This document shows positions 1 to 64,000 of a DNA stretch of 64,000 bases, piece by piece. Made by a program: the position numbers and the translations under genes. Where the stretch lies: the NCBI RefSeq assembly GCF_002305875.1, contig NZ_CP022098.1, positions 9,548,001-9,612,000 of the forward strand, written 5' to 3'. Within the stretch, counting starts at the first letter, position 1. The number at the start of each line of letters is the position of its first letter. Below the pieces are notes generated by a model. It had not been told where the DNA came from. It did no database searches and was given only the letters and a program-made list of their open reading frames with translations. The stretch is from Cystobacter fuscus. Lineage in GTDB: Bacteria > Myxococcota > Myxococcia > Myxococcales > Myxococcaceae.

Positions 1-1
1 G

Positions 2-598
2 AAGTGGAGCACGATCCGCCCCGGCGGCTGCGATCCCCGCGAAGGTGCGCTGACCACGATCCCCCCAAACCACACCTGCGTCGCCGACGACACCGTGGGC
101 AGCGACGGTACGCTCGAAGAGTCACTGGGCACCAAGACGCAGGGACAGGCATGCACGTACACACCCGCGGCGAGCGAGGACCAGCTCGCCTCGACGGACT
201 GCGCGCCCGGCTATGCCTGCTCCAGCGCCTACAACGACACGCGGCAGTGCCTCGCCACGTGCGACTTCATGGCGGCGGACCCGGGGTGCCCGACCGGCAC
301 GGTATGCGGCGTCTATGGCCTGTGCATCGAGCAGTCGGTCATGGAGCCCATTGGCTATCTCTTCGATCCGGCACTCATTGGCGAGACCTGTAGCGTCAAC
401 TGGGCCGAGTTCTGCGGCGTCGAGGGTGCGCGAGGCGTCTGCGTCGACCTGACACGCTCGGGCCATGGCACCTGCTACCGCTACGCACGCGCCCGCTCGG
501 AATGCGGCGCGGGAGAAGAGCTTGGCTATGTCTCCTACCCGCTCGCCAACGGCGGGGTCGATAACACCTCCGGGTGGTGCTATCCCGACGGACTTTGA
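2..598 (+). CDS. Cys-rich secreted protein, 5' end missing
   Basis: The reading frame is open from the left edge of the window to the TGA at 596-598, so the N-terminus lies outside. The visible ~198 residues hold many regularly spaced cysteines in short modules of the type C-x-PGYxC and CPxGxVCGxxGLC, with no catalytic motif. Such modules are common in myxobacterial exported surface proteins, and the right-edge gene has a similar style. Disulfide-stabilised extracellular placement is inferred. No signal peptide can be seen because the start is missing. No function is assigned. Confidence 0.65.
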   Translation, partial: KWSTIRPGGCDPREGALTTIPPNHTCVADDTVGSDGTLEESLGTKTQGQACTYTPAASEDQLASTDCAPGYACSSAYNDTRQCLATCDFMAADPGCPTGTVCGVYGLCIEQSVMEPIGYLFDPALIGETCSVNWAEFCGVEGARGVCVDLTRSGHGTCYRYARARSECGAGEELGYVSYPLANGGVDNTSGWCYPDGL

Positions 599-609
599 GC
601 CGGTCGGGA

Positions 610-638
610 ACTCCCCGGGCACCCGGTGAACGGGGAGT
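610..638. terminator. Hairpin between convergent genes
   Basis: The 8-bp arms ACTCCCCG and CGGGGAGT are perfectly complementary around a 13-nt loop that itself contains CACC/GGTG. It lies 11 nt after the stop of the left-edge gene and 23 nt beyond the stop of the convergent thiE. It could terminate either transcript. The T-run after it on the + strand is short and displaced, so the call is moderate. Confidence 0.5.
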
Positions 639-661
639 CGAGGCACTCATTTTGTCTGGCC

Positions 662-1318
662 TTACGGGCAGCCCCTGCGCGCGCGCCCCTCGCGGACGAC
701 ACGGACGAGGGTGCTCGCGGCCACTTCGCAGTCGTCCGCGGAGCAGATGGCGGACACCACCGAGACCCCATCCGCCCCGGCGGCGACGACCGCCGCGGCG
801 TTGGCGGCGGAGATGCCACCGATGGCCACGGTCGGCACGGGCAGCAGGCGCCGCAGCCGGGTGAGCTCCTCCAGCCCGAGCGCCGGGGTGGCATCCGGCT
901 TGGAGCCGGTGGGGAAGATGGGACCCACGCCCGCGTAGTCCACCACCGACGGATCCAACGTGGGCAGGTCTTCCGCCCCGGTGATGGACAGACCCACCAG
1001 CGCGTCGGGCCCCAGCAGCCGCCGGGCCACCTCGGGCGGCAGGTCCCCCTGCCCCACGTGCACACCGTCCGCCCCCATCGCCAGCGCCAGGTCCACCCGA
1101 TCATTGACGATGAGCGGCACCCCGAGCGGCCGGAGCCGTTCGAGCAGCGCCCGACCCAATGCCAGCGTCTCGCGCGCCGGGACATCCTTGTCGCGCAATT
1201 GCACCAGGGTCGCTCCGCCGCGCACCGCGGCGAGCACCACGTCCACCAGCCCGCGCCCGCGCGACAGCAGGCGGTCGGTGACGAGGTAGACGGACAGATC
1301 GGGCACACGACGGGTCAT
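662..1318 (-). CDS. thiE: Thiamine phosphate synthase
   Basis: 218 residues, the usual family length. ThiE joins hydroxymethylpyrimidine diphosphate to thiazole phosphate to make thiamine phosphate, in the cytoplasm. The TIM-barrel landmarks are present in order: YLVTDR near the N-terminus, VQLRDKD, NDRVDLALAMGADGVHVGQ, VGPIFPTGSK (phosphate and pyrimidine binding) and AIGGI near residue 165. It follows thiM by 14 nt on the same strand, so the two are probably one salvage operon, with ThiM supplying the thiazole phosphate. Confidence 0.95.
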   Translation of the reverse strand: MTRRVPDLSVYLVTDRLLSRGRGLVDVVLAAVRGGATLVQLRDKDVPARETLALGRALLERLRPLGVPLIVNDRVDLALAMGADGVHVGQGDLPPEVARRLLGPDALVGLSITGAEDLPTLDPSVVDYAGVGPIFPTGSKPDATPALGLEELTRLRRLLPVPTVAIGGISAANAAAVVAAGADGVSVVSAICSADDCEVAASTLVRVVREGRARRGCP

Positions 1319-1332
1319 GCGGACGGTCTCCT

Positions 1333-2127
1333 TCAGCGCAGGCGGGCGCGGGCGCGCACGGTGGCCTCATCCAGGGTGTAGAGCGCGTCCAGCAGGTGGA
1401 GTTGCAGCGAACCCGGACCCTTGGACTGCTCGGCGGCGAGCTCCCCGGCCAGGCCCAGCGTGGCGAGGGCGCGCGAGGCGGCCAGTACCGCGTCGGGCTC
1501 CACCGCGAGGAAGGCGCCCACGAGCGCGGACGCCGTGCACCCCATGCCCGTCACCCGGGCCATGAGCGGGTGGCCGTTGTCCACCGCCACCACGCGGGAG
1601 CCGTCGGTGACGTAGTCCGTCTTGCCCGTGACGGCCACCACGGTGCCCAGGCGGGAGGCCAGCCCTCGTGCCGCCTCGAGCGAAGCGTCGGAGGACTGGG
1701 TGCTGTCCACGCCGCGCGTGGCCCCCGCCTCACCCGCCATCGCGAGCACCTCCGAGGCATTGCCGCGGATGACCGCCGGAGCCTGTCGCGCCAGATCGGC
1801 GGAGGTGGCGGAGCGATAGCGCGTGGCACCGGCGCCCACCGGATCCAACACCCATGGCACCCGAGCATGGCGCGCCGCGTGGATGGCCAACCGCATCGCC
1901 TCCACCCAGTCCGGAGACAGGGTGCCGATGTTCACCACCAGCGCTTGCGAGAGGACCGCGAAGTCGGCCGCCTCCTCCCGCGCGTGCACCATTGCGGGCG
2001 AGGCCCCCACCGCGAGCAGGGCGTTGGCCGTGTTGTTCATCACGACGTAGTTGGTGATGTTGTGCACGAGCGGCGCACGCTCCCGCACGGCCTTCAGCGA
2101 CTCCCACACCCCCGCGCTCAGCTCCAT
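1333..2127 (-). CDS. thiM: Hydroxyethylthiazole kinase
   Basis: 264 residues. ThiM phosphorylates 4-methyl-5-(2-hydroxyethyl)thiazole in thiamine salvage. Ribokinase-like-fold signatures include HNITNYVVMNNTANALLAVGASP at the N-terminus (read in parts), LDPVGAGAT, IRGNASEVLAMAG and, near the C-terminus, the catalytic loop VTGMGCTAS. The ATG at 2127 is preferred over the upstream ATG at 2166 because a strong GAGGAG ribosome site lies 8 nt before it and the family normally begins just before the helix leading to HNITN. It is first in a thiM-thiE operon. No TPP riboswitch core could be found in its leader. Confidence 0.93.
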   Translation of the reverse strand: MELSAGVWESLKAVRERAPLVHNITNYVVMNNTANALLAVGASPAMVHAREEAADFAVLSQALVVNIGTLSPDWVEAMRLAIHAARHARVPWVLDPVGAGATRYRSATSADLARQAPAVIRGNASEVLAMAGEAGATRGVDSTQSSDASLEAARGLASRLGTVVAVTGKTDYVTDGSRVVAVDNGHPLMARVTGMGCTASALVGAFLAVEPDAVLAASRALATLGLAGELAAEQSKGPGSLQLHLLDALYTLDEATVRARARLR

Positions 2128-2458
2128 CGCCAGCTCCTCTTCATTGGTTTCCCTCCGCGCATCCACGTCGACATGCGCCCGCCATTCCTCCTTCGCCCGG
2201 ACCCCCCACGCCCGGCAAGCCTCAATCGCCGCTCCGAATCGTTATGAACTCCATCGAGTTTCCTTCGGCGAGAAGAAGAAGGCGCGACCCACGCTCACGG
2301 TGCTGTGTGACCAGACAGGAGGAGAACCCCTCGTCTGGAAATCCTCAACCCCACAGAATTTTTTCATCATAGAGGTTTTTCAGGCTTGTCCTTGAAATCA
2401 CGTTTATGGAGGCCTTATGCTTGAAAAGTCGTCTTTTCATCACTCCCGGAGTCAGGAC

Positions 2459-3763
2459 ATGAAGCGTCAAACCCTTTCCTTTCGCCGCCATGTCCAGATC
2501 CCCCTGTTGTGTCTGGTGGCGGTGTTGAGCAACTCCTGCCAGGAAATCAATGGCGCGGTCACCACGATCCAGGGCGCGATCGACATGATTGGCCGTGAAT
2601 CCTCATCATGGCAGACCACGATGAAGGAACTCGAAGCCAACCTGTTCAAGGATGGCGATGACCTCATCGCCCATCAGGTGACGATGTTGGCGGAGCGAGG
2701 CATCGCCACGGGCAGCGCCGAGCTCAGATGTGATGTGGACTTCATCGGGAACCGGATGATCGAGGGGCTCAAGCGGATCCTCGACGAGATGGACGGCCGG
2801 ACCCCAGCCCCCCCGGTGCCGCATTTCTGCACGGTGTCTCCGACCGTGGTCGAGCTGGAGCAGATCCAGCAGGGCTCCCTGGTGGGCGTCAACTTCTACG
2901 GCTATGACTTGTTCGAGAAGGACATCCGGGATTCGAACGTCAGGATCTTCCTGCAGAACAGGAATGGCTCTCAGCAGGACATCACTTTCGCCAGATCCTT
3001 CTTGTCGCACTACCTCATGACCATCCGGGTCGACGATGCGCGCATCGACTACAGCGGCGAGAGCGAGAAGCTGGTGATCACCTCGGGGAAGAAGGTCTTG
3101 AGTGAGATCAGCGTCGTCACCCGGCTGCCAACGTATTTCGATTGGTGCCGGGGAGAAGCCCCGCCCCGCCTCGCGGAGGACGTCGGGCAGACCTGCGCCT
3201 TGAGCCGGATGTCTGGCAGGTTTGGAGGCGCCACGGACTCGGTTTCCACCCTGACGAGCAATGGCTCCTGGTATCTTTCTGGGAATTCGAGCGAGGCCGG
3301 AGTGTGCGCCTCGGCGACCTGTGCCAATGGTTATCCCAGGACCGGTGATTTCATGTGGAGCGCGGGAACGCCTCCCGTGCGGATGGTCCTTCAGGAGGGC
3401 AACGCCTGCTTTCTCACGAACATCTCGGGCCGGTTGCAAGGGGCGAATGATCGCATCGAGATCTCCGTGGGGAGCGACGGCTACTACTATCTCGGGGGCG
3501 GCTCACAGCCTGGCGCCTCGGCGACCGCCCGGTGCGTGGGGAAGGTCACCCACCACAGCGAATTCACCTGGTCCAAGGGCATGGGGACCATCCCCTTGGG
3601 GACGGCGACCGGGCAGGTGTGCTTCTTGAGCATGGTATCGGGCCATTTCGGAGGCACGTTGGACTCCGTGCGCGCCTACGTCCAGAACGGCTCCTGGTAT
3701 CTGGATGGTGTGGCTGAACACGCGAACCTCTCCGCCTCCGTCTCATGCATTTCCCGGTTGTAG
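2459..3763 (+). CDS. Lipoprotein-like protein with three C-terminal repeats
   Basis: 434 residues from the ATG at 2459; an ATG at 2417 is also possible but would give an over-long signal region. The N-terminus has two basic residues, a hydrophobic stretch and a Cys (LSNSC) that resembles, weakly, a lipobox. The last ~170 residues contain three copies of a 50-60 residue module, each beginning CxLxxxSGxxxGxxDxV and running to a G(S/Y)(W/Y)YL strand and a closing Cys. These look like small beta-sandwich, surface-binding modules. No family is recognised. It is followed 42 nt later by another lipoprotein on the same strand, so the two may be co-transcribed. Confidence 0.8.
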   Translation: MKRQTLSFRRHVQIPLLCLVAVLSNSCQEINGAVTTIQGAIDMIGRESSSWQTTMKELEANLFKDGDDLIAHQVTMLAERGIATGSAELRCDVDFIGNRMIEGLKRILDEMDGRTPAPPVPHFCTVSPTVVELEQIQQGSLVGVNFYGYDLFEKDIRDSNVRIFLQNRNGSQQDITFARSFLSHYLMTIRVDDARIDYSGESEKLVITSGKKVLSEISVVTRLPTYFDWCRGEAPPRLAEDVGQTCALSRMSGRFGGATDSVSTLTSNGSWYLSGNSSEAGVCASATCANGYPRTGDFMWSAGTPPVRMVLQEGNACFLTNISGRLQGANDRIEISVGSDGYYYLGGGSQPGASATARCVGKVTHHSEFTWSKGMGTIPLGTATGQVCFLSMVSGHFGGTLDSVRAYVQNGSWYLDGVAEHANLSASVSCISRL

Positions 3764-3805
3764 ATGCGAATCGAAGGGCCATGGGTGTCACACAAGGGAG
3801 ACGGT

Positions 3806-4561
3806 ATGAAGATTGCGAGATGGCTTGTTTTCTCTCTCCTCGTGGCTCCACTGACCGGAGCCGTTGGGGGTTGTGGTCTGGGGCTGGAAGATCTGCCCAG
3901 CACGGGAGGACCCCCCCTCGGGTCTCCACAGCCTGGTGAGCCCACGGAGCCTGGTGAACCCACGGAACCTGGTACGCCCGCGGAGCCCACCTGCACCCCG
4001 CAGAGTTGCGAGGGCGGTTGCTGCCTCAGGGGCGCGTGCTACCGCACCCAGTCCCAATACGCGTGTGGAAGCATGGGGGCGCAGTGCGCGATGTGCCAGT
4101 TGCTCCAGAGCTGCCAGAAGCAGGACGTGCTCCGGGGCTGGGAATGCCTCGCCGATCGCGCCACGCACTGGTCGCTCCAGCCGCTGAGTGCCTCGATTCC
4201 ACCCACGAAACCAGATGGAGGTTCATGGGATGTGGGCTCCGATGCTCCCGACGTGGTCGTGGAACTGGACTGCCCGGCCGGGGGCTCCGTGGGCAAGGTG
4301 AAGACCGGAGAGTCCTCCAGCTTCACTCCCAGTTGGAACAATGGCGCCTGTGTGACCACCTCCCCCGAGCTGCTGAACGCGCCCATCAGCATCAGGGTCC
4401 TGGATGTCGATCTCTTCTCCAGTGAGGAGATCCTCACCACGTCCTACAGGCTCGAGGAGAAGGACTTCGCGGCGGGCACGCTCGAACTCCCCATCTCCGC
4501 GGACGGGACCCATACCCTGAAGCTGCGGCTGTCCCGGGTGGAGTCGCTCGCGAGCCCCTGA
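3806..4561 (+). CDS. Lipoprotein with Cys-rich and C2-like domains
   Basis: 251 residues from the ATG at 3806, chosen because GGGAG lies just upstream and the signal peptide then has normal length. The signal ends in a good lipobox (AVGGC). Next comes a Pro/Glu linker built from EPGEPTEP-type repeats, a domain of about 50 residues with ten or so cysteines, then a C-terminal beta domain with PDVVVELDC and ISIRVLDVDLFSSEE. The last resembles a C2-type fold with aspartates where calcium could bind. The repeat linker suggests a lipid anchor with the domains held away from the membrane. Function unknown. Confidence 0.8.
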   Translation: MKIARWLVFSLLVAPLTGAVGGCGLGLEDLPSTGGPPLGSPQPGEPTEPGEPTEPGTPAEPTCTPQSCEGGCCLRGACYRTQSQYACGSMGAQCAMCQLLQSCQKQDVLRGWECLADRATHWSLQPLSASIPPTKPDGGSWDVGSDAPDVVVELDCPAGGSVGKVKTGESSSFTPSWNNGACVTTSPELLNAPISIRVLDVDLFSSEEILTTSYRLEEKDFAAGTLELPISADGTHTLKLRLSRVESLASP

Positions 4562-4781
4562 CTCCTGGTGCGCGTGGGTTCCGCGCATCGCCGGCTGTCG
4601 GCCCGGCTGGCTTCCTTCCGAGTTCCGCCCCTCCCGCCACTCACCCGCCCGCCGCATCCACGCGGTCCCCATTCTTTCGAGGCGTGTGACGTGATGAACT
4701 GCGGGGGGGCTGGATACTTTCGTGAACCGGCGGCTCCTGAAGCCGGACGGGAAGCGCAGCAAGTCAGGTCGGCAAGTCACC

Positions 4782-7025
4782 ATGAACCCCTCGTTCCGTC
4801 CCCGAGCCCCCCTGGCCCGCTCGACGCTCCTCAAGATGGGCGTGCGGATCGCGGTCGTCATCGCGCTCTCCACGCTCGTCAGCTACCTCCACATGCTCCA
4901 CGCCCTGCGCACCGAGGCCCTGGAGCATCTGCAACGGCATGTCGCCGAGCGCGGCCAGCGGGAGCAGGCCATCTTCACCCTGGCCGAAGACAACCATGCG
5001 TTCCTCAAGAAGGCCCTGGAGGAACGGCTCCGGGAGCTCCCACGGGAGGACGTGAGCGCTCGCTTCGACAGCCTGGTCGCGCGGCTGCCCGATGGCACGC
5101 TGCGCAACCGCCCCGAGCAGGAAGAGTCCCTCCAGGGCATCCATGTCTTCATGCCCCCACACGTGACGCTCGACGCCGGATTCCGCGCCCGGCTCGTGGC
5201 CGCGTACGACGTGCTCTCCAAGTACGGGCCCGCCTTCTACATCCGCTTCAAGACGACCTACATCACCTTCCCGGAGGGAGCGATCGTGGGCTTCAGTCCG
5301 TGGACTCCCCGTTGGAGCCATGAGCTCGCGTCCGACTTCTCCATCACCGGCTTCGAGGACTTCATCCTCAGCCAACCCGAGAACAACCCACGGAGGCAGA
5401 CCACCTGGACGGGCATCTACAACGAGCCCATCAGCCACGAATGGATGGTGTCGGGCGCCACGCCGCTGGACCTGGACGGCCGCCATGTCGCGACGATCGG
5501 CCACGACGTGCTGCTCGACGAGGTCATGGCCCGCACCATCGACGGCCATCTGCCCGGTGCCTACAACGTGCTCTTCCGCGACGATGGTCAGCTCATCGCC
5601 CACCCCGAGCAGAGGCTGGAGGACACCCGCAGCGCCTACAACATCCTGAGCGGCGCCGAGCAACCCGACGTCGCGGTCAGCCGCCTCGGCTCCCGGGAGA
5701 AGGCGGCCCATCTGCGCGGCATCTTCGAGCGGGTGAAGAACCGCGCGCCCGACCAGACGCTCCTGGAGCTGCCAGAGCACGGCGAGTACATCGCCGTGAC
5801 ACGGCTGAAGGGTCCCGGATGGAACCTCGCCACGGTGCTGCCGGAGCAGGTGGTGTCGCGGCCCGCCTTCCTCGCGGCGCGCTACGTGCTGCTGCTCGGC
5901 CTCCTGTCGCTGCTGCTGGAGCTGGTCATCATGTACCGGGTGCTCCAGCAGCAGATCGCGCGCCCGCTGCAGACCCTGACCCAGGCCACCGACAAGGTGG
6001 CGGCCGGTGACTTCCAGGTGGCGCTGGGCACCTCACGCGGCGACGAGCTGGGGCAATTGGCCCGCGCCTTCCAGCACATGGCCGACCAGGTCCAACACCG
6101 CGAGGAGGCCCTGCGCCAGAACAACGAGGGTCTGGAGCAGCGGGTGGAGGAGCGCGCCCGCGAGCTCAGGGACGTCCACCTGAAGCTGATGCAGACGGCC
6201 CGGCGGGCGGGCATGGCGGAGAGCGCCACCCATGTGTTGCACAACGTGGGCAACGTGCTCAACAGCGTCTACACCTCGGCCCAGCTCGCCAAGGATCGGA
6301 TGCTCAAGATGCGGCTGGAGCAGGTGGGCCGGGTGACGAACATGCTCGAGCAGAACCAGGACGACCTCACGCGCTTCCTGACCCAGGATGAGCGCGGACG
6401 GCTCCTGCTGCCCTTCCTGGACCGGCTGGGGCAGAACCTGCTCGAGGAGCGCACGGAGATCGTCTCGCTGCTGAATGACGTGGGCCGCTATACCGAGCAC
6501 ATCGGTGACATCATCAAGATGCAACAAAATCACGCCCGCGCGCCCCGGATGCACGAGCCCGTCGACCTGGCGGAGTTGCTGGAAGACGCGTTGCGCATCA
6601 ACTCGGCCGAGCTCTCGCGCCACCAGGTGCGGGTACAGCGGCAGCTGACCCCCCTGCCCCACCTGATGATCGACAAGCACAAGACGCTGATGATCCTCGT
6701 CAATCTCATCAGCAATGCCAGGTACGCCCTGGATACGGTGGCACCGAGCGAGCGGCTTCTCTTGATGAGCCTGGAGCAGACCTCCACGGACCGCGTCCAC
6801 ATCGTCATCCGCGACAACGGCATGGGCATCGCGCCGGAGATGATCACCCGCATCTTCCAGTATGGCTTCACCACGCGGGACGAAGGGCATGGCTTCGGCC
6901 TGCACTCCAGCGCCCTGGCGGCCCAGGAACTGGGTGGAACGTTGACCGTCCACAGCGACGGGCCCGGGCGTGGAGCCGCGTTCACCCTGGAGCTGCCCTA
7001 CCACCCCGTCCAGCGGACGACATGA
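4782..7025 (+). CDS. Membrane sensor histidine kinase
   Basis: 747 residues from the ATG at 4782; a GTG at 4722 would add 20 residues and neither has a clear ribosome site. Order: membrane segment near residue 20-40, a ~300-residue extracytoplasmic sensor of Cache type, second membrane segment (~365-385), HAMP, a coiled coil rich in Glu/Arg, a dimerisation helix, and a HATPase domain. The ATPase boxes are clear: NLISNARYALD (N), DNGMGIAPE (G1), GYGFTTRDEGHGFGLH-like (F/G2). The phospho-acceptor helix reads VLHNVGNVLNS with His near residue 487, not the usual HELRTPL. No response regulator is adjacent. Confidence 0.9.
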   Translation: MNPSFRPRAPLARSTLLKMGVRIAVVIALSTLVSYLHMLHALRTEALEHLQRHVAERGQREQAIFTLAEDNHAFLKKALEERLRELPREDVSARFDSLVARLPDGTLRNRPEQEESLQGIHVFMPPHVTLDAGFRARLVAAYDVLSKYGPAFYIRFKTTYITFPEGAIVGFSPWTPRWSHELASDFSITGFEDFILSQPENNPRRQTTWTGIYNEPISHEWMVSGATPLDLDGRHVATIGHDVLLDEVMARTIDGHLPGAYNVLFRDDGQLIAHPEQRLEDTRSAYNILSGAEQPDVAVSRLGSREKAAHLRGIFERVKNRAPDQTLLELPEHGEYIAVTRLKGPGWNLATVLPEQVVSRPAFLAARYVLLLGLLSLLLELVIMYRVLQQQIARPLQTLTQATDKVAAGDFQVALGTSRGDELGQLARAFQHMADQVQHREEALRQNNEGLEQRVEERARELRDVHLKLMQTARRAGMAESATHVLHNVGNVLNSVYTSAQLAKDRMLKMRLEQVGRVTNMLEQNQDDLTRFLTQDERGRLLLPFLDRLGQNLLEERTEIVSLLNDVGRYTEHIGDIIKMQQNHARAPRMHEPVDLAELLEDALRINSAELSRHQVRVQRQLTPLPHLMIDKHKTLMILVNLISNARYALDTVAPSERLLLMSLEQTSTDRVHIVIRDNGMGIAPEMITRIFQYGFTTRDEGHGFGLHSSALAAQELGGTLTVHSDGPGRGAAFTLELPYHPVQRTT

Positions 7026-7161
7026 CGGCCACGTCGAACACTCTGCACTTGTCGCGGCGGCCCTGGAAAGCCCTTTCGCACAACACAAGCGGATTTCTGC
7101 CGCGGCAGGCAGCTCACATCGAGGGCATCGATACCGAGGCGCCCGTTCGCCGCAAACCATT

Positions 7162-7202
7162 CAATTCGTCAATTGACAGCCAGCCATGCATGGCACTACA
7201 TG
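7162..7202 (+). promoter_or_regulatory. Promoter with operator palindrome
   Basis: A perfect -35 hexamer TTGACA (7173-7178) overlaps the palindrome CAATTCGTCAATTG (7162-7175). Between it and a weak -10 (TACATG, 18-bp spacer) lies a second perfect palindrome, GCCATGCATGGC (7183-7194). A repressor site in the -35/-10 spacer is a classic arrangement. The transcript would serve the acyl-CoA-dehydrogenase-like gene starting at 7314. Inferred from sequence only. Confidence 0.45.
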
Positions 7203-7313
7203 TTCACGCACCGTCACACCGCTCTTCCATGGCGGTCTTCCGGAGGGAGCCCTCCGCGCGGATGCACCGCATGGAAGACATCGATCGGTCGCTCACCGGA
7301 GCGCCGGGAACGG

Positions 7314-8525
7314 ATGAATGTCATGTCCAGACAGGGAATGGCTGTTCAAAACGAGGAGTTCACCGAGGCGGAGTTGATGATGCGTGCCCGGGGGCTCGCC
7401 GAGCTCGCCTGGAAGCACCGGGAGGAGACGGATGCCACCCGTCGGATTCCCCGTGTGGTCATCGACGCGCTGTTCGACTCGGGACTGCTGCGGCTCGGGA
7501 CCTCGAAGCGAATGGGCGGCCTCGAGGGACACCCGCTGACGATCGTCGAGATCGGACGGGAGCTGTCGCGTGGGTCGGCGGCGCTCGGCTGGCTCTACGG
7601 CCTGACGATCGGACATCAGTGGTACCTGTCGTTCATGTCCGAGCGGTTCCAGCAGGAGGTCCGCGACTCCAAGCCGGGGCTGATCGTCGACTCGCTGGTT
7701 CCCGCCGGCCAGGCGGAGCCCGTCGACGGAGGCTTCCTGCTGTCCGGTCACTGGAAGTTCGTCAGCGGCGTGGAGTGGTGCTCGTGGGCTGGTCTGGCCG
7801 TCGTCGCGAAGCTGCCCGGCCGGACGGAACCCGAGCCGCTCGCGATGTTCGTCCCGGCGGACAAGCTGAAGATCGAGGACACCTGGCACACGGTGGGCCT
7901 GCGGGGCACCGCGAGCAACGAGGTCAAGCTCGAGCGCGTGTTCGTGCCGCTGCACCGTATCTTCGCCCTGGCGCGCTTCGCCGCCGACGGCAAGCCGCAG
8001 GGTGAGGTGAGCGAGCCCGGCACGCTGTACAAGCTGCCCTTCATGGCGATGGCGGCCATTCAGCTGTGCTATCCGGCGCTGGGCGCGGCGCAGCGGGTCC
8101 TGGAGGAGTACGCGGCCTGGACGAAGAAGCGCGTGCGAGCCTACGAGCACACCGCGGCGAAGGAGGCCCCGTACTCGCAGATGACGCTCGCGGATGCCAC
8201 CGTCAAGTGGGACGCCGCGCGGGCGCTCCTGCTGCAGTATGTCCGCGACGCGTGGGATGCCGCCGAGGCCGAGCGCCAGGTTCCGAGCGACGAGGAGCGC
8301 GCGCGGATGTTCGGCCAGCGTGCCTTCATCACGCGGACCTGCGCCGAGCTGACGAACCAGTTGTTCCTCGACTCGGGGGCCATGTCCCTGTTCGAGACGT
8401 CCGCCATGCAGGCGCTGTGGCGCGACGTGAACGCGGCCTCGATGCACATGGTCCTCAGCCGCGGGGACGCACTCACCAGCCTCGGCCGCACGCAGATGGG
8501 TCTGCCCGGCCACCACTTCGCCTGA
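7314..8525 (+). CDS. Acyl-CoA dehydrogenase-like flavin monooxygenase
   Basis: 403 residues from the ATG at 7314. The fold is that of acyl-CoA dehydrogenases and the flavin-dependent two-component monooxygenases: N-terminal helical domain with IPRVVIDALFDSGLLRL, a central beta domain with GGFLLSGHWKFVSGVEWCSW and WHTVGLRGTASNEVKL, and a C-terminal helical bundle ending GLPGHHFA. The GxRGTxS(N/D) segment binds flavin in this family. The conserved acyl-CoA-dehydrogenase catalytic Glu cannot be identified with confidence, so a hydroxylase or desulfurase-like monooxygenase of the HpaB/DszC type is more likely. No flavin reductase is next to it. Substrate unknown. Confidence 0.85.
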   Translation: MNVMSRQGMAVQNEEFTEAELMMRARGLAELAWKHREETDATRRIPRVVIDALFDSGLLRLGTSKRMGGLEGHPLTIVEIGRELSRGSAALGWLYGLTIGHQWYLSFMSERFQQEVRDSKPGLIVDSLVPAGQAEPVDGGFLLSGHWKFVSGVEWCSWAGLAVVAKLPGRTEPEPLAMFVPADKLKIEDTWHTVGLRGTASNEVKLERVFVPLHRIFALARFAADGKPQGEVSEPGTLYKLPFMAMAAIQLCYPALGAAQRVLEEYAAWTKKRVRAYEHTAAKEAPYSQMTLADATVKWDAARALLLQYVRDAWDAAEAERQVPSDEERARMFGQRAFITRTCAELTNQLFLDSGAMSLFETSAMQALWRDVNAASMHMVLSRGDALTSLGRTQMGLPGHHFA

Positions 8526-8546
8526 CGCCGCGGTGTCAAAGACGCG

Positions 8547-8575
8547 TCTGTCGTTCCAAAACCAGCTCCTATACT
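8547..8575 (+). promoter_or_regulatory. Possible leaderless promoter
   Basis: TATACT at 8570-8575 fits a -10 hexamer and ends only 7 nt before the ATG at 8583, with a poor -35 (TCTGTC) 17 bp upstream. If used, the mRNA would begin at or beside the start codon, which agrees with the weak ribosome site there. Confidence 0.3.
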
Positions 8576-8582
8576 TCAGGTC

Positions 8583-9065
8583 ATGTCCAATCCCACCACG
8601 ACCGGCCCTGAGATGCCGGTCTTCCACTCCACCTCCCAGGCCTCGACCCGGACCCGGCTCACCAAGGCCCTCTTCGGGTTCACCATCATCGCGACGGTCG
8701 TCGTGGTCGGAATCGCCGACGTGTTCAACGCCACTCACCTGTTCAATCCGCGGTGGCCGGGCCATGCCCGCTTTCACATCGGAATGCAGTTCACCACGCT
8801 GGTCCTGGTGTCGCTCGCCTCGCTCGGCGCGCTCACCGGGCCCCTGGACAAAGCCAAGGCGTGGCTCGCGGCGCTCGCGCCCCTCACCTTCTGGCCAGGC
8901 CTGCTGGTCTCCTGGTTCATCCCCGGCACCGACGTCTACGCCACCGACGAGCTGCGCCAGATGGGCATCCCCATCAACCTCGGGCTGTCCCTTCTCTTCA
9001 TTGCCGTGACGCTCTGGGGACTCTGGCTGGCGGGCGCGCTGGAGAAGCCCGTGAGCGCGAAATGA
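8583..9065 (+). CDS. Four-helix membrane protein (DUF6640-like)
   Basis: 160 residues. After a hydrophilic N-terminus of about 25 residues there are four hydrophobic segments (roughly 28-50, 65-88, 95-115, 130-150). A short motif, FNPRWPGHARFH, follows the first segment and resembles proteins catalogued as DUF6640; that match is from memory. The stop overlaps the ATG of the MazF-like gene (ATGA), so the two are translationally coupled. Its role, and whether it has any link to the toxin, is unknown. Confidence 0.75.
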   Translation: MSNPTTTGPEMPVFHSTSQASTRTRLTKALFGFTIIATVVVVGIADVFNATHLFNPRWPGHARFHIGMQFTTLVLVSLASLGALTGPLDKAKAWLAALAPLTFWPGLLVSWFIPGTDVYATDELRQMGIPINLGLSLLFIAVTLWGLWLAGALEKPVSAK

Positions 9066-9457
9066 AGACGAACACAGAAGAACCCACGGACTCACGCTCG
9101 GCGAGGATCAACCGCGGTGACGTGTTCTGGATCGCGCCAGATGACTCGCGCGGCCCCGTCCCGAGCTACTCCCATCCCCACGTGGTGGTTCAGGACGACG
9201 TCTTCAACCACTCGCGCATCACGACCGTGGTCGTGTGTGCCTTGACGTCGAACCTGCACCGGGCGAGCGAGCCGGGGAATGTCCTGCTCGAGGTGGGCGA
9301 GGGGAACCTTCCCAAGCAGAGCGTCGTGGTCGTGTCGCAGCTCTCCTCGGTCGACAAGGCCCGCCTGGGTGAACGGATCGGGTCGCTGTCCGACGCGCGG
9401 GTGGAGCAGATCCTGGCCGGACTGCGATTCCAGCAGGTGTCGTTCTTCGGGCGGTAG
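9062..9457 (+). CDS. MazF/PemK-like endoribonuclease toxin
   Basis: 131 residues from the ATG at 9062, which overlaps the upstream stop. The PemK/MazF beta-barrel pattern is visible: RGDVFWI at the first strand, HPHVVVQDDVFN, TVVVCALTSN, and NLPKQSVVVVSQLSSVDKARLGERIG. MazF proteins cut mRNA at short specific sequences and are usually held by an antitoxin gene just upstream. Here the upstream partner is a membrane protein, and no short antitoxin gene (AbrB- or RHH-like) is seen on either side. It therefore looks like an orphan, as MazF is in Myxococcus xanthus, where the regulator MrpC serves as antitoxin. A strong terminator follows. Confidence 0.8.
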   Translation: MKTNTEEPTDSRSARINRGDVFWIAPDDSRGPVPSYSHPHVVVQDDVFNHSRITTVVVCALTSNLHRASEPGNVLLEVGEGNLPKQSVVVVSQLSSVDKARLGERIGSLSDARVEQILAGLRFQQVSFFGR

Positions 9458-9486
9458 CCCGCCCGCACGAGTTCTCCTGACTCGAC

Positions 9487-9520
9487 AAGCCTGCAACGAT
9501 GAGTTGCAGGCTTTTCTATT
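9487..9520 (+). terminator. Rho-independent terminator
   Basis: A perfect 11-bp stem, AAGCCTGCAAC / GTTGCAGGCTT, closes a 5-nt loop GATGA and runs into a T-rich tail (TTTTCTATTT). It lies about 30 nt after the MazF-like stop and is the clearest intrinsic terminator in the window. Confidence 0.9.
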
Positions 9521-9670
9521 TCGCGAGGAGTGGCGAGTCGATACTTCTGCGCCACCTCAACAAGACACTCGACCGGAGACCTCGATGGAAGTCCGCACCT
9601 CCATCGCCGCCTCCGCGCTCGCGCACAACAACTCTGGAATCTTCACCCACCACAGACGAGGAGAATGGCA

Positions 9671-10114
9671 ATGACCAAGAACGAGCAGGTGATCCGCGCG
9701 CTCTACGAGGCAGCGGAGGTCCAGGACGTCAAGAAATTCGTGTCGTTGTTCGCGAACGATGGCTACTTCTACGATGTGTCCGCTGGTCGTAAATATCGTG
9801 GCGACGAGATCGGCCGCACGGTCGAGATCTATGCGACGGCATTTCCCGACATGCACCGGGCGCTTGACAAGTTCTATGTCAGCGGTGATGTCGTCGTGGT
9901 GGAGCTGTCATTGAACGGCACGCATCGGGGGCCGCTGGAGCTGCCTGTCGGAACAATTCCCGCGACAGGCAAGGAAATCCACGCGCCCTGCTGTGACGTC
10001 TTTCACTTGAAGGACGGCAAGGTCCAGTCGTTCCACTGCTACACCGCCGCGACCATTCTGTTGGGCCAGCTTGAGGTCCTCACGAACCTCGAAGCCGCGA
10101 TCAAGCGTGCCTAG
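9671..10114 (+). CDS. SnoaL-like / NTF2-fold protein
   Basis: 147 residues from the ATG at 9671, which has GAGGAG 7 nt upstream; another ATG lies at 9665. The sequence has the NTF2-like layout: N-terminal helix with VIRALYEAAEVQDVKKFVSLFANDGYFYD, a Y(A/T)xFPDMHRALD segment, then strands with VVVELSLNGTHRGPL and a C-terminal HAPCCDVFHLKDGKVQSFHCY. This matches SnoaL-like ester cyclase proteins, cytoplasmic enzymes or binding proteins with a hydrophobic pocket. No polyketide genes are nearby, so the substrate is unknown. It stands alone between a terminator and a convergent pectate lyase. Confidence 0.85.
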   Translation: MTKNEQVIRALYEAAEVQDVKKFVSLFANDGYFYDVSAGRKYRGDEIGRTVEIYATAFPDMHRALDKFYVSGDVVVVELSLNGTHRGPLELPVGTIPATGKEIHAPCCDVFHLKDGKVQSFHCYTAATILLGQLEVLTNLEAAIKRA

Positions 10115-10232
10115 CGCCGCGCGCGGGGCTGCCCATCCGCCACCGAAGCGGCTGCACGCCGCTCGATGTACTGGAGCCGGAGGAGCTCGGCGCTCCCACC
10201 GACGCCCCCTGTCCCCAAACCCGCGAGCGCGG

Positions 10233-11855
10233 CTACTGAATCCGCCGCGGTCCGGAGCACGCCTTGACGCGGTCCTTCGCGGCCGTGCCACTGTCCTTGG
10301 TGTACGAGTAGGGGACGGAGAACACGCTGCCGCCAACGTCCCGGGAGCTGGACGACGACTTGCCGGTATAGACGTTCCCACTGTCGATGGCGATCGCGCC
10401 CGGAGCCTGAAGCCAATGCGGCTTGCTCGCGTTCTCGAAGTAGTTGCTCTCGACGCGAGCTTGCGCATTCTCCGCGGCGGTGATGCAGAAGTAGGACGTG
10501 TTGAGCCAGTAATTGTTGTAGAGGTGGGCCTGCATCAGCGCGCCGCCGAGCTTCGGGTTTCTTCCCGAGCTGTTGTCGTACCAGTTGTGGTGCCAGGTCA
10601 TCTTCGCGTTGTTGGCGAAGTTCACGAAGCTGTGCTGACCACCACACTGGTACGGAGTCCGCCCATCGATGTAGCTCCACGAGAGCGTGATGTAGTCGGG
10701 ATGGGTACTGGTCTCGGAGGCCGTGGTGCCAACGTCGAGGTAGCCATCGCTGATGAGCGCGAACGAGCAGTGATCGATCCACACGTGCTTCGACGAGGTG
10801 AGCGTGAATCCGTCACCCGCCTCGATGAGGCCTGGGTTCACGTCGCGGATGTCGAGGTTGCGGAAGATCAAGTTCTCCTGGTTTCCGAGGTTGAACGACA
10901 CTCCGCGAAGACTGACGCCGTCACCCATGCCGATCACCGTCTTGTTCGACTTGACGTTGATGGTGGTCTCGTTGCGCGTACGGGTGGACGTCACCTCGTC
11001 CGAGTTGCAGGTGCTCGAAACCCGGAACTCCTTGATGGCCTTGCCCATGGAGTCACAGGACGCCTTCTTCTCGCATCCCGACACGGTGCGAGCCGCGGTC
11101 CTGAAGTCCAGGTCATTCATGATGTGGAGCACGCGTGCCTGGCCATCCTCCAGGTACTGCTTGAGCTGACTTGTCGTCGTGACCTGGATCGGGGAGGCGC
11201 TTCCTCCCCCCGTGGTGCCTCCTGATTGGGCGGCGAAGCCATCGGGTTTATCGGAGAGGGAGATGGAGCAGGGATCGCTACCACCACCACCACTCGTGCC
11301 GCTGGCCACCAGCTTGAACTTCTGGTTCGTCGACCCACTCCAACCCCACTGCTGGAGCCCCGCCCCGTTGCTCGTCGCCCCCCCAATGACGTCCATCACC
11401 AGGCCGCTGTGCCGAGCCACCAGCTTCACCGTCCCTTCGCCGGTGTCCTCGATCAGGAACTGCTGGTAGGTCCCGCCCGAACAGGACCACTGCTTGATCA
11501 GGGCGCCGCTGCTCGTCGAGGCATCCGTGACGTCGAGACACAGGCCACTGGAGACATTCTTGATGCTGTAGTAGCCGCCCGACTGCGCGAGGAACTCGAA
11601 CCGCTGGGCAACGCCCCCGCTGCAGGTCGAGATCACCGCATCCGTACCAGCGCCCGTACTCCCGCCCTTGGGCTGTACACACTTGTCGCTGCCCACTCCG
11701 ACGAGGTTGTACGTCTTGCTGGTATCGACGGAGAGCGCCTCGACGACGCCTCCGAGGGCCTCGTCCAACCCGCCCTCCGCGGGGGACTCCCCGCAGCCCG
11801 GTGTCATCGCCCCCACGAGAGACAGCAGAAACAAGCGAGAAGCTGCTCCACGCAT
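10233..11855 (-). CDS. Pectate lyase with ricin-type lectin domain
   Basis: 540 residues. Signal peptide with lipobox TPGC near residue 21, so probably a lipoprotein before any release. Residues ~45-190 form a ricin B/CBM13-type trefoil with three QxW-like repeats (GVAQRFEF, GGTYQQFLI, STNQKFKLV). A Gly/Ser linker follows, then a family PL1 parallel beta-helix: IGMGDGVSLRG, NLDIRD, the conserved WIDHCSF, VKN-like HHNWYDNSSGRNPKLGG containing the RxPK-type active-site arginine, and AHLYNNYW. It would cut polygalacturonate outside the cell by beta-elimination. A plant-polymer enzyme in a myxobacterium is consistent with saprophytic growth. Confidence 0.93.
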   Translation of the reverse strand: MRGAASRLFLLSLVGAMTPGCGESPAEGGLDEALGGVVEALSVDTSKTYNLVGVGSDKCVQPKGGSTGAGTDAVISTCSGGVAQRFEFLAQSGGYYSIKNVSSGLCLDVTDASTSSGALIKQWSCSGGTYQQFLIEDTGEGTVKLVARHSGLVMDVIGGATSNGAGLQQWGWSGSTNQKFKLVASGTSGGGGSDPCSISLSDKPDGFAAQSGGTTGGGSASPIQVTTTSQLKQYLEDGQARVLHIMNDLDFRTAARTVSGCEKKASCDSMGKAIKEFRVSSTCNSDEVTSTRTRNETTINVKSNKTVIGMGDGVSLRGVSFNLGNQENLIFRNLDIRDVNPGLIEAGDGFTLTSSKHVWIDHCSFALISDGYLDVGTTASETSTHPDYITLSWSYIDGRTPYQCGGQHSFVNFANNAKMTWHHNWYDNSSGRNPKLGGALMQAHLYNNYWLNTSYFCITAAENAQARVESNYFENASKPHWLQAPGAIAIDSGNVYTGKSSSSSRDVGGSVFSVPYSYTKDSGTAAKDRVKACSGPRRIQ

Positions 11856-11900
11856 TCAAGCACCCCTTTCAACGCAGAAGCTGAATTGGCCGGCCTCTCT

Positions 11901-11916
11901 ATCATAACGTTACGAT
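11901..11916 (-). promoter_or_regulatory. Palindrome over the pectate lyase -10
   Basis: Read on the minus strand, ATCGTAACGTTATGAT is a 16-bp near-perfect palindrome (one mismatched pair) and contains TATGAT, a good -10 hexamer. It lies 45 nt upstream of the pectate lyase start in an AT-rich stretch. A repressor or activator site for substrate control is plausible but inferred. Confidence 0.35.
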
Positions 11917-11930
11917 CCATGAAAACCAGA

Positions 11931-12297
11931 TTAACCAGAAAACGAGACTTCTTGAAAAAACCTGAAGTGTTCCAGCCAGTTACGCCGTTCCCTGCCGTGC
12001 ACAGAGTCCGGAGCGACCCGGATGCCGTGCCTCCTCACGCGAAGCCACGCGTCCACCGAGAGCACATCCGCGCAGGGACTCGCCGCGAGCAGCACGGCGA
12101 ACCACAGGAGGTGGTGGGTGTGGAGGACCGTCCCGGCGAACTGAGGGACCGCGAGCACCATCGCCACCCGCGTGAACAGGCCCAGGATGGCCAGGAGCGT
12201 CGAAGGCACGAGGACCCCGAGCGCGGCCCACGCCGACAAAGACGGTGATGCGGAACACCGCCGGGTCGACCGCACTGCCCGTGAGGTACCCGCGCAT
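11931..12297 (-). pseudogene. Frameshifted HTTM-type membrane protein fragment
   Basis: An ATG at 12297, 6 nt after the ferritin-like fragment, begins MRGYLTGSAVDPAVFRITVF, the usual opening of HTTM proteins. The frame is then lost. A second frame picks up ALGVLVPSTLLAILGLFTRV and, further on, HTHHLLWFAVLLAASPCAD, again typical HTTM helices, before meaningless sequence and a stop at 11931. Material is missing between the two parts and the C-terminal two thirds are absent. It is a dead gene. Its order after a ferritin-like gene mirrors the intact pair at 45.9-48.1 kb. Confidence 0.6.
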
Positions 12298-12303
12298 GTC
12301 GCG

Positions 12304-12855
12304 TCAGAGAGGTTCGAGCCCACGTGCCCGCAGCGGAGCGAGCACCTCGGTCTCCATCGACCTGCGCGCGAGGTCCAGATACGACTGGGATTGCATCCAC
12401 CCGAGCGCATGGATCGCGCTGGCCTCCCCTTCCCCCCGTGCCGCGATGCGTGCCTGGTTCTCCCGGACGGCGGCGATCGTCCTCCCAGCCGCCTCCCGAA
12501 GGACCTCCCGCTCGTCCTCCTCCAGCATCGGCAACGCCCAGTCGAGGAACACCCACCCGAACTGCCCGTGCGCGGCCTCGTCCTTGACGATCCGACCCAA
12601 CACCCCCTTCACCAGCGGGTGCGTCGCGGAGCGCCAGGTGCCTCGAAGCAGGGGGATGGAGATCGCCTCGTCCGGGCGGAGTGTCCCCCACGGAAGCGTC
12701 TCCACCTCGGGCCGGAGCTTGCGATAGCGGCGCTCGACGTTGCCACCGATGTATGCGAGCCGCCTCCCGGGAGGAAAACCCTGCCCTGAATGAGCGGCAC
12801 ACCCCATGAAGTCCTTCCAGGCGCCGGCGTCCACCCTGGGGTGCACACCCGCCGG
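12304..12855 (-). pseudogene. Truncated ferritin-like protein
   Basis: The frame reads IGGNVERRYRKL, then ISIPLLRGTWRSATHPLVKGVLGRIVKDEAAHGQFGWVFLDW, a C-terminal half of a ferritin-like protein with one metal-type E-x-x-H (DEAAH). The N-terminal half, which should give the other Glu ligands, is missing: upstream the sequence runs into the end of the VOC gene. The first possible start, an ATG near 12810, would give a protein of about 165 residues with half a diiron site. It is best read as a remnant, although a short expressed protein cannot be excluded. Confidence 0.5.
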
Positions 12856-12860
12856 GTTCT

Positions 12861-13340
12861 TCAGGCGCCGCCCGCCGCGGCGCGCTCGATCGCGGCGATG
12901 TCGATCCGCTTCATCTTCAGCATCGCCTCCATCGCGCGCCGGGCCTTCGCGGCATCCGGGCTGCTCAGCAGCTCGCTCAGGCGGCGGGGAACGATCTGCC
13001 ACGACAGGCCGAACCGATCCTTCACCCAGCCGCACTGCTCGGCCTCGGGATGCGCCGACAACGCCTGGGTCAGCCGGTCGACCTCGGCCTGATCCTCGCA
13101 GTGGATCTGGAAGCTCACCGCCTCGTTGAACTTGAAGTGCGGGCCGCCGTTGAGCCCGACGAAGCGCCGGCCGCCGAGTGTGAACACGACCGTCAGGACG
13201 CCGCCCTCGCGCATGCTCGGATTGTCCGCGGGCGAGCGCACCACCTCGTCGATCCGGCTATCGGGCAGGAGCGACACGTAGAAACGGGCGGCCTCCTCGG
13301 CCTGTCCGTCGAACCAGAGGCAGGGACTGATCTTCTCCAT
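12861..13340 (-). CDS. VOC-family protein (PhnB/YjdN-like)
   Basis: 159 residues. The sequence has the PhnB-type vicinal-oxygen-chelate pattern: SPCLWFDGQAEEAARFYVSLLPDSRI at the start, VLTVVFTLGGRRFVGLNGGPHFKFNEAVSFQIHCEDQAEVDRL in the middle, and CGWVKDRFGLSWQIVPRRL. The C-terminal extension AKARRAMEAMLKMKRIDIAAIERA is usual in this subgroup. Members are sometimes labelled 3-demethylubiquinone methyltransferase, but the reaction is generally unknown. It ends only 6 nt before the ferritin-like fragment, suggesting that the fragment is the residue of a rearrangement here. Confidence 0.9.
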   Translation of the reverse strand: MEKISPCLWFDGQAEEAARFYVSLLPDSRIDEVVRSPADNPSMREGGVLTVVFTLGGRRFVGLNGGPHFKFNEAVSFQIHCEDQAEVDRLTQALSAHPEAEQCGWVKDRFGLSWQIVPRRLSELLSSPDAAKARRAMEAMLKMKRIDIAAIERAAAGGA

Positions 13341-13493
13341 GGCCGTTCTCCTTTACGTCGGACGTGGACCGGTGAGCGCGAACCTCGCGCCCTGGGGGCC
13401 TTGAATGCTCCAACCGCCCCCGGACACCGGAGCGGGAACATGCTGAAGCGCGCCATGGTGCACCCGTTCAACCCGGTCATGTCATGAATGGCT

Positions 13494-13518
13494 TCCCTGG
13501 TTATAAAAAGCAACCAAG
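13494..13518. promoter_or_regulatory. Inverted repeat upstream of VOC gene
   Basis: CCCTGGTT and AACCAAGG (7 of 8 complementary) flank an AT-rich ATAAAAAGC centre. It is about 155 nt upstream of the VOC start. It could be an operator, but no well-spaced promoter hexamers go with it. Confidence 0.25.
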
Positions 13519-13542
13519 GTGAGTGCGGACACAGTCACGCCA

Positions 13543-13572
13543 GGGGGGTGAGCGTGGAAGCGCTCACCCCCC
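13543..13572 (-). terminator. 12-bp GC-rich hairpin
   Basis: GGGGGGTGAGCG and CGCTCACCCCCC form a perfect 12-bp stem with a 6-nt loop. It lies 36 nt beyond the stop of the minus-strand SnoaL-like gene. There is no T-run after it, so it may act as a transcript-stabilising or Rho-assisted end. Confidence 0.5.
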
Positions 13573-13608
13573 CTGCCCTGGCACGACCGCCATGCGCTCC
13601 CGAGGAGC

Positions 13609-14214
13609 CTACTTCGGCTTCTCCTGGTCTCCGGACGTTCCAGAGCCGCCGACGGCGGAGGTCTGCGCCTCGCCCCATCCCGCCTCGAAGAACGCCTTCC
13701 ACTTCCACTGGCCATCGCGCTTCACGAGGAGCCCGGTGAGCCGGCCGGGCTTCTTCTTCCCGCCCATGGTCATGGTGTAGTCATCGGTGAAACTGACGAG
13801 CGAGTCGGACAACACGGTGATGTCGAGCTTGTGGTTCATCTGCGTGTCCGCGGGTATCTGCTCGAACATGGGCTTCATCATCTCCGTGTATTTCCGCCGG
13901 TCGTACGTCTCGGCCGTCGGGATGCCCTTGCTGTCATCGGTCGCCATGTAGATCGGGAAGTCGGCCCGGGCGATATCCGCCTCGAAGTCGCGCCGCTTCA
14001 TGATGGCGTCGCCTTCCTTGAACCAGGCTTCGACCTCCTTTCGGGTCTTCGCTTCGTGGGTGGGCTTGCGGGTCCACGGCCCCATCTTGGACATGTCCAC
14101 GGGGGTGACCGAGCCCTTCGCTGCGGGAGGGGCGCCCTTGTGCTCCTGATCCTGCGCCCAGACGGGCGAGGTGAGCACGAGCGCGGCGAGACACACTGTG
14201 ATTCGACGTATCAT
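13609..14214 (-). CDS. Secreted SnoaL/NTF2-like protein
   Basis: 201 residues from the ATG at 14214, which has GAAGGAGG about 10 nt upstream. A clear signal peptide (MIRRITVCLAALVLTSPVWAQ) with an AxA-like cleavage site sends it to the periplasm or outside. The mature part has EVEAWFKEGDAIMKRRDFEADIARADFPIYMATDD, then Y-D-R-R-K-Y and LDITVLSDSLVSFTDDYTMTMGGKKKPGRLTGLLVKRDGQWKW, the strand pattern of nuclear-transport-factor-2-like (DUF4440/SnoaL) proteins. Function unknown. Convergent with nothing; a strong hairpin follows it. Confidence 0.8.
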   Translation of the reverse strand: MIRRITVCLAALVLTSPVWAQDQEHKGAPPAAKGSVTPVDMSKMGPWTRKPTHEAKTRKEVEAWFKEGDAIMKRRDFEADIARADFPIYMATDDSKGIPTAETYDRRKYTEMMKPMFEQIPADTQMNHKLDITVLSDSLVSFTDDYTMTMGGKKKPGRLTGLLVKRDGQWKWKAFFEAGWGEAQTSAVGGSGTSGDQEKPK

Positions 14215-14394
14215 GAGCAAGCGACCTCCTTCTGGAGCGAAGTTGGTGGTGCTCCGACACAGGGACAAACCCATCCGATGAGGCCGCCCTGCCCCAAGAG
14301 GCTCCCCAGGTAGCCGATGGCGGGTTGGCCTCACCCCGGGGTACACACGAACCGCTGGAAAGCCATCAGCTCGGGGCAGGCTCACGCCGCTCGA

Positions 14395-17300
14395 CTATGG
14401 CTGCGCGGGCAGAACCAGGGCATCCCGGATCTCTGCTGGCGGGTTCGCGCCAAGAGCCAGATAGATCTCGATCCACGCCAGATAGGAGCGCCAGGAAGGA
14501 TCACGCTGGTCGATGAGGGCGCGTTGTGCCTGACCCAGACGCTCGTGCACATCGAAAGGCACCTGCGTGTTCCCATCCGAGTGCAGCTGTGCCGCGAACC
14601 AGAGCACGTCGAGCTGACCGGCATCGAGAGGTGCGTGGGTGCGCTCGATCAGGGTGTCGGTGTGCTCGAGCGCCTTGCCCAACCAGTGGCCCGCCCGCGT
14701 CGTGTCCCGGCGATCCACGGCATTCTCGGCCAGCCGCATCTCCGCCAGCGTCACCGCGCGGAGGTCCTCATCGCGATCCGACTCGGCGAACTGTTCCAGG
14801 AACAGCACCCGCCGCTGTTCGAGTGCGTGGGCGGCGGCGTCCAGGTGCCCGAGTCGGGTCTCCGCATTGGCGCGCAGTCCCGCGGCGATGATGCGATAGG
14901 AGCGCTGAACGTGCTGGGGAGTTGCGTGTGCCCAGGTCAGCGAGGCTTGCACGACTGGGGTCGCCAGGTCGCGCTCGACGCGGTCCAGGTCCTCCAATGC
15001 CCGCTGGGGTTGCCCCGCCCCCAGCTCCGCGGCGCAGCGGGCCAGCCGCACCACCAACCGGTTGCGCAGACCCTCCGCGTCGCTGGGACCCGTTTCCACG
15101 GTGGGCAGCTCGCGATCATAGAGCGCCAACGCACGCTCGAATCGGCCCGCGGCGAGGTTGTAGAGCGCCGCGCGATCCAGTACCAGGGGGACGAACCTGG
15201 CCAGCTTCGGTGTGGCGTCCACCATGGCCAGGGCCTGATCCGCCGCCTGCGCGGCCTCTTCCTCGCGGCCGACGTGCAAGAGCGCCCGAGCGCGGGAAAG
15301 GGACACCGCCAGCCCCGGCGCGTTGTCCACGTAGGGCAACTTGTCCCGTTGCTCGAGATAGCCCAGGGCGATGTGGAAGTTGCCCACCTGGGTGTGCAAC
15401 AGCCCCAACGCGCCGAGGATCATCGCCCGGTAGCGGACGTTGTTGCGCACCAGGTCCAGGGCGATCAGGTAGTGCCGGTTGGCGCGCTCGGCGGCGGCGG
15501 GAGCGTGGCCGCGGAGGAAGTCCTCGTGATGAATGGCACCCGAGAGGGCATGCACCTCGCGTTGGTTCTTGAGCTCCTGCCACGAGGCACGCAGCTCCTT
15601 CACGGCCGCCGCCACCGCCCGGGCGTGGGCGCGGTCATCCTCCAGCTTGGGCAACTGGCGCGCCATGAGGTAGGCCTTCACGAAGTGCGCGAGCGGCCTG
15701 GCCATGCTGGCGGAGGAGGTGGTGACTTCCTTTTCCACCACCTCGGGGCTGACGCCGGCACGCAAACGCAGGCTCATGGACTCGACGGCACTTTCCAGTG
15801 AGCCAGTCCGCTGAGTCACGAGGTCGAAGTCGGCACGGGCTTCGTCCAGGCGCTGCCTCCCCAACCGGCGATAGGCGCGGCCCATCATCGCGCGGCGAAA
15901 CAACCGCTCGGCCTGGCGGCGTTCCTCGGTGCCGGGCGGGGCGTCGTCGACGTAGACCGTCGCCAGGGCCTCCAGCACGCCATCGGCGCCGAGGCCCGCC
16001 GCGCGCTCGACGGCGTCCTGCACCAGGACGCGCCGGCGAAGGGGCTCCTTCTGCTGATGGTAGAACGCGATCAAGGCCTCCCGGACGGCGCGGGGGGGAC
16101 GCTCGTCGTGCAACGCATTGACGTGCCGGCCCAGCTCCAAGGCGAACGCATAGGCCGAGCCGGCGGGTGCCGAGGCGAGAGCCCGGGCCATGACGGCATC
16201 CGCCTCGTCATAGGGGCGTCCCCGGTACAGGGCGCGGACGGCGGCGCGAGCGAAGTCGAGCTGGTCGTCTTCGGGAAACACCTTGTTCATGGAGAGCCGG
16301 CGGCCGGCTTCGACCAGGGCCTCCCGATCGTCGAGCGTGCGGTACAGCGTGTCCGCTCGTTCGTAATAGGCTTCCAGCACCGCGCGCGGCGTGGTGTCGG
16401 TCAGCTGGGCCGCCTCCAGTTCCTGACGCGCCAGAGTGAAGTCGCCAGCGTCCTCCGCCAGCTCACTGCGCACCACGTGCTGGAAGACGGCGGAGGGGGG
16501 GCTGGGAGCGGCGGCGGGATCCAACGCGGCCATGCGTTTGCGTTCGGCGTCGAGCGGCTCGTCCACCATGCGGCCACGTTCGCTCTCCTTCATGGCGCGA
16601 CGGTGATCGATGAGGAGCCGCAGCGGCTCCGACAGTCCCGCGGTGGCGGGATCGTCCACCGAGTGCATGCGGCGGGCGTAGAACTCCGCCGCATCGAAGT
16701 CCTCGGCAGCCAGGTGGAGCTGACTCAGGCGCATCATCAGCAGACGACGCAGTTTGGGCCGGACTTCGCGCAGCAGGCGTTGGTGGTAGAGCAGGAGTTG
16801 ATCCGCGCGCCTGCCGACCATTTTCAATTCCGCGCTGAGACGAGGAACGTCCCAGGTGCTGGGAACCTGGCCATCCAGCGGCAACTGATACACATCCAGC
16901 GATTGATCACGCGAACAGGTCGCGATGAGTGACTCGGTCGCGGGGGCCGGGTACTCGCAGCTCCAGGACACACTGGTGAGCTGGTCCGGACTGGAGGCAG
17001 CGGCCAACCCGGGCGCGTCCTCGCGCTCGGCGGCGAAAGGCACCCGGAACAGCACTCCCCTGTCGCTGGCGTCGATCACCCCGTCCGCATTGGAGTCGGT
17101 GAAGAACTGCACCACGTACAGCGAGCGCCCATCGCGCGCGAACACCGGCTGTCCGGTCTGTCCCGGAAGATCGAGCGCCAGCGGGATGGGGACCGCGCCG
17201 GGGCGATCCAGCCGAAATACCTCCAGATGGGGCGAGGCGCGCGCGGCGAAGCCAGGGCCCACCTGCTGCACGGAGCGTTCGACCGGGACGTACACCAGCC

Positions 17301-17862
17301 AGCGCCCATCGGGAGAGAGGGCGGGACTGGTCAGGTTGCGCTCGAGCAGGGGACTCGCGCTCAGCTCGCGCGCCACCGAGACCCGCGACAATCGCAGATC
17401 GCCCTGGATGGTCGCCCGGCTCACCAGCGCGATATGCGAGGCATCGATCCATTCCGCCTGCAGCGCGCTGGTCTCTTCCTCGAGGCAGCGGCGACCTTCC
17501 GCGCCAGGCAGCTCCCGTACACACAGCTGACCGCTGGCCTGGTTCCGGAACGAAATGTAGAGCAGGTGTTTGCCGTCGGGACTGACGCGCGGCCAGGTCA
17601 CATCGGCGCCTTCGTCGAAGAGGCGGCGCTCCCGGCCCTGCTCCAGCTCCTGAACGTAGATCTCGGTCGCGATGTTGCGGTTGGACACGAAGATCAGCGT
17701 GTTCCCATCGGGCGCCAACTGCCCCAGGAATTGATCTCCCATGCCCACGGTGAGCCGTGAGGGCCTGCGCAAGCCTCCGTCGTTCTCATCGTCCTGCGCC
17801 CAGGCACTGCCCGCGAGGAGAACGGCCAGGACCAGGAAGCACCGGCCACGAGGCGTCAGCAC
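14395..17862 (-). CDS. TolB-like propeller plus TPR protein
   Basis: 1155 residues from a GTG at 17862 that overlaps the end of the YdbL-like gene; GGGGAG lies upstream. A signal peptide (LVLAVLLAGSAWA) leads to a beta-propeller of about residues 30-400 with TolB/WD40 blades: SPDGKHLLYIS, SPDGRWLVYVP, FARDGRSLYVVQF. The remaining ~750 residues are helical, with many degenerate TPR-like repeats rich in Ala, Arg and Leu. It would be a periplasmic scaffold. Its tight coupling to the AsmA-like and YdbL-like genes suggests that it works with them at the cell envelope. Confidence 0.8.
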   Translation of the reverse strand: MLTPRGRCFLVLAVLLAGSAWAQDDENDGGLRRPSRLTVGMGDQFLGQLAPDGNTLIFVSNRNIATEIYVQELEQGRERRLFDEGADVTWPRVSPDGKHLLYISFRNQASGQLCVRELPGAEGRRCLEEETSALQAEWIDASHIALVSRATIQGDLRLSRVSVARELSASPLLERNLTSPALSPDGRWLVYVPVERSVQQVGPGFAARASPHLEVFRLDRPGAVPIPLALDLPGQTGQPVFARDGRSLYVVQFFTDSNADGVIDASDRGVLFRVPFAAEREDAPGLAAASSPDQLTSVSWSCEYPAPATESLIATCSRDQSLDVYQLPLDGQVPSTWDVPRLSAELKMVGRRADQLLLYHQRLLREVRPKLRRLLMMRLSQLHLAAEDFDAAEFYARRMHSVDDPATAGLSEPLRLLIDHRRAMKESERGRMVDEPLDAERKRMAALDPAAAPSPPSAVFQHVVRSELAEDAGDFTLARQELEAAQLTDTTPRAVLEAYYERADTLYRTLDDREALVEAGRRLSMNKVFPEDDQLDFARAAVRALYRGRPYDEADAVMARALASAPAGSAYAFALELGRHVNALHDERPPRAVREALIAFYHQQKEPLRRRVLVQDAVERAAGLGADGVLEALATVYVDDAPPGTEERRQAERLFRRAMMGRAYRRLGRQRLDEARADFDLVTQRTGSLESAVESMSLRLRAGVSPEVVEKEVTTSSASMARPLAHFVKAYLMARQLPKLEDDRAHARAVAAAVKELRASWQELKNQREVHALSGAIHHEDFLRGHAPAAAERANRHYLIALDLVRNNVRYRAMILGALGLLHTQVGNFHIALGYLEQRDKLPYVDNAPGLAVSLSRARALLHVGREEEAAQAADQALAMVDATPKLARFVPLVLDRAALYNLAAGRFERALALYDRELPTVETGPSDAEGLRNRLVVRLARCAAELGAGQPQRALEDLDRVERDLATPVVQASLTWAHATPQHVQRSYRIIAAGLRANAETRLGHLDAAAHALEQRRVLFLEQFAESDRDEDLRAVTLAEMRLAENAVDRRDTTRAGHWLGKALEHTDTLIERTHAPLDAGQLDVLWFAAQLHSDGNTQVPFDVHERLGQAQRALIDQRDPSWRSYLAWIEIYLALGANPPAEIRDALVLPAQP

Positions 17863-18395
17863 TTCTTTTCTCCCCAGGTGCCGTCCTCGGACTCCACCCA
17901 GCCGCCGCAGATCACCCCCTCCGAGTGCACCTGTTGCCAGTTCCGGCGCAACGACTCCTCGGGCACGCTGGGGCGGACCGTCCGCATCCACTGCCACAGG
18001 TGCCGCCGGGCCCGGTTCACCCGCTCCACCAGGGCGGCGTCATCGGCCGACAAGCGTCCGGACTGGCAGCGGCTCCGGGTGTCCACCAGCAACCCATCCC
18101 TCCCCTCCCCCACACAGTGGCGCCGCAGCAGCTCGTCGACGCGGTCCGCCTGCGTCCTGCCCAGGTTCTCGACCAATGGCGTGGGTTGGATGCCCAGTTC
18201 CTCCAGTTGGTTGGGCGTGAGCGGCACCGGGGTCGGGCTCATGCCCGCGCGATCCAGACGCCGTTCCACGTCCTTGAACGATCCCGAGGCCTGCTCCTCG
18301 AGCGCCGTCGCGCGATCGACCATGACGATCTCGGGGGCGCGGATGCACCCGGGAAGGGCGAGGGCGGCAAGCAGCAACAACCCGCGGCGTTTCAT
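17856..18395 (-). CDS. YnbE/YdbL-like lipoprotein (DUF1318)
   Basis: 179 residues. The signal peptide ends in a perfect lipobox (LALPGC). A short segment after the Cys (IRAPEIVMVDRATALEEQ) resembles the small lipoprotein YnbE. The C-terminal half follows the YdbL/DUF1318 pattern: VGEGRDGLLV, then DDAALVERVNRARRHLW, then WQQVHSEGVICGGWVESEDGTW, matching YdbL's GE..GYI, LVKQINEAR and ..RGINGKW. In E. coli the two are separate partners of YdbH; here they appear to be joined in one protein. Start overlaps the upstream AsmA-like stop (ATGA). Homology call is by eye. Confidence 0.75.
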   Translation of the reverse strand: MKRRGLLLLAALALPGCIRAPEIVMVDRATALEEQASGSFKDVERRLDRAGMSPTPVPLTPNQLEELGIQPTPLVENLGRTQADRVDELLRRHCVGEGRDGLLVDTRSRCQSGRLSADDAALVERVNRARRHLWQWMRTVRPSVPEESLRRNWQQVHSEGVICGGWVESEDGTWGEKKC

Positions 18396-21300
18396 GGCGT
18401 GGCCTCCGAAAGGGACAGGGAGTTGATGGCACGGTCGACGATGGGACCCATGGGGATGCCCCGGATCTCGTCGATGCTGAGCAGCCTGGCCAGGCCACCC
18501 ATGGTGATGCTCAGGCGGCCGAAGCCGCGGTTGAAGTTCACCCGTACGTGCTCCGGGTAGCCCAATCCCAATGCGTAGCGGACGCGGTTGGTGGCGGGAT
18601 CGGTGTGGTGCGGATCCTCGAGATCGAGCAGGTCGAGCAGGTGGCGGTTGCCAATGCGCAGGATCTCCGCGCGTCCGTTGACGCTGCGATCCTTGCCGGA
18701 GATGACCACGGCGGCATTTCCGTCAAAGGGCTCGCCCCGAGACGATTTCACGCCGGTCGCCCGCACGTGTGCCTCCAGGGTGGAGTTCTTTCCCTGCCAG
18801 TCCAACATGCACTGTCCGGTGATACGCCCACCGCGGACGCCCATCTCCAGCTGACTCAAGGACACCATGTTCTGGTTGATGGACAGGTTTCCGGCCAGGG
18901 GCGCGATGGAAATGAGCGGCGTGGTGATGCTGCCCACCGACATGAAGCCGTTGCGCGAGAGCAAGGGGTGTTGGTCGGCGAAACGCAGCATCGAGTACGG
19001 GTTCACGTCGATGTCGTTCAGCAGACGCACCCGGCCCTCGGTGAACTCCACGTTTTCAGTCAGTGGCACGTTGCCATCGAGCCTTTCGATCGCGATCCCC
19101 GATCCGGGCAGCCGCAGGCTCACGTTCTGGAGGAGAAGCTCGGAGAGGGTTCGGAAGACCACCAAGTTGGGCGAAGCCAGCTGGAAATTGACCGTGACCT
19201 GGCCGCTGCTCTCGATGAGACCGGGCTGCGCGAGCTTGGACAAGTCCTGCTCCAGCTCACCCTGGACCGCCAGGCGGCGCCGGTCGTCACCGAGCTCGAG
19301 CCGGCCCCTGGCTTTCAGCTGGGTACTCGTCCCCGCATTGGTCAGTTGGAGGTCGGGAACGTGAATGACGCCATTGGGCCCACGGCGAGCGGAGAACGAC
19401 CATTCCAGGTCCTGAACCGGATAGGGCAGCGCTGGCCGCTGCTCGAGGGAGCGGACCTTCAAGAGTTGTTTCAGTTCGATTTCGTCCGCTTCCCACTTCT
19501 CGGGGATGGTGGCCGTGGTGTCGCTGGACACGTCGGCGAATGACAGCCGGCGATCGCCCATGCCCACGGCGAGCTTTTCCACCGCCAGGTTGCTGTGGAC
19601 GATTCGCCGCGGCCCCTCGGCGTGCGACTCGACCTGCCAATGCAACGCGGGGAGGTTGATCGACCGGCCATCCTGTCTCCAGCGGATGCCGCGCGCGTCC
19701 ACCACCGCCTTTCCCTCGAAGTTGGCGGTCCGCAGAGGGGCGGGGGCCAGGCTCGGGGTTCCATCGGTGGCGATGTCCGTGATCACGCCGAGCAGCGTTC
19801 CATGCAACTCGACGTTCAATGCGAGCCGCGAGGGATCCAGTTCCGCGGGTACCCGGGCCTTGGCCAGCAGAGGAGACAGCGCACCGAGGGGCGGAAGGTC
19901 GCCCTCGACATCACAGCGAAGCGCGCGGGCTTTCCGGTCGAACGCCAGCGCGGCATCGAGTGAGATCTTCAGCCCCTCGTGGCTGGTGAGCCCCAACCGG
20001 AGCGACGGCTTCCGGCGATCGAGGTCCAGCGTCAGTGTCTGGTGCTGAGAACCCGCGTCGTTCTCACCAACACGCAGCCCGTCGATTCGAAGATCCAGCT
20101 CGCCCTTGTGCCGCCAGACATCTCCTCGCGAACGCATCACGACGGCGAGGCTGCTGGCCGACACGTCATCCCATCCCGGCCGCTGCAGACTCAGTTCCGT
20201 CCGGTGCTCCAACCGTGGCGAGGAGGAAAAAAGCGCCGCCAGCTTGCCCGTGGAGGCCAGGTTCACGGCCAGGTGCTTCCAGGGAAAGCGCGCGGCAATC
20301 GACTCGGGGATGAAGGGCCGGGCGACGGCGAGGTCCGGGGTCTGGACGGCCAAGGTGTACGCCACATCGTCGGTCCCCTTGGTGGCATCCATCGACGCGT
20401 GCATCGTGCCAACGTCGAGTTCCAGACGGGCACGGGCCCGGCCGAGCCGTGGCTCGTCCAACCGAGGGAACGCCTCCGACACGTTGAGCGTCACGTGCAC
20501 GGGGCCCTTCAGCACCTCGCGGCCATCCGCCGTCACCACCTGGAGTGCTCCCACGGGCACGTCCGCTTTCAGTGCGAAGGGCGGCTCACCCGCCAAGGGG
20601 GCATCGAGGTGAAATCCCAAACGTTCAGCGGTCGCACGGAGCCCGGGGGCACGGACGTCCAGTGCATCCACCCTTCCGGACAGGGAGGCATCCCCCGCGA
20701 CCTTGATGGGCGAGGAGGGCTCTGGCCGCAGCTGGTGACCCTTCAGTTCGCCGTGGGCCTTCGGAACACGAAGCGTGGTGGGCCCCCCGACATCGAGCCC
20801 CTGGAGCGCGAATGCGAGTTGGGCGGCCAATCCCTTTTGGGGATCAGGGGTCGCCACCAAGGAGACGCGTCCACCTCCGAGTGCCACCCGAAGATCGTCT
20901 TGAACGAGCTGGAGCGCCGCGACGTCGATGTCCAGCCCGAGTTTGCCTTGGGCGCCCAGCTGCGGCATGGCGCTGAGCGTGACCTCGTGGGCGTCCAGAT
21001 GCACCTTGCCGCGCTCGATGGAGAACAGAAGCCAATCGGCGGGGACCCCTTGCAGCAACCGTCCGAGATCAACATCCGCCAGGGCCCGCGTCATGACTGG
21101 CGGAGCACCCGCCGCATCCGGAAGCACCACCTGGGCTTGCACTTCGGCGCTGTCGGTCAGCTGGGTGCGGTCCAGCTCGATGGCGATGTGCCGCTTCTCG
21201 ACATCGAACTTCGCGGAGACCGTGCCGTGCAGCAGGGTGCGAACCGTGAACCGCGGATCGAACGTCTGCCGCGCGACATCGAGGTCCACCCGCGCGCGAG

Positions 21301-22078
21301 CGGCCGACGCCCCTGCTTCCGCCGAGAGGGTCAGTTCCAGTTGAGCCAGGGCCGACGGAATGGCCGGGCCTTCACGGCTCAACTCCAGTGGAAGCGGCTT
21401 ACCGGTCTGGCCTGTTTGCGCGAAGATCCTCCATCCATCGTCCTGAGGCTTCGCTTCGACCGTGGCCGCGAGCCCACGCAAGGACCAGCGATCGATCACT
21501 TCACCGTTCCGAACGCGGACGTAGCTCAACGACACGCCCGACACCTCGACCTTCCCGATGGGAGGCGCGAAGGACAGGAGAGCAGCGACCTGCCGAGAGG
21601 CCCCGAGAGGCGCGTCAACGGGCGGAAGCTCGGGGGCTTCCGGCCCCATCAATCCCGTGAGAGACGTGGGCCCCGCCTCGTCGGCCACCAGGGTCAAGAC
21701 CACGTCCCGCACCGCCACCCGCTCAACCAGGACGGTCCCGCTCAGCAGGGAGCCGGGCGACCATTGCGCCTCCAGGGCGCCGACGCGCAGCAGCTCGGGC
21801 GCGACGCCTTGAAACGGCGATGGGGTACGCACCACCAGCCCTTCCAGGCGCAGACCCGAGAGCACGGCGACCTGGGCTGTCTGGTAGTCCAGCCGCAGGC
21901 CAGTGACCGATTCCACCGTGGAGACGATGCGCTGCTTCAGCCAGGGACGGTCGAGGCCGTGCAGAACGACCACCGCCGTGACCAGCACCAGCGCGGGGGT
22001 CGCGACGAGAAGCAGGAGCACGCCTGCGAGGATTCGAGTCAACCGCCGACGAGGTCGTCCAGCTCCGGGGGATTCCAT
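18392..22078 (-). CDS. AsmA/YdbH-like inner-membrane protein
   Basis: 1228 residues. One membrane helix (about residues 14-40, ILAGVLLLLVATPALVLVTAVVV) is followed by a very long periplasmic region of repeating beta strands: LRLDYQTAQVAVLSGLRLEGLVV, later the LDVGTMHASMD and LELGDDRRRLAVQGELEQDL types, ending in GGLARLLSIDEIRGIPMG. Such AsmA-like proteins (YhdP, TamB, YdbH) form hydrophobic grooves spanning the periplasm and move phospholipids to the outer membrane. The YdbL-like partner just downstream makes YdbH the closest counterpart. It heads a three-gene overlapping operon. Confidence 0.85.
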   Translation of the reverse strand: MESPGAGRPRRRLTRILAGVLLLLVATPALVLVTAVVVLHGLDRPWLKQRIVSTVESVTGLRLDYQTAQVAVLSGLRLEGLVVRTPSPFQGVAPELLRVGALEAQWSPGSLLSGTVLVERVAVRDVVLTLVADEAGPTSLTGLMGPEAPELPPVDAPLGASRQVAALLSFAPPIGKVEVSGVSLSYVRVRNGEVIDRWSLRGLAATVEAKPQDDGWRIFAQTGQTGKPLPLELSREGPAIPSALAQLELTLSAEAGASAARARVDLDVARQTFDPRFTVRTLLHGTVSAKFDVEKRHIAIELDRTQLTDSAEVQAQVVLPDAAGAPPVMTRALADVDLGRLLQGVPADWLLFSIERGKVHLDAHEVTLSAMPQLGAQGKLGLDIDVAALQLVQDDLRVALGGGRVSLVATPDPQKGLAAQLAFALQGLDVGGPTTLRVPKAHGELKGHQLRPEPSSPIKVAGDASLSGRVDALDVRAPGLRATAERLGFHLDAPLAGEPPFALKADVPVGALQVVTADGREVLKGPVHVTLNVSEAFPRLDEPRLGRARARLELDVGTMHASMDATKGTDDVAYTLAVQTPDLAVARPFIPESIAARFPWKHLAVNLASTGKLAALFSSSPRLEHRTELSLQRPGWDDVSASSLAVVMRSRGDVWRHKGELDLRIDGLRVGENDAGSQHQTLTLDLDRRKPSLRLGLTSHEGLKISLDAALAFDRKARALRCDVEGDLPPLGALSPLLAKARVPAELDPSRLALNVELHGTLLGVITDIATDGTPSLAPAPLRTANFEGKAVVDARGIRWRQDGRSINLPALHWQVESHAEGPRRIVHSNLAVEKLAVGMGDRRLSFADVSSDTTATIPEKWEADEIELKQLLKVRSLEQRPALPYPVQDLEWSFSARRGPNGVIHVPDLQLTNAGTSTQLKARGRLELGDDRRRLAVQGELEQDLSKLAQPGLIESSGQVTVNFQLASPNLVVFRTLSELLLQNVSLRLPGSGIAIERLDGNVPLTENVEFTEGRVRLLNDIDVNPYSMLRFADQHPLLSRNGFMSVGSITTPLISIAPLAGNLSINQNMVSLSQLEMGVRGGRITGQCMLDWQGKNSTLEAHVRATGVKSSRGEPFDGNAAVVISGKDRSVNGRAEILRIGNRHLLDLLDLEDPHHTDPATNRVRYALGLGYPEHVRVNFNRGFGRLSITMGGLARLLSIDEIRGIPMGPIVDRAINSLSLSEATP

Positions 22079-22170
22079 GATGTTCGGTCGGGAGCGAGCG
22101 GTCTCCCTCGTCCTACCATGCGGTGGAATCGGGTTTCAATCGCCGGGACCCGGCGGGCTCGGCCCCCCCA

Positions 22171-22201
22171 ACTCCTGTTCCCTGGAAACGGACACAGGAG
22201 T
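22171..22201. terminator. Inverted repeat / hairpin
   Basis: ACTCCTGT and ACAGGAGT are perfectly complementary 8-bp arms separated by 15 nt. No gene ends nearby in either direction, so it may be left over from an element now lost or part of the AsmA operon leader. Confidence 0.3.
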
Positions 22202-22230
22202 GGAACCGCGCAAGAGCGGCAACATCTCTA

Positions 22231-22262
22231 CCCTCCACACCGCCCCCATCCCACCTATGCGT
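22231..22262 (+). repeat. Dispersed 32-bp repeat, copy A
   Basis: This sequence is the same as 51680-51711 except at one position, and a shorter variant is found at 59750-59775. In one frame all three encode (H)TAPIPP(M/I)R, which suggests fragments of the same lost coding sequence. Confidence 0.7.
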
Positions 22263-22429
22263 TCGGACTCGAGGCGCCCCAGGTTACTTGAGCCGCCATT
22301 CTCACCATCCGAGAGTTCGTGCGCTCGACGCAAGTCGGCGGAGCGCCTTGAATTCCCGCGCGACACCAACCGCGGCCAGGCATGGGATTGCGATGCTCCG
22401 GAAACTCCGGCGGAAGGCGCTTGAAGATC

Positions 22430-22453
22430 ATGCGAACTACTCGCATAGTTCGC
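22430..22453 (+). promoter_or_regulatory. Variant Fur-type operator, fur-like gene
   Basis: ATGCGAACTACTCGCAT (22430-22446) is a 6-5-6 palindrome, ATGCGA...TCGCAT. It overlaps a second perfect palindrome, GCGAACTA-CTCGCA-TAGTTCGC (22432-22453). The site ends 3 nt before the ATG of the Fur-family gene, which suggests self-repression and a very short or absent leader. The same 17-mer, with one change, precedes the ABC exporter genes. Confidence 0.8.
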
Positions 22454-22455
22454 TC

Positions 22456-22935
22456 ATGCGCAGGGTTAACGCTCCGGCCCTCGACTCGGGTGGGCTCGAA
22501 CGGGCCCTAGAACAACTCCGTGCCGTCGTGCACGGGAAGGGTCTCAAGAGTTCCGGCGTGCGAGATGCCGTCGCGCGCGCCGCGCTTCAGTACGAGGGGC
22601 ACTTCACCGCCGAGGAGCTGCTCACCGAGCTGCGCGCACAAGGCGCTGCGGACACGCACGCCGCGACGGTCTACCGCGTGCTGCCGCTCCTCGTGGAGGC
22701 GGGGCTGATCCAGGAGTCCCTCCTCTCGGCCGGCCAGGGCCATCGCTATGAACGCGCCTTCGAGCGAGAGCACCACGACCACATCATCTGCACCTCGTGC
22801 AAGAAGGTCGTCGAGTTCGAGTTCGAGGCGTTCGAAGTGCTCCAGCGAGACATCTCCGAGCACCTGGGTTTTCGCCTCACCGGACACGTCCACGAACTCT
22901 TCGGCGTCTGCAAGAACTGCCAGCGTGCAACATGA
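22456..22935 (+). CDS. Fur-family transcriptional regulator
   Basis: 159 residues from the ATG at 22456, the usual Fur length; an upstream in-frame ATG at 22393 would place the operator inside the gene and is unlikely. The winged-helix DNA-binding part has LKSSGVRDAVARAALQYEGHFTAEELLTELRAQGAADTHAATVYRVLPLLVEAGLI. The metal and dimer part has HRYERAFEREHHDHIICTSCKKVVEFE with the HHDH and CxxC set, and VCKNC near the end, so both Cys pairs for structural zinc are present. It sits on its own variant operator. Whether it senses iron, zinc, manganese or peroxide cannot be told. The araC gene follows with ATGA overlap. Confidence 0.93.
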   Translation: MRRVNAPALDSGGLERALEQLRAVVHGKGLKSSGVRDAVARAALQYEGHFTAEELLTELRAQGAADTHAATVYRVLPLLVEAGLIQESLLSAGQGHRYERAFEREHHDHIICTSCKKVVEFEFEAFEVLQRDISEHLGFRLTGHVHELFGVCKNCQRAT

Positions 22936-23744
22936 GTCACGCGTTCTATCGGCCAAGGGCACCTCTCGATCGGCTCGTCGACTTCTTCTGGGTGTCCGAC
23001 GCCCATGTCGCACAGGCGCCGCGGGAGCGCGTGCTGCCAACGGGCGCGCAGGCGCTCGTCGTCCACCTCGGAGAGAGCCCGATGCGCATCTATCCCGACG
23101 AGCGAACGAGCGAGCCGGCCGAGTTCTCCGGGGCCATCTTGTGCGGCGCGAGGCAGAGCCCGCTGCTCATCGGCACCGCGATTGGCCCGACCGTCGGCGT
23201 CCACTTCAAGCCTGGCGGAGCACGCCCCTTCTTCGACGTCCCCGCCGACGCGATGGCGGAGCAGAGCGTCTCGTTGGAAGCGCTGTGGGGCACGTCAGCC
23301 CATTCGCTGCGTGAGCGACTCATGGAGGCACCCACGCCGGTCGATCAAGCGCGTCTGCTGGAGGCCCTGCTCCTCAAACGAGTACGCCGCTCGTTCGACC
23401 TGGGGCCCGCGCTTGGCGCGTCTCTCCGCGCCTTCGAAGAACCCACCCTCACGTCGGTCGCGGAGGTCAATCGCCGGACGGGGCTTTCGCCGAAGCGCCT
23501 CCTCGCGCTCTTCCGCGACGAGGTCGGCTTGAGCCCCAAGTCCTTCTGGCGCGTCCGACGGTTTCGAGCGGCGCTGCGCGATCTGGAGCAAGGGGCCTTG
23601 CGTGGAGCGGCCTTGGCCTACGAGCACGGCTACTGCGACCAGGCGCATTTCCTTCGCGAGTTCCGCGCCCTCGCGGGCTCGAGCCCGCGCGAGTGGCTCG
23701 CGGCACGTGTCGCGGACACCGACCACGTCTCGGTGTACGGGTAA
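22932..23744 (+). CDS. AraC-family regulator
   Basis: 270 residues from the ATG at 22932, overlapping the Fur-family stop. The N-terminal ~150 residues begin FYRPRAPLDRLVDFFW and have an RVLPTGAQALVVHLGE segment, a cupin-like sensor common in AraC proteins of this subgroup (DUF6597-like). The C-terminal ~100 residues carry the double helix-turn-helix: TSVAEVNRRTGLSPKRLLALFRDEVGLSPKSFWRVRRF and AYEHGYCDQAHFLREFRALAGSSPREW. Co-translated with a metal regulator and next to an ABC exporter pair, it may activate that exporter when a small ligand is present, as in siderophore systems. The ligand is unknown. Confidence 0.9.
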   Translation: MSHAFYRPRAPLDRLVDFFWVSDAHVAQAPRERVLPTGAQALVVHLGESPMRIYPDERTSEPAEFSGAILCGARQSPLLIGTAIGPTVGVHFKPGGARPFFDVPADAMAEQSVSLEALWGTSAHSLRERLMEAPTPVDQARLLEALLLKRVRRSFDLGPALGASLRAFEEPTLTSVAEVNRRTGLSPKRLLALFRDEVGLSPKSFWRVRRFRAALRDLEQGALRGAALAYEHGYCDQAHFLREFRALAGSSPREWLAARVADTDHVSVYG

Positions 23745-23827
23745 AAAGATCCAATACGCGGCGCCGCGCCCGCGATTTCCTCAGCGGCATGAGCCCAAGT
23801 AAACGCTCCGCGCACCGTGCGTCGGAC

Positions 23828-23874
23828 TTGACGGAAAGATCGAATTTCCAGAACATCATGCGAACGACTCGCAT
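23828..23874 (+). promoter_or_regulatory. ABC exporter promoter with variant Fur operator
   Basis: TTGACG (23828-23833) fits a -35 hexamer; about 17 bp later there is a weak -10 near GAACAT/AACATC. ATGCGAACGACTCGCAT (23858-23874) follows, differing from the site before the Fur-family gene only at its central base. It would overlap the transcription start, a typical repressor position. The ATG of the first ABC gene is at 23899. Confidence 0.7.
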
Positions 23875-23898
23875 TGTCATCATCAGCCGGAGACGCGC

Positions 23899-25698
23899 AT
23901 GAGCGGCGACCTCACGACGGAGCGAGCAGAGTCGACCAGGGGACTTGGCTCTCTCCTCGCGCTGCAGGGCCCGCTCGTCGCCGGAGCGGCTCTCGCGTCG
24001 ACGTTGGCCGCGGCCCTCGCGCTCGTGCCCTTCTTCGTCGTGGCGCGCATGGCGACGGCGATCTACGCCGCGCCGCCGGATCTCGACGCGGTTCGCTCGC
24101 TGGCGCTCATCGCCGCGGGTGCGCTCACGTTGCGCTACGTCTTCGTCGCCGCCGCCAACATGGCCGCGCACGTCGCCGCGTTCCGCATCCTGCACGAGCT
24201 ACGTCTCCGGCTCGCGAAGAAGCTCGGCGCGGTACCGCTCTCGTTCTTCAGCCATCGCGGCGCGGGCGAGTTGAAGAAGACGCTGCTGGATGACGTGAAC
24301 CAGATCGAGGCGTTCGTCGCCCACCACTTCCCTGACGCGGTCGCGGCGTTCATCGTGCCGCTCTCCACCGCCATTGCCTTGCTATGGGTCGACTGGCGCA
24401 TGACACTCGCGAGTCTCGTGATGGCGCCGCTCGCCGTGCTGACGATGGCCATCGCGATGCGCGACGTCGGCAAGGCGCATCAGCAATGGAACGAGATCCA
24501 GAGCCGGATGAACACGTCGCTGCTCGAGTACCTGCGGGGCATCCACGTCATCAAGACGTTCGGCCTGTCCGCGCGGCGCTTCGGCGATCTCTCTCGTTCG
24601 ATCGAGGAAGGGCTCGCGTGGATGGAGGGGTTCATGCGCACCAACGGCCGCGGCTACGGTGCGTTCGGCGCGCTCATCGGCTCCAGCCTCGTCGTGCTCG
24701 TGCCGATGGGCGGCTGGCTGTACACGCAAGGGACGCTCTCGCTCGAGTCGCTGGTGCTCTTCCTCGTGCTGGGGCCACAGCTCCTCATGTCGATGATGAG
24801 GCTCCTGTTCGCATGGGGAAATGTCGACCGCATCAAGGCGGGCAACGCGCGCATCCAGACCATCCTCACGACGCCGGATCTGGAGAGCAACGAGAGCACC
24901 GCACGACCCGCGCACGACGGCGTCGCGTTCCGCGGCGTCGGCTTCCGCTACGACGAGGGAGGGCCCGCCGTCCTCCACGGCGTGTCCTTCGAAGCACCGC
25001 CCGGCAAGGTCACGGCGCTGGTGGGGCCCTCGGGCGCGGGCAAGACGACGTTGGTGCGACTCGTCCCCAGGCTGTGGGAGGCGACGAACGGCACCGTGGA
25101 ACTCGGCGGTGCCGACGTGCGCCGCGTGCCACTCGACGCGCTGCTCTCGCGCATCTCGATGGTGTTCCAGGACGTCTTCCTCTTCCACGGCACGGTCCGC
25201 GAGAACCTTCGTCTCGCTCGGCCCGACGCCACCGTCGCGCAGATCGACGCCGCCTGTCGTGCCGCACGCGCCTACGACTTCATCCAGACGTTGCCTCGGA
25301 AGTACGACACGATGCTCGGCGAACGAGGCGCGCGGCTCTCGGGCGGCGAGAAGCAGCGTCTGTCCATCGCCCGCGCGCTGCTCAAGGACGCGCCGGTGCT
25401 GCTGCTCGATGAGGCGACGGCGTTCGCCGATCCCGAGAACGAAGCCCGCATCCAGGAAGCACTCTCGGAGCTGTGCGCGGGGCGGACGGTCCTCGTGGTC
25501 GCGCATCGCCTTTCGACCATCGCCACCGCCGATCACATCGTCGTGCTCGATGGCGGCCGTGTGAATGACCAAGGCACGCACGAAGAGCTGCTCGCACGCT
25601 GCGCGCTCTATCAACGCCTGTGGAACAGCCACACCGAGGCGCTGGACTGGTCGCTTGGTGAGCCTTCGGGTACGTCCCGCGCACAGGAGGTGGCGTGA
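23899..25698 (+). CDS. ABC exporter half-transporter (first)
   Basis: 599 residues: six-helix membrane domain (about 20-320) then a nucleotide-binding domain. ATPase motifs are intact: Walker A GPSGAGKTT near residue 375, signature LSGGEKQRLS near 479, Walker B VLLLDEATAF near 500, and the H-loop in VVAHRLS. The pairing with a second half-transporter by an ATGA overlap suggests a heterodimer such as YbtP/YbtQ or IrtA/IrtB, which handle ferric siderophores. That parallel, and the Fur-type operator upstream, support a siderophore or metal-chelate role. The D-loop reads DEATAFAD, altered from the common DEATSALD, as often occurs in one half of a heterodimer. Confidence 0.9.
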   Translation: MSGDLTTERAESTRGLGSLLALQGPLVAGAALASTLAAALALVPFFVVARMATAIYAAPPDLDAVRSLALIAAGALTLRYVFVAAANMAAHVAAFRILHELRLRLAKKLGAVPLSFFSHRGAGELKKTLLDDVNQIEAFVAHHFPDAVAAFIVPLSTAIALLWVDWRMTLASLVMAPLAVLTMAIAMRDVGKAHQQWNEIQSRMNTSLLEYLRGIHVIKTFGLSARRFGDLSRSIEEGLAWMEGFMRTNGRGYGAFGALIGSSLVVLVPMGGWLYTQGTLSLESLVLFLVLGPQLLMSMMRLLFAWGNVDRIKAGNARIQTILTTPDLESNESTARPAHDGVAFRGVGFRYDEGGPAVLHGVSFEAPPGKVTALVGPSGAGKTTLVRLVPRLWEATNGTVELGGADVRRVPLDALLSRISMVFQDVFLFHGTVRENLRLARPDATVAQIDAACRAARAYDFIQTLPRKYDTMLGERGARLSGGEKQRLSIARALLKDAPVLLLDEATAFADPENEARIQEALSELCAGRTVLVVAHRLSTIATADHIVVLDGGRVNDQGTHEELLARCALYQRLWNSHTEALDWSLGEPSGTSRAQEVA

Positions 25699-27476
25699 TG
25701 CTTCGAGAGATCTTCCTGCTCGGCGAGCAGCTCGCGGGGCGAAAAGACGCGCGCCTTCGTCGCGGGCTGGTGTTCGCCTTCGCCGAAGCGCTCACCATCG
25801 CGGTGCCCTACGCGCTGGTCCTCTTCTTCGTCCGAGAGGCGCTCGAGCACCGGCTGTCGATGCATCTGACGGGGTGGATCACCGGTGGCATCGTGCTCTC
25901 GGTGCTCCTGCGCCTCGCGTTCTCGCGCGGCGCGATGTCCAACATCTTCATCGCCGCGCATGCGCTCATGGGGCAGGCGCGCATCCGCACCGCGGACCAC
26001 CTGCGGCGCCTGCCGATGGGGTTCTTCACCGGGCGCCGGAGCGGCGAGCTCGCAGGCGTGCTGACCACGGACGTGGCACTCGTCGAAGACGTTTGGTCGC
26101 ACACCCTCGGCATCTTCGCGGCGAGCTTCGCGCTGCCGATGCTGGTCGGGCTCGGGCTCTGTTTCCTGGAGCTGCGCCTCGGGCTCGTCATCCTCGCGTC
26201 GCTCCCGGTGGCGCTCCTCGTTCTGGCTGCGACGACGCCCATCTTCGTACGAGAGATCGAAGCGGTGCTCGAGGCCACCGCCGATGTGAGCGCCCGCGTC
26301 GTCGAATACGTGCAGGGCATCGCGGTGCTGCGTGCCTTCGGCCGACACGGCGAGGTCTACCAGCATTTCGTGAAGGCGATGGAGCGCCTGCGTGATGGCC
26401 TCATCCGCGCCGACGTCCTGCCGTCGCCGCTGCTCGCCGTGTTCGGCTTCGTCATCGAGGTGGGCTTCGTCGCGGTGGCGTACGCGGGGAGCGCGCTGGC
26501 GCTGCGCGGATCGATTCAGCCCGCCGTCTTGCTCGTCTTCCTCGTCGTCACCGTTGGGGTCGTGCGCCAGGTCGCCGACCTTGGCGTGGCGCTGCTCATG
26601 CTGCGGGCGTCGCAACGCGCGCTCGGCCGTGTCGATCGTCTGCTCGCCGAGAGGCCGCTCGCGGAGCCGGCTTCTCCCGCGGCGCCCATCCAGCGCTTCG
26701 ACGTCGAGGTCGATGGCGTCTCGTTCGCCTACGAAGACGAGGCCGTGCTCGACGGCGTCTCGACGACATTTCCCGAGCGCTCGCTCACCGCGCTCGTCGG
26801 TGCCTCCGGCTCGGGCAAGTCGACGCTGGTGCACCTGGTCGCGCGGCTATGGGACATCCCGCGTGGGAAAGGCACCATCCGCATCGGCGGCGTCGATATC
26901 CGCGACGTACCGTTCGAGACACTTCATCAGCACATCGCGATGGTGTTCCAGGATGTCGTCCTCTTCTCGGGGACCATCCTCGACAACCTCCGTGTCGGCC
27001 GTCCCGACGCCACGCGCGAAGAGATCGAAAACGCGGCGAGGGCAGCGCGGGCGCACGAGTTCATCCGCGCGTTGCCGAATGGCTACGACACGGTGCTCGG
27101 TGAAGGAGGCGGCTCACTGTCCGGTGGCGAGCGTCAGCGCCTGTCCATCGCGCGCGCCATCCTCAAGGACGCGCCCATCGTGCTGCTCGACGAAGCGACC
27201 GCATCGGTCGACGCATCCGCCGAGGCGGAGATCCAGCGCGCCATCGACGAGCTGGTGAAGAAGAAGACCGTCGTCGTCATCGCCCATCGCCTTCGCACCG
27301 TGCGGCGTGCGCACCGCATCGTCGTGCTCGACAAGGGGCGCATCGCGGAGTCGGGGACGCACGACGAGCTGCTCGCCAAGGGAGACGTGTACGCGGGGCT
27401 GTGGCGAGAGCAGGAGCGCGCGAAGGGCTGGCGGCTCGGGACTTCCACTCCCGCCGTCGTCGAGGCTCAATCGTGA
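25695..27476 (+). CDS. ABC exporter half-transporter (second)
   Basis: 593 residues, start overlapping the previous stop (ATGA). Six-helix domain with a long helix carrying VVEYVQGIAVLRAFGRHGE, then the ATPase: Walker A GASGSGKST near residue 368, signature LSGGERQRLS near 473, Walker B IVLLDEATASVD near 495, H-loop IAHRLR. This half has the normal D-loop and is probably the fully competent partner of the first. Together they would form an inner-membrane transporter under the Fur-type operator at 23858. Confidence 0.92.
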   Translation: MMLREIFLLGEQLAGRKDARLRRGLVFAFAEALTIAVPYALVLFFVREALEHRLSMHLTGWITGGIVLSVLLRLAFSRGAMSNIFIAAHALMGQARIRTADHLRRLPMGFFTGRRSGELAGVLTTDVALVEDVWSHTLGIFAASFALPMLVGLGLCFLELRLGLVILASLPVALLVLAATTPIFVREIEAVLEATADVSARVVEYVQGIAVLRAFGRHGEVYQHFVKAMERLRDGLIRADVLPSPLLAVFGFVIEVGFVAVAYAGSALALRGSIQPAVLLVFLVVTVGVVRQVADLGVALLMLRASQRALGRVDRLLAERPLAEPASPAAPIQRFDVEVDGVSFAYEDEAVLDGVSTTFPERSLTALVGASGSGKSTLVHLVARLWDIPRGKGTIRIGGVDIRDVPFETLHQHIAMVFQDVVLFSGTILDNLRVGRPDATREEIENAARAARAHEFIRALPNGYDTVLGEGGGSLSGGERQRLSIARAILKDAPIVLLDEATASVDASAEAEIQRAIDELVKKKTVVVIAHRLRTVRRAHRIVVLDKGRIAESGTHDELLAKGDVYAGLWREQERAKGWRLGTSTPAVVEAQS

Positions 27477-27622
27477 TGTCCGCGTCGAGGGAGACTCCCT
27501 CAAGGGCGTCGCATTTCGACCGTTCGATCGTCCGGCTCCGCGAGGATCTGCTCAAGGCCGGATGGTCGAAGCGTAGCATTCGCACCAAGCCCTACTGGGC
27601 CGACAGAAAGCGTGGACTATGA
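27476..27622 (+). CDS. 48-residue protein coupled on both sides
   Basis: The ATG at 27476 shares a base with the TGA of the second ABC gene (TGATG), and the stop overlaps the methyltransferase ATG (ATGA). The product is basic: an amphipathic helix (FDRSIVRLREDLLKAGWSKR) and a tail ending TKPYWADRKRGL, with no signal peptide or membrane helix. Coding is supported by this coupling and by the lack of any other gene in the 143-nt space. It might be a small partner of the methyltransferase or transporter, or just a bridge for ribosomes. Not recognised. Confidence 0.6.
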   Translation: MSASRETPSRASHFDRSIVRLREDLLKAGWSKRSIRTKPYWADRKRGL

Positions 27623-28467
27623 AGACGAACAAGGACTCCCCGGAGTTCGACTGGGCTGCTACCCGAGGCGAGAAGTGGCGCGCCAGGCTCGACGGCATGG
27701 AAGGGATGCTCGCGCCAATCGACGAACCGCTGATCCGTGCGCTGCGTCTCGACGAGCCTGTTCGGATCGCCGATGTCGGATGTGGCGGCGGCGGAACGAC
27801 GCGGGAGCTCCTACGTCGAGCGCCAGAGGGGAGCATCGTTGACGGGTTCGACATCTCGCCGGGGTTGATCGAGACGGCGCGCGCCCGTACTCCACCCGAT
27901 GAGCACGCCATCACCTTCCTGACAGCGGACGTGGCGACGACGCCACCGCCCAGGGGTCCCTACGAGCGACTCACCTCACGTTTCGGGGTGATGTTCTTCG
28001 ACGACGCTCCCACCGCCTTCCGCAACCTCATGGGCTGGCTCGTGCCGGGAGGACGCTTCGCCTTCGCCGTCTGGGGGCGACCCGCCGACAACCCCTGGGT
28101 GACGACGGTGCGCGACGTCGTCGCCGAGGTCGTCGAACTGCCGCCCCCCCTGCCCGATACCCCAGGCCCATTTCGCTATGGTGAGCCCGACAAGCTGCTG
28201 ATGTTGCTCCAGCGGGCTGGGTTCGGCGACCTGGAGGTACGCGCGTGGCACGGAGAGCTCGCGATCGGTGGTGGCCTCACCGCGGCAGCGGCAGCGGACT
28301 TCGCGCTCACGGCCTTCTCGATCGCGGAGCCGTTGGCCAAGGCGGACGACGTGGTGCGAGCAAGCGCGCGTCGAGCTTTGACGGAACGCTTCTCGCGCCA
28401 CCTGCGAGACGGAGTCGTCCGGCTGGAGGCTTACGTCCACCTCGTGACGGGTAGGCGCGCAGAGTGA
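27619..28467 (+). CDS. SAM-dependent methyltransferase
   Basis: 282 residues. The Rossmann SAM-binding motif I is clear (IADVGCGGGGTT near residue 55), followed by the acidic motif II region VDGFDISPGLI and motif III TSRFGVMFFDD. It belongs to the UbiE/class I small-molecule methyltransferases. It is the last gene of the exporter operon, coupled through the 48-residue ORF. Modification of a siderophore or other chelate exported or imported by the ABC pair is an attractive inference, but no biosynthetic genes are in the window. Confidence 0.88.
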   Translation: MKTNKDSPEFDWAATRGEKWRARLDGMEGMLAPIDEPLIRALRLDEPVRIADVGCGGGGTTRELLRRAPEGSIVDGFDISPGLIETARARTPPDEHAITFLTADVATTPPPRGPYERLTSRFGVMFFDDAPTAFRNLMGWLVPGGRFAFAVWGRPADNPWVTTVRDVVAEVVELPPPLPDTPGPFRYGEPDKLLMLLQRAGFGDLEVRAWHGELAIGGGLTAAAAADFALTAFSIAEPLAKADDVVRASARRALTERFSRHLRDGVVRLEAYVHLVTGRRAE

Positions 28468-28516
28468 TGGACTCGTGGGGCGCGAAATCGAGTAACGCCG
28501 ACGACCTGGCGACACC

Positions 28517-29428
28517 TCACCGAGCTCTCACGAGTTCGCCGACGGTGGGCGCCAGCAACTCTATCAGCCAGGTCATCACGGCGCGCACGCGACGCGGCAC
28601 CGAGCGCCCGTGCGTGTGCAGCAGCGTGATGGGCACCGGTCGTGCGGTGAACTCCGGCAGAATCTCGACGAGCTTGTTCGCGTGCCGCTCCAGCCCGGGT
28701 CGCGGCACCTGCACGATGCCCAGGCCCGCGATGCACGCCGCCTCATACACGTCGAAGTTGTCGACGGTCACCACGCTGCGCATCGGTAGCTCCTTGTACG
28801 TCTCGCCGTCGAAGTACTCGAAGGCCGGGACCGGGTCGGTTGCGTAGTGGACGACGAGGTGGTCGCGCAGATCGTCCAGCGTGCGCGGAGTTCCATGCTG
28901 GCGCAGGTACGAGGGGCTTGCGCAGTTCATCATCGGCGCCTCGCCGATGCGGCGCCCGACGAGCCCCGGTTCGTTGACCGGCCCCACGCGCAGCACGAGA
29001 TCGAACCCCTCACGCACCGCCGCCACGAGTCGGTCGCTCGCGCAGATGTCCAACTGGAGCTGCGGATGGCGCGCGAGCAGCTCGGGCACCCGAGGAATGA
29101 CGAACTCGCGCGCAATGAGGACGGGGAGTTCCACGCGCACCCGTCCACGCAACGCACGACTCGCATGAAAGAGCGCCGCGATTTCCTCGGCCTCCGCGAG
29201 AAAACCGTGGGCACGCTTCAGGAGTTGCTCTCCCTCGGGCGTGGGGCGCACGACGCGGGTCGAGCGCTGGAGGAGCTGCGTTCCAAGCTCGGCTTCGAGC
29301 TTCTGCACGTGCGCGGACGCGCGTGCCTTGGGCATCCCGAGCTGGTGAGCGGCCTGCGTGAAGCTCCGCAGCTCCGCCACCCGGACGAAGACCTTGAGGG
29401 CATCGAGGTCAAGGCTCATTGTCTTCAT
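28517..29428 (-). CDS. LysR-family regulator
   Basis: 303 residues. The N-terminal helix-turn-helix is typical: LDLDALKVFVRVAELRSFTQAAHQLGMPKARASAHVQKLEAELG, followed by LLQRSTR. The C-terminal two thirds are the periplasmic-binding-like effector domain, with the CrgA-type features PELLARHPQLQLDICASDRLVAAVREGFDLVLRVG. It is divergent from the short-chain dehydrogenase, 67 nt away, with an inverted repeat between the two starts, so it very likely controls that gene and itself. Confidence 0.93.
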   Translation of the reverse strand: MKTMSLDLDALKVFVRVAELRSFTQAAHQLGMPKARASAHVQKLEAELGTQLLQRSTRVVRPTPEGEQLLKRAHGFLAEAEEIAALFHASRALRGRVRVELPVLIAREFVIPRVPELLARHPQLQLDICASDRLVAAVREGFDLVLRVGPVNEPGLVGRRIGEAPMMNCASPSYLRQHGTPRTLDDLRDHLVVHYATDPVPAFEYFDGETYKELPMRSVVTVDNFDVYEAACIAGLGIVQVPRPGLERHANKLVEILPEFTARPVPITLLHTHGRSVPRRVRAVMTWLIELLAPTVGELVRAR

Positions 29429-29440
29429 TTACCAGACAGT

Positions 29441-29469
29441 GTGTCGGAAGTCTCGCGCTTTACCGACAC
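29441..29469 (+). promoter_or_regulatory. LysR-type operator
   Basis: GTGTCGG (29441-29447) and CCGACAC (29463-29469) are perfect inverted arms separated by 15 nt, in the 67-nt divergent gap between lysR and the dehydrogenase gene. The T-N-A-like geometry and place fit a LysR binding site. Confidence 0.6.
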
Positions 29470-29495
29470 CCGCGTGGATCGTTACACCACGGCGC

Positions 29496-30410
29496 ATGAC
29501 CAAGTGGACAACTTCCAACATGCCTTCTCAGAAGGGCCGTTCGGCCGTCATCACCGGTACCGGAGGTCTCGGACTCGAGGATGCCCTCGAACTCGCACGG
29601 ACAGGCGGTGAGATCATCATCGCGGGCCGCAATCATCAGAAAGGCGCGGAGGCTGTCGCGAGAATCCGCTCCGAAGTCCCCTCTGCGAATGTCCGGTTCG
29701 AGCAGGTCGATCTCGCCAGCCTCAAGTCCGTCGCCGACTTCGCCGCACGGCTGAAGGGGCAGCGAGGGAGTCTCGATCTGTTGATCAACAACGCCGCCGT
29801 GATGACCCCACCGAGGCGTCAGGCAACCTCGGATGGCTTCGAGCTGCAGTTCGGCACCAACCATCTCGGCCACTTCGCCCTGACGGCCCACCTCATGCCG
29901 CTGCTGCGCAATGGGACGAACACGCGCGTCGTCACGCTGTCGAGCGTTGCCGCGCGGGCCGGCGCGATCGACTTCGACGATCTGCACGCGACGCGGAGCT
30001 ACCAGTCGATGCGGGCCTATGGCCAGTCGAAGCTCGCCTGCCTGCTCTTCGCCTTCGAGCTGCAGCGGCGCAGCGAGGCGAATCGGTGGGGCGTCTCCAG
30101 CATCGCCGCGCACCCCGGCATCTCGCGCACCGACCTGCTGCACAACGCTCCCGGCCGTTGGAGTGCCGCCGGCATGACGCGGACGCTCATGTGGTTCATG
30201 TTCCAGCCCGCGTCGCAGGGTGCGCTCCCCACGCTCTTCGCCGCGACCTCGCCCGAGGCGAGGGCCGGCGCCTACTACGGCCCCGACAAGATGAACGAAA
30301 TGCGTGGCTTTCCGACTTTGGCGAAGGTTCCTCCGCAAGCGGAAGACAAAACGGCTGCCGAACGCCTCTGGCGCGTGTCCGAGGAGCTCACCGGAGTCAC
30401 TTTTCAATGA
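29496..30410 (+). CDS. Short-chain dehydrogenase/reductase
   Basis: 304 residues from the ATG at 29496 (another at 29520). The Rossmann motif reads TGTGGLGLEDALELA, the NNAA motif is NNAAVMTPP, and the catalytic set is a Ser after VVTLSSVAA with Y-x-x-x-K as YGQSK. Length and the FGTNHLGHFALTAHLMPLL segment place it with retinol-dehydrogenase/WW-oxidoreductase-like SDRs, probably NADP-dependent. Divergent from a LysR regulator that presumably responds to its substrate or inducer, which is unknown. Neither start has a good ribosome site. Confidence 0.9.
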   Translation: MTKWTTSNMPSQKGRSAVITGTGGLGLEDALELARTGGEIIIAGRNHQKGAEAVARIRSEVPSANVRFEQVDLASLKSVADFAARLKGQRGSLDLLINNAAVMTPPRRQATSDGFELQFGTNHLGHFALTAHLMPLLRNGTNTRVVTLSSVAARAGAIDFDDLHATRSYQSMRAYGQSKLACLLFAFELQRRSEANRWGVSSIAAHPGISRTDLLHNAPGRWSAAGMTRTLMWFMFQPASQGALPTLFAATSPEARAGAYYGPDKMNEMRGFPTLAKVPPQAEDKTAAERLWRVSEELTGVTFQ

Positions 30411-30441
30411 GCGCATTCGCGGAAATCCCGCAGGGCACGAC

Positions 30442-30807
30442 ATGCACAAGTACATCGTCTACGCAGCATACGGCTGGCTGACCTTCACCGGAGTGATGCA
30501 CTTCGTCATCGACGTCGTGTCCCAGCACCTACGTGGCAAGCACGTTCCCAGCACCGAGACGACCCTCTACTACGGCCTCCACTCAGCGTTCGCGCTCGGA
30601 CAGTTCGTGTTCGGTCTGCTCGGGCTATGGCTCGCGTGGCGCGCGTTGGACATGCTCAAGGAACTCCCCGTCGTGACGGTGTCGGTGGTCGCCGCCGTCG
30701 GGTGGCTCGCCATCGCGGTCCTCTTCATGGAATACTGGCAGCCCAAGTTCAACGCGGCCATCTTCGGCGTCCTGGTCGTGGCTGCCGCGCTGATCGGGCG
30801 TCGATAG
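30442..30807 (+). CDS. Small four-helix membrane protein
   Basis: 121 residues from the ATG at 30442. Four hydrophobic segments cover most of the chain (roughly 5-25, 45-68, 75-95, 100-120), with a short hydrophilic loop QHLRGKHVPSTETTLYYGLHSAF after the first. No family is recognised. It follows the dehydrogenase by 31 nt on the same strand and could be co-transcribed with it. Confidence 0.7.
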   Translation: MHKYIVYAAYGWLTFTGVMHFVIDVVSQHLRGKHVPSTETTLYYGLHSAFALGQFVFGLLGLWLAWRALDMLKELPVVTVSVVAAVGWLAIAVLFMEYWQPKFNAAIFGVLVVAAALIGRR

Positions 30808-30861
30808 GAGCCCGCGCGAGGCCGAGTAGGCCGTGATCGCTGAATCCCAGGAGTCACGCAC

Positions 30862-31278
30862 ATGACGTGGTGGACCTACGCCCTGGCTTCCGCGGGTTTC
30901 GCCGCGCTGACCGCCATTCTCGGAAAGGTGGGCGTGGAGGGCGTGCCTTCCACGCTCGCCACCGCCCTGCGCACCGTGGTGGTGTTGGTCTTCGCCTGGA
31001 GCATCGCGCTGGCCCGGGGAGAGGGGGCCGCCCTTCCCACCCTCAACGCTCGCACGCTCCTCTTTCTCGCCCTCTCCGGTGTGGCCACGGGCCTGTCCTG
31101 GCTGGCCTACTTTCGGGCGCTCCAGCTCGCTCCCGCCTCGCGGGTGGCACCCATCGACAAGCTCAGCCTGGCCCTCACGCTCGTCCTGGCGTGGGGTCTT
31201 CTGGGAGAGCCCATGTCGTGGAAGCTCGTCATGGGCGTGGGGATGATGGTCTGCGGCGCACTGCTGACCCTGGGCTGA
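30862..31278 (+). CDS. Half-size EamA-family transporter
   Basis: 138 residues: a single EamA unit of five hydrophobic helices, where most EamA permeases have two units. Marked by TLATALRTVVVLVFAW, SGVATGLSWLAYFRALQLAPASRVAPIDKLSLALTLVLAW and the closing LLGEPMSWKLVMGVGMMVCGALL. Such half-size forms work as dimers in drug or metabolite export. Preceded by a 54-nt gap, convergent with the HTTM gene. Substrate unknown. Confidence 0.88.
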   Translation: MTWWTYALASAGFAALTAILGKVGVEGVPSTLATALRTVVVLVFAWSIALARGEGAALPTLNARTLLFLALSGVATGLSWLAYFRALQLAPASRVAPIDKLSLALTLVLAWGLLGEPMSWKLVMGVGMMVCGALLTLG

Positions 31279-31287
31279 CGGCCGGAG

Positions 31288-32733
31288 TCAGGCACCGGGG
31301 CCGCCGCCCCGCGTGGGGCGCAGATGCACCGGGGGACCCTCGGGCGCGGGGAGGATCCATGCCTTGGGTCCCAGGCCGTCTTCCTCCTTTGCCAGGTCCA
31401 CCGACGGATCCACCAGCGGCTCCGACATCCGGCCGTTCAGGGACACCCGCGCGTCAGCCCGTACCTCCATGGGGTGGTGCGTGGCCGTCTCGAAGTCCCG
31501 GGCAATCCGGTGGGCCAGTTGCAGGATGAGGTCCGGCTGTACCGCCATCTCCCGCTCCTGCAGCCGCGTGAGGTACTGGCTGGGCGGAACGTGCCACTGC
31601 CGGCCGGTGACGCTGTCACGCACCATGAACGTCGCGCTTCCGTTCTTCTCCCGCGTCATCACCCGCCACGAGAAGCGCATCCCCTGCTCGTGCCAGAGCA
31701 CGTTGCCGCCATACGCGTGCGTGCGCAACGGCAGCGCAACCTGGAGGAACGCGTAGGCCAGCGCCGCCCCCAGCGCCATGCGGCCCTTCCAACCCGGCGC
31801 CGCCGGAGGTGCCCCCTCGCCTGCCACGGAAGGACGCACGGCGGCGGGAAGCAGTCGCACTCGGGCCGCGAGCGCGCGTGGCCACGATGGGTCGAAGAAT
31901 ACCAGCGCTGCCGTCACCATGATGAAGGGGAACATCCCGATGGGGAACAGCACGAACGTCACCGCGTGGAAGCCCAACACCACGACGTACGCGAACGGCC
32001 GCGTGCGGCGCCACAGCAGGAACAGCACGATGGTGCTGTCGAACAGCATTCCGCCCCAGGCCGCCGCGTACGCCACCCAGCGCTGCTCCAGGAGCGGCCC
32101 CACCCATGGCAGCCCCGTGCGGGCGGCCAGCCAGATGTTGAGCGGCTGCGCGTGCACCAGCCAGTCCGTGGTGACCTTCGCCAGCCCTGCGAACACGTAG
32201 ACGACGGCCACCTGGAAGCGCAGCAGCACCGTGCACCACGCCGGCAGCCAGTCCCGCCGGAGCGCCGGCCTGCGCCACGCGTCCACGGAGAAGGCCCGGT
32301 GCGCCGGCACGAAACACATCAACGCCAGCAGCAGGCTCACCAGGTAGTAGTGGTTGAGGTAGTTCGTCACGTCGAACAGCTGCACATAGGCGAACACCGT
32401 GAACAGCAGCACCACCGTCGCCCGGTAGAACAGCCCTATCATCAACAGCGCCCCCAGCACGCCCAGCACCACGAAGAGCGTGGGCATCCATGGGCCGGGA
32501 AGGACGGGCACCCAGCCGACCCCCCAATAGGTGAAGCGGAACCTGGGCTGCACGAACAACGCGCCCACCCAGCCGTAGGCCAGGAAGCGCACCGCCGACA
32601 CGGTGATGAGCAGCCCCAGGGCCACCCGGAACGCCACCAGCGCGGCGATGTCCCGGGGCACCAGCAACCATGCCCACATCCGAGCCACCGGACGCTGGAA
32701 CGCCCCGCTCCCGCCGCCAGCCGCGTCAGTCAT
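31288..32733 (-). CDS. HTTM (vitamin K carboxylase-like) membrane protein
   Basis: 481 residues with several membrane helices over the first ~340 residues and a soluble C-terminal ~140. HTTM hallmarks: DIAALVAFRVALGLLI at the start, a helix followed by YLNHYYLVSLLLALM and PAHRAFSVDAW, and VVYVFAGLAKVTTDWL. The family includes vitamin K-dependent gamma-carboxylase and the bacterial SdpB; the bacterial function is mostly unknown. It overlaps the end of the imelysin gene by 8 nt, so both are one operon, read away from the Fur boxes and probably iron-controlled. The C-terminal part is like the second half of gamma-carboxylase-type proteins in length but has no motif that I can call catalytic. Confidence 0.88.
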   Translation of the reverse strand: MTDAAGGGSGAFQRPVARMWAWLLVPRDIAALVAFRVALGLLITVSAVRFLAYGWVGALFVQPRFRFTYWGVGWVPVLPGPWMPTLFVVLGVLGALLMIGLFYRATVVLLFTVFAYVQLFDVTNYLNHYYLVSLLLALMCFVPAHRAFSVDAWRRPALRRDWLPAWCTVLLRFQVAVVYVFAGLAKVTTDWLVHAQPLNIWLAARTGLPWVGPLLEQRWVAYAAAWGGMLFDSTIVLFLLWRRTRPFAYVVVLGFHAVTFVLFPIGMFPFIMVTAALVFFDPSWPRALAARVRLLPAAVRPSVAGEGAPPAAPGWKGRMALGAALAYAFLQVALPLRTHAYGGNVLWHEQGMRFSWRVMTREKNGSATFMVRDSVTGRQWHVPPSQYLTRLQEREMAVQPDLILQLAHRIARDFETATHHPMEVRADARVSLNGRMSEPLVDPSVDLAKEEDGLGPKAWILPAPEGPPVHLRPTRGGGPGA

Positions 32734-33949
32734 TGTCTCCCTCGAGGCCCGCGGGCGGCTCCAGGTCCAGCGTGGTGATGAAGTCCGTCTTGAGCAGGTC
32801 CGTGATGCCCTTGAACCCGTTGTAGACCGTCATCACCGACGCCTTGTCCCGCGCCAGCGCCTGCCGCAGGTCCTCCTCCTCCACCGCGGCCAGCGCCGAC
32901 TCGGCCTCCACCACCTGCTGGCGCATCCGCGTGGCCACGCCCTCCGCGCCCGCCGCCGCCAGGACGTCGTCGAAGCCCGTGCCCGTGAAGTCCGGGCCGC
33001 AGCCGTCCATGATGCGGCGGAAGCCCACCAGGTTCAGGTGCAGGTTCTGCTTCGAACGGCCCGCGAACTGCGACTCCAGCAACTCCGGGCAGATGTCCGA
33101 CGCGCAGTCGCGCAGCGCCAGCGGCCGCGCCAGCTTCTGGTCCTTGCCCTCGCGCTCCACGTAGAAGAGCGCGTCGCTCATCGCGTTGAGCGCCACCTGC
33201 GCTGTCGGGAACACCTTGTTGCCGGAGCCCGCCATCGCCAGCGTCTTCAGGAAGTTGCCGCCTTCCGGCGCCCACGCATCCACCAGGGCCCGCGCGCGCA
33301 CGTGCACGTCCGCTCCCACCACCGCCGCGTAGGCCCGCTTGCGCGCCGCCCGCTCGTCCACGGACAGCGCAGCCCACGTCCCCTGCGCCACGATGGCGGA
33401 GTTCGGTCCGCACGCCGTCTCCGCGCCCTCATAGAAGAGCAGGTACTCCAGCGCCAGGAACCCTCGCCGCGTCACCAGGCTGGAGGGGAAGCTGGCCGAC
33501 TCGTACCCCTTGGAGACGATCTGCTCCTCGAGGGAGCACCGGTTGTAGAGCGGGAACGAATGGATGTTGTCGCGGATCTCCGCGCCGCCCGGACTGCCGC
33601 GCGGCGCCGCGGGCCCCACCTGCATCGCCTCCATCACCTGCCAGACGTCCATGGCCTCGTGGAACGCCGTGCGCGCCGCCGCCTGGGCCGCCGCGTCCGG
33701 TGCGTCCCGCAGCGCCGCCGTCGCCGCCTGGAGCGCCGCGGCCCTGGGCAGGAAGTCACGCGCCGTCCCCAGGATGCACTCGCCCGCCGCGCTCAACAGC
33801 CGCGCGCGCACGTCCGCACCAGCACCGGGGGGAGGATCCACCGGCTTGGGCTTGCCGTCGCTGCACGCCACGCACAGCACCGCGATGAACCCCAGGGCCC
33901 TCACTCCCAGCCAGGAGGGCGCTTCAGGACGGGCTTTGAAGACAGTCAT
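32726..33949 (-). CDS. Imelysin-family (M75) lipoprotein
   Basis: 407 residues from the ATG at 33949, preferred over 33985 because GAGGG lies just before it. A signal peptide ends in a Cys (LCVAC), so it is probably a lipoprotein. The body is the four-helix imelysin fold: DFLPRAAALQAATAAL, a DVWQVMEAMQVGP segment, and GFLALEYLLFYEG, the conserved GxxxxEYLLF helix. Imelysin proteins sit in iron-repressed, envelope-linked uptake loci in many bacteria; a true peptidase activity is doubtful. Gene order (imelysin, HTTM, TonB receptor across the Fur boxes) fits. Confidence 0.88.
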   Translation of the reverse strand: MTVFKARPEAPSWLGVRALGFIAVLCVACSDGKPKPVDPPPGAGADVRARLLSAAGECILGTARDFLPRAAALQAATAALRDAPDAAAQAAARTAFHEAMDVWQVMEAMQVGPAAPRGSPGGAEIRDNIHSFPLYNRCSLEEQIVSKGYESASFPSSLVTRRGFLALEYLLFYEGAETACGPNSAIVAQGTWAALSVDERAARKRAYAAVVGADVHVRARALVDAWAPEGGNFLKTLAMAGSGNKVFPTAQVALNAMSDALFYVEREGKDQKLARPLALRDCASDICPELLESQFAGRSKQNLHLNLVGFRRIMDGCGPDFTGTGFDDVLAAAGAEGVATRMRQQVVEAESALAAVEEEDLRQALARDKASVMTVYNGFKGITDLLKTDFITTLDLEPPAGLEGDND

Positions 33950-33980
33950 GGCCCTCGCAGTATCAACCAAACTTGCGACT

Positions 33981-33993
33981 GACAATTATTATC
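33981..33993 (-). promoter_or_regulatory. Degenerate Fur-like site before imelysin gene
   Basis: GACAATTATTATC resembles the E. coli-type GATAAT-N-ATTATC core with one mismatch in 12 arm bases. It begins about 32 nt upstream of the imelysin start on the divergent side. Together with the three Fur boxes further upstream it would put both arms of the locus under Fur. Confidence 0.4.
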
Positions 33994-34062
33994 GAAACCA
34001 GGACGGCACCTTGACTTCGAGGGCCTCGCAGTCTACTCAGGCGCCCAATTACGAGTCTGAAA

Positions 34063-34079
34063 ATGAGAATCGTTCTCAT
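34063..34079. promoter_or_regulatory. Fur box 1
   Basis: ATGAGAATCGTTCTCAT is a near-perfect inverted repeat that matches the TGAGAATNATTCTCA-type Fur consensus in its arms. Its symmetry continues into AAA/TTT flanks. It is first of three boxes at exact 32-bp intervals. Confidence 0.9.
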
Positions 34080-34094
34080 TTTCGACCACCGTAA

Positions 34095-34111
34095 ATGAGA
34101 GCCATTCTCAT
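34095..34111. promoter_or_regulatory. Fur box 2
   Basis: ATGAGAGCCATTCTCAT keeps the ATGAGA/TCTCAT arms; two central positions differ from box 1. It begins 32 bp after box 1. Confidence 0.85.
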
Positions 34112-34126
34112 GCGTGGGCACCAAAA

Positions 34127-34143
34127 ATGAGAATCGCTCTCAT
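34127..34143. promoter_or_regulatory. Fur box 3
   Basis: ATGAGAATCGCTCTCAT begins 32 bp after box 2 and ends 31 nt before the lipoprotein start at 34175. It could block the transcription start or ribosome access. Confidence 0.88.
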
Positions 34144-34174
34144 AAATCACTCACCACCCACCCGAGGGTTGAAC

Positions 34175-35653
34175 ATGACGAATGAGAGGAAGCACCGGAG
34201 CATCGAAAAGCTGCTGCCCAGCATGCTGGTCCTAGGCCTGGCCATGACCTACATGGGTGGGTGCGGTGACGACAAAGCTCCCGCCCCGACACCGGATGCG
34301 GGCACCCAGACGGACGCGGGCACCGACGCGGGCACCGACACGCCAGACACGGACCTGGCGTTCGTGCGTCTCAACACCAACGGCACGGTGGACAACAGCT
34401 TCGGCGCGAGCGGCAACGGCATCTCGCGGGTGAGCCTGGGCAGGGGCGCCGGCACGGTGCGTGATGCCATGTGGGGCATCAGCCGCGACGCACAGGACCG
34501 GCTGGTGGTGTTCGCCACCAAGAAGGCGGAAGGCACGCGCACGGACACCGACCGAGTGATCGCCCGCATCACCGCCAACGGCGCGCTGGACGAGACCTTC
34601 AACGCAACCCCCGCCGCGAACGCGCGCAAGGGCTTCTACGCACTGGACATCAGCGGTCTGGGTGACTCCGCTCGCCACGGCATGGTGCAGGAGGACGGGA
34701 AGATCATGTCCGCCGGCTACCTGTCGCAGCCCTCGGGCGTGGGAGCGCAGTCCGCCAACCGCATCGTGCTGCTGCGCCTGAACGAGGCGGGCACGGTGGA
34801 CAACACCTTCGGATCCAAGGGCGTACTGAACTCGGCGCCGTTCGCCACGAACGACCCGACCAAGGAATGGGGCATCGCCGAGGCCTACGCCGCGGTGCGC
34901 CTGTCCACGGGCGCCTACGTCACCACCGGCTACGGCCGTGCGGCGGGCGTGTCCGGCAACACGGTGGACCTCATCTCGTTTCGCTACACCGCAACAGGCG
35001 CACTCGACACCACGTTCGGCACGGACGGTTCATTCATCCTGGACCTGGCCGGTGACAACGACCGCGGCCGTGACGCGGTGGCGCTGAAGGACGACCGCGT
35101 GTTCATGGTGGGCAGCGGGACCCCGACGTCGGGCAACATCGACGCCATGGCGGTGCTGCTGACGGCGGACGGCCGGCCGGCGACGGCGGACGGCTTCAAC
35201 GAAGGCTTCAAGCTCTACTCTTTCGACCGTCCGGACGAGGCCTTCTTCGACGTGGAGAAGGCGAACGTGGGTGCCGAGGAGTACGTGGCGGCCGCGGGCT
35301 ACCGCGCCGGTGGCGGACAGGACGACGACGCCGTGCTGCTCATCCGCAACATGACGACGGGCGCGGAGTTCGCGGGCGCGGTGCCCTTCTCCGAGACGGA
35401 GAACGACCGCTTCTGGGGCGTGACGTTCGGCCCGGACAACAAGGTATACGCGGCGGGCTTCGTCACCGAGGGCGGTGACAACCGCTTCGCCATCGCGCGC
35501 TTCAACCTGGACGGCACGCGCGACACCACCTTCGGCACCGGTGGCATCGTCACGGTGAACGTCATCGTCGGCAAGCTGGAGGAGGCCGCTCGCAGCGTCG
35601 CCGTGCAGTCCAACGGCAAGATCGTCATCGCGGGCGCCGCCGAAGCACAGTAG
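34175..35653 (+). CDS. Delta-60 repeat beta-propeller lipoprotein
   Basis: 492 residues from the ATG at 34175, which has GAGGG before it; an ATG at 34127 is inside a Fur box and is rejected. The signal peptide ends in lipobox MGGC, then a Thr/Asp/Ala linker. The body has repeats of the delta-60 type, each ending in an N-G-T-x-D-x-x-F-G turn: FVRLNTNGTVDNSFG, LLRLNEAGTVDNTFG, SFRYTATGALDTTFG, IARFNLDGTRDTTFG. They should form a single surface propeller. Placed between Fur boxes and a FecA-like receptor, it may help bind or hand over a ferric complex at the outer membrane; this is inferred. Confidence 0.9.
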   Translation: MTNERKHRSIEKLLPSMLVLGLAMTYMGGCGDDKAPAPTPDAGTQTDAGTDAGTDTPDTDLAFVRLNTNGTVDNSFGASGNGISRVSLGRGAGTVRDAMWGISRDAQDRLVVFATKKAEGTRTDTDRVIARITANGALDETFNATPAANARKGFYALDISGLGDSARHGMVQEDGKIMSAGYLSQPSGVGAQSANRIVLLRLNEAGTVDNTFGSKGVLNSAPFATNDPTKEWGIAEAYAAVRLSTGAYVTTGYGRAAGVSGNTVDLISFRYTATGALDTTFGTDGSFILDLAGDNDRGRDAVALKDDRVFMVGSGTPTSGNIDAMAVLLTADGRPATADGFNEGFKLYSFDRPDEAFFDVEKANVGAEEYVAAAGYRAGGGQDDDAVLLIRNMTTGAEFAGAVPFSETENDRFWGVTFGPDNKVYAAGFVTEGGDNRFAIARFNLDGTRDTTFGTGGIVTVNVIVGKLEEAARSVAVQSNGKIVIAGAAEAQ

Positions 35654-35772
35654 TCGTTCACACAGTCGCGGTCGGCGTCGGTCTTCCGGGGCCGGCGGGG
35701 ACGTTCCACTCCCCCGCTGGCGCGGTCGACCGCCGCATCTCTTCGCACATTCCTCCGGGAGTCTTCGTCCTC

Positions 35773-38031
35773 ATGGGTGCACCGACCTGGGCAGTCGCCG
35801 TGGTTTCCTTCGTCGTCTCCTCGTCGGTCCTGGCCCAGACGCCGCCGACACCGCAGGAGTCCTCCCCAACCCCGACCGAGGCTCCGCTGGCACCGCCGCC
35901 AACCGAGACCGAGCCTCCGGCCGCGCCGCCCGCCGACAAGCACCGCTTCGAGAGCGTCGTGGTGGGCACGTCCGAGGCGAAGACGAGCGGCTCCATCCAC
36001 ATCCTCAAGCCGGAGAAGCTCCAGCGCTACGAGCTGGACGACCCCCAAGCCATCCTCCAGTCCGTGCCGGGCGTGTACGGCCGCGGCGAGGACGGCTTCG
36101 GCCTGCGGCCCAATCTGGGCCTGCGCGGCGTCAACCCGGACCGCAGCAAGAAGGTCACCCTGCTGGAAGACGGCATCCTCTTCGGGCCGGCCCCGTACTC
36201 CGCGCCCGCCGCGTACTACTTCCCGCTGATGACCCGCATGCAGTCGGTGCGCGTGCTCAAGGGCCCCTCCTCCGTGCAGCAGGGTCCGCAGACGGTGGGC
36301 GGGTCGGTGGACCTCATCACCCGAGACATCCCCACGCAGGAGTCGTTCGGCCTGGACGTCGCGGGCGGCCAGTACCTCTACGGCAAGGCGCACGGCTACT
36401 TCGGCGCCAGCACCGAGCGCGCGGGCTTCCTCATCGAAGGCATCCACCTGCGCAGCAACGGGTTCAAGGACATCGACAACAGCGACGCCACCACCGGCTT
36501 CCACCGCAATGAGTGGATGGCCAAGGCGCGCTACCGGCTGGTGCCGGACGGCGAGCTGCGCCAGACGCTCCAGCTCAAGCTGGGCTACTCCGACGAGGCC
36601 TCCAACGAGACGTACCTGGGCCTGTCGGACGCGGACTTCGCGGCGAACCCGCTGCGCCGCTACAAGGCCAGCCAGTTCGACCACATGCAGTGGCACCGCA
36701 CCCAGGCAGTGCTCAGCCACGTGCTGGAGGGGCGCGACATCACGGTGACGACGTCGCTGTACCGCCAGGACCTGGACCGCTCCTGGCGCAAGGTGAACGG
36801 CTTCCGGGGCATCAACATCTCCAACGTGCTCGCGGACCCCACCAGCGCGCGCAACGCCATCTACTACGGAGTGCTCACCGGGGAGCTGGACTCGTCCACG
36901 CCGGGAGAGATCCTCCTCATCGGGCCCAACCACCGCGTCTTCGTGAGCCAGGGCATCCAGAGCATCGCCCGCTGGACGGCGAAGACGGGCCCGCTGTCGC
37001 ACAGCGCCGAGTTCGGCGTGCGCTACCACTTCGACAGCATCGACCGGCGCCACACGCAGGACGGCTTCCGCATGGTGTCCGGCGAGCTGGTCGCCGAGGG
37101 GGGCACCACCGAGGTCACCGCCGACAACAAGGACTCCACGCATGCGCTCGCGCTGCACGCGACGGACGCCATCGCCTGGGGGCCCCTGGTGGTGACGCCG
37201 GGCGTGCGGCTGGAGGTCATCCGCTCCCAGTCCGTGGACAAGATGGCGGGCACCACCCAGAGCGGAGCGCTGGAGGCGCTGATGCCGGGCTTGGGCGTCT
37301 ATGGCGCGCTCAGCCCCGCGCTGGGTCTGTTCGCCGGCGCCTACCGGGGCTTCTCCCCGCCCGCGCCGGGCCAGCCCCAGACCGTGGGCCCGGAGAAGAG
37401 CATCAACTACGAGGCCGGTGCACGCTGGTCGCGACGCGGTGAGCGCTTCGAGGTGGTGGGCTTCTTCAACGACTACTCCAACCTCACCGACGTCTGCACC
37501 TTCTCCAACGGCTGCCTCAACGACAACCTGGACCGGCAGGTGGATGCGGGCGAGGCGAACATCTACGGCCTGGAGGCCTACGCGGAGAAGACCTTCCGTC
37601 CGGGCGGCGGTCTCACCTTCCCGCTGACGGTGGCGTACACGTTCACGCGCACGAAGCTGCTCAACGACTTCCGTTCGTCGGATCCACAGTTCGGCAACGT
37701 GGTGGCGGGAGACGAGCTGCCGTACGTACCCCATCACCAGCTCTTCGCCTCCATTGGCGTGGAGGGCGCGCGCTGGGGCGCATTCATCAACTCCACCTAC
37801 CTGGGCAGCATGCGCGAGGAGGCGGGCCAGGGCGACATCCCCGAGGGCAAGAAGACGGGGGCGCTGCTGGCGTTCGACGTGAACGCCCACTGGAACATCA
37901 CCCGCTGGGGGCAACTCTACGTGAGCGGCCGCAACATCCTGAACGAGGCCGTCATCGTCGGTCGCCGTCCGTACGGCGCCCGCCCCAATGCGCCCCGCAC
38001 GCTCATCGGCGGCTTCAAGATCCAGCTCTAA
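35773..38031 (+). CDS. TonB-dependent outer-membrane receptor, FecA-like
   Basis: 752 residues. Signal peptide ending VLAQ, a Pro/Thr-rich linker of about 30 residues, a plug domain (about 60-190) with LQSVPGVYGRGEDGFGLRPNLGLRGVNPDRSKKVTLLEDGILFGPAPYSAPAAYYFPLMTRM (given here as parts: RPNLGLRG, LLEDGI, PAAYYFPL), and a 22-strand barrel ending in FKIQL with a terminal hydrophobic residue. The FGPAPYSAPAAYYFPL stretch is characteristic of FecA-type ferric-dicitrate receptors. No clear N-terminal signalling extension is seen, so it is not a FecA-FecR transducer. Iron acquisition is supported by the Fur boxes 1.6 kb upstream. Confidence 0.92.
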   Translation: MGAPTWAVAVVSFVVSSSVLAQTPPTPQESSPTPTEAPLAPPPTETEPPAAPPADKHRFESVVVGTSEAKTSGSIHILKPEKLQRYELDDPQAILQSVPGVYGRGEDGFGLRPNLGLRGVNPDRSKKVTLLEDGILFGPAPYSAPAAYYFPLMTRMQSVRVLKGPSSVQQGPQTVGGSVDLITRDIPTQESFGLDVAGGQYLYGKAHGYFGASTERAGFLIEGIHLRSNGFKDIDNSDATTGFHRNEWMAKARYRLVPDGELRQTLQLKLGYSDEASNETYLGLSDADFAANPLRRYKASQFDHMQWHRTQAVLSHVLEGRDITVTTSLYRQDLDRSWRKVNGFRGINISNVLADPTSARNAIYYGVLTGELDSSTPGEILLIGPNHRVFVSQGIQSIARWTAKTGPLSHSAEFGVRYHFDSIDRRHTQDGFRMVSGELVAEGGTTEVTADNKDSTHALALHATDAIAWGPLVVTPGVRLEVIRSQSVDKMAGTTQSGALEALMPGLGVYGALSPALGLFAGAYRGFSPPAPGQPQTVGPEKSINYEAGARWSRRGERFEVVGFFNDYSNLTDVCTFSNGCLNDNLDRQVDAGEANIYGLEAYAEKTFRPGGGLTFPLTVAYTFTRTKLLNDFRSSDPQFGNVVAGDELPYVPHHQLFASIGVEGARWGAFINSTYLGSMREEAGQGDIPEGKKTGALLAFDVNAHWNITRWGQLYVSGRNILNEAVIVGRRPYGARPNAPRTLIGGFKIQL

Positions 38032-38037
38032 CCCCCT

Positions 38038-38240
38038 TCAGGCAGGTCCGCGAAGGGGTAGCCCTGCATGGTGGAAGAAGCCACCCAGGGCCGAGTAGCG
38101 ACGGGCAAGGCGGATGAAGGCCGAGCGAACCTGACGGTGAAGCTCTTCGACTGAGTCGGGGAGTGCATTGCGCATGTCGGCGTTCACCTGGCTGTTGCAG
38201 CCTTCCTCGGGATTGAGTTCCGGCCTACCGCACGCCGAGC
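38038..38240 (-). pseudogene. IS630-family transposase C-terminal remnant
   Basis: The minus-strand frame ending at 38038 reads PELNPEEG, then LPDSVEELHRQVRSAF, RLARRYSALGGFFHHAGLPL. IS630-type transposases carry the catalytic Glu in APELNPVE followed by a helix of this kind and end in a GFFRHAGL-type tail. Upstream the frame is lost and no DD part or terminal repeat is found. It is a short relic just after the TonB receptor stop. Confidence 0.65.
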
Positions 38241-38418
38241 GCCCACGCCGGAAAGCAGGGCCATGGAATTGGCCTGTCCCTGGTGGCCCTCGTCGATCAG
38301 GCCCACCGGGCCCACGCGGAGTTCCTCCCCTCGCAGCGGGGAGCCCGCCTGCGGTTGACATTCCTCCGGGACTTCCACTCTTGTGCCCCACCAGGACCTG
38401 GTTGCCAGGAATCCCATC

Positions 38419-39093
38419 ATGTCCATCCTCATCGTCGAAGACGAACTGCGGGTCCGCGCCTTCATCTCACGGGGCCTCACGGAAGAGGGCTTCCGCGTGC
38501 ACGAGAGCGTGGACGGCACGCAGGCCCAGGAAATGATGCGCCACGAGCGCTTCGCGCTCATCATCCTTGACTGGATGCTGCCGGGGCTGTCCGGGCTGGA
38601 CCTGCTCCGGGCGCTGCGTGCGAAGCAGGACACCACGCCCATCCTCATGCTCACCGCGAAGGATGCGGTCGCGGACCGCATCAGCGCGCTCAATGCCGGC
38701 GCGGACGACTATCTCATCAAGCCCTTCGCCTTCGAGGAGCTGCTAGCGCGCATCCGCGCCATCCTCCGCCGCGTCGACAACCGCGCCACGCCCTTGATGA
38801 GCCACGCGGACCTGACCATGGACCCCACCACCCGGAAGGTGGTCCGGGCCGGCGTGGAGATTCCACTGACCGCCCGGGAGTACGCGCTCCTGCAATTCAT
38901 GCTCGAGCACGCGGGCGAGGTCCTGTCCCGGACACGCATCGTGCAGGCCGTGTGGGAGCACGACCTCGAGACCTTCTCCAACGTCGTGGAGGTCTACATC
39001 CGCTATCTCCGGGCAAAGGTGGATACGCCCTTTCCCACCAGGCTCATCCACACCGTGCGCGGCGTGGGCTACGTGCTCCGGAGCCGCGCATGA
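38419..39093 (+). CDS. OmpR-family response regulator
   Basis: 224 residues from the ATG at 38419 (AGGA 8 nt before). The receiver domain (1-115) has the acidic pair ED at 7-8, phospho-acceptor D51 in LDWMLPG, T80-region LTAKDA and K102-region IKPFAF. The C-terminal domain is a winged helix with LTAREYALLQFMLEHAGEVLSRTRIVQAVW and HTVRGVGYVLR. The kinase gene overlaps its stop (ATGA). This is a classical pair; targets unknown, perhaps the metal-linked genes upstream. Confidence 0.95.
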   Translation: MSILIVEDELRVRAFISRGLTEEGFRVHESVDGTQAQEMMRHERFALIILDWMLPGLSGLDLLRALRAKQDTTPILMLTAKDAVADRISALNAGADDYLIKPFAFEELLARIRAILRRVDNRATPLMSHADLTMDPTTRKVVRAGVEIPLTAREYALLQFMLEHAGEVLSRTRIVQAVWEHDLETFSNVVEVYIRYLRAKVDTPFPTRLIHTVRGVGYVLRSRA

Positions 39094-40223
39094 GGCGTCC
39101 GCGCACGCTTCGCGAACAGCTGACATTCTTCTTCGCCTGCTCCGTCCTGGGAACAACGCTCCTCTACGGCGTGCTGGTGACGGCGGTGCTGGCCACCGGG
39201 GAGTGGATCGAACACACCGCGAACCCAAGCCTGGGGTTGACCGAGGGAATCTTCGACGAAGCCCGGCAGGCCCTGGGCGCCATCCTCTTCAGCATGCCGT
39301 TCGCAGTGCTCGGGTCCACGGCGATCGCTGGCGCGCTGGCCCGCAGGGCGCTGGCGCCGCTGCGCGAAGCCAGTGACCGGGTCCGCGCCGCGCGGGCCTC
39401 GGAGCTGGACCTGCGCCTTCCCGATCGGGGAACCAGAGACGAGTGGGACACGCTGGCAGCGACCCTGAATGAACTCCTCGCGGATGCCCGCGCGTCGCTC
39501 GTGCGCATCCGCTCCTTCACCTCCGACGCGGCGCACGAGCTACGTACGCCGCTCACCATCATCCTGGGCGAAACGGAGGTCAGCCTGCGCAGGGAGCGGA
39601 CGCCGGAGGAATACCGCCGCACGTTGGCGATCGTGCTCGATGAGACCCGCCGGCTCACACACCTGGTGGACGAACTGCTCCAATTGGCGCGCGCGGATGC
39701 CGGCACCCAGGCCATGACCGTGGAGCCCGTGGACCTGTACTCCCTGGCGCGCTTGTCCCTCCAGCGCACGGAGCAGCACCTGGCGGCGCAATCCCGGAAC
39801 CTGACGCTGGAGCTGAAGGGCGGCCCCACGCAGGTCTGGGGCAGTCCGGTTCTGTTGACCCACGTGCTGGACAACCTGCTCTCCAATGCGCGCCGCCACG
39901 CCCGCGAGCGCATCCGCGTGGAGCTGGACGCGACGGACATGGGCCTCCGCGTCACCGTGGGGGATGACGGCGAGGGGGTGGACGCCGCCTTCCAGGCCCG
40001 GCTCTTCCAGCGCTTCGCCCGGGCGGACCCGTCGCGGCACGGCGAGGGCATCGGCCTGGGGCTCGCGATGTCGCGGACCATCGCCGAGGCGCATGGCGGC
40101 ACACTCGACTACGCGCGGGTCGACGGCGAAAGCCTCTTCACCTTGCGCCTCCCGAAGCCGAAAGCGTCTGGCGAGCCGCCACTTCCGGCCGGGCATGCCA
40201 TCGCTGACAGGACCACATCCTGA
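39090..40223 (+). CDS. Sensor histidine kinase
   Basis: 377 residues from the ATG at 39090, overlapping the regulator stop. Two membrane helices (about 12-36 and 65-85) enclose a short periplasmic loop of ~30 residues. A HAMP-like linker follows, then the HisKA helix with H149 in SDAAHELRTPL, and a HATPase domain: NLLSNARRHA (N), GDDGEGVD (G1), FQRFARADPSRHGEGIGLGLAMSR (F and G2). A small sensor loop suggests a metal or membrane signal, as in CusS-like kinases. It is not near an efflux gene. Confidence 0.94.
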   Translation: MRRPRTLREQLTFFFACSVLGTTLLYGVLVTAVLATGEWIEHTANPSLGLTEGIFDEARQALGAILFSMPFAVLGSTAIAGALARRALAPLREASDRVRAARASELDLRLPDRGTRDEWDTLAATLNELLADARASLVRIRSFTSDAAHELRTPLTIILGETEVSLRRERTPEEYRRTLAIVLDETRRLTHLVDELLQLARADAGTQAMTVEPVDLYSLARLSLQRTEQHLAAQSRNLTLELKGGPTQVWGSPVLLTHVLDNLLSNARRHARERIRVELDATDMGLRVTVGDDGEGVDAAFQARLFQRFARADPSRHGEGIGLGLAMSRTIAEAHGGTLDYARVDGESLFTLRLPKPKASGEPPLPAGHAIADRTTS

Positions 40224-40412
40224 AGGTCACGTCGCCGCATGGGCGTGAGCCATCAACCCCCTCGCCCTTCGCTGACGATGCGCATCCTCTTCCACTTCCA
40301 GACCTCACCCTTCGCCCGCCGCCTCTCCCTGCTCAAGACGACCCCCGTCCTCGTCGAGGAGGATGGTCTTCTCCTCCTACCCCCATGGACACATGGGCTC
40401 ACGCATGATGAT

Positions 40413-42116
40413 TCATGTCATCGGTGATTCATCGGCGGGAGGAGGAGCCGGAGCCACGGGACCGTGGGCATTCGCCGCGGCCTTGAGCGCGTGCGCCGTG
40501 GGCGGAGTCTGCCCATGGGGAGCACTCCCCACTCCAGGACGGGGCGGCATGCGAGCACCGCGCTCGTGGCTGTCCTCCACACGGAAGTAGGACACCAGCT
40601 GGGTGAGCACCTCCGCCTGGGCGGAGAGCTCCTCGGCGGTAGTGGCCAGCTCCTCGGAGGCCGAGGCGTTGCGCTGCGTCACCTGGTCCACGTGCTGCAT
40701 GGCCTTGTTCATCTGGACCACCCCGTCGGCCTGCTCGTTGGAGGCGGCCACCACCTCCTGCACCAGGTCCGCCGTCTTGCGGATGGAGGGCACCAGTTCC
40801 TCCAACAGATGTCCCGAGCGCGTCGCCACCTTCACACTGCTCGTCGCCAGTCCGCTGATCTCCTTCGCCGCCGTCCGGCTGCGCTCGGCCAGCTTGCGCA
40901 CCTCCGTGGCCACCACCGCGAACCCCTTGCCGTGCGCTCCCGCCCTCGCCGCTTCGATCGCCGCGTTGAGCGCCAGCAGGTTCGTCTGGTAGGCGATCTC
41001 CTCGATGATGGACACCTTCTCCGCGATGGAGGTCATCGCCTCCACCGTCTTCTTCACCACCTGGCCACTCTCCTCGGCGTCCCTGGCGCCCTTCACGGCC
41101 ATCTGTGCCATCTGCCGGCTGTAGTCCCGGTTCTGGGTGATGCTGGCCGTCATCTGCTCCAGGCTGGAGGTGGTCTGCTCCACGCTGCTGGCCTGCTCGC
41201 CGGTACCTTGAGAGAGGCTCTGCGAGGAAGCCGAGACCTGCGTGGCGGCCGCGCTGAGCGTGGCGGCTCCCATCCGGACCTCCGCCATCGCCTCGGAGAG
41301 CTTCCTCACCATTTCCTTCAGGGCGAACAGGAGGCTCGTCCTGTCGTTCCCCTTCGTCTCCACGTTCACGGAGAGGTCTCCGTCCGCCACCCTGTGCACC
41401 ATCTCCGCCGCGTATCCCGGCTCCCCGCCGAGCTGCTCCGCGATCACCACCGTCGTGAGCAGTCCGATCCCGAATGCGACGACGACGGCAGCCAAGATGA
41501 CACCCATGACGGACCGCCTGAACTCCGCGTATGAACTCGCCGACCGCTCCGAGAACTGCTCCATCGCCGCGAACTGGTGCGCCTCGAGCTCCTTGATGGC
41601 CGCCTCGATCTGGTTCTCGACCGCCCGGACCTCCTTCACGCCCGCGTCGACGTAGAGATCCTTGCTCGTCGTGAGCATCCCGGGCAGCCGCCCGCTCGCC
41701 GCGAGCTGCAGGACATCCTGCTGCTCGCGCTGGAGCTGGGTCAGGAGCCGGTCCACCTCCGCGGCCTTGCGCTGCTGGGCCGAATCCGAGCTGAAGATCG
41801 TCCGCCGGTATGCCGCGAACGCCTCCTCGAGCTGCTCCCGGCTCTTCTCGAGCTCCGCGGTGCGATCCGAGAGCCGCTCCGTGCCCACGTCCAGCACCAC
41901 GTTTCGAATGGTGCGGGACATGTGGAGCATGTGTACGTCCGCCTCGAGCAGCTTCGCGAGACCGAGCGCGTGGTGCTCGTGTATCTCTTGGAGGCTCTCG
42001 TCTGTCTGGGCCATGCCACGCAGGCCCTGCACACCGACGAAGACGGCAAGCACCGTGAGCAGCCCGAATCCGAGCGTGAGTTTCGTGACGACCTTCAAGT
42101 TGCGGAACCACTTCAC
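40413..42116 (-). CDS. Methyl-accepting chemotaxis protein
   Basis: 567 residues from the GTG at 42116, where GGGGGA lies 7 nt before it; the alternative is 63 nt upstream. The protein begins with a helix-loop-helix sensor (first membrane segment about 11-30), a coiled 4HB domain of ~160 residues, a second membrane segment near residue 185-205 and a HAMP. The highly conserved signalling hairpin is intact ([32 protein letters not shown]) with glutamine/glutamate methylation sites. The C-terminal ~40 residues are Pro/Ala-rich and lack the NWETF-type CheR tether. No che genes are nearby, so it joins a dispersed system. Confidence 0.94.
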
Positions 42117-42608
42117 GGTGTTTTCCCCCGCGGTTGTCGCATGGGGCCTGGGGGGCAGCTCGACCAACGCTGTCGGCACCGGCCCGGGGCTCCTTCATGG
42201 AACCCCTACCCAACCTGAATCGAGCATCACATGGGCCCCTCTTGATGGGAACAACGTCAGGTGCGTGGGTTCCCTACCCTCCCCCATACCGGCCACTCCC
42301 GGCGCCGTGAGAGCACGGCCCCGGAGAGAGAAGCACTTTGACGCCAAACCAAGGAAAGAGACAGAGCCCTGAGTGCCTGCCTGGAGAATACCGGGGCGGT
42401 GCATGCCGCCGGCCCCCACCTTCGAGAGGGTGGAGCGGCACCCGCGCCAGGGCGGAGAGGAGAGGCTGGTAGTGCTGCAGACCGAGGGCGAGGAGCAGCA
42501 GCGGGAATCGGCGCATCCCGCCGTGCCAGCCTTCTGGGGTCGCCGTGTCAACCGTGATCGGCCGCGCGGCTCCTCCGCGTTGAAGATCGCCTTGGTGAGG
42601 TGGCGGCG
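42117..42608. other. Gene-free stretch
   Basis: This 492-nt stretch holds the MCP promoter near its left end (the MCP is read leftward) and the end of the leftward peptide-locus operon at its right. No frame resembles a protein family I know, and no obvious repeats were found. No clear terminator was recognised after the dioxygenase gene. Confidence 0.5.
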
Positions 42609-43448
42609 TCAGCGCTCGACCCAATGTGCGAAAAACGGTCTGGCGCGCTCCGGCATGGACTCGAAGGACGCCCGCGGAATCAGGGGAACCGAATTGTCCT
42701 TCCCCTTGGAATCACGCAGGAGCCGCTCGTATTCAGGTGAGTTCTTCCTCCGGAACTCGAGATTGAGCCACCACGCCGAGTAGCGCACGTTCAAGGCCAT
42801 CCTCGGCCCATCGCTCAGGTTCGGGGCGACGCAGTGCCACAGGCGACTGTCGTAGAACAAGACATCCCCCGGCTCGCCGACGGCAGTCACCTCCGCAGAG
42901 TGTGGTTCGAACTGCTCCGCGGGGCTCCCTCCGCTGGGATTGAAGGAGCGCCGGTGGCTGCCAGGCAACAGGATCGTTCCACCCGTCCGCTTGTTGAACC
43001 GCGACAGCATGAAGATGGCCGAGATGTTCATCGCGGCGTCGGGGTAGGGACTTGGAAGGGCCGTGGCGAGTTTCTGGTTGAAGGGCCAGTCGGCATGCCA
43101 GTAGCCCCGCTCGTTACCGGGATACGTGACGATGGCCCCAACCGAGGACACCCTGAAGTAACGGCCAAGCAGCGCCTCACAGGCCTCCATCAGACGAGGG
43201 TGCGTGACGTGGCTCGCCAGCTGGGGCTGGCGGTTGATCACCGCCTGTGCATGGAGGATTCCCTTGGGCGGCATCTGGAAACCGGCTTGTGAGATCCGCG
43301 AGACCTCCGCGGCCCATCCGGCGCTCTGCGCATCGAGTTCCCCGCGTACCGACTCCTGGACCTCGGGCAATTCCAGGGCCGGGATGATGCCATCCACGAC
43401 GCACCAGCCTTCTGCCCTCACACGCTCGACAATCTCATCGGTTCTCAT
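42609..43448 (-). CDS. Phytanoyl-CoA dioxygenase-family 2OG-Fe(II) oxygenase
   Basis: 279 residues. The facial triad is visible: H118-x-D120 in YWHADW and H205 in LWHCVAPN, with R216 (PRMALNVRY) positioned to bind 2-oxoglutarate. GTILLPGSHRRSF is the usual strand-turn of the family. Such enzymes hydroxylate or otherwise oxidise small molecules and some peptides. It is last in a six-gene leftward operon headed by a 59-residue peptide gene, so it may oxidise that peptide or a co-product. The substrate is unknown. Confidence 0.9.
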   Translation of the reverse strand: MRTDEIVERVRAEGWCVVDGIIPALELPEVQESVRGELDAQSAGWAAEVSRISQAGFQMPPKGILHAQAVINRQPQLASHVTHPRLMEACEALLGRYFRVSSVGAIVTYPGNERGYWHADWPFNQKLATALPSPYPDAAMNISAIFMLSRFNKRTGGTILLPGSHRRSFNPSGGSPAEQFEPHSAEVTAVGEPGDVLFYDSRLWHCVAPNLSDGPRMALNVRYSAWWLNLEFRRKNSPEYERLLRDSKGKDNSVPLIPRASFESMPERARPFFAHWVER

Positions 43449-43478
43449 GATGTCTTCCTCGCTTTCCCTGGGAAGGTT

Positions 43479-45275
43479 TCAGCTGCCCACCCTGAACTTC
43501 CGCATCCAGAGCCCGAAGCAGAGAATGCGCCAGAGCAACATCAGGACTTCCTTGTCCGCCCGGGCGGGTTCCCGGGCCAGGTACTCCACGGCCCGTACGT
43601 CGAACAACTCCGGCCGCTCGCGGACCACCTCCAACACCCCCTCTTTCAAGCCCTTGCCCGCTCCTCCCCTGAACCATCCCTCTTCCAGGGAGGAGTAGCT
43701 CCCCTTCCCATAGGGCTTGATGATGATGGGCGGGAGCAGGTGTTGCATCGCGCGGCGCAGCAGGTACTTCGTCTCGTCTCCGATGATCTTGTACGCGCCG
43801 CCCAACCCGATGCAGAAATCCACCACACGGTGATCCATGAAGGGCACGTGGGTCTCCACCCCATGCGCCATGCCAATCCGATCGTTGTGCCTCATCATCA
43901 TGGGCAGATCGCCGTGGAACACCCGGTAGCCGCAGAGTTCTCCGAGGTTGAAGCTCCGAGGGTTGGGCTCGAAGGCGGGGAGGCGCGCGGCCCGTTCCCG
44001 CAGGTCCGCCGTGAGCCAGGAGTACCGCTCCCTCCCGTCGAGCAACTCCGCCACCGGCAGGGAGGATCTCGAGGAGAGGCCCGCGCTGGCCCCGGCGCCC
44101 TGTCGGTGGAGATCGTCCTGGTGCGCCCGCACCATGCTCATGTAGCCGGCGAGCAGCTCATCGGAGCCCTGGCCGTCCAGGGTGGAACGAATACCCAGTT
44201 CTTCCGCCTGCTCGAAGAGCATCCATTGGGCGGCCAGACTCGCGCGGCCAAAGGGCTCGTCCATGTGCCACACGAGGGGGTCGAGCACATTCATGGCATC
44301 CTCGCCATGACAGTGACTCCGATGGTGGATGGCCCCCGTGCTCTCGAGCACCGCCTTCAGCAGGTGCGGCTCGTCGTACAAGGGGTCATCGAAGTAGGCC
44401 TTGAAGGTCACGAGCCTGTCCGCGGCGGACCCGGACCGCTCGAGCTCGGAGGTCAGCAGGGCGGCGATGGCGGAGCTGTCCAGCCCGCCTGAAAGACAGA
44501 GGCCCCTGGGCCCCGGCTGCGCCCAGCGCACACGAACCGCGTCGAGGAGCAGGTCTCGGAACCGCTCCACCGCCTCCGGCTCCTCCAGGCGAAGACTACC
44601 TGGCTCGGGAAGCTCGTACCACCTTCGCAATGGCGGAAGGGTCTCCGTGCAGCGCCACTGCTTCAAATCGAGTTGCAGACAGGTGCTTCCCGGGACACGC
44701 AGCACGTCCTGGAAGAGCGTTTCGTCGGAGTGGTCCGTCAAGCCCGCGACGAGGAACTCGAGGCCCGCCCGGGCATTCAACCGGACGTCCATCCCCCGCA
44801 TCGGTAGGAATTGCTTGATCTCCGAGGCGAACGCGAGGACCCTCGGACCCTTGTAGATGTAGAGGGGTTTGAGGCCGAAGCGATCCCGCGCGGCGAAGAG
44901 ACGCTTCTCCACGTCGTCCCAGATGACCAGGGCGAACATTCCGTTGACGCGAGAGAGACACTCGGCCCCCCATCTGGAAAAGAGGGCGGTCATGAGCTCG
45001 GAGTCGTCGAGCGTCGCTCCTGGAGGCACCTCGACCAGGCGGGACAACTCCTCGCGATTGTAGAGACAACCATCGAAGACGGTATGGAAGCGTCCGCGCC
45101 ACGGCTCCCTTCCCGTCTCCTCACGGGGCGCGGCATGGGCGCATTGCCACAGATGCACGGCTCCCGCCGGCGATTCGAAGACGTGCGGGCCGGACGAAAC
45201 CGGGCCCCGGTGGGCAAGGACGCGAGACATCCCTTCAGGGGGCTCGACGGCGACGGATACCCAGATGCCTCTCAT
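43479..45275 (-). CDS. Asparagine synthetase-like ligase, no glutaminase Cys
   Basis: 598 residues from the ATG at 45275. The two domains of class II asparagine synthetases are present: an N-terminal Ntn-type domain (1-200) with FALVIWD and LFAARDRFGLKPLY, and a C-terminal ATP-pyrophosphatase domain with SGGLDSS (262-268) and GQGSDELLAGY. Residue 2, the nucleophilic Cys in MCGI of AsnB, is Arg here (MRGIW), and the N-G of the glutamine pocket is D-G (FDGCLYN). So glutamine hydrolysis should be lost while acyl-adenylate chemistry remains. Beta-lactam synthetase and lasso cyclases (McjC) show the same loss and use an amine inside the substrate. It lies in the operon with a 59-residue peptide. 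Confidence 0.9.
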   Translation of the reverse strand: MRGIWVSVAVEPPEGMSRVLAHRGPVSSGPHVFESPAGAVHLWQCAHAAPREETGREPWRGRFHTVFDGCLYNREELSRLVEVPPGATLDDSELMTALFSRWGAECLSRVNGMFALVIWDDVEKRLFAARDRFGLKPLYIYKGPRVLAFASEIKQFLPMRGMDVRLNARAGLEFLVAGLTDHSDETLFQDVLRVPGSTCLQLDLKQWRCTETLPPLRRWYELPEPGSLRLEEPEAVERFRDLLLDAVRVRWAQPGPRGLCLSGGLDSSAIAALLTSELERSGSAADRLVTFKAYFDDPLYDEPHLLKAVLESTGAIHHRSHCHGEDAMNVLDPLVWHMDEPFGRASLAAQWMLFEQAEELGIRSTLDGQGSDELLAGYMSMVRAHQDDLHRQGAGASAGLSSRSSLPVAELLDGRERYSWLTADLRERAARLPAFEPNPRSFNLGELCGYRVFHGDLPMMMRHNDRIGMAHGVETHVPFMDHRVVDFCIGLGGAYKIIGDETKYLLRRAMQHLLPPIIIKPYGKGSYSSLEEGWFRGGAGKGLKEGVLEVVRERPELFDVRAVEYLAREPARADKEVLMLLWRILCFGLWMRKFRVGS

Positions 45276-45477
45276 TGGCAACACCCGCTCCCGGACGCCT
45301 GTCGTCACATTCCCGCATGTGCAGTCCAAGCAGGCGTCGAATTCTCGGACGTGCGGTACACCAAGACCTGCAGTCAACTGGTGGAGCGGAGTCACGACGA
45401 CGGCCCCGCGTCGGCCACGGAGGGTACCCACCTGCGGAGGGGGGTACCCTCCTGGCCTGGCGCGGCGACGGGGCCCG

Positions 45478-45786
45478 CTAGCGGAGCGTCGACGCGACCC
45501 GCTGGGTGGTCCGCACGAAGTCCTGCCAGTGGGTCACCGCGATGACCTCGGTCGTGCACTCGCCGAGCTCACCAATGATCTCCGCCGCCCGCTGCGCCTC
45601 CTTCTCGTCATCCGTCTCGACGACGTCGAGGGAATCGTAGGGGCCCCCATGGAATGCGAGCTTGAGGGTGCACCTGAGCTGGGGAAGCTCCTTGAGGGTC
45701 TTCTCCCGTACCGACTGCGCGCGCTGGGGCAACGAACGGAGGTCCGCGGCGTTCCTATATTTCGACAGGATGGCGTACTGAGGCAT
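45478..45786 (-). CDS. GYD-domain protein
   Basis: 102 residues, start with GGGAG before the ATG at 45786. The sequence follows the GYD pattern: MPQYAILSKY at strand 1, LAFHGGPYDSLDVVETDDEKEAQRAAEIIGELG, and a last strand TTEVIAVTHWQDF. GYD is a small ferredoxin-like alpha/beta fold of unknown role, often a dimer. It is between the HTTM gene (87 nt upstream) and the ligase gene (about 200 nt downstream) in the same direction. Confidence 0.8.
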   Translation of the reverse strand: MPQYAILSKYRNAADLRSLPQRAQSVREKTLKELPQLRCTLKLAFHGGPYDSLDVVETDDEKEAQRAAEIIGELGECTTEVIAVTHWQDFVRTTQRVASTLR

Positions 45787-45873
45787 GGGTCTCCCTTTCT
45801 TCGTGAAAAGCCACTTCTTCTGTCACACGTCTCGTGAAAGCACGGGCTGCGATACATCTCCCTCTGCTGCGAA

Positions 45874-47343
45874 TCAGAACAGTTGTCGCTCCTTTCCGTT
45901 GAGTACTGTTCCTTGTTCAGAATGAGGCGCCTCGGGGTCATCGGGCAGGATGAAGGGAAAGAAATTCACGGGAAGGCCACCACGGCTGCCCGGAAGCTTC
46001 CCACTCGTGTCGCCATCGACCTCGTGGCTTCCTTCCCGGTCCACGTAGCGGACGCGGAGGGGGTGACCCGGACTCATGGCGCGGGAAAGGCGAGAGAGCG
46101 ACTCGCGGAGGAAGTAGCGGGTATAGCGGTAAGCCTCGGGTTGGGACAGGACGCGATGCGCCAGGAGGGCCCCCGGGTCTCCCTGAAGGGTGGACACGGG
46201 AGGCAGCCCCTCGATGTGGGCGATCCGCACGTAGTCTGGCCCCTGGAAGAGCCGCCAGTTGCCAGGGATGAAGAGATGGCGCCACGGCTCGCAGCGGAGA
46301 TTGCTGAACATGGCGAAGCTGAACTCCGTCTTGAATCCCAGGTACGGCCCGAGACCGTTCACCAGGAACGCGGCCCACAACGTGAGCAACGTTCCCTGCT
46401 CGAGCGAGCCGAGCAGCGCCCAGCCCGGTACCTCCAATGAGCGCCAGGAGAGCATGCCGATTCCCAGCAACAGCAGCGCCGTTCCAGCGCCGAAACCCAA
46501 CTGGATGAGCCATGCGGGGGCACGCATCACGTAGGGACAGTGGCGGTTGGCATGACGAGGGGTCAGCACCCACACCACCAGGAGGCTGAAGCCACAGCTC
46601 GCCCCAATGACGAGGGGCGGCAGGGCGCGGACCTGGGCGGTGGCATCGAGAAGCGCCTGCTCCGGCACGAACGCCATCAACCCCGCGTACATCATCGACG
46701 AGAAGTTCACGATTCCCAGCAGGGCCATGCTGAAGTGGAACAGGACGCCCACTCCCAGCGCGAGGGGCCGCGTGGGTGGAAACAACAGCAGCAATGGCAG
46801 TGCTCCCTCCACGAGCACCGTTCCGTAGATGCCCACACCCCGCAAGAACCGGATGAGCCCCGGGCTGTGCACGCCGCGATCCCAGCAGAGAAAGTCGACG
46901 AGCTGGGATGCACAACTCCGCTCGGGCGAGAAGTAATCCGCGTTCAGCTTGTGGAGGAACGCGAAGAAGTAGGTGAGGACGATGAGGCCCTGGACGCCGA
47001 GGGACACGAAGGTCTCCATCTGCTCGACACCTCGCGCGAGACAGAGCGTCAACATCATGAACCAGGCCAGGATCAGGTGGTTCGAGAGCCGGAGCGAGTA
47101 GCTGGCGATGACCAGCGAGAGGAATCCGAGGCAGGTGAGCTGGAGCCATCCGGCCTGCGGCATGAACAGCAGCGCTCCACAGGTGGCCATGAGCCCCCCA
47201 TGCACCCAGGCATGGGCTCGCGGACCGAGGCGCAGACCGAACGTCGGAAGGAAGCAATTCGTCAGGTAGCCGAGGCCATCCCTGAAGATATACAGCGCCT
47301 CGTGGATGAGGATGGCGCCAGCAAGCATCCGGGTGAGGAGCAC
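45874..47343 (-). CDS. HTTM-like polytopic membrane protein
   Basis: 489 residues from a GTG at 47343 (GGAG upstream; TTG 47346 and ATG 47328 are alternatives). About ten to twelve hydrophobic segments fill the first ~380 residues. Shared HTTM-like signals include YFFAFLHKLNADYF followed by a cluster SPERSCAS, and YLGFKTEFSFAMFSNLR then WRHLFIP. A soluble C-terminal region of ~110 residues follows. SdpB, which helps process the SdpC peptide toxin, is also HTTM, so membrane-linked peptide processing has precedent. Here the gene is in a peptide-headed operon, just after the ferritin-like gene (30 nt). Confidence 0.8.
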   Translation of the reverse strand: MLLTRMLAGAILIHEALYIFRDGLGYLTNCFLPTFGLRLGPRAHAWVHGGLMATCGALLFMPQAGWLQLTCLGFLSLVIASYSLRLSNHLILAWFMMLTLCLARGVEQMETFVSLGVQGLIVLTYFFAFLHKLNADYFSPERSCASQLVDFLCWDRGVHSPGLIRFLRGVGIYGTVLVEGALPLLLLFPPTRPLALGVGVLFHFSMALLGIVNFSSMMYAGLMAFVPEQALLDATAQVRALPPLVIGASCGFSLLVVWVLTPRHANRHCPYVMRAPAWLIQLGFGAGTALLLLGIGMLSWRSLEVPGWALLGSLEQGTLLTLWAAFLVNGLGPYLGFKTEFSFAMFSNLRCEPWRHLFIPGNWRLFQGPDYVRIAHIEGLPPVSTLQGDPGALLAHRVLSQPEAYRYTRYFLRESLSRLSRAMSPGHPLRVRYVDREGSHEVDGDTSGKLPGSRGGLPVNFFPFILPDDPEAPHSEQGTVLNGKERQLF

Positions 47344-47373
47344 CAATGGATTCTCCGGGGCAGGAAGCCTGGG

Positions 47374-48132
47374 CTAGGCGCCATCGAAGGTGAGCGCCTC
47401 GAGCTCCTTCATCGTGAGGACGCAGAACTGCTCGAGCCTGCTGAAGAGCATGTCGCGGACGAGCTCCTCGGAGCCGTCGCGCGCCATGGCCTCCATCGCC
47501 TGCGCGGTGTAGGCGATGTGCCGTGTTTCATCCGAGGTGATGACGTCGAGCACTCCCTTGATGCGGGCATGTTGCTCCGGGGGACTGTGGCGCATGAGCA
47601 TCGGATACAGCAGGAGCTGATGGACCCGCGTGCGGATCTCCCCGATGTTCATCTGCACCAGCGCATCCAGGGTGAGCACTGGCTCCTCGGTGACCGCGCC
47701 TCGCTCTGGATGCTCGCGAACCGAGTAGCGCGGCGAAATGGCATCCAACTGCGCCTGGACATCCTCACCCGCACAGCCCGGGAACGCCAGACCGAGCATC
47801 GCGATGTAATAGCGGGCGTGGTTGGACTCGTCGATCGCATGGCGACGCACCTGCTCGGCGATGACCGGCGACTCGATGAGACCCGCCATCCGCCACAACA
47901 TGCGGGCCCCCTCGGCCTCCTTTTCCGCATTGGTGACCAGGGACCTCGCGAGCCAGGAGGGATCGGCTGCCTGCTCCCGGTAGGCCTCACCATACCAGCG
48001 CTTGCCGAAGGGCGGCGCGCACGCCTCGAAGGAGGCACACAGGAGCCGCTCATAGCTGGCCAGACCCCTGGCTCCGCTCGCTCTCAGGGCCTCGATGGTC
48101 AATTCCGCAATCACATTGGAGCTGGAACCCAT
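47374..48132 (-). CDS. Ferritin-like diiron oxidase-type protein
   Basis: 252 residues from the ATG at 48132 (GGAG upstream). All-helical. The likely metal set is E72 or E74 (EKEAEGA), E102-x-x-H105 (DESNH), a glutamate in MNIGEIRTR near residue 165, and E202-x-x-H205 (DETRH), so two E-x-x-H motifs in the right helices. The layout is close to diiron oxygenases and to ferritin-like proteins frequent in myxobacteria. It is second in the peptide operon, with 111 nt after the peptide stop, and could oxidise the peptide. A related but broken gene pair is at 12 kb. Confidence 0.85.
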   Translation of the reverse strand: MGSSSNVIAELTIEALRASGARGLASYERLLCASFEACAPPFGKRWYGEAYREQAADPSWLARSLVTNAEKEAEGARMLWRMAGLIESPVIAEQVRRHAIDESNHARYYIAMLGLAFPGCAGEDVQAQLDAISPRYSVREHPERGAVTEEPVLTLDALVQMNIGEIRTRVHQLLLYPMLMRHSPPEQHARIKGVLDVITSDETRHIAYTAQAMEAMARDGSEELVRDMLFSRLEQFCVLTMKELEALTFDGA

Positions 48133-48243
48133 GCGACTCGCTCTCCAGGGGCCGGGGCGGATGGCGGGAGCCATCCGCCCTCGTTGATTCGTTACCCGCG
48201 AAAGCCGGACCCGGCCGACGAGGGCGCTCTCTCGCCAGACTTC

Positions 48244-48423
48244 CTAGCGCTTTGGTACCCTGCACTCATCGAAGGGGCAGTTCCAGGCCACGAAGTTGTC
48301 CTGCCGCTTCGTGCCAATGTCTCCCTGCGTCAGCTTGACCTTCGCGGCCAAGGCGGAGTTTGCCTTCGTCACCTCGCTCCCACGAATGGGCTCGAAGGTG
48401 ATTGAGTCCTTGTCGACCGCCAT
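48244..48423 (-). CDS. 59-residue candidate precursor peptide
   Basis: The ATG at 48423 has GGGGG 7 nt upstream. The product has a charged leader-like part with FEPIRG and a C-terminal part with two Cys (49, 54) in NCPFDEC. In the second half LTQ precedes GDIGTKRQD: Thr32 is two residues before Gly34, and Asp42 is the ninth residue from that Gly. This is the lasso-peptide rule (Thr at -2, Gly1, Asp/Glu at 7-9). The core would be 26 residues. It is first in the operon with a glutaminase-dead asparagine synthetase. The leader lacks the usual YxxPxLxxxG element except for FEP, so the match is partial. Confidence 0.7.
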   Translation of the reverse strand: MAVDKDSITFEPIRGSEVTKANSALAAKVKLTQGDIGTKRQDNFVAWNCPFDECRVPKR

Positions 48424-48450
48424 GCTCGACCCCCATTTTGTTGGATTTAT

Positions 48451-48480
48451 TGCTATCCGCTCGAAGTGAACTGGATAGCA
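48451..48480. promoter_or_regulatory. Inverted-repeat operator in divergent promoter
   Basis: TGCTATCC and GGATAGCA are perfect 8-bp arms with 14 nt between. They are centred 43 nt upstream of the peptide gene and 78 nt upstream of the MmgE/PrpD gene, in the only promoter region of the locus. No regulator gene is in the cluster, so the factor is unknown. Confidence 0.7.
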
Positions 48481-48542
48481 CTGGCAGTATATGCGCTCAA
48501 TCATCCAGGTCAAGACATGGACGTCGTCTTTTGAGGCATGAG

Positions 48543-49922
48543 ATGGAACTCCAGCTCGCGGAACATGTCGTCCACACTCGGTACGAGGCGCTCGGAGAGG
48601 CAGTCATTTACTCAACAAAGAGCTTCATCCTCGACACGCTGGGAGTGTCATTCGCCGGGGCGCGCGTCGCGGCGGTTCAACCCCTGCTGGAGTATGTGCT
48701 GGAACAAGGCGGCCGTGGTGAAAGTACGATACTGGGCAATGGCACCCGGGTGGCCGCGGAGCAGGCCGCGCTCATCAACGGGACGCTGGCCCACGTATTG
48801 GACTACGACGAGACCCACGTGGCGGCGAACGTCCACGCCAACGCGACCGTGTTTCCCGCCGCCCTCGCGGTGGCGGAGCAGCGGGGGCGTGTCTCGGGAC
48901 GCGAACTCCTGACGGCCATCGCGCTGGGGGTGGACCTCACCTGTCGCCTGGGAGTCGCCGCCCGAGAGGGAATGAACGAGGGGTGGTGGCCCACCTCCTT
49001 GTTCGGAACATTCGGGGCGGCGGCGGCCACGGCCCGGCTGCTCGGACTCGATGTGCGCGGGGTTCGTCAGACGCTAGGGCTTGCCTATGCGCAGGCCATG
49101 GGCAACCGGCAGGCGTTGCTCGATGGGGGGGCCGCCAAATACTTGCAGTGCGGCCTCGCGGCTCGGGCGGCGGTCACCGCCGGGCACCTCGCCCGGGCTG
49201 GTTTCACCGGTGCGACCCGCTTCCTCTCGGGTCCGTTTGGATTGTCCGCGCTGTACACCGGTGGGGCCTTCAGCGAAGCCATCCTCCTCGATGGCCTGGG
49301 TCGGCGATTCCTCGGTACCGAGCTCATCTGCAAGCTCCACCCGTGTTGCAGTGCGGCGCAGGCGCCGCTCCAGGCCGCTCTCGAACTGATGCGTGACCAT
49401 CCGATCGACGCCCGGCGGCTGGCCGGAATCCGCGTTCTCGCGCCTCGGGAAGTGGCCGAGCAGCTCGGCCGCCCCCATGAGGTGGGAAGCACCCGAATCC
49501 AGCTCCAGGTCAACCTGCCCTATCTCGTTGCGGCCGCCATGGTGCGGAGGCGCTTCACCCTCCAGGATCTCGAGGAGGATGCTCTCCAGGACGACCCGGA
49601 AGTGCTCCAACTCGCCAGGCGAGTGACGGTCGAGGCGTCGAGCCCCTCGGGACCGCGCGGTGCGGAGCTGCCAGTCACGGTCGAACTCATGGCCAGGGAT
49701 GGAACACGCTGGCAGCGGACCCTGGAAGTTCAGGCGGGGGACCCATCCCGTCCGGATCTCCGTGAGCGCATCCTGGACAAGTTCCGATCCTGCCTTCGTC
49801 AGGGTGGAGAGGAGGCGCCGCGGGCACGGAGCGAGCAGCTCATCGAGAGGATTCTCCACCTGGAAGAGCTGGAGACACTGGACTGCCTCACCGAAGCGTT
49901 CGGAGCAAGGAGCAAGACATGA
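48543..49922 (+). CDS. MmgE/PrpD-family protein
   Basis: 459 residues from the ATG at 48543 (GAGG upstream). The all-helical N-terminal domain has DTLGVSFAGAR, ALINGTLAHVLDYDETHVAANVHANATVFPAALAVAEQ and the conserved DG-A-A-K-Y-L patch; the C-terminal lid has LKLHPCCSAAQAPLQA. The family contains 2-methylcitrate dehydratase (PrpD) and cis-aconitate decarboxylase. The proposed active-site D-E-T-H and K-L-H-PCC residues are present. The rest of the methylcitrate cycle is absent, so a private dehydratase/decarboxylase role is more likely. It overlaps the thiamine-diphosphate enzyme (ATGA). Confidence 0.92.
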   Translation: MELQLAEHVVHTRYEALGEAVIYSTKSFILDTLGVSFAGARVAAVQPLLEYVLEQGGRGESTILGNGTRVAAEQAALINGTLAHVLDYDETHVAANVHANATVFPAALAVAEQRGRVSGRELLTAIALGVDLTCRLGVAAREGMNEGWWPTSLFGTFGAAAATARLLGLDVRGVRQTLGLAYAQAMGNRQALLDGGAAKYLQCGLAARAAVTAGHLARAGFTGATRFLSGPFGLSALYTGGAFSEAILLDGLGRRFLGTELICKLHPCCSAAQAPLQAALELMRDHPIDARRLAGIRVLAPREVAEQLGRPHEVGSTRIQLQVNLPYLVAAAMVRRRFTLQDLEEDALQDDPEVLQLARRVTVEASSPSGPRGAELPVTVELMARDGTRWQRTLEVQAGDPSRPDLRERILDKFRSCLRQGGEEAPRARSEQLIERILHLEELETLDCLTEAFGARSKT

Positions 49923-51559
49923 AGGTCGCTGACGCAATCGCGCGGATCCTCAAGGCGGAAGGTGTCGAATATCTGTTCGCCTATCCCATGAACCCCATCA
50001 TCGAGGCCGCCGCGAACGTGGACATCCGGCCGATCATCGTGAGGCAGGAGCGCACCGGTCTGCACATGGCCGACGCGTTCAGCCGCATGTCCTCTGGCCG
50101 GCGCATGGGTGTCTTCTGCATGCAGAACGGTCCGGGTTCGGAGAACGCCTTCGGCGGCGTGGCGCAGGCCTATGGGGAGTCGGTGCCGCTCGTCGTCTTG
50201 CCCATGGGTTATCCGCGCTCGCATTCCGGCGTGAATCCCAATTTCAGCTCGACGCTCAACTTCCACCACATCACCAAGTCGGCCGAGCAGGTCCTGGTGC
50301 CCCGGGTCATTCCCGAGGCCCTGCGCCGTGCCTTCTTCCAGGCGCGCAATGGCCGGCCCCGCCCGACGCTGGTCGAGATCCCGAGCGATCTGTTCAACGA
50401 GGAGGTGCCCGAGCCCTGGCACTACCGCCCGGCACCGGAAGTCCGCTCGGCACCGGACCCGGCCGCTGTCGAGCGCGTGGCCGGTGTCCTGGTCGACGCC
50501 GCGCGGCCCGTCATCTACGCCGGACAGGGCGTCCACTACGCGCGGGCCTGGGCCGAGTTGAGGGCGCTGGCCGAGTTGCTCGAGGCGCCGGTCATGACCA
50601 GCCTCGGAGGCAAGAGCGCGTTTCCGGAGAATCATCCGCTCTCCCTCGGTTCCGGTGGCCGAGCCGTTCCTCGCACGGTGCACGCGTTCCTGCAGAGCGC
50701 GGATACCCTCCTGGGAATCGGTTGCAGCTTCACGAGCACCAAGTTCGGGGTGAAGGTTCCGAAGGGCAAGACACTCATCCACGCCACGCTCGATCCCTCG
50801 GACATCCACAAGGACGTCGAAGCCGAGCACGCGCTCGCGGGTGATGCCCGCCTGACGCTCGAGGCGCTCGTGCAGGCAATCCGCCAGAGGCTGGGGGGGA
50901 AGCCGCGCGGCAGAGCCGGCGACGTCACACGGCGGATCGCCGCCGTCAAGGCAGAGTGGCTGGCGACGTGGAGGCCCAAGCTCACCAGCAACGCGGCGCC
51001 CCTGTCTCCCTACCGTGTCATCTGGGACCTGATGCACACGGTGGATGTCGCGAACACCGTCATCACGCACGACGCGGGCAGCCCGCGAGATCAGCTCTCG
51101 CCATTCTGGGAGAGCATCACGCCGCTCTCCTACATCGGCTGGGGAAAGACCACGCAACTGGGCTACGGCCTGGGGCTGGCGATGGGCGCTAAGTTGGCGA
51201 GACCCGACCAGCTCTGCATCAACATCTGGGGTGATGCGGCCATCGGCTTCACGGGCATGGACTTCGAGACGGCGGTCCGCGAGCGGATTCCAATCCTCTC
51301 GATCCTCCTCAACAACTCCTCCATGGCGCTCGAGATACCGGTCATGCCGGTCTCCACCCAGCGGTACCGGAGTACGGACATCTCCGGCAACTACGCCGAC
51401 CTGGCGAGGGCCCTCGGGGGCCATGGAGAGCGCGTGACGACCCCCGAGCAGATCATCCCCGCCATCCACCGCGGCATCGCCAGGACGCAAGACGGCGTGC
51501 CCGCACTGCTGGAATTCATCACCGCCCAGGAGACGGAGTTCTCGTCGTTCCAGGAATGA
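49919..51559 (+). CDS. Thiamine diphosphate-dependent enzyme (ALS/POX fold)
   Basis: 546 residues in three domains. The N-terminal domain has the conserved glutamate in RQERTGLHMADAFSR, which activates the cofactor; the middle domain has PARPVIYAGQG-like turns; the C-terminal domain has the ThDP motif GDAAIGFTGMDFETAVRERIPILSILLNN, that is GD-x(n)-NN. It resembles acetolactate synthase and decarboxylases. No small regulatory subunit is near, so a decarboxylase or carboligase rather than valine biosynthesis is likely. It is coupled to the MmgE/PrpD gene, so the two may act on the same 2-oxo or polycarboxylic acid. Confidence 0.92.
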   Translation: MKVADAIARILKAEGVEYLFAYPMNPIIEAAANVDIRPIIVRQERTGLHMADAFSRMSSGRRMGVFCMQNGPGSENAFGGVAQAYGESVPLVVLPMGYPRSHSGVNPNFSSTLNFHHITKSAEQVLVPRVIPEALRRAFFQARNGRPRPTLVEIPSDLFNEEVPEPWHYRPAPEVRSAPDPAAVERVAGVLVDAARPVIYAGQGVHYARAWAELRALAELLEAPVMTSLGGKSAFPENHPLSLGSGGRAVPRTVHAFLQSADTLLGIGCSFTSTKFGVKVPKGKTLIHATLDPSDIHKDVEAEHALAGDARLTLEALVQAIRQRLGGKPRGRAGDVTRRIAAVKAEWLATWRPKLTSNAAPLSPYRVIWDLMHTVDVANTVITHDAGSPRDQLSPFWESITPLSYIGWGKTTQLGYGLGLAMGAKLARPDQLCINIWGDAAIGFTGMDFETAVRERIPILSILLNNSSMALEIPVMPVSTQRYRSTDISGNYADLARALGGHGERVTTPEQIIPAIHRGIARTQDGVPALLEFITAQETEFSSFQE

Positions 51560-51644
51560 GCGGCTCGTGGGGCCCTCGGCCGGCGGGTGACGATTGGGAT
51601 GAAGGGCTCTGGGGCACCTGTCACTGCCCACTCGGCCTGCTCAG

Positions 51645-51670
51645 ACACCCTCCTTGGACACCCTCCTTGG
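51645..51670 (+). repeat. 13-bp tandem repeat (x2)
   Basis: ACACCCTCCTTGG occurs twice in tandem with no gap, just before the dispersed repeat copy B. Possible slippage product. Confidence 0.6.
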
Positions 51671-51679
51671 GGCTCTCTC

Positions 51680-51711
51680 CCCTCCACACCGCCCCCATCC
51701 CGCCTATGCGT
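51680..51711 (+). repeat. Dispersed 32-bp repeat, copy B
   Basis: This is the same as 22231-22262 except for one base. In frame it reads LHTAPIPPMRR, and sits in the convergent gap between the thiamine-diphosphate enzyme and CHAT genes. Confidence 0.7.
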
Positions 51712-51720
51712 CGTCGTCTA

Positions 51721-51739
51721 CTGGAAACGTTATTTCCAG
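51721..51739 (-). terminator. Hairpin after the CHAT gene
   Basis: CTGGAAA and TTTCCAG are perfect 7-bp arms with a 5-nt loop. The hairpin lies 10 nt beyond the CHAT gene stop on the minus strand. The following bases are not T-rich, so strength is uncertain. Confidence 0.4.
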
Positions 51740-51748
51740 ACGCGGCCT

Positions 51749-54700
51749 TCAACGCGTGCTGGGGGAGATGCCGTGCAAGGGGGCATCGCTGCCCAGGGCA
51801 ATGAAGGGGGCCCAGTGATAGGGATGGTGATGGAGAGGGGAAGCGCGCAGTGAGCGCATAGCCTCACGCAGGGCGGAGGCTCGCCCCTGCCCCGCGAGCA
51901 GGTGGCGATAGTAGGCGTCCATGAGCAGGCGCGTGGAGTTGTCATTCACCTTCCACAGGCTCATGACGACGCTTTCGGCCCCGGCGACCACGAGGGCGCG
52001 GCGCAGGCCCTGAATGCCTTGGCCCAGGCGGACTTCACCGCGGCCGGTGTCGCAGGCAGAGAGGACGACAAGCTGGGTACCCCAGAGGTTCAGCCCGGCC
52101 AGCTCCAGGGCGGTGACGAGGGAGAAATCGGGCCGAGGAGCAGAGGAACTCGAGGCCGTGGAGCGTGCGCCCGCCAAGACGAGGCCGGAGTTGAGCAGGG
52201 GGTCCTGCTGGGGCGGAGGGGCGTTGCTCATCGACTCGCCGAAGAGGCCCACAGCGCGGGAGTTCCGTGAGGCCGGGACGTCGCCGAGGAAGAATCCATG
52301 GGTGGCCACGTGAAGGATGCTCGGGGTCGGTAGCTGGAAAAGGCGCTGCTTGGTCGCCTCGGGCCCCAGGAAGAGCTGGGCCTGGGGTAGCAGGCGTTGA
52401 ATGTCCAGGGCTTCCTGGCGTGTACCCGGCAGCGGCACCCAGGAGGAGGTGGGCAAGCCCGAGCGGGAGAAGAAGCGCGCGAGGGCGTCGGAGGACGGGG
52501 CGCGCGAAGAGGATGGGCTGGAAGAGGAAGGGGGGGCGGAAACAGACGCCGAGAAGTCCGGGTCGGCCAGGACGATGATGGAGGAAGTGGGGGGATTGTC
52601 TTGGGGACGAGGGAGGAACTGCCTGCCGGAGGTGAGGTAGGTGAAGTCGTAGGAGTTCAGCAGGAAGTCCTTGCCGTCGTGGAGGGCCGCGAAGGGGACG
52701 AGGCTCAACTGGCCGTCGGTAGACAGCAGGAGGCGGCGGGTTTTGCCCAGCAGGGGGAGCAGGGGCTGGAAGGCGAGCCGGTGAAGCCGCTGGGCGATGG
52801 CTTCGAAGGAGGCGTGCTTATGGGCCAGGGCGTCGCGCAGGCGAGAGGCGGCGGAGTCGATGAGAGCGGCGGAGCCCAGGTCCACGGCGCGGGTGGAGCC
52901 ATCGGGGAAGAGCACCAGGGCGAGGTAGCGCAGCGGCGCCGGGGTTGCCGCCACGGGTGTGCCGGGCTGGGGGACGAGAGGCGTGTCGCTGTAGGCGACG
53001 AACTCGACGAGGGCGCCGTCCTGGGGCAGGGAGGCGGCGACGCGCTCGACGATGTCGCTGGGGGAAGGCAAGGAGGAGTGGGAGCGCAGTCGAGCGGAGC
53101 GTTGGGCGAGGTCGGCTTCGAGCGCGTCGCCCTCGTCGGCCAGGGCCTTGAGTCGTTGTTGGTAGTCCTCGGGAGAGGGCGCGCCGGGGCCCGAGAAGGA
53201 CATGGAGGCCAGGTGGGTGCGCAGGGCGCGTAGGCGCTCGAAGGCGACGCGGTCCTCGGGGCCCAGGCTCTGGTAGACGGTACGGGAAATGTGGGCGGTT
53301 TCCTCGACAGAGCGGCCCTTGAGAAGGAGGGCGGTGCTCAGGGCCAGGTGTTGCACGCGGGCGTCCTGGGGATAGGCGCGCAGCAGGGCGTAGTTCTTCT
53401 CTTCCGCGTCACGCAGATAGCGGAGGAAGGAAGAAAGGCGAGACTCGGAGAAGTCGAGAGCCTCGTGACGCAGGCGCTGCTCGAAGAGGGAGAAGGCGCG
53501 AGTAAAGAGAGGAAGGGCATCGTCGAGGCGATGCTGCGCCAGGCGGAGAACGGCGAGGTTGTGGAGCGAGGAGGCGACGTCGGGGTGGCTGGGGCCGAGG
53601 GCGGCCTCCTGGAGGCTGAGTGCGCGCAGGTAGAGGGGCTCGGCCCGGCCGTACAACCCTTGTATCAAGTAGAGGCTAGCGAGGTTGCCGAGCGAGTCCG
53701 CGACGTCGGGGTGGCTGGGGCCGAGGGCGGCCTCGTAGATGGCGAGCCCGCGCTGCAAGAGGGGCTCGGCCCGGCCGTACAACCCCTGGTCCATGTAGAG
53801 GTTGGCGAGGTTGTGAAGCGAGGAGGCGACGTTGGGGTGGCTGTTGCCCAAGGCGGCCTCCTTGATGGTGAGTGCGCGCTGCAAGAGGGGCTCGGCCCGG
53901 CCGTACAATCCCTGGGCCTTGTAGAGGGTGGCGAGGTTGTTGAGCGAGAAGGCGACGTTGGGATGGCTGGGACCGAGGGCGGCCTCGTAGATGGCGAGCC
54001 CGCGCTGCAAGAGGGGCTCGGCCCGGCCGTACAACCCCTGGTTCCTATAGAGGACGGCGAGGTTGTTGAGCGAGTCAGCAACGGCGGGGTGGCTGTTGCC
54101 CAGGGCGGCCTCCTGGAGGCTGAGTGCACGCAGGTAGAGGGGCTCGGCCTGGTTGTACAACCCCTGGGCGGAGTAGAGGGTGGCGAGGTTGTTGAGCGAG
54201 TCAGCAACGGTGGGGTGGCTGTTGCCCAGGGCGGCCTCGTAGATGGCGAGCGCGCGCTGCAAGAGGGGCTCGGCCCGGCCGTATAACCCCTGGTCCATGT
54301 AGAGGTTGGCGAGGTTGTGGAGCGAGTCAGCGACGTAGGGGTGACTGTTGCCCAGGGCGGCCTCGTAGATGGCGAGCGCGCGCAGGTAGAGAGGCTCGGC
54401 CCGGCCGTACAACCCCCGGTCCATGTAGAGGACGGCGAGGCTGTTGAGCGAGGCGGCGACTTTGGAGTGGCTGTTGCCCAAGGCGGCCTCGCGGAGGGCG
54501 AGCGAGCGCAGCAAGAGGGGCTCGGCCCGGCCGTACAACCCCTGGACGTAGTAGAGGGCGGCGAGGTTGTGGAGCGAGTCAGCGACGTTGGGGTGGCTGT
54601 TGCCCAGGGCGGCCTCGTAGATGGCGAGCGCGCGCAGGTAGAGGGGCTCGGCCCGGTCGTACAACCCCTGGGTCTTGTAGAGAATGGCGAGGTTGTTGAG

Positions 54701-55066
54701 CGAGGAGGCGACGTCGGGGTGGCTGTTGCCCAGGGCGGCCTCGCGCAGGGCGAGCGCGCGCAGCAAGAGGGGCTCGGCTCGGGCCAGGTCTCCTTGCCTC
54801 CGATAGAGGTCTCCCATCAGGTTCAGGCAACTGGCGACGTCTCGGTGCATGCTCCCGAGCACGGCCTCTCTGAGTGCGAGCGCATGCTCGGCCCGCGCAA
54901 GTGCCTCGGAGTAATTGCCCGCGTCCTTGAGCTTCGTCGCCGCGTCAAAGTCGGACTGCGCCTCCAATAGCCGCGCATCTGGCCTCTCTTGACCGACCCT
55001 CCCTCCTACCGCACAACCCGTCCAACAAAGGACCACCACCATCATCCATGCGAGAACCTGACGCAT
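51749..55066 (-). CDS. TPR-CHAT protease-like lipoprotein
   Basis: 1105 residues from the ATG at 55066 (GGAGAAGAG before it). A signal peptide ends at Cys (CWTGC), so it is probably lipid-anchored although Trp at -3 is unusual. Eleven or so kinesin-light-chain-type TPRs of 42 residues follow (about 45-520), nearly identical, with consensus LYGRAEPLLQRALAIYEAALG. A helical linker leads to a C-terminal CHAT domain with the caspase-like pair His in HVATHGFF (~residue 923) and Cys in LSACDTGRGEV (~1005). Both catalytic residues are intact. CHAT proteases often act in cell-death or conflict systems; target unknown. Confidence 0.92.
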   Translation of the reverse strand: MRQVLAWMMVVVLCWTGCAVGGRVGQERPDARLLEAQSDFDAATKLKDAGNYSEALARAEHALALREAVLGSMHRDVASCLNLMGDLYRRQGDLARAEPLLLRALALREAALGNSHPDVASSLNNLAILYKTQGLYDRAEPLYLRALAIYEAALGNSHPNVADSLHNLAALYYVQGLYGRAEPLLLRSLALREAALGNSHSKVAASLNSLAVLYMDRGLYGRAEPLYLRALAIYEAALGNSHPYVADSLHNLANLYMDQGLYGRAEPLLQRALAIYEAALGNSHPTVADSLNNLATLYSAQGLYNQAEPLYLRALSLQEAALGNSHPAVADSLNNLAVLYRNQGLYGRAEPLLQRGLAIYEAALGPSHPNVAFSLNNLATLYKAQGLYGRAEPLLQRALTIKEAALGNSHPNVASSLHNLANLYMDQGLYGRAEPLLQRGLAIYEAALGPSHPDVADSLGNLASLYLIQGLYGRAEPLYLRALSLQEAALGPSHPDVASSLHNLAVLRLAQHRLDDALPLFTRAFSLFEQRLRHEALDFSESRLSSFLRYLRDAEEKNYALLRAYPQDARVQHLALSTALLLKGRSVEETAHISRTVYQSLGPEDRVAFERLRALRTHLASMSFSGPGAPSPEDYQQRLKALADEGDALEADLAQRSARLRSHSSLPSPSDIVERVAASLPQDGALVEFVAYSDTPLVPQPGTPVAATPAPLRYLALVLFPDGSTRAVDLGSAALIDSAASRLRDALAHKHASFEAIAQRLHRLAFQPLLPLLGKTRRLLLSTDGQLSLVPFAALHDGKDFLLNSYDFTYLTSGRQFLPRPQDNPPTSSIIVLADPDFSASVSAPPSSSSPSSSRAPSSDALARFFSRSGLPTSSWVPLPGTRQEALDIQRLLPQAQLFLGPEATKQRLFQLPTPSILHVATHGFFLGDVPASRNSRAVGLFGESMSNAPPPQQDPLLNSGLVLAGARSTASSSSAPRPDFSLVTALELAGLNLWGTQLVVLSACDTGRGEVRLGQGIQGLRRALVVAGAESVVMSLWKVNDNSTRLLMDAYYRHLLAGQGRASALREAMRSLRASPLHHHPYHWAPFIALGSDAPLHGISPSTR
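53560..54800 (-). repeat. Array of 126-bp repeats coding TPRs
   Basis: About ten consecutive 126-bp units encode the 42-residue TPRs and are nearly the same even at silent positions. They should be prone to recombination, so copy number may differ between strains. Confidence 0.8.
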
Positions 55067-55162
55067 CTCTTCTCCTGGCAGGGCCGCGTGACGCCAGTGC
55101 CGATTCAACGCGGCGTGAACCTGGCTCTTCTCGGGGTATTACACTTTACGCCGCCCCCTGCC

Positions 55163-55798
55163 CTACTCCGACTCTTCATGGAGGCGAGCCCCCGTTGGTT
55201 CTCTCCACATGCCAGGGTAGGAAGGCGCACCGCGTCCCAATCGCAGGTGAGAGACAACCTTGAAGCCGAAGTGCTGGTAGCGGGCAGTGTTCTCCGGAGT
55301 GGTGCTCTCCAGGTAGGCCCCCACGCCTTCCCGGTCACAGCGCTCGAGCACGGGCCGCAACAGCGCGGAGGCATATCCTCGCCTCTGGTGCTCGGGTTCC
55401 ACGCCGAGCAACGCCAGGTAGTAGTGGGGCCGGGGGAGATGATGCTTCTCCATCTGTCTCAACCCGCGCAGGGTGCGCACCACCTTGCCCAGGCCGACGC
55501 AGCGGACAATGGTGGATGACGCCCGAAGCTGCTCGCGCAGCCCCTGCTTCCACCGGCCCGGGGGAACCCAGAGCGCGGTCCCCGCACGGTCCTCGGTGGT
55601 CAATACCTCTCCATGAGGCAGGGTGAACTCGCGCAGGGTGATCTCGAAGTACATCTCCAGAGCCCGCACACGCCGCTCGTCCTCGCGCAGGAACCAGCGG
55701 AGGATCGGGTCCCGATCGAACGATCGCACCAGCGTCCGGACGAGGTGGGGTATGTCGTCGTGGGTCGCACGGCGGACAGGGGGAGTGGGACTGAGCAT
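55163..55798 (-). CDS. GNAT-family acetyltransferase
   Basis: 211 residues from the ATG at 55798; an ORF-extending ATG 99 nt upstream lacks support. GNAT features: VRRATHDDIPHLVRTLVRSF at the start, YYLALLGVEPEHQRRGYASALLRPVLERCDREG, which contains the acetyl-CoA-binding Q-x-x-G-x-A/G as QRRGYA, and a closing LESTTPENTARYQHFGF. N-acetylation of an unknown small molecule or protein. The next gene downstream on the strand is the CHAT protein (55066), but a shared transcript is not obvious. Confidence 0.9.
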   Translation of the reverse strand: MLSPTPPVRRATHDDIPHLVRTLVRSFDRDPILRWFLREDERRVRALEMYFEITLREFTLPHGEVLTTEDRAGTALWVPPGRWKQGLREQLRASSTIVRCVGLGKVVRTLRGLRQMEKHHLPRPHYYLALLGVEPEHQRRGYASALLRPVLERCDREGVGAYLESTTPENTARYQHFGFKVVSHLRLGRGAPSYPGMWREPTGARLHEESE

Positions 55799-55900
55799 GG
55801 CCCGTAGACTACCCGTCCGCCGGCCCGGGTAGGTTTTGCTCGGCTCACAGCCGTTCTCGGCCAGGGAGCGCTCCACACGCGCTCCTGAAGCCAGCACTCG

Positions 55901-56986
55901 CTAGGACTCGGAGTTCGAGAGGACCTCGGAGCGCAGGTCTGGGAAGACCTTGCCCACCTTGCCGAGCAGGTAGTCGCCGTAGGTGCCACGAAAGGCGTGG
56001 ACGCTCTGCCCGTCCCAGCGCTCGCTGGAGTCCTCGGCGGTGGCGACGCCACGAAGGGCCGGGGCCTCGAGGGGATGGACCTCGGCGGTCCAGCCGGGGT
56101 CGAAGAAGAAGGGCAGCGACAAGCGGTCGCGCCCGGAGCGGTTGAGCACCCGGTGCGGCGTGGAGCGGTACACGCCACGGGTCATGCGGTCGAGCATGTC
56201 ACCGATGTTGCAGACGAACGAGCCGGGGATGGGTGGCGCGTCCACCCAGCGCACCTCGCCGCCCATGCGGGACTTCACCTGGAGGCCACCGGCCTCGTCC
56301 TGCTTGAGGATGGTGAGCACGCCATAGTCCGTGTGCTCCCCAACGCCCCAGGCGGGCTGTCCGTCCCCGGCGGTGTCAGGTCCAGGCGGGTAGTTGAAGA
56401 TGCGGAAGAGCACGAGCGGATCGGCCATGGCCCCCGTGGCGAAGTACTCCTCCTCGAGGCCAAGGCTGAGCGCGATGCCACCCATGAGCGAGTGGCCGAG
56501 GCGGGTGAGCGCGGCCAGGTAGTCGAGCACGGCCTCGCGCAGACCGGACGGTTCACTCGGGAAGAGGTTGGGGCCATGGAGGGGCGTGCCGGCCCGGACG
56601 AGCGGATGGTCGGAGCCGAGCTCGGTCCCGAGATAGAGGCCCTCCTTGCGGTCGGGACGACCCGAGGTCAGCTCACCTCCCACGGGGAAGTAGCCCCGCC
56701 AGGCGGACCCGCCAAGCGCCATGCGGATGGCCATCTTCTCTTCCACGGGCAGCGCGAAGAAGCGGCGGCTCAATGCCTCCAGGCGCGTCTGGAGGGCCTC
56801 GTCGACGCCGTGACCGACGACGTAGAAAAAGCCGCTCTCCCGACAGGCGGCACCGAGCCGTTCCGCGACGGCTCGGCGCGCGGCGGCACCCGACGACGCG
56901 TCCACGAGCGCGCGAACATCGATGACAGGGACTTCAGTGAATCCATTGAAAGGAGTTCCTTCCCGAATACTACCAATCTCAGTCAT
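55901..56986 (-). CDS. Isopenicillin N synthase-like 2OG-Fe(II) oxygenase
   Basis: 361 residues from the ATG at 56986 (CGGGAG just before). The DIOX_N part begins [11 protein letters not shown] and has FFYVVGHGV. The iron site is H218-x-D220 (GEHTDYG) and H278 (STPHRVLN), with R288-x-S290 (RDRLS) for 2-oxoglutarate, so it is a 2-oxoglutarate user rather than a true IPNS. Substrates in this family range widely, and nothing nearby settles it. It is divergent from the M4 protease gene with only 48 nt between starts. Confidence 0.92.
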
Positions 56987-57034
56987 ACTCTCCCGCCCCG
57001 CGGCATCCCGCCGCGCATCAAGAGGAAACACTGT

Positions 57035-58879
57035 ATGCGGACCCGGATGCTCGCGGCATGCTTGTCACTCACTCTCTCGGCCTGTGGGACGGATCCGTCG
57101 GAGTCTCCCCCCCGTCAAGAGCGCGGCCTCGACTCCACCGGGGATATCCAGACCGCGCTCGCGGCGCTTTCCTCCGCCGAGGTCGTGGGCTCGTACGACG
57201 ATGGCGTTCCCTTCATGATCAAGGGCCGGCTGGGCGCCGCCCAGGGCCTCGCCGCGGGCGCGTCGTTGTCGGACATCGCCGCGGTGTTCCGCCTGCGCGC
57301 CTCCGACCTGGTGCGGACGCGCTCTCACCGGGACGAGCAGGGCCACACCCATACCCGCTATGGCCAGATGAAGAACGGACTGCCCGTGGTGGGCGGGGAG
57401 CTCATCCTCCACCAGGACTCCAATGGCCTCATCTACGCGGCCAATGGCTCGGCGCGTGACGGAGAGCAGGCTCCCTCCAAGCCCCTCATCGCCAGCGACG
57501 CCGCCAGGCTCGCCGCCCTGAACACCACCCCGGGCCGTCACCTCGAGGCCGAGGGCGAGCCGCGTCTGGTGTACGTGCGCTCCAGCCAGGACGACAAGTT
57601 GAAGCTGGTCTACGAGGTGGTGGTGACGGGCGAGGGCGAGACACTGCCCATCCGTGACCATGTGTTCGTCAACGCGGTGAGCGGAGCCGTCGAGCAACGC
57701 GGCTCGGACATCCACACGGCGCTCAATCGCAACGTCTCCTCGAGCAAGACCAACGACCCCATCGTGCGCGGGGAGGGAGACTCACCCACGGGCGACGTGG
57801 TCTTGGATACGACCTACGACAACCTGGGCGAGACCTACAACTGCTACAAGATCCTGTTCAACCGCGACTCGTACGACAACGCGGGCGCGCAAATGAAGGC
57901 CAAGGTCCACTACGGCACCAACTACGTCAACGCCTCCTGGGACGGCAACCAGATCCTGTTCGGCGATGGCGACGGCGTGAGGTCCCTGCCGCTCGGTCTG
58001 GACAAGGACATGACCACGCACGAGTTCACCCACGCGGTGACCCAGTACGAGTCCAACCTCGTCTACTCGCGCGAGACCGGAGGACTCAACGAGTCCCTGT
58101 CCGACATCTTCGCCAGCGTTTGCCAGAGCTGGGCCTCGGGCTCCTGGTCCTCGGACCCGGACATCTACAAGATCGGCGAGGACGTCTGGACGCCGGGGAC
58201 CGAGGGGGATGCGATCCGCTACATGGACGACCCGGCCAAGGACGGCGCCTCGATCGACTACTGGTCCAGCGGCGTGGGTGTCGTCGACGTGCACTACACC
58301 TCGGGCATCGGCAACCTGGCCTATGCGCTCTTGTCCAAGGGAGGCACGCACCCGCGCGGCAAGAGCACCACGGTGGTGACGGGCATTGGCGTGGAGAAGG
58401 CCGGCCGCATCTTCTACAAGGCCAACACGGACTACTTCACGATGTACACCCTCTACGCCCAGGCGAAGACATACACCGAACAGGCCGCGGCGGCGCTCGG
58501 CTACACCTCGGCCGAGATCGCCTCCGTGACGGCGGCCTGGCAGGCGGTGGGCGTGGGCGTCGCACCGCCCGCTCTCGCGCTGAGCAATGGCGTGGCGATG
58601 ACGGGCCTGGGCGCCGCCACGGGCGGCGCGCTGTACTTCTACCTGGACGTTCCAGCCAACAAGGCCTCCTCGTTCGTCATGAGCGGTGGCACAGGTAACG
58701 CGAACCTGTACGTGAAGGCTGGCGCCATGCCGACCACGACCGACTATGACTGCCGTCCGAACAAGAGCGGCAACGCCGAGACATGCGGCATCGCGGCGAA
58801 GACCGCGGCCACCCGCCTCTACGTGATGCTGCACGCCTCCAGCACCTTCTCGGGTGTCTCGCTCAAGGGCACCTATTAG
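57035..58879 (+). CDS. M4 metalloprotease (thermolysin-like), lipid-linked signal
   Basis: 614 residues from the ATG at 57035 (GAGG upstream). Signal peptide with SAC, so probably a lipoprotein precursor. A FTP/PepSY propeptide (about 30-220) has [20 protein letters not shown]. The catalytic domain carries the zinc motif HEFTH near residue 328 and the second ligand in [11 protein letters not shown] near 352; the active-site His lies in [11 protein letters not shown]. The C-terminal ~100 residues form a PPC-type beta domain. It is a secreted protease, as expected of a predatory or saprophytic bacterium. The propeptide should be cut off by the protease itself. Confidence 0.95.
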
Positions 58880-58938
58880 CCCCGAGCACTGACTCCGACG
58901 TGAAGCGAGGGCACTTGGAGTCTAGGCGAAAGTCGAGC

Positions 58939-59397
58939 TTAGTCCCCTCGCACCTCGAAGCCGGAGGTGACGTTGCCAGCGTCGGTCTGGAGGAAGGACA
59001 GCTCCGACCCGTTCTTCGTGACGAAGATGTCGAAGTGCGCGGTGACTCCGAGGTTGTCGATGACCGTCATGGTGCCGCGACAGTCGGGCTCGAGGGTGTA
59101 GGTGCCAGAGTAGGTAAGGCGAAAGAGCTCGCCCTGGACGTTGACGGTCACCGCACCGGTCAAGGTCCCGTCCCCTTGGAAGAAATCATGACCGGCCTGT
59201 GAGAAGGGGACCCGCTCGGTCCCACTCAAGGTGTACCCATCGCTCGCATAGGCGTAGTTGCCCTTCAGCGTGCGCGGCTTGCACTGTGAATTCGTCGCAG
59301 GCTCCACCGCCAGAGTCTCACCAGAGGCCTCGTGTGCAAGTCCCAGAAGACCGGCCGCGAGGACACTCCCCATGACGTACCATTGGAATCGATTCAT
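58939..59397 (-). CDS. Small secreted beta-rich protein
   Basis: 152 residues with a signal peptide (to about GLAHEASG). The mature part reads LKGNYAYASDGY, then DFFQGDGTLTGAVTVNVQGEL, GTYTLEPDCRGTMTVID and FDIFVTKNGSELSFLQTDAGNVTSGFEV. This is the pattern of a common bacterial single-domain beta barrel of unknown role. Convergent with the protease gene. Confidence 0.8.
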   Translation of the reverse strand: MNRFQWYVMGSVLAAGLLGLAHEASGETLAVEPATNSQCKPRTLKGNYAYASDGYTLSGTERVPFSQAGHDFFQGDGTLTGAVTVNVQGELFRLTYSGTYTLEPDCRGTMTVIDNLGVTAHFDIFVTKNGSELSFLQTDAGNVTSGFEVRGD

Positions 59398-59607
59398 GCA
59401 TCCCTCCCTGGTTTCGGGCCATCATGGCCCGATGCACTGCTGACGAAGGATGGGTACAACCCGGGTTTTCTCAAACCGGACCCGGGTAGGCCTTGGCCGT
59501 GGAATGATGGACTGCCAGGTACGGCCGCGAGCCTCCCTCGGCCTCGGGGTCATCTTTCTCGTCACGACGGGCTCGGGCGAGGACTTACTGCTCAACCGAT
59601 TGAGGGA

Positions 59608-59748
59608 GTGGGACTGTATTCCAAGCGCTACCTCAAGGCCAATACGGTGAAGACGCGGACCTATTCCCTCTTCAGGCAAGGCTGCGAATACTACCAGGCC
59701 ATTCCCATGATGCCGGAAGACAGGCTTCTGCCCCTGATGGTTCGATAA
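59608..59748 (+). pseudogene. IS4-family transposase C-terminal remnant
   Basis: The frame encodes LKANTVKTRTYSLFRQGC, then YYQAIPMMPEDRLLPLM and stops. From memory this is the C-terminal tail of IS4-type transposases (..LKANTxKxRTHSLFRQG..MPExRLxPLM..). Upstream of about 59600 the frame has no similarity to a transposase, and no terminal repeats are seen. Confidence 0.55.
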
Positions 59749-60185
59749 CACGGCACCCATCCCGCCTATACGCCGCAATGTCATCTACCTCTGTCGACAG
59801 GCGCAGCTCGAGCTGACGCCGGAGGACCTCACGCGTATCGAGAACTGGATTGCCGGGGGGTGATGGCGCCAAAGGTCTCGGAGGATGTGCACCCCCAGTG
59901 AACGCCCGGACGCGCCCCAGGAAGCGCTTGGTGGCGTCGCACTCCCGCCAAGCCTCGGAGTTGGGCCCGAAGCACTACGGGAACTCAAGGTCTTGAGAGC
60001 AGGCCTGTCCACGTTTCAACCCATCCAAGCACATCCTTTTTTGGCATCAACAACGTCGAGTATCTGACAGGCTGGCCATCGAGGCGTGACTCATTCCAGT
60101 CCAGATGCATCAACCCGGTGAACGGGTACCTTGTATTGACGACCTGACGCTTCTCCATCAGGGCCGGTGCTGCGCGAGGCACCCC
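59749..60185. other. Non-coding / decayed stretch
   Basis: After the IS4 remnant comes the third dispersed repeat (59750-59862) and then about 320 nt with no recognisable gene. The right part must hold the promoter of the EGF/FG-GAP protein. Confidence 0.5.
59750..59862 (+). repeat. Dispersed repeat copy C with longer decayed frame
   Basis: The frame starting at 59741 reads TAPIPPIRRNVIYLCRQAQ, then LELTPEDLTRIENWIAGG and a stop at 59862. It extends the sequence found in copies A and B, so those are fragments of a longer, lost coding region. Confidence 0.55.
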
Positions 60186-60203
60186 ACGCGTATAACGCGT
60201 ATA
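60186..60203 (+). repeat. 9-bp tandem repeat (x2) in leader
   Basis: ACGCGTATA is repeated twice in tandem 31-48 nt before the ATG at 60234. It includes TATAAC, a possible -10 hexamer, so it may be part of the promoter. Confidence 0.4.
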
Positions 60204-60233
60204 CAAGACAAGAATAGAGGACTAGACCCAGAC

Positions 60234-62396
60234 ATGCGCTACCTCAAAAGCTCTCTCTCCTACCTTACGATCCCGACTCTCTCCGCCCTGCTCCTCGCTG
60301 GCTGCACCAGCACTGAACCCTCCGAGGCCGACAGCCACGAAGGCGACGAGACCGTGGGCGAGAGCCATGACGCGCTCCCCGCCGAGCAGTGCAACTACTT
60401 CGATGTCAACGGGCATGTCCATATCTGCCACAAGACCAGCTCGACGATTCATCCCTACACGATCGTCCGTGTTAGCGAGCAGGCGTGTATCAACGCGCAC
60501 AGCGCTCACGACGGCGACTACGTCACCAGCCTCGACCCGACCTCGACGCTCTACGACCCGACGTGCAGCGGCCAGGGCTGCCTGTCCGTGAACGCGCCGT
60601 GCGACGCCACGGTCCCCTGCTGCGACGGCCTCACGTGCCAGAGCGGCACCTGCGCCGACGTCAACGAGTGCGCCGCCGGTACCGACAACTGCAACGAAAA
60701 CGCCACCTGCACCAACACCGTGGGCTCCTTCACCTGCGCCTGCAACGCGGGGTACGAGGGCGACGGCGTGACCTGCACCAACATCGACGAGTGCGCCGCA
60801 AGCCCGTGCCTGAATGGTGGCACCTGCATCGACGGCATCAATAGCTACACGTGCGAGTGCGCTCCCGGCTTCACCGGCACCAACTGCGAGACCAACATCG
60901 ACGAATGCGCCGCAAGCCCGTGCCTGAACGGCGGCACCTGCACCGACGGCATCAATAGCTACACGTGCGCGTGCGCTCCCGGCTTCACCGGCACCAACTG
61001 CGAGACCAACATCGACGAATGCGCCGCAAGCCCGTGCCTGAACGGCGGCACCTGCACCGACGGCATCAATAGCTACACGTGCGCGTGCGCTCCCACCTAC
61101 GAGGGGACCAACTGCCAGGCTTGCTCCGGCACCCTCGGGGACTGCAACGGGAACTCGTCCGACGGCTGCGAGGTGAATCTCCAGAGCGACGCCGATAGCT
61201 GCGGCGCCTGCGGCATCGTGTGCGCGACGGGCCAGCTCTGCTCGAACGGCACCTGTCAGGCCGCGCCCACCGGCCAGGTCCCCGGCACGCCGGTCAGCTC
61301 CCCCGCGAACCACAACCCGCTGGCCCCGGCGGTCGCCGATGTGAATGGCGACGGCAAGCTCGACATCCTGGTGGCCAACGCCGAATCCGGATCGATCCTG
61401 ACCCCCTCCGGCTCGCTCTCCGTGTTCCTGGGGAACGGCGACGCCAGCGTCCAGTCGGAGGTCAACTACGGGAGCGCCTCACTCTCCAGCAACGCGGTCG
61501 TGGCCGTGGACGTGGACGGCGACGGGTGGCTCGACGCCGTCACCGTCAACGGCCAGACCAACCTGCTCCTCAACAACGGAAACATCAGCGTCTACAAGAA
61601 CCTGGGCCCGAGCGCGCCCGGGACCTTCGGCGCGCCGACGAGCTTCACCACCGGCACCCCGGGCTCCGTCCACCTCTGCACCGGGGACTTCGATCACGAC
61701 GGGGTGGCTGACATCGCCACGACAAGCGTGACCCTGAGCCAGGTGAGCGTGCTCTTCGGCACCGGCGCGGGCAGCTTCGGCGCGCCCACGCTCATCGGCA
61801 TCCCGAACACCGGCGGCGTGCAGTCGACGATCGCCTGCCGTGACCTGAACAGCGATGGCTTCTCCGATCTCGTGGTGACGAGCCCCGCCAGCGCACGCCT
61901 GTCGATCCTCATCAACCAGGGCAACGGCTCGTTCGCCGCACCAGTCTCCTACACCAACGCCGTCGGCGGCCAGACGGCGGGCATCGCCTTCGGCGACGCC
62001 AACGGCGACGGCACGCTCGACATCCTCTCGAACGGCGCGGCCGGCCGGTACCTCTTCTTCTTCAAAGGGAACGGCAACGGCACCTTCGCGAGCGGCGTTC
62101 AGTCCGCCGCCGCGACCACTACGGCCACCAACTCGGCGCTGGGCGTCGTGGCCGATGACTTCAACGGCGATGGCAAGCTCGACGCCTACATCCTCGTTAC
62201 AACGGCCTCGGGCGGCGTCCGCCCGATGACCGGCAACGGCAACGGAGGCTTCACCTCGGGCACCGTCGTCACGACCGGCGCCTCGCCTGGCCTCAACGCC
62301 ATCGCCACCGCGGACATGGACGCGGACGGGTACGCCGATCTCATCCTGACCAACAGGGGATCCGGCACCGTGACCGTGGTCCCCAACGGACTCTGA
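60234..62396 (+). CDS. EGF-like and FG-GAP/VCBS repeat lipoprotein
   Basis: 720 residues from the ATG at 60234. Signal peptide with lipobox LLAGC. A Cys-containing N-terminal domain of ~120 residues is followed by four EGF-like modules (about residues 142-296) with calcium-binding DEC-A starts and three nearly identical copies [20 protein letters not shown] Cys-rich spacer ([10 protein letters not shown]...[14 protein letters not shown]) leads to about seven FG-GAP/VCBS repeats, each with D-x-N/D-G-D-G-x-x-D calcium loops ([26 protein letters not shown]). The architecture is that of eukaryote-like adhesion proteins. Calcium should stabilise it at the cell surface. Confidence 0.9.
60780..61121 (+). 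repeat. Three 114-bp EGF-coding repeats
   Basis: Units 60780-60893, 60894-61007 and 61008-61121 encode 38 residues each and are nearly identical in DNA, which means recent duplication or gene conversion. Confidence 0.85.
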
Positions 62397-62451
62397 GTAG
62401 CCCGGCGGGGGCAGACGGAGCTGCGCCGCGGGGGCGACCTTGGCCGCGTCG

Positions 62452-62609
62452 CGGCGCACCGTGAGCACCGCGATGCGATGACCCGCGCCCGGGCCCGTGG
62501 CTGCGGGATGATGCAACTCACCACCGACAAGCGCCGCACCGACGCCCACCGTTTCTACACACGGCTGGGCTTCGAGGCGAGCCACGAAGGCATGAAGCGC
62601 GCGCTTTGA
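62452..62609 (+). pseudogene. GNAT acetyltransferase C-terminal fragment
   Basis: The frame ends CGMMQLTTDKRRTDAHRFY then TRLGFEASHEGMKRAL and a stop at 62609. This is the last part of GNAT proteins (QLTTDKRR-HRFYxRLGFxASHxGMK). The acetyl-CoA-binding part is missing or damaged and no start is evident, so it is a remnant, not a gene. Confidence 0.65.
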
Positions 62610-62718
62610 GCCCGCGCTTCCATGCGTGTCCTCCTGCTCGGTCTCGCCCTGCTCCCTCTCGAGCTGAAGACGCGCTGCACCTCGCGCACTTCCCGCGAAC
62701 TGCTCCGCGAAATCCTGG

Positions 62719-63381
62719 CTAGCGAGTACTGCCGGGCGGTGCGCCCAATCGCTGCTCGTAGGCGTCGAGCGTGCGTTGCCAGGCGGGTCGGGCCTCGCAC
62801 CGCTGCTGGTAGGCCCGCACGCGTGGGTAGCGGGCGAGCACGTCACTGCCACGCACCTCGCGCAGCACGGTGGTCATCAGGACGTCCGCCACGGTGAAGT
62901 CCTCACCGACGAGGTACGGGCGAGCCGACAGCCACTCCTCGAGCCCGCCCAGCGCGCGGTCCGCCCACTTCACGAGCCCGGGGCGGCGCGCCTGCTCGGA
63001 GGGGTCGCCGGCGCTGAACAGATCGATCATCGCGATCTGGAAGAGCGGGGGCTCGACGGTGTTGAGCGCGGCGAAGCACCAGCGCGTCACCTGGGCGCGG
63101 CCCTGGAGATCCGAGGGGATGAGGCGGCCCGACTTCTCCGCCAGGTAGAGCAGGATCGCGCCCGTCTCCGTGAGCACGAAGCCGTCGTCCTCGAGCACCG
63201 GAATCTGGGCGAACGGGGTCAGCCGCCGGTACGCCTCGGAGTTCAGCTCGCCCGCGGAGTGGTCGAGGCCGCGCACCTGATAGGGCAGGCCGCACTCCTC
63301 CAACATCCACAGCGGGCGCAGGTCGCGCGTGACGCCAATGACCTTCGCGTGGACACATCCAAAAGCATAGAGCGTGAGCAT
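62719..63381 (-). CDS. Glutathione S-transferase-like protein
   Basis: 220 residues from the ATG at 63381 (GAGGAGG 11 nt before). N-terminal thioredoxin-like domain (1-80) with FAQIPVLEDDGFVLTETGAILLYLAEK, the cis-Pro and ESGAIL-like glutathione site; C-terminal helical domain with YLVGEDFTVADVLMTTVLREV, the usual N-capping box with Asp. The catalytic Ser/Cys/Tyr in strand 1 is not clear (the segment is LYAFGCVHAKVIG). Detoxification or a conjugation reaction is likely. No partner gene is evident. Confidence 0.9.
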   Translation of the reverse strand: MLTLYAFGCVHAKVIGVTRDLRPLWMLEECGLPYQVRGLDHSAGELNSEAYRRLTPFAQIPVLEDDGFVLTETGAILLYLAEKSGRLIPSDLQGRAQVTRWCFAALNTVEPPLFQIAMIDLFSAGDPSEQARRPGLVKWADRALGGLEEWLSARPYLVGEDFTVADVLMTTVLREVRGSDVLARYPRVRAYQQRCEARPAWQRTLDAYEQRLGAPPGSTR

Positions 63382-63647
63382 CCGGGTGCTTCCTCCTCGT
63401 GAGGGCGGAACCCTCCCATACGGCGGGCGGACGAGGAAGCAGTTGTCGAGCGGGCCAGCCCCAGTGAGACAAGGAAGATGGGATTGGGTGGTCTCCGCAC
63501 CGAAAAACCAGACGTCCTGTCTGGGAAAGGGAGAGCACCGTGGGTCGCATTGACAACCGTACCACCCGGCAGACGCCGTCCCAGACGCCGCGTCCCGTGT
63601 CAACGCCCCGCCCCGTGGCTTCCGAGGCCCCGCTCTAACGAATGGCT

Positions 63648-63998
63648 TTACATGTCCGGCTGGCACGTCCAGGCGTACTCCTCGGAGTAGCGGTGACACT
63701 TGTAATGGAGACCGCAATCATTGGGGACGGCCGGGTCACAGGATTTCCTGCAGTACTTCATCCGGCAAATGAAGCCCTCGGGGCATGCAGGCGAGTGCTC
63801 CTCACCACAACGGATGAGACACGTCCCCCAGGCTTCGCGCGGGTGGTCGTAGACATTCCACATGGAGCACTTCTGGCCATCAGGGCAGGGCGTCTCCTGG
63901 CAGTTCTGGCCATACACCTGCGCGCACACCGACACTCCCTCATCGAGGTCGGGCCGAATGCAGTGCTGGCCCTCGGGACACGCACGGCCCTCACACGT
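63648..63998 (-). CDS. Cys-rich secreted protein, 5' end missing
   Basis: The frame runs from the right edge to a stop at 63648 without a visible start. It has pairs and groups of cysteines (CEGRACPEGQHC, CQETPCPDGQKC, CPEGFICRMKYCRKSC, CGLHYKC). Spacing is close to that of the left-edge protein, and both look like exported disulfide-rich modules. No function is assigned. Confidence 0.7.
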   Translation of the reverse strand, partial: TCEGRACPEGQHCIRPDLDEGVSVCAQVYGQNCQETPCPDGQKCSMWNVYDHPREAWGTCLIRCGEEHSPACPEGFICRMKYCRKSCDPAVPNDCGLHYKCHRYSEEYAWTCQPDM

Positions 63999-64000
63999 TG

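Follow-up and report, generated by a model that had tools for sequence, protein, structure and literature searches.

The window, meaning the whole stretch of 64,000 nucleotides that was analyzed, is part of a complete 12.35-Mb genome. Compared with 20 kb of another genome from its family (G039), DNA similarity was restricted to positions 42603-51553 of the window, a segment of about 9 kb with 82% identity that comprises exactly eight genes. These genes, and two short elements within the peptide gene, are listed by position.

42609..43448, minus strand: PhyH-family Fe(II)/2-oxoglutarate dioxygenase (PF05721, 5.7e-17)
43479..45275, minus strand: asparagine-synthetase-like ligase with a dead glutaminase site (C2 to R) and an intact SGGLDSS synthetase loop
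45478..45786, minus strand: GYD-domain protein (PF08734, 2.7e-8)
45874..47346, minus strand: integral membrane protein (about five hydrophobic segments in a hydropathy scan; no Pfam match; HTTM-like by eye only)
47374..48132, minus strand: predicted ferritin-like diiron protein P0002, candidate peptide-modifying enzyme (invariant E/H ligands)
48244..48423, minus strand: precursor peptide gene, candidate RiPP-like substrate (59 aa; 83% homologue; top profile rank)
48271..48294, minus strand: C-terminal core motif FVAWNCPF, residues 44-51 (family motif [FY]xAxNxPF)
48391..48402, minus strand: leader element I-T-F-E, residues 8-11, from alignment (I-[ST/K]-F-E in myxobacterial and cyanobacterial relatives)
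48543..49922, plus strand: MmgE/PrpD-family protein, divergent to the peptide gene, conserved cassette member
49919..51559, plus strand: thiamine-pyrophosphate enzyme of the PRK06154 family (above cut-off)

Since the similarity is confined to eight genes that include the peptide gene, the peptide belongs to a conserved cassette and is not a chance open reading frame. No recognizable peptidase and no exporter were found among the cassette proteins of the window. The end of the cassette is adjoined by a TPR-CHAT protein at 51749-55108 with about ten tandem 42-residue TPR units.

The minus-strand open reading frame (ORF) at 48244-48423 translates into the 59 amino acids MAVDKDSITFEPIRGSEVTKANSALAAKVKLTQGDIGTKRQDNFVAWNCPFDECRVPKR, with Thr32, Gly34, Asp42, Cys49, and Cys54 at the places where an earlier note on this DNA had put them. 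An 83% identical copy occurs at the matching location in G039, within the conserved cassette, and the frame is a real gene. Mismatches between the two copies by codon position amounted to 5/4/4 in residues 1-27 and 2/1/4 in residues 28-59, so that most changes fall in the N-terminal half and fewer in the C-terminal half. A match in Pseudomonas amygdali (L002, residues 40-59, 65%) was antisense to a LysR gene and was taken as chance, and a plasmid search with the peptide alone gave no match.

The gene directly downstream of the peptide gene encodes P0002, which has no Pfam match above threshold. Residues E72, E102xxH105, E165, and E202xxH205 are invariant in its family (alignments A2 and A4), and ferritin-like diiron oxygenases have this succession of ligands, E, ExxH, E, ExxH. 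Matches to the Pfam families of AurF, R2, desaturase, and MiaE were all sub-threshold, and a fold model from the single sequence was all-helical and poor, with a mean pLDDT of 44.8. As this model was poor, the ferritin fold is read from the ligand pattern and the weak Pfam matches, by which P0002 is predicted to be a ferritin-like diiron protein. It shares both features with the AurF, R2-like, and MiaE diiron oxygenases, but stays below their curated cut-offs. To our knowledge, the substrates of these known oxygenases are small molecules, proteins, or tRNA, and not RiPP precursors. The combination of a multi-iron oxidative enzyme with a short precursor resembles the MNIO (DUF692) RiPPs, whereas P0002 has no Pfam DUF692 match and carries ferritin-like ligands instead.

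A search of 195 genomes of the phylum detected clear relatives of P0002 with 33-39% identity in six additional genomes, and three further matches that were only weak at about 1e-6. A plasmid search added clear relatives in the same identity range in Rhizobium leguminosarum, R. rhizoryzae, and Dolichospermum, and no match was found in phages or viral contigs. The diiron profile matched nothing in 398 Pseudomonadota and nothing in 385 Alphaproteobacteria genomes. Among 394 Rhizobiaceae genomes, the enzyme profile alone retrieved one new divergent locus, G952, with an enzyme of 28% identity, and in 33 genomes of its genus the profile matched G952 only. The family is regarded as rare because the broad Pseudomonadota and Alphaproteobacteria surveys returned no match.

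The family sample consisted of 12 loci, the window and 11 others from myxobacteria, Rhizobiaceae, and one cyanobacterium. An ORF of 59-71 amino acids was situated immediately upstream of the diiron gene on the same strand in all 11 other loci examined; a short precursor thus stands beside the dedicated enzyme in 12 of 12 loci, and in eight of eight phylum genomes with a clear enzyme match. The peptide profile and the clear enzyme matches coincided in the same eight of the 195 phylum genomes, where the peptide profile had one unrelated match besides (E 0.025). The C-terminal motif [FY]xAxNxPF was present in 10 of the 11 first peptides, as FVAWNCPF in the window and G039, YFARNAPF in five loci, FFARNAPF in L057, and FVAMNSPF in Rhizobium. 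The exception was Dolichospermum, whose peptide has a partial core, FAIRN, after the double-glycine leader LSPNEMQQLNGG. In a six-frame scan of 12 loci covering 618,994 residues, the motif occurred ten times, always in family peptides, and the looser AxNxPF had no occurrence outside them. Shuffles of single peptides produced the looser motif at frequencies of about 0.0002 to 0.0014. The motif is internal and is followed by 2 to 12 residues up to the C-terminus; outside it, distant family peptides have low pairwise similarity. Near the N-terminus, I-[ST/K]-F-E recurs in the myxobacterial and cyanobacterial peptides and is absent from the Rhizobium pair. The family combines a conserved leader element and a core motif, as RiPP precursors do, with Rhizobium lacking the leader element and Dolichospermum having a partial core.

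The upstream ORF of G952 contains FMACNSPF and LTFQL. The motif thereby recurred as predicted at a locus outside the set that had defined it, which had been found through the enzyme profile alone, and there the peptide and enzyme form an isolated pair with no other family gene nearby. This minimal two-gene unit comprises L080:9545-10402 and the upstream ORF L079:2223-2435 on the minus strand, and the peptide carries the near-repeat FLACNMAFMACNSPF. Profiles of distant relatives that included G952 and excluded the window peptide ranked the latter first of 1112 window ORFs, with E-values between 0.025 and 0.27, while it ranked first, second, or outside the top four with earlier profiles lacking G952. 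Such a ranking would be a weak argument alone, and a strong one together with position. The window peptide belongs to the family and shares its gene pairing.

Pfam assignments of the type-A context were made on L053 as the representative, and other loci were assigned by blastp clustering. The type-A loci L052-L056 encode an enterochelin-esterase-type hydrolase, HlyD, an ABC exporter with a C39 peptidase, a second ABC protein, and JmjC_2. L057 has these neighbors in part, JmjC_2 being limited to the five type-A loci among these, and a JmjC_2 neighbor also occurs at the Dolichospermum locus. As an example of the type, L053:663-10229 contains the YFARNAPF peptide, the diiron protein, the hydrolase, exporter genes, and JmjC_2, and has the appearance of a full RiPP-like cluster with export. 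In the Rhizobium loci, the peptide-diiron pair lies beside an intact asparagine synthetase, TauD, a nucleotidyltransferase, phosphonopyruvate decarboxylase, and PEP mutase. The common denominator across lineages is the diiron protein with the peptide.

The strict pairing, the conserved N- and C-terminal elements, and the two-gene unit of G952 would fit equally well if the peptide were a small accessory subunit or chaperone that serves the stability or a small-molecule activity of the diiron protein. This is judged unlikely, given that an exporter with a C39 peptidase adjoins the peptide in type-A loci, that the cyanobacterial peptide has a canonical double-glycine leader, and that the middle part and the C-terminal tail are variable, as expected for leader-core precursors.

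The ligase of the cassette was described in the earlier note as lacking its glutaminase like lasso cyclases. The domain itself is present (Pfam GATase_7, 1.6e-27), so that this holds for its activity only: the catalytic Cys is lost (M-C-G-I to M-R-G-I, Cys2 to Arg), as is HRR, and NGE has become DGC, all of which are kept in the Rhizobium homologues. With the catalytic residue gone and HRR and NGE degenerate, the domain is considered dead. The ligase scored above the cut-off of the general asparagine synthase model TIGR01536, and with the lasso cyclase model NF033535 it scored 226 bits, short of the cut-off at 525, which places it outside the lasso-family cyclases as this model delimits them. 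The best solved relative is 7ylz, annotated as a hydroxyamidotransferase. The dead glutaminase suggests that the amine coupled to a carboxylate by this enzyme is not ammonia, and this amine partner may be intramolecular or a small molecule in place of glutamine-derived ammonia. In the nitrilobacillins (pes cluster), which are RiPPs, an asparagine-synthetase-like enzyme acts on the peptide beside non-heme iron oxidizing enzymes, namely MNIO and HExxH enzymes, and its working glutaminase delivers glutamine-derived ammonia to the peptide C-terminus (PMC13060819). The window cassette likewise pairs predicted iron oxidizing enzymes with an asparagine-synthetase-like enzyme, but its oxidizer is ferritin-like by prediction, the core is unrelated, and the functional glutaminase of a nitrile synthetase is missing (Cys2 to Arg, NGE to DGC, HRR lost).

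The earlier note had considered a lasso or lasso-like peptide with a nine-residue macrolactam. In this reading, the ligase would close the ring between Gly34 and Asp42 once the leader is cut off after Gln33. The spacing of T32, G34, and D42 does fit such a ring, the ligase is without a working glutaminase as lasso cyclases are, and it matches NF033535, if below the cut-off. When the rule was scored as T(-2)/G(+1)/[DE](+7 to +9), it was satisfied by 4.4% of shuffles of the window peptide, a share that fell to 1.1% when Asp was required at +9. Of the 304 window ORFs with 40-100 amino acids, 5 satisfied the wider rule; the residue pattern is not beyond chance. Among relatives, only the 83% identical copy in G039 satisfied the rule and none of the ten other family peptides did. 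Conservation of Gly34, Asp42, and Thr32 in homologues, which had been named as the check, is absent beyond this copy, and a different core, [FY]xAxNxPF, is kept in their stead, an outcome that the note itself had listed as refuting. An alignment (A3) in which Gly34 seemed conserved was set aside because Gly and Asp are spaced by 8 in the window peptide, as against about 17 to 20 among relatives. Furthermore, the myxobacterial type-A loci have no asparagine-synthetase-like gene, and the ligase passes the cut-off of TIGR01536 and not that of the lasso model.

The absence of B1/B2 (RRE and transglutaminase-like peptidase) had already been remarked upon. Neither of the two cassettes encodes such a protein, and a Pfam scan of further window proteins, which took in part of the small ORFs outside the cassette, detected none. 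The peptide has FEP and no YxxP, as had been observed, and FEP corresponds to the family leader element I-[ST/K]-F-E. The locus therefore resembles McjBC-type lasso loci in its short precursor, its ATP-dependent asparagine-synthetase-like ligase without a working glutaminase, and a chance match of ring residues, and differs from them in a cassette that lacks B1/B2, in the missing YxxP, in rule residues that are unconserved in the family, in its other conserved core, and in a ligase under the lasso cut-off. It is very improbable that the window peptide is a lasso peptide, and the macrolactam reading is given very little credence. What agrees with the data is the further option of the note, another peptide type, namely a candidate precursor of a modified peptide with a family core of its own.

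In pearlin-type pathways, a small molecule is built on a peptide scaffold and then released. Enzymes of small-molecule type near the window peptide (the thiamine-pyrophosphate enzyme, MmgE/PrpD, GYD, and PhyH proteins) and the PEP mutase, phosphonopyruvate decarboxylase, and nucleotidyltransferases beside the Rhizobium pair would suit such a scaffold role, with the peptide later cut off and a small, non-peptidic cassette product. A LanB-like peptide aminoacyl-tRNA ligase is nevertheless missing among the cassette proteins, and the conserved motif is internal and not terminal, which makes this role rather improbable.

A RiPP-like precursor family, defined by a dedicated downstream diiron protein that oxidizes the NxPF core, is the best explanation of the whole and is held with fairly good confidence. 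The diiron protein is taken as the primary modifier and NxPF as the target because nearly every lineage has both, and G952 has them with no other family gene nearby. Judged from these sequence comparisons, the diiron protein probably oxidizes its neighboring peptide in the family as a whole, and for the window we strongly infer that the peptide is the substrate of P0002. The ORF at 48244-48423 would yield a precursor with an N-terminal recognition leader and a C-terminal core. P0002 would bind the leader, for which I-[ST]-F-E is a candidate handle, and carry out an O2-dependent oxidation on or beside the invariant Asn of [FY]xAxNxPF (FVAWNCPF here). Other cassette enzymes may subsequently modify the peptide or link a small building block to it. 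Candidates are the PhyH dioxygenase and the ligase, and the latter would activate a carboxylate for reaction with an amine in place of glutamine-derived ammonia. The type of reaction, the residue it targets, and the contributions of the accessory genes are proposals, and Asn as the exact target is a guess, rather less likely than not.

RiPP classes are recognized through hallmark enzymes. Whether the family amounts to a new class seems evenly balanced. In such a class, an AurF/R2-type diiron enzyme would be the defining modifier and would alter the Asn of [FY]xAxNxPF in an O2-dependent manner. Its partners would differ by lineage: JmjC and a C39 exporter, genes for phosphonate building, or, in the window, a glutaminase-dead ligase, which may couple the peptide with a small molecule. 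A literature search for a ferritin-like RiPP class gave no match, with most subscription literature outside its scope, so that priority is not proven. The peptide family is scattered over bacteria and apparently undescribed. If the diiron protein oxidizes the peptide, the product would be a natural product of a new type, made ribosomally and modified by an enzyme. Loci marked by the diiron protein would escape mining based on RRE or MNIO, and the two-gene unit and short motif make the chemistry testable. The Rhizobium loci also point to possible phosphonate-decorated ribosomal peptides, for which the Rhizobium plasmid loci L050:9798-19755 and L051:4462-15959 are candidates; a literature search for phosphonate RiPPs gave no match.

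Elsewhere in the window, an HTTM/vitamin-K-dependent-carboxylase-like protein is encoded beside an imelysin-type M75 peptidase at 31288-33985, unrelated to the cassette. A 2-oxoglutarate oxygenase ORF at 55901-57031 on the minus strand overlaps the upstream part of a longer plus-strand ORF at 55997-58879, which encodes a thermolysin-like M4 protease whose real start is probably well downstream.
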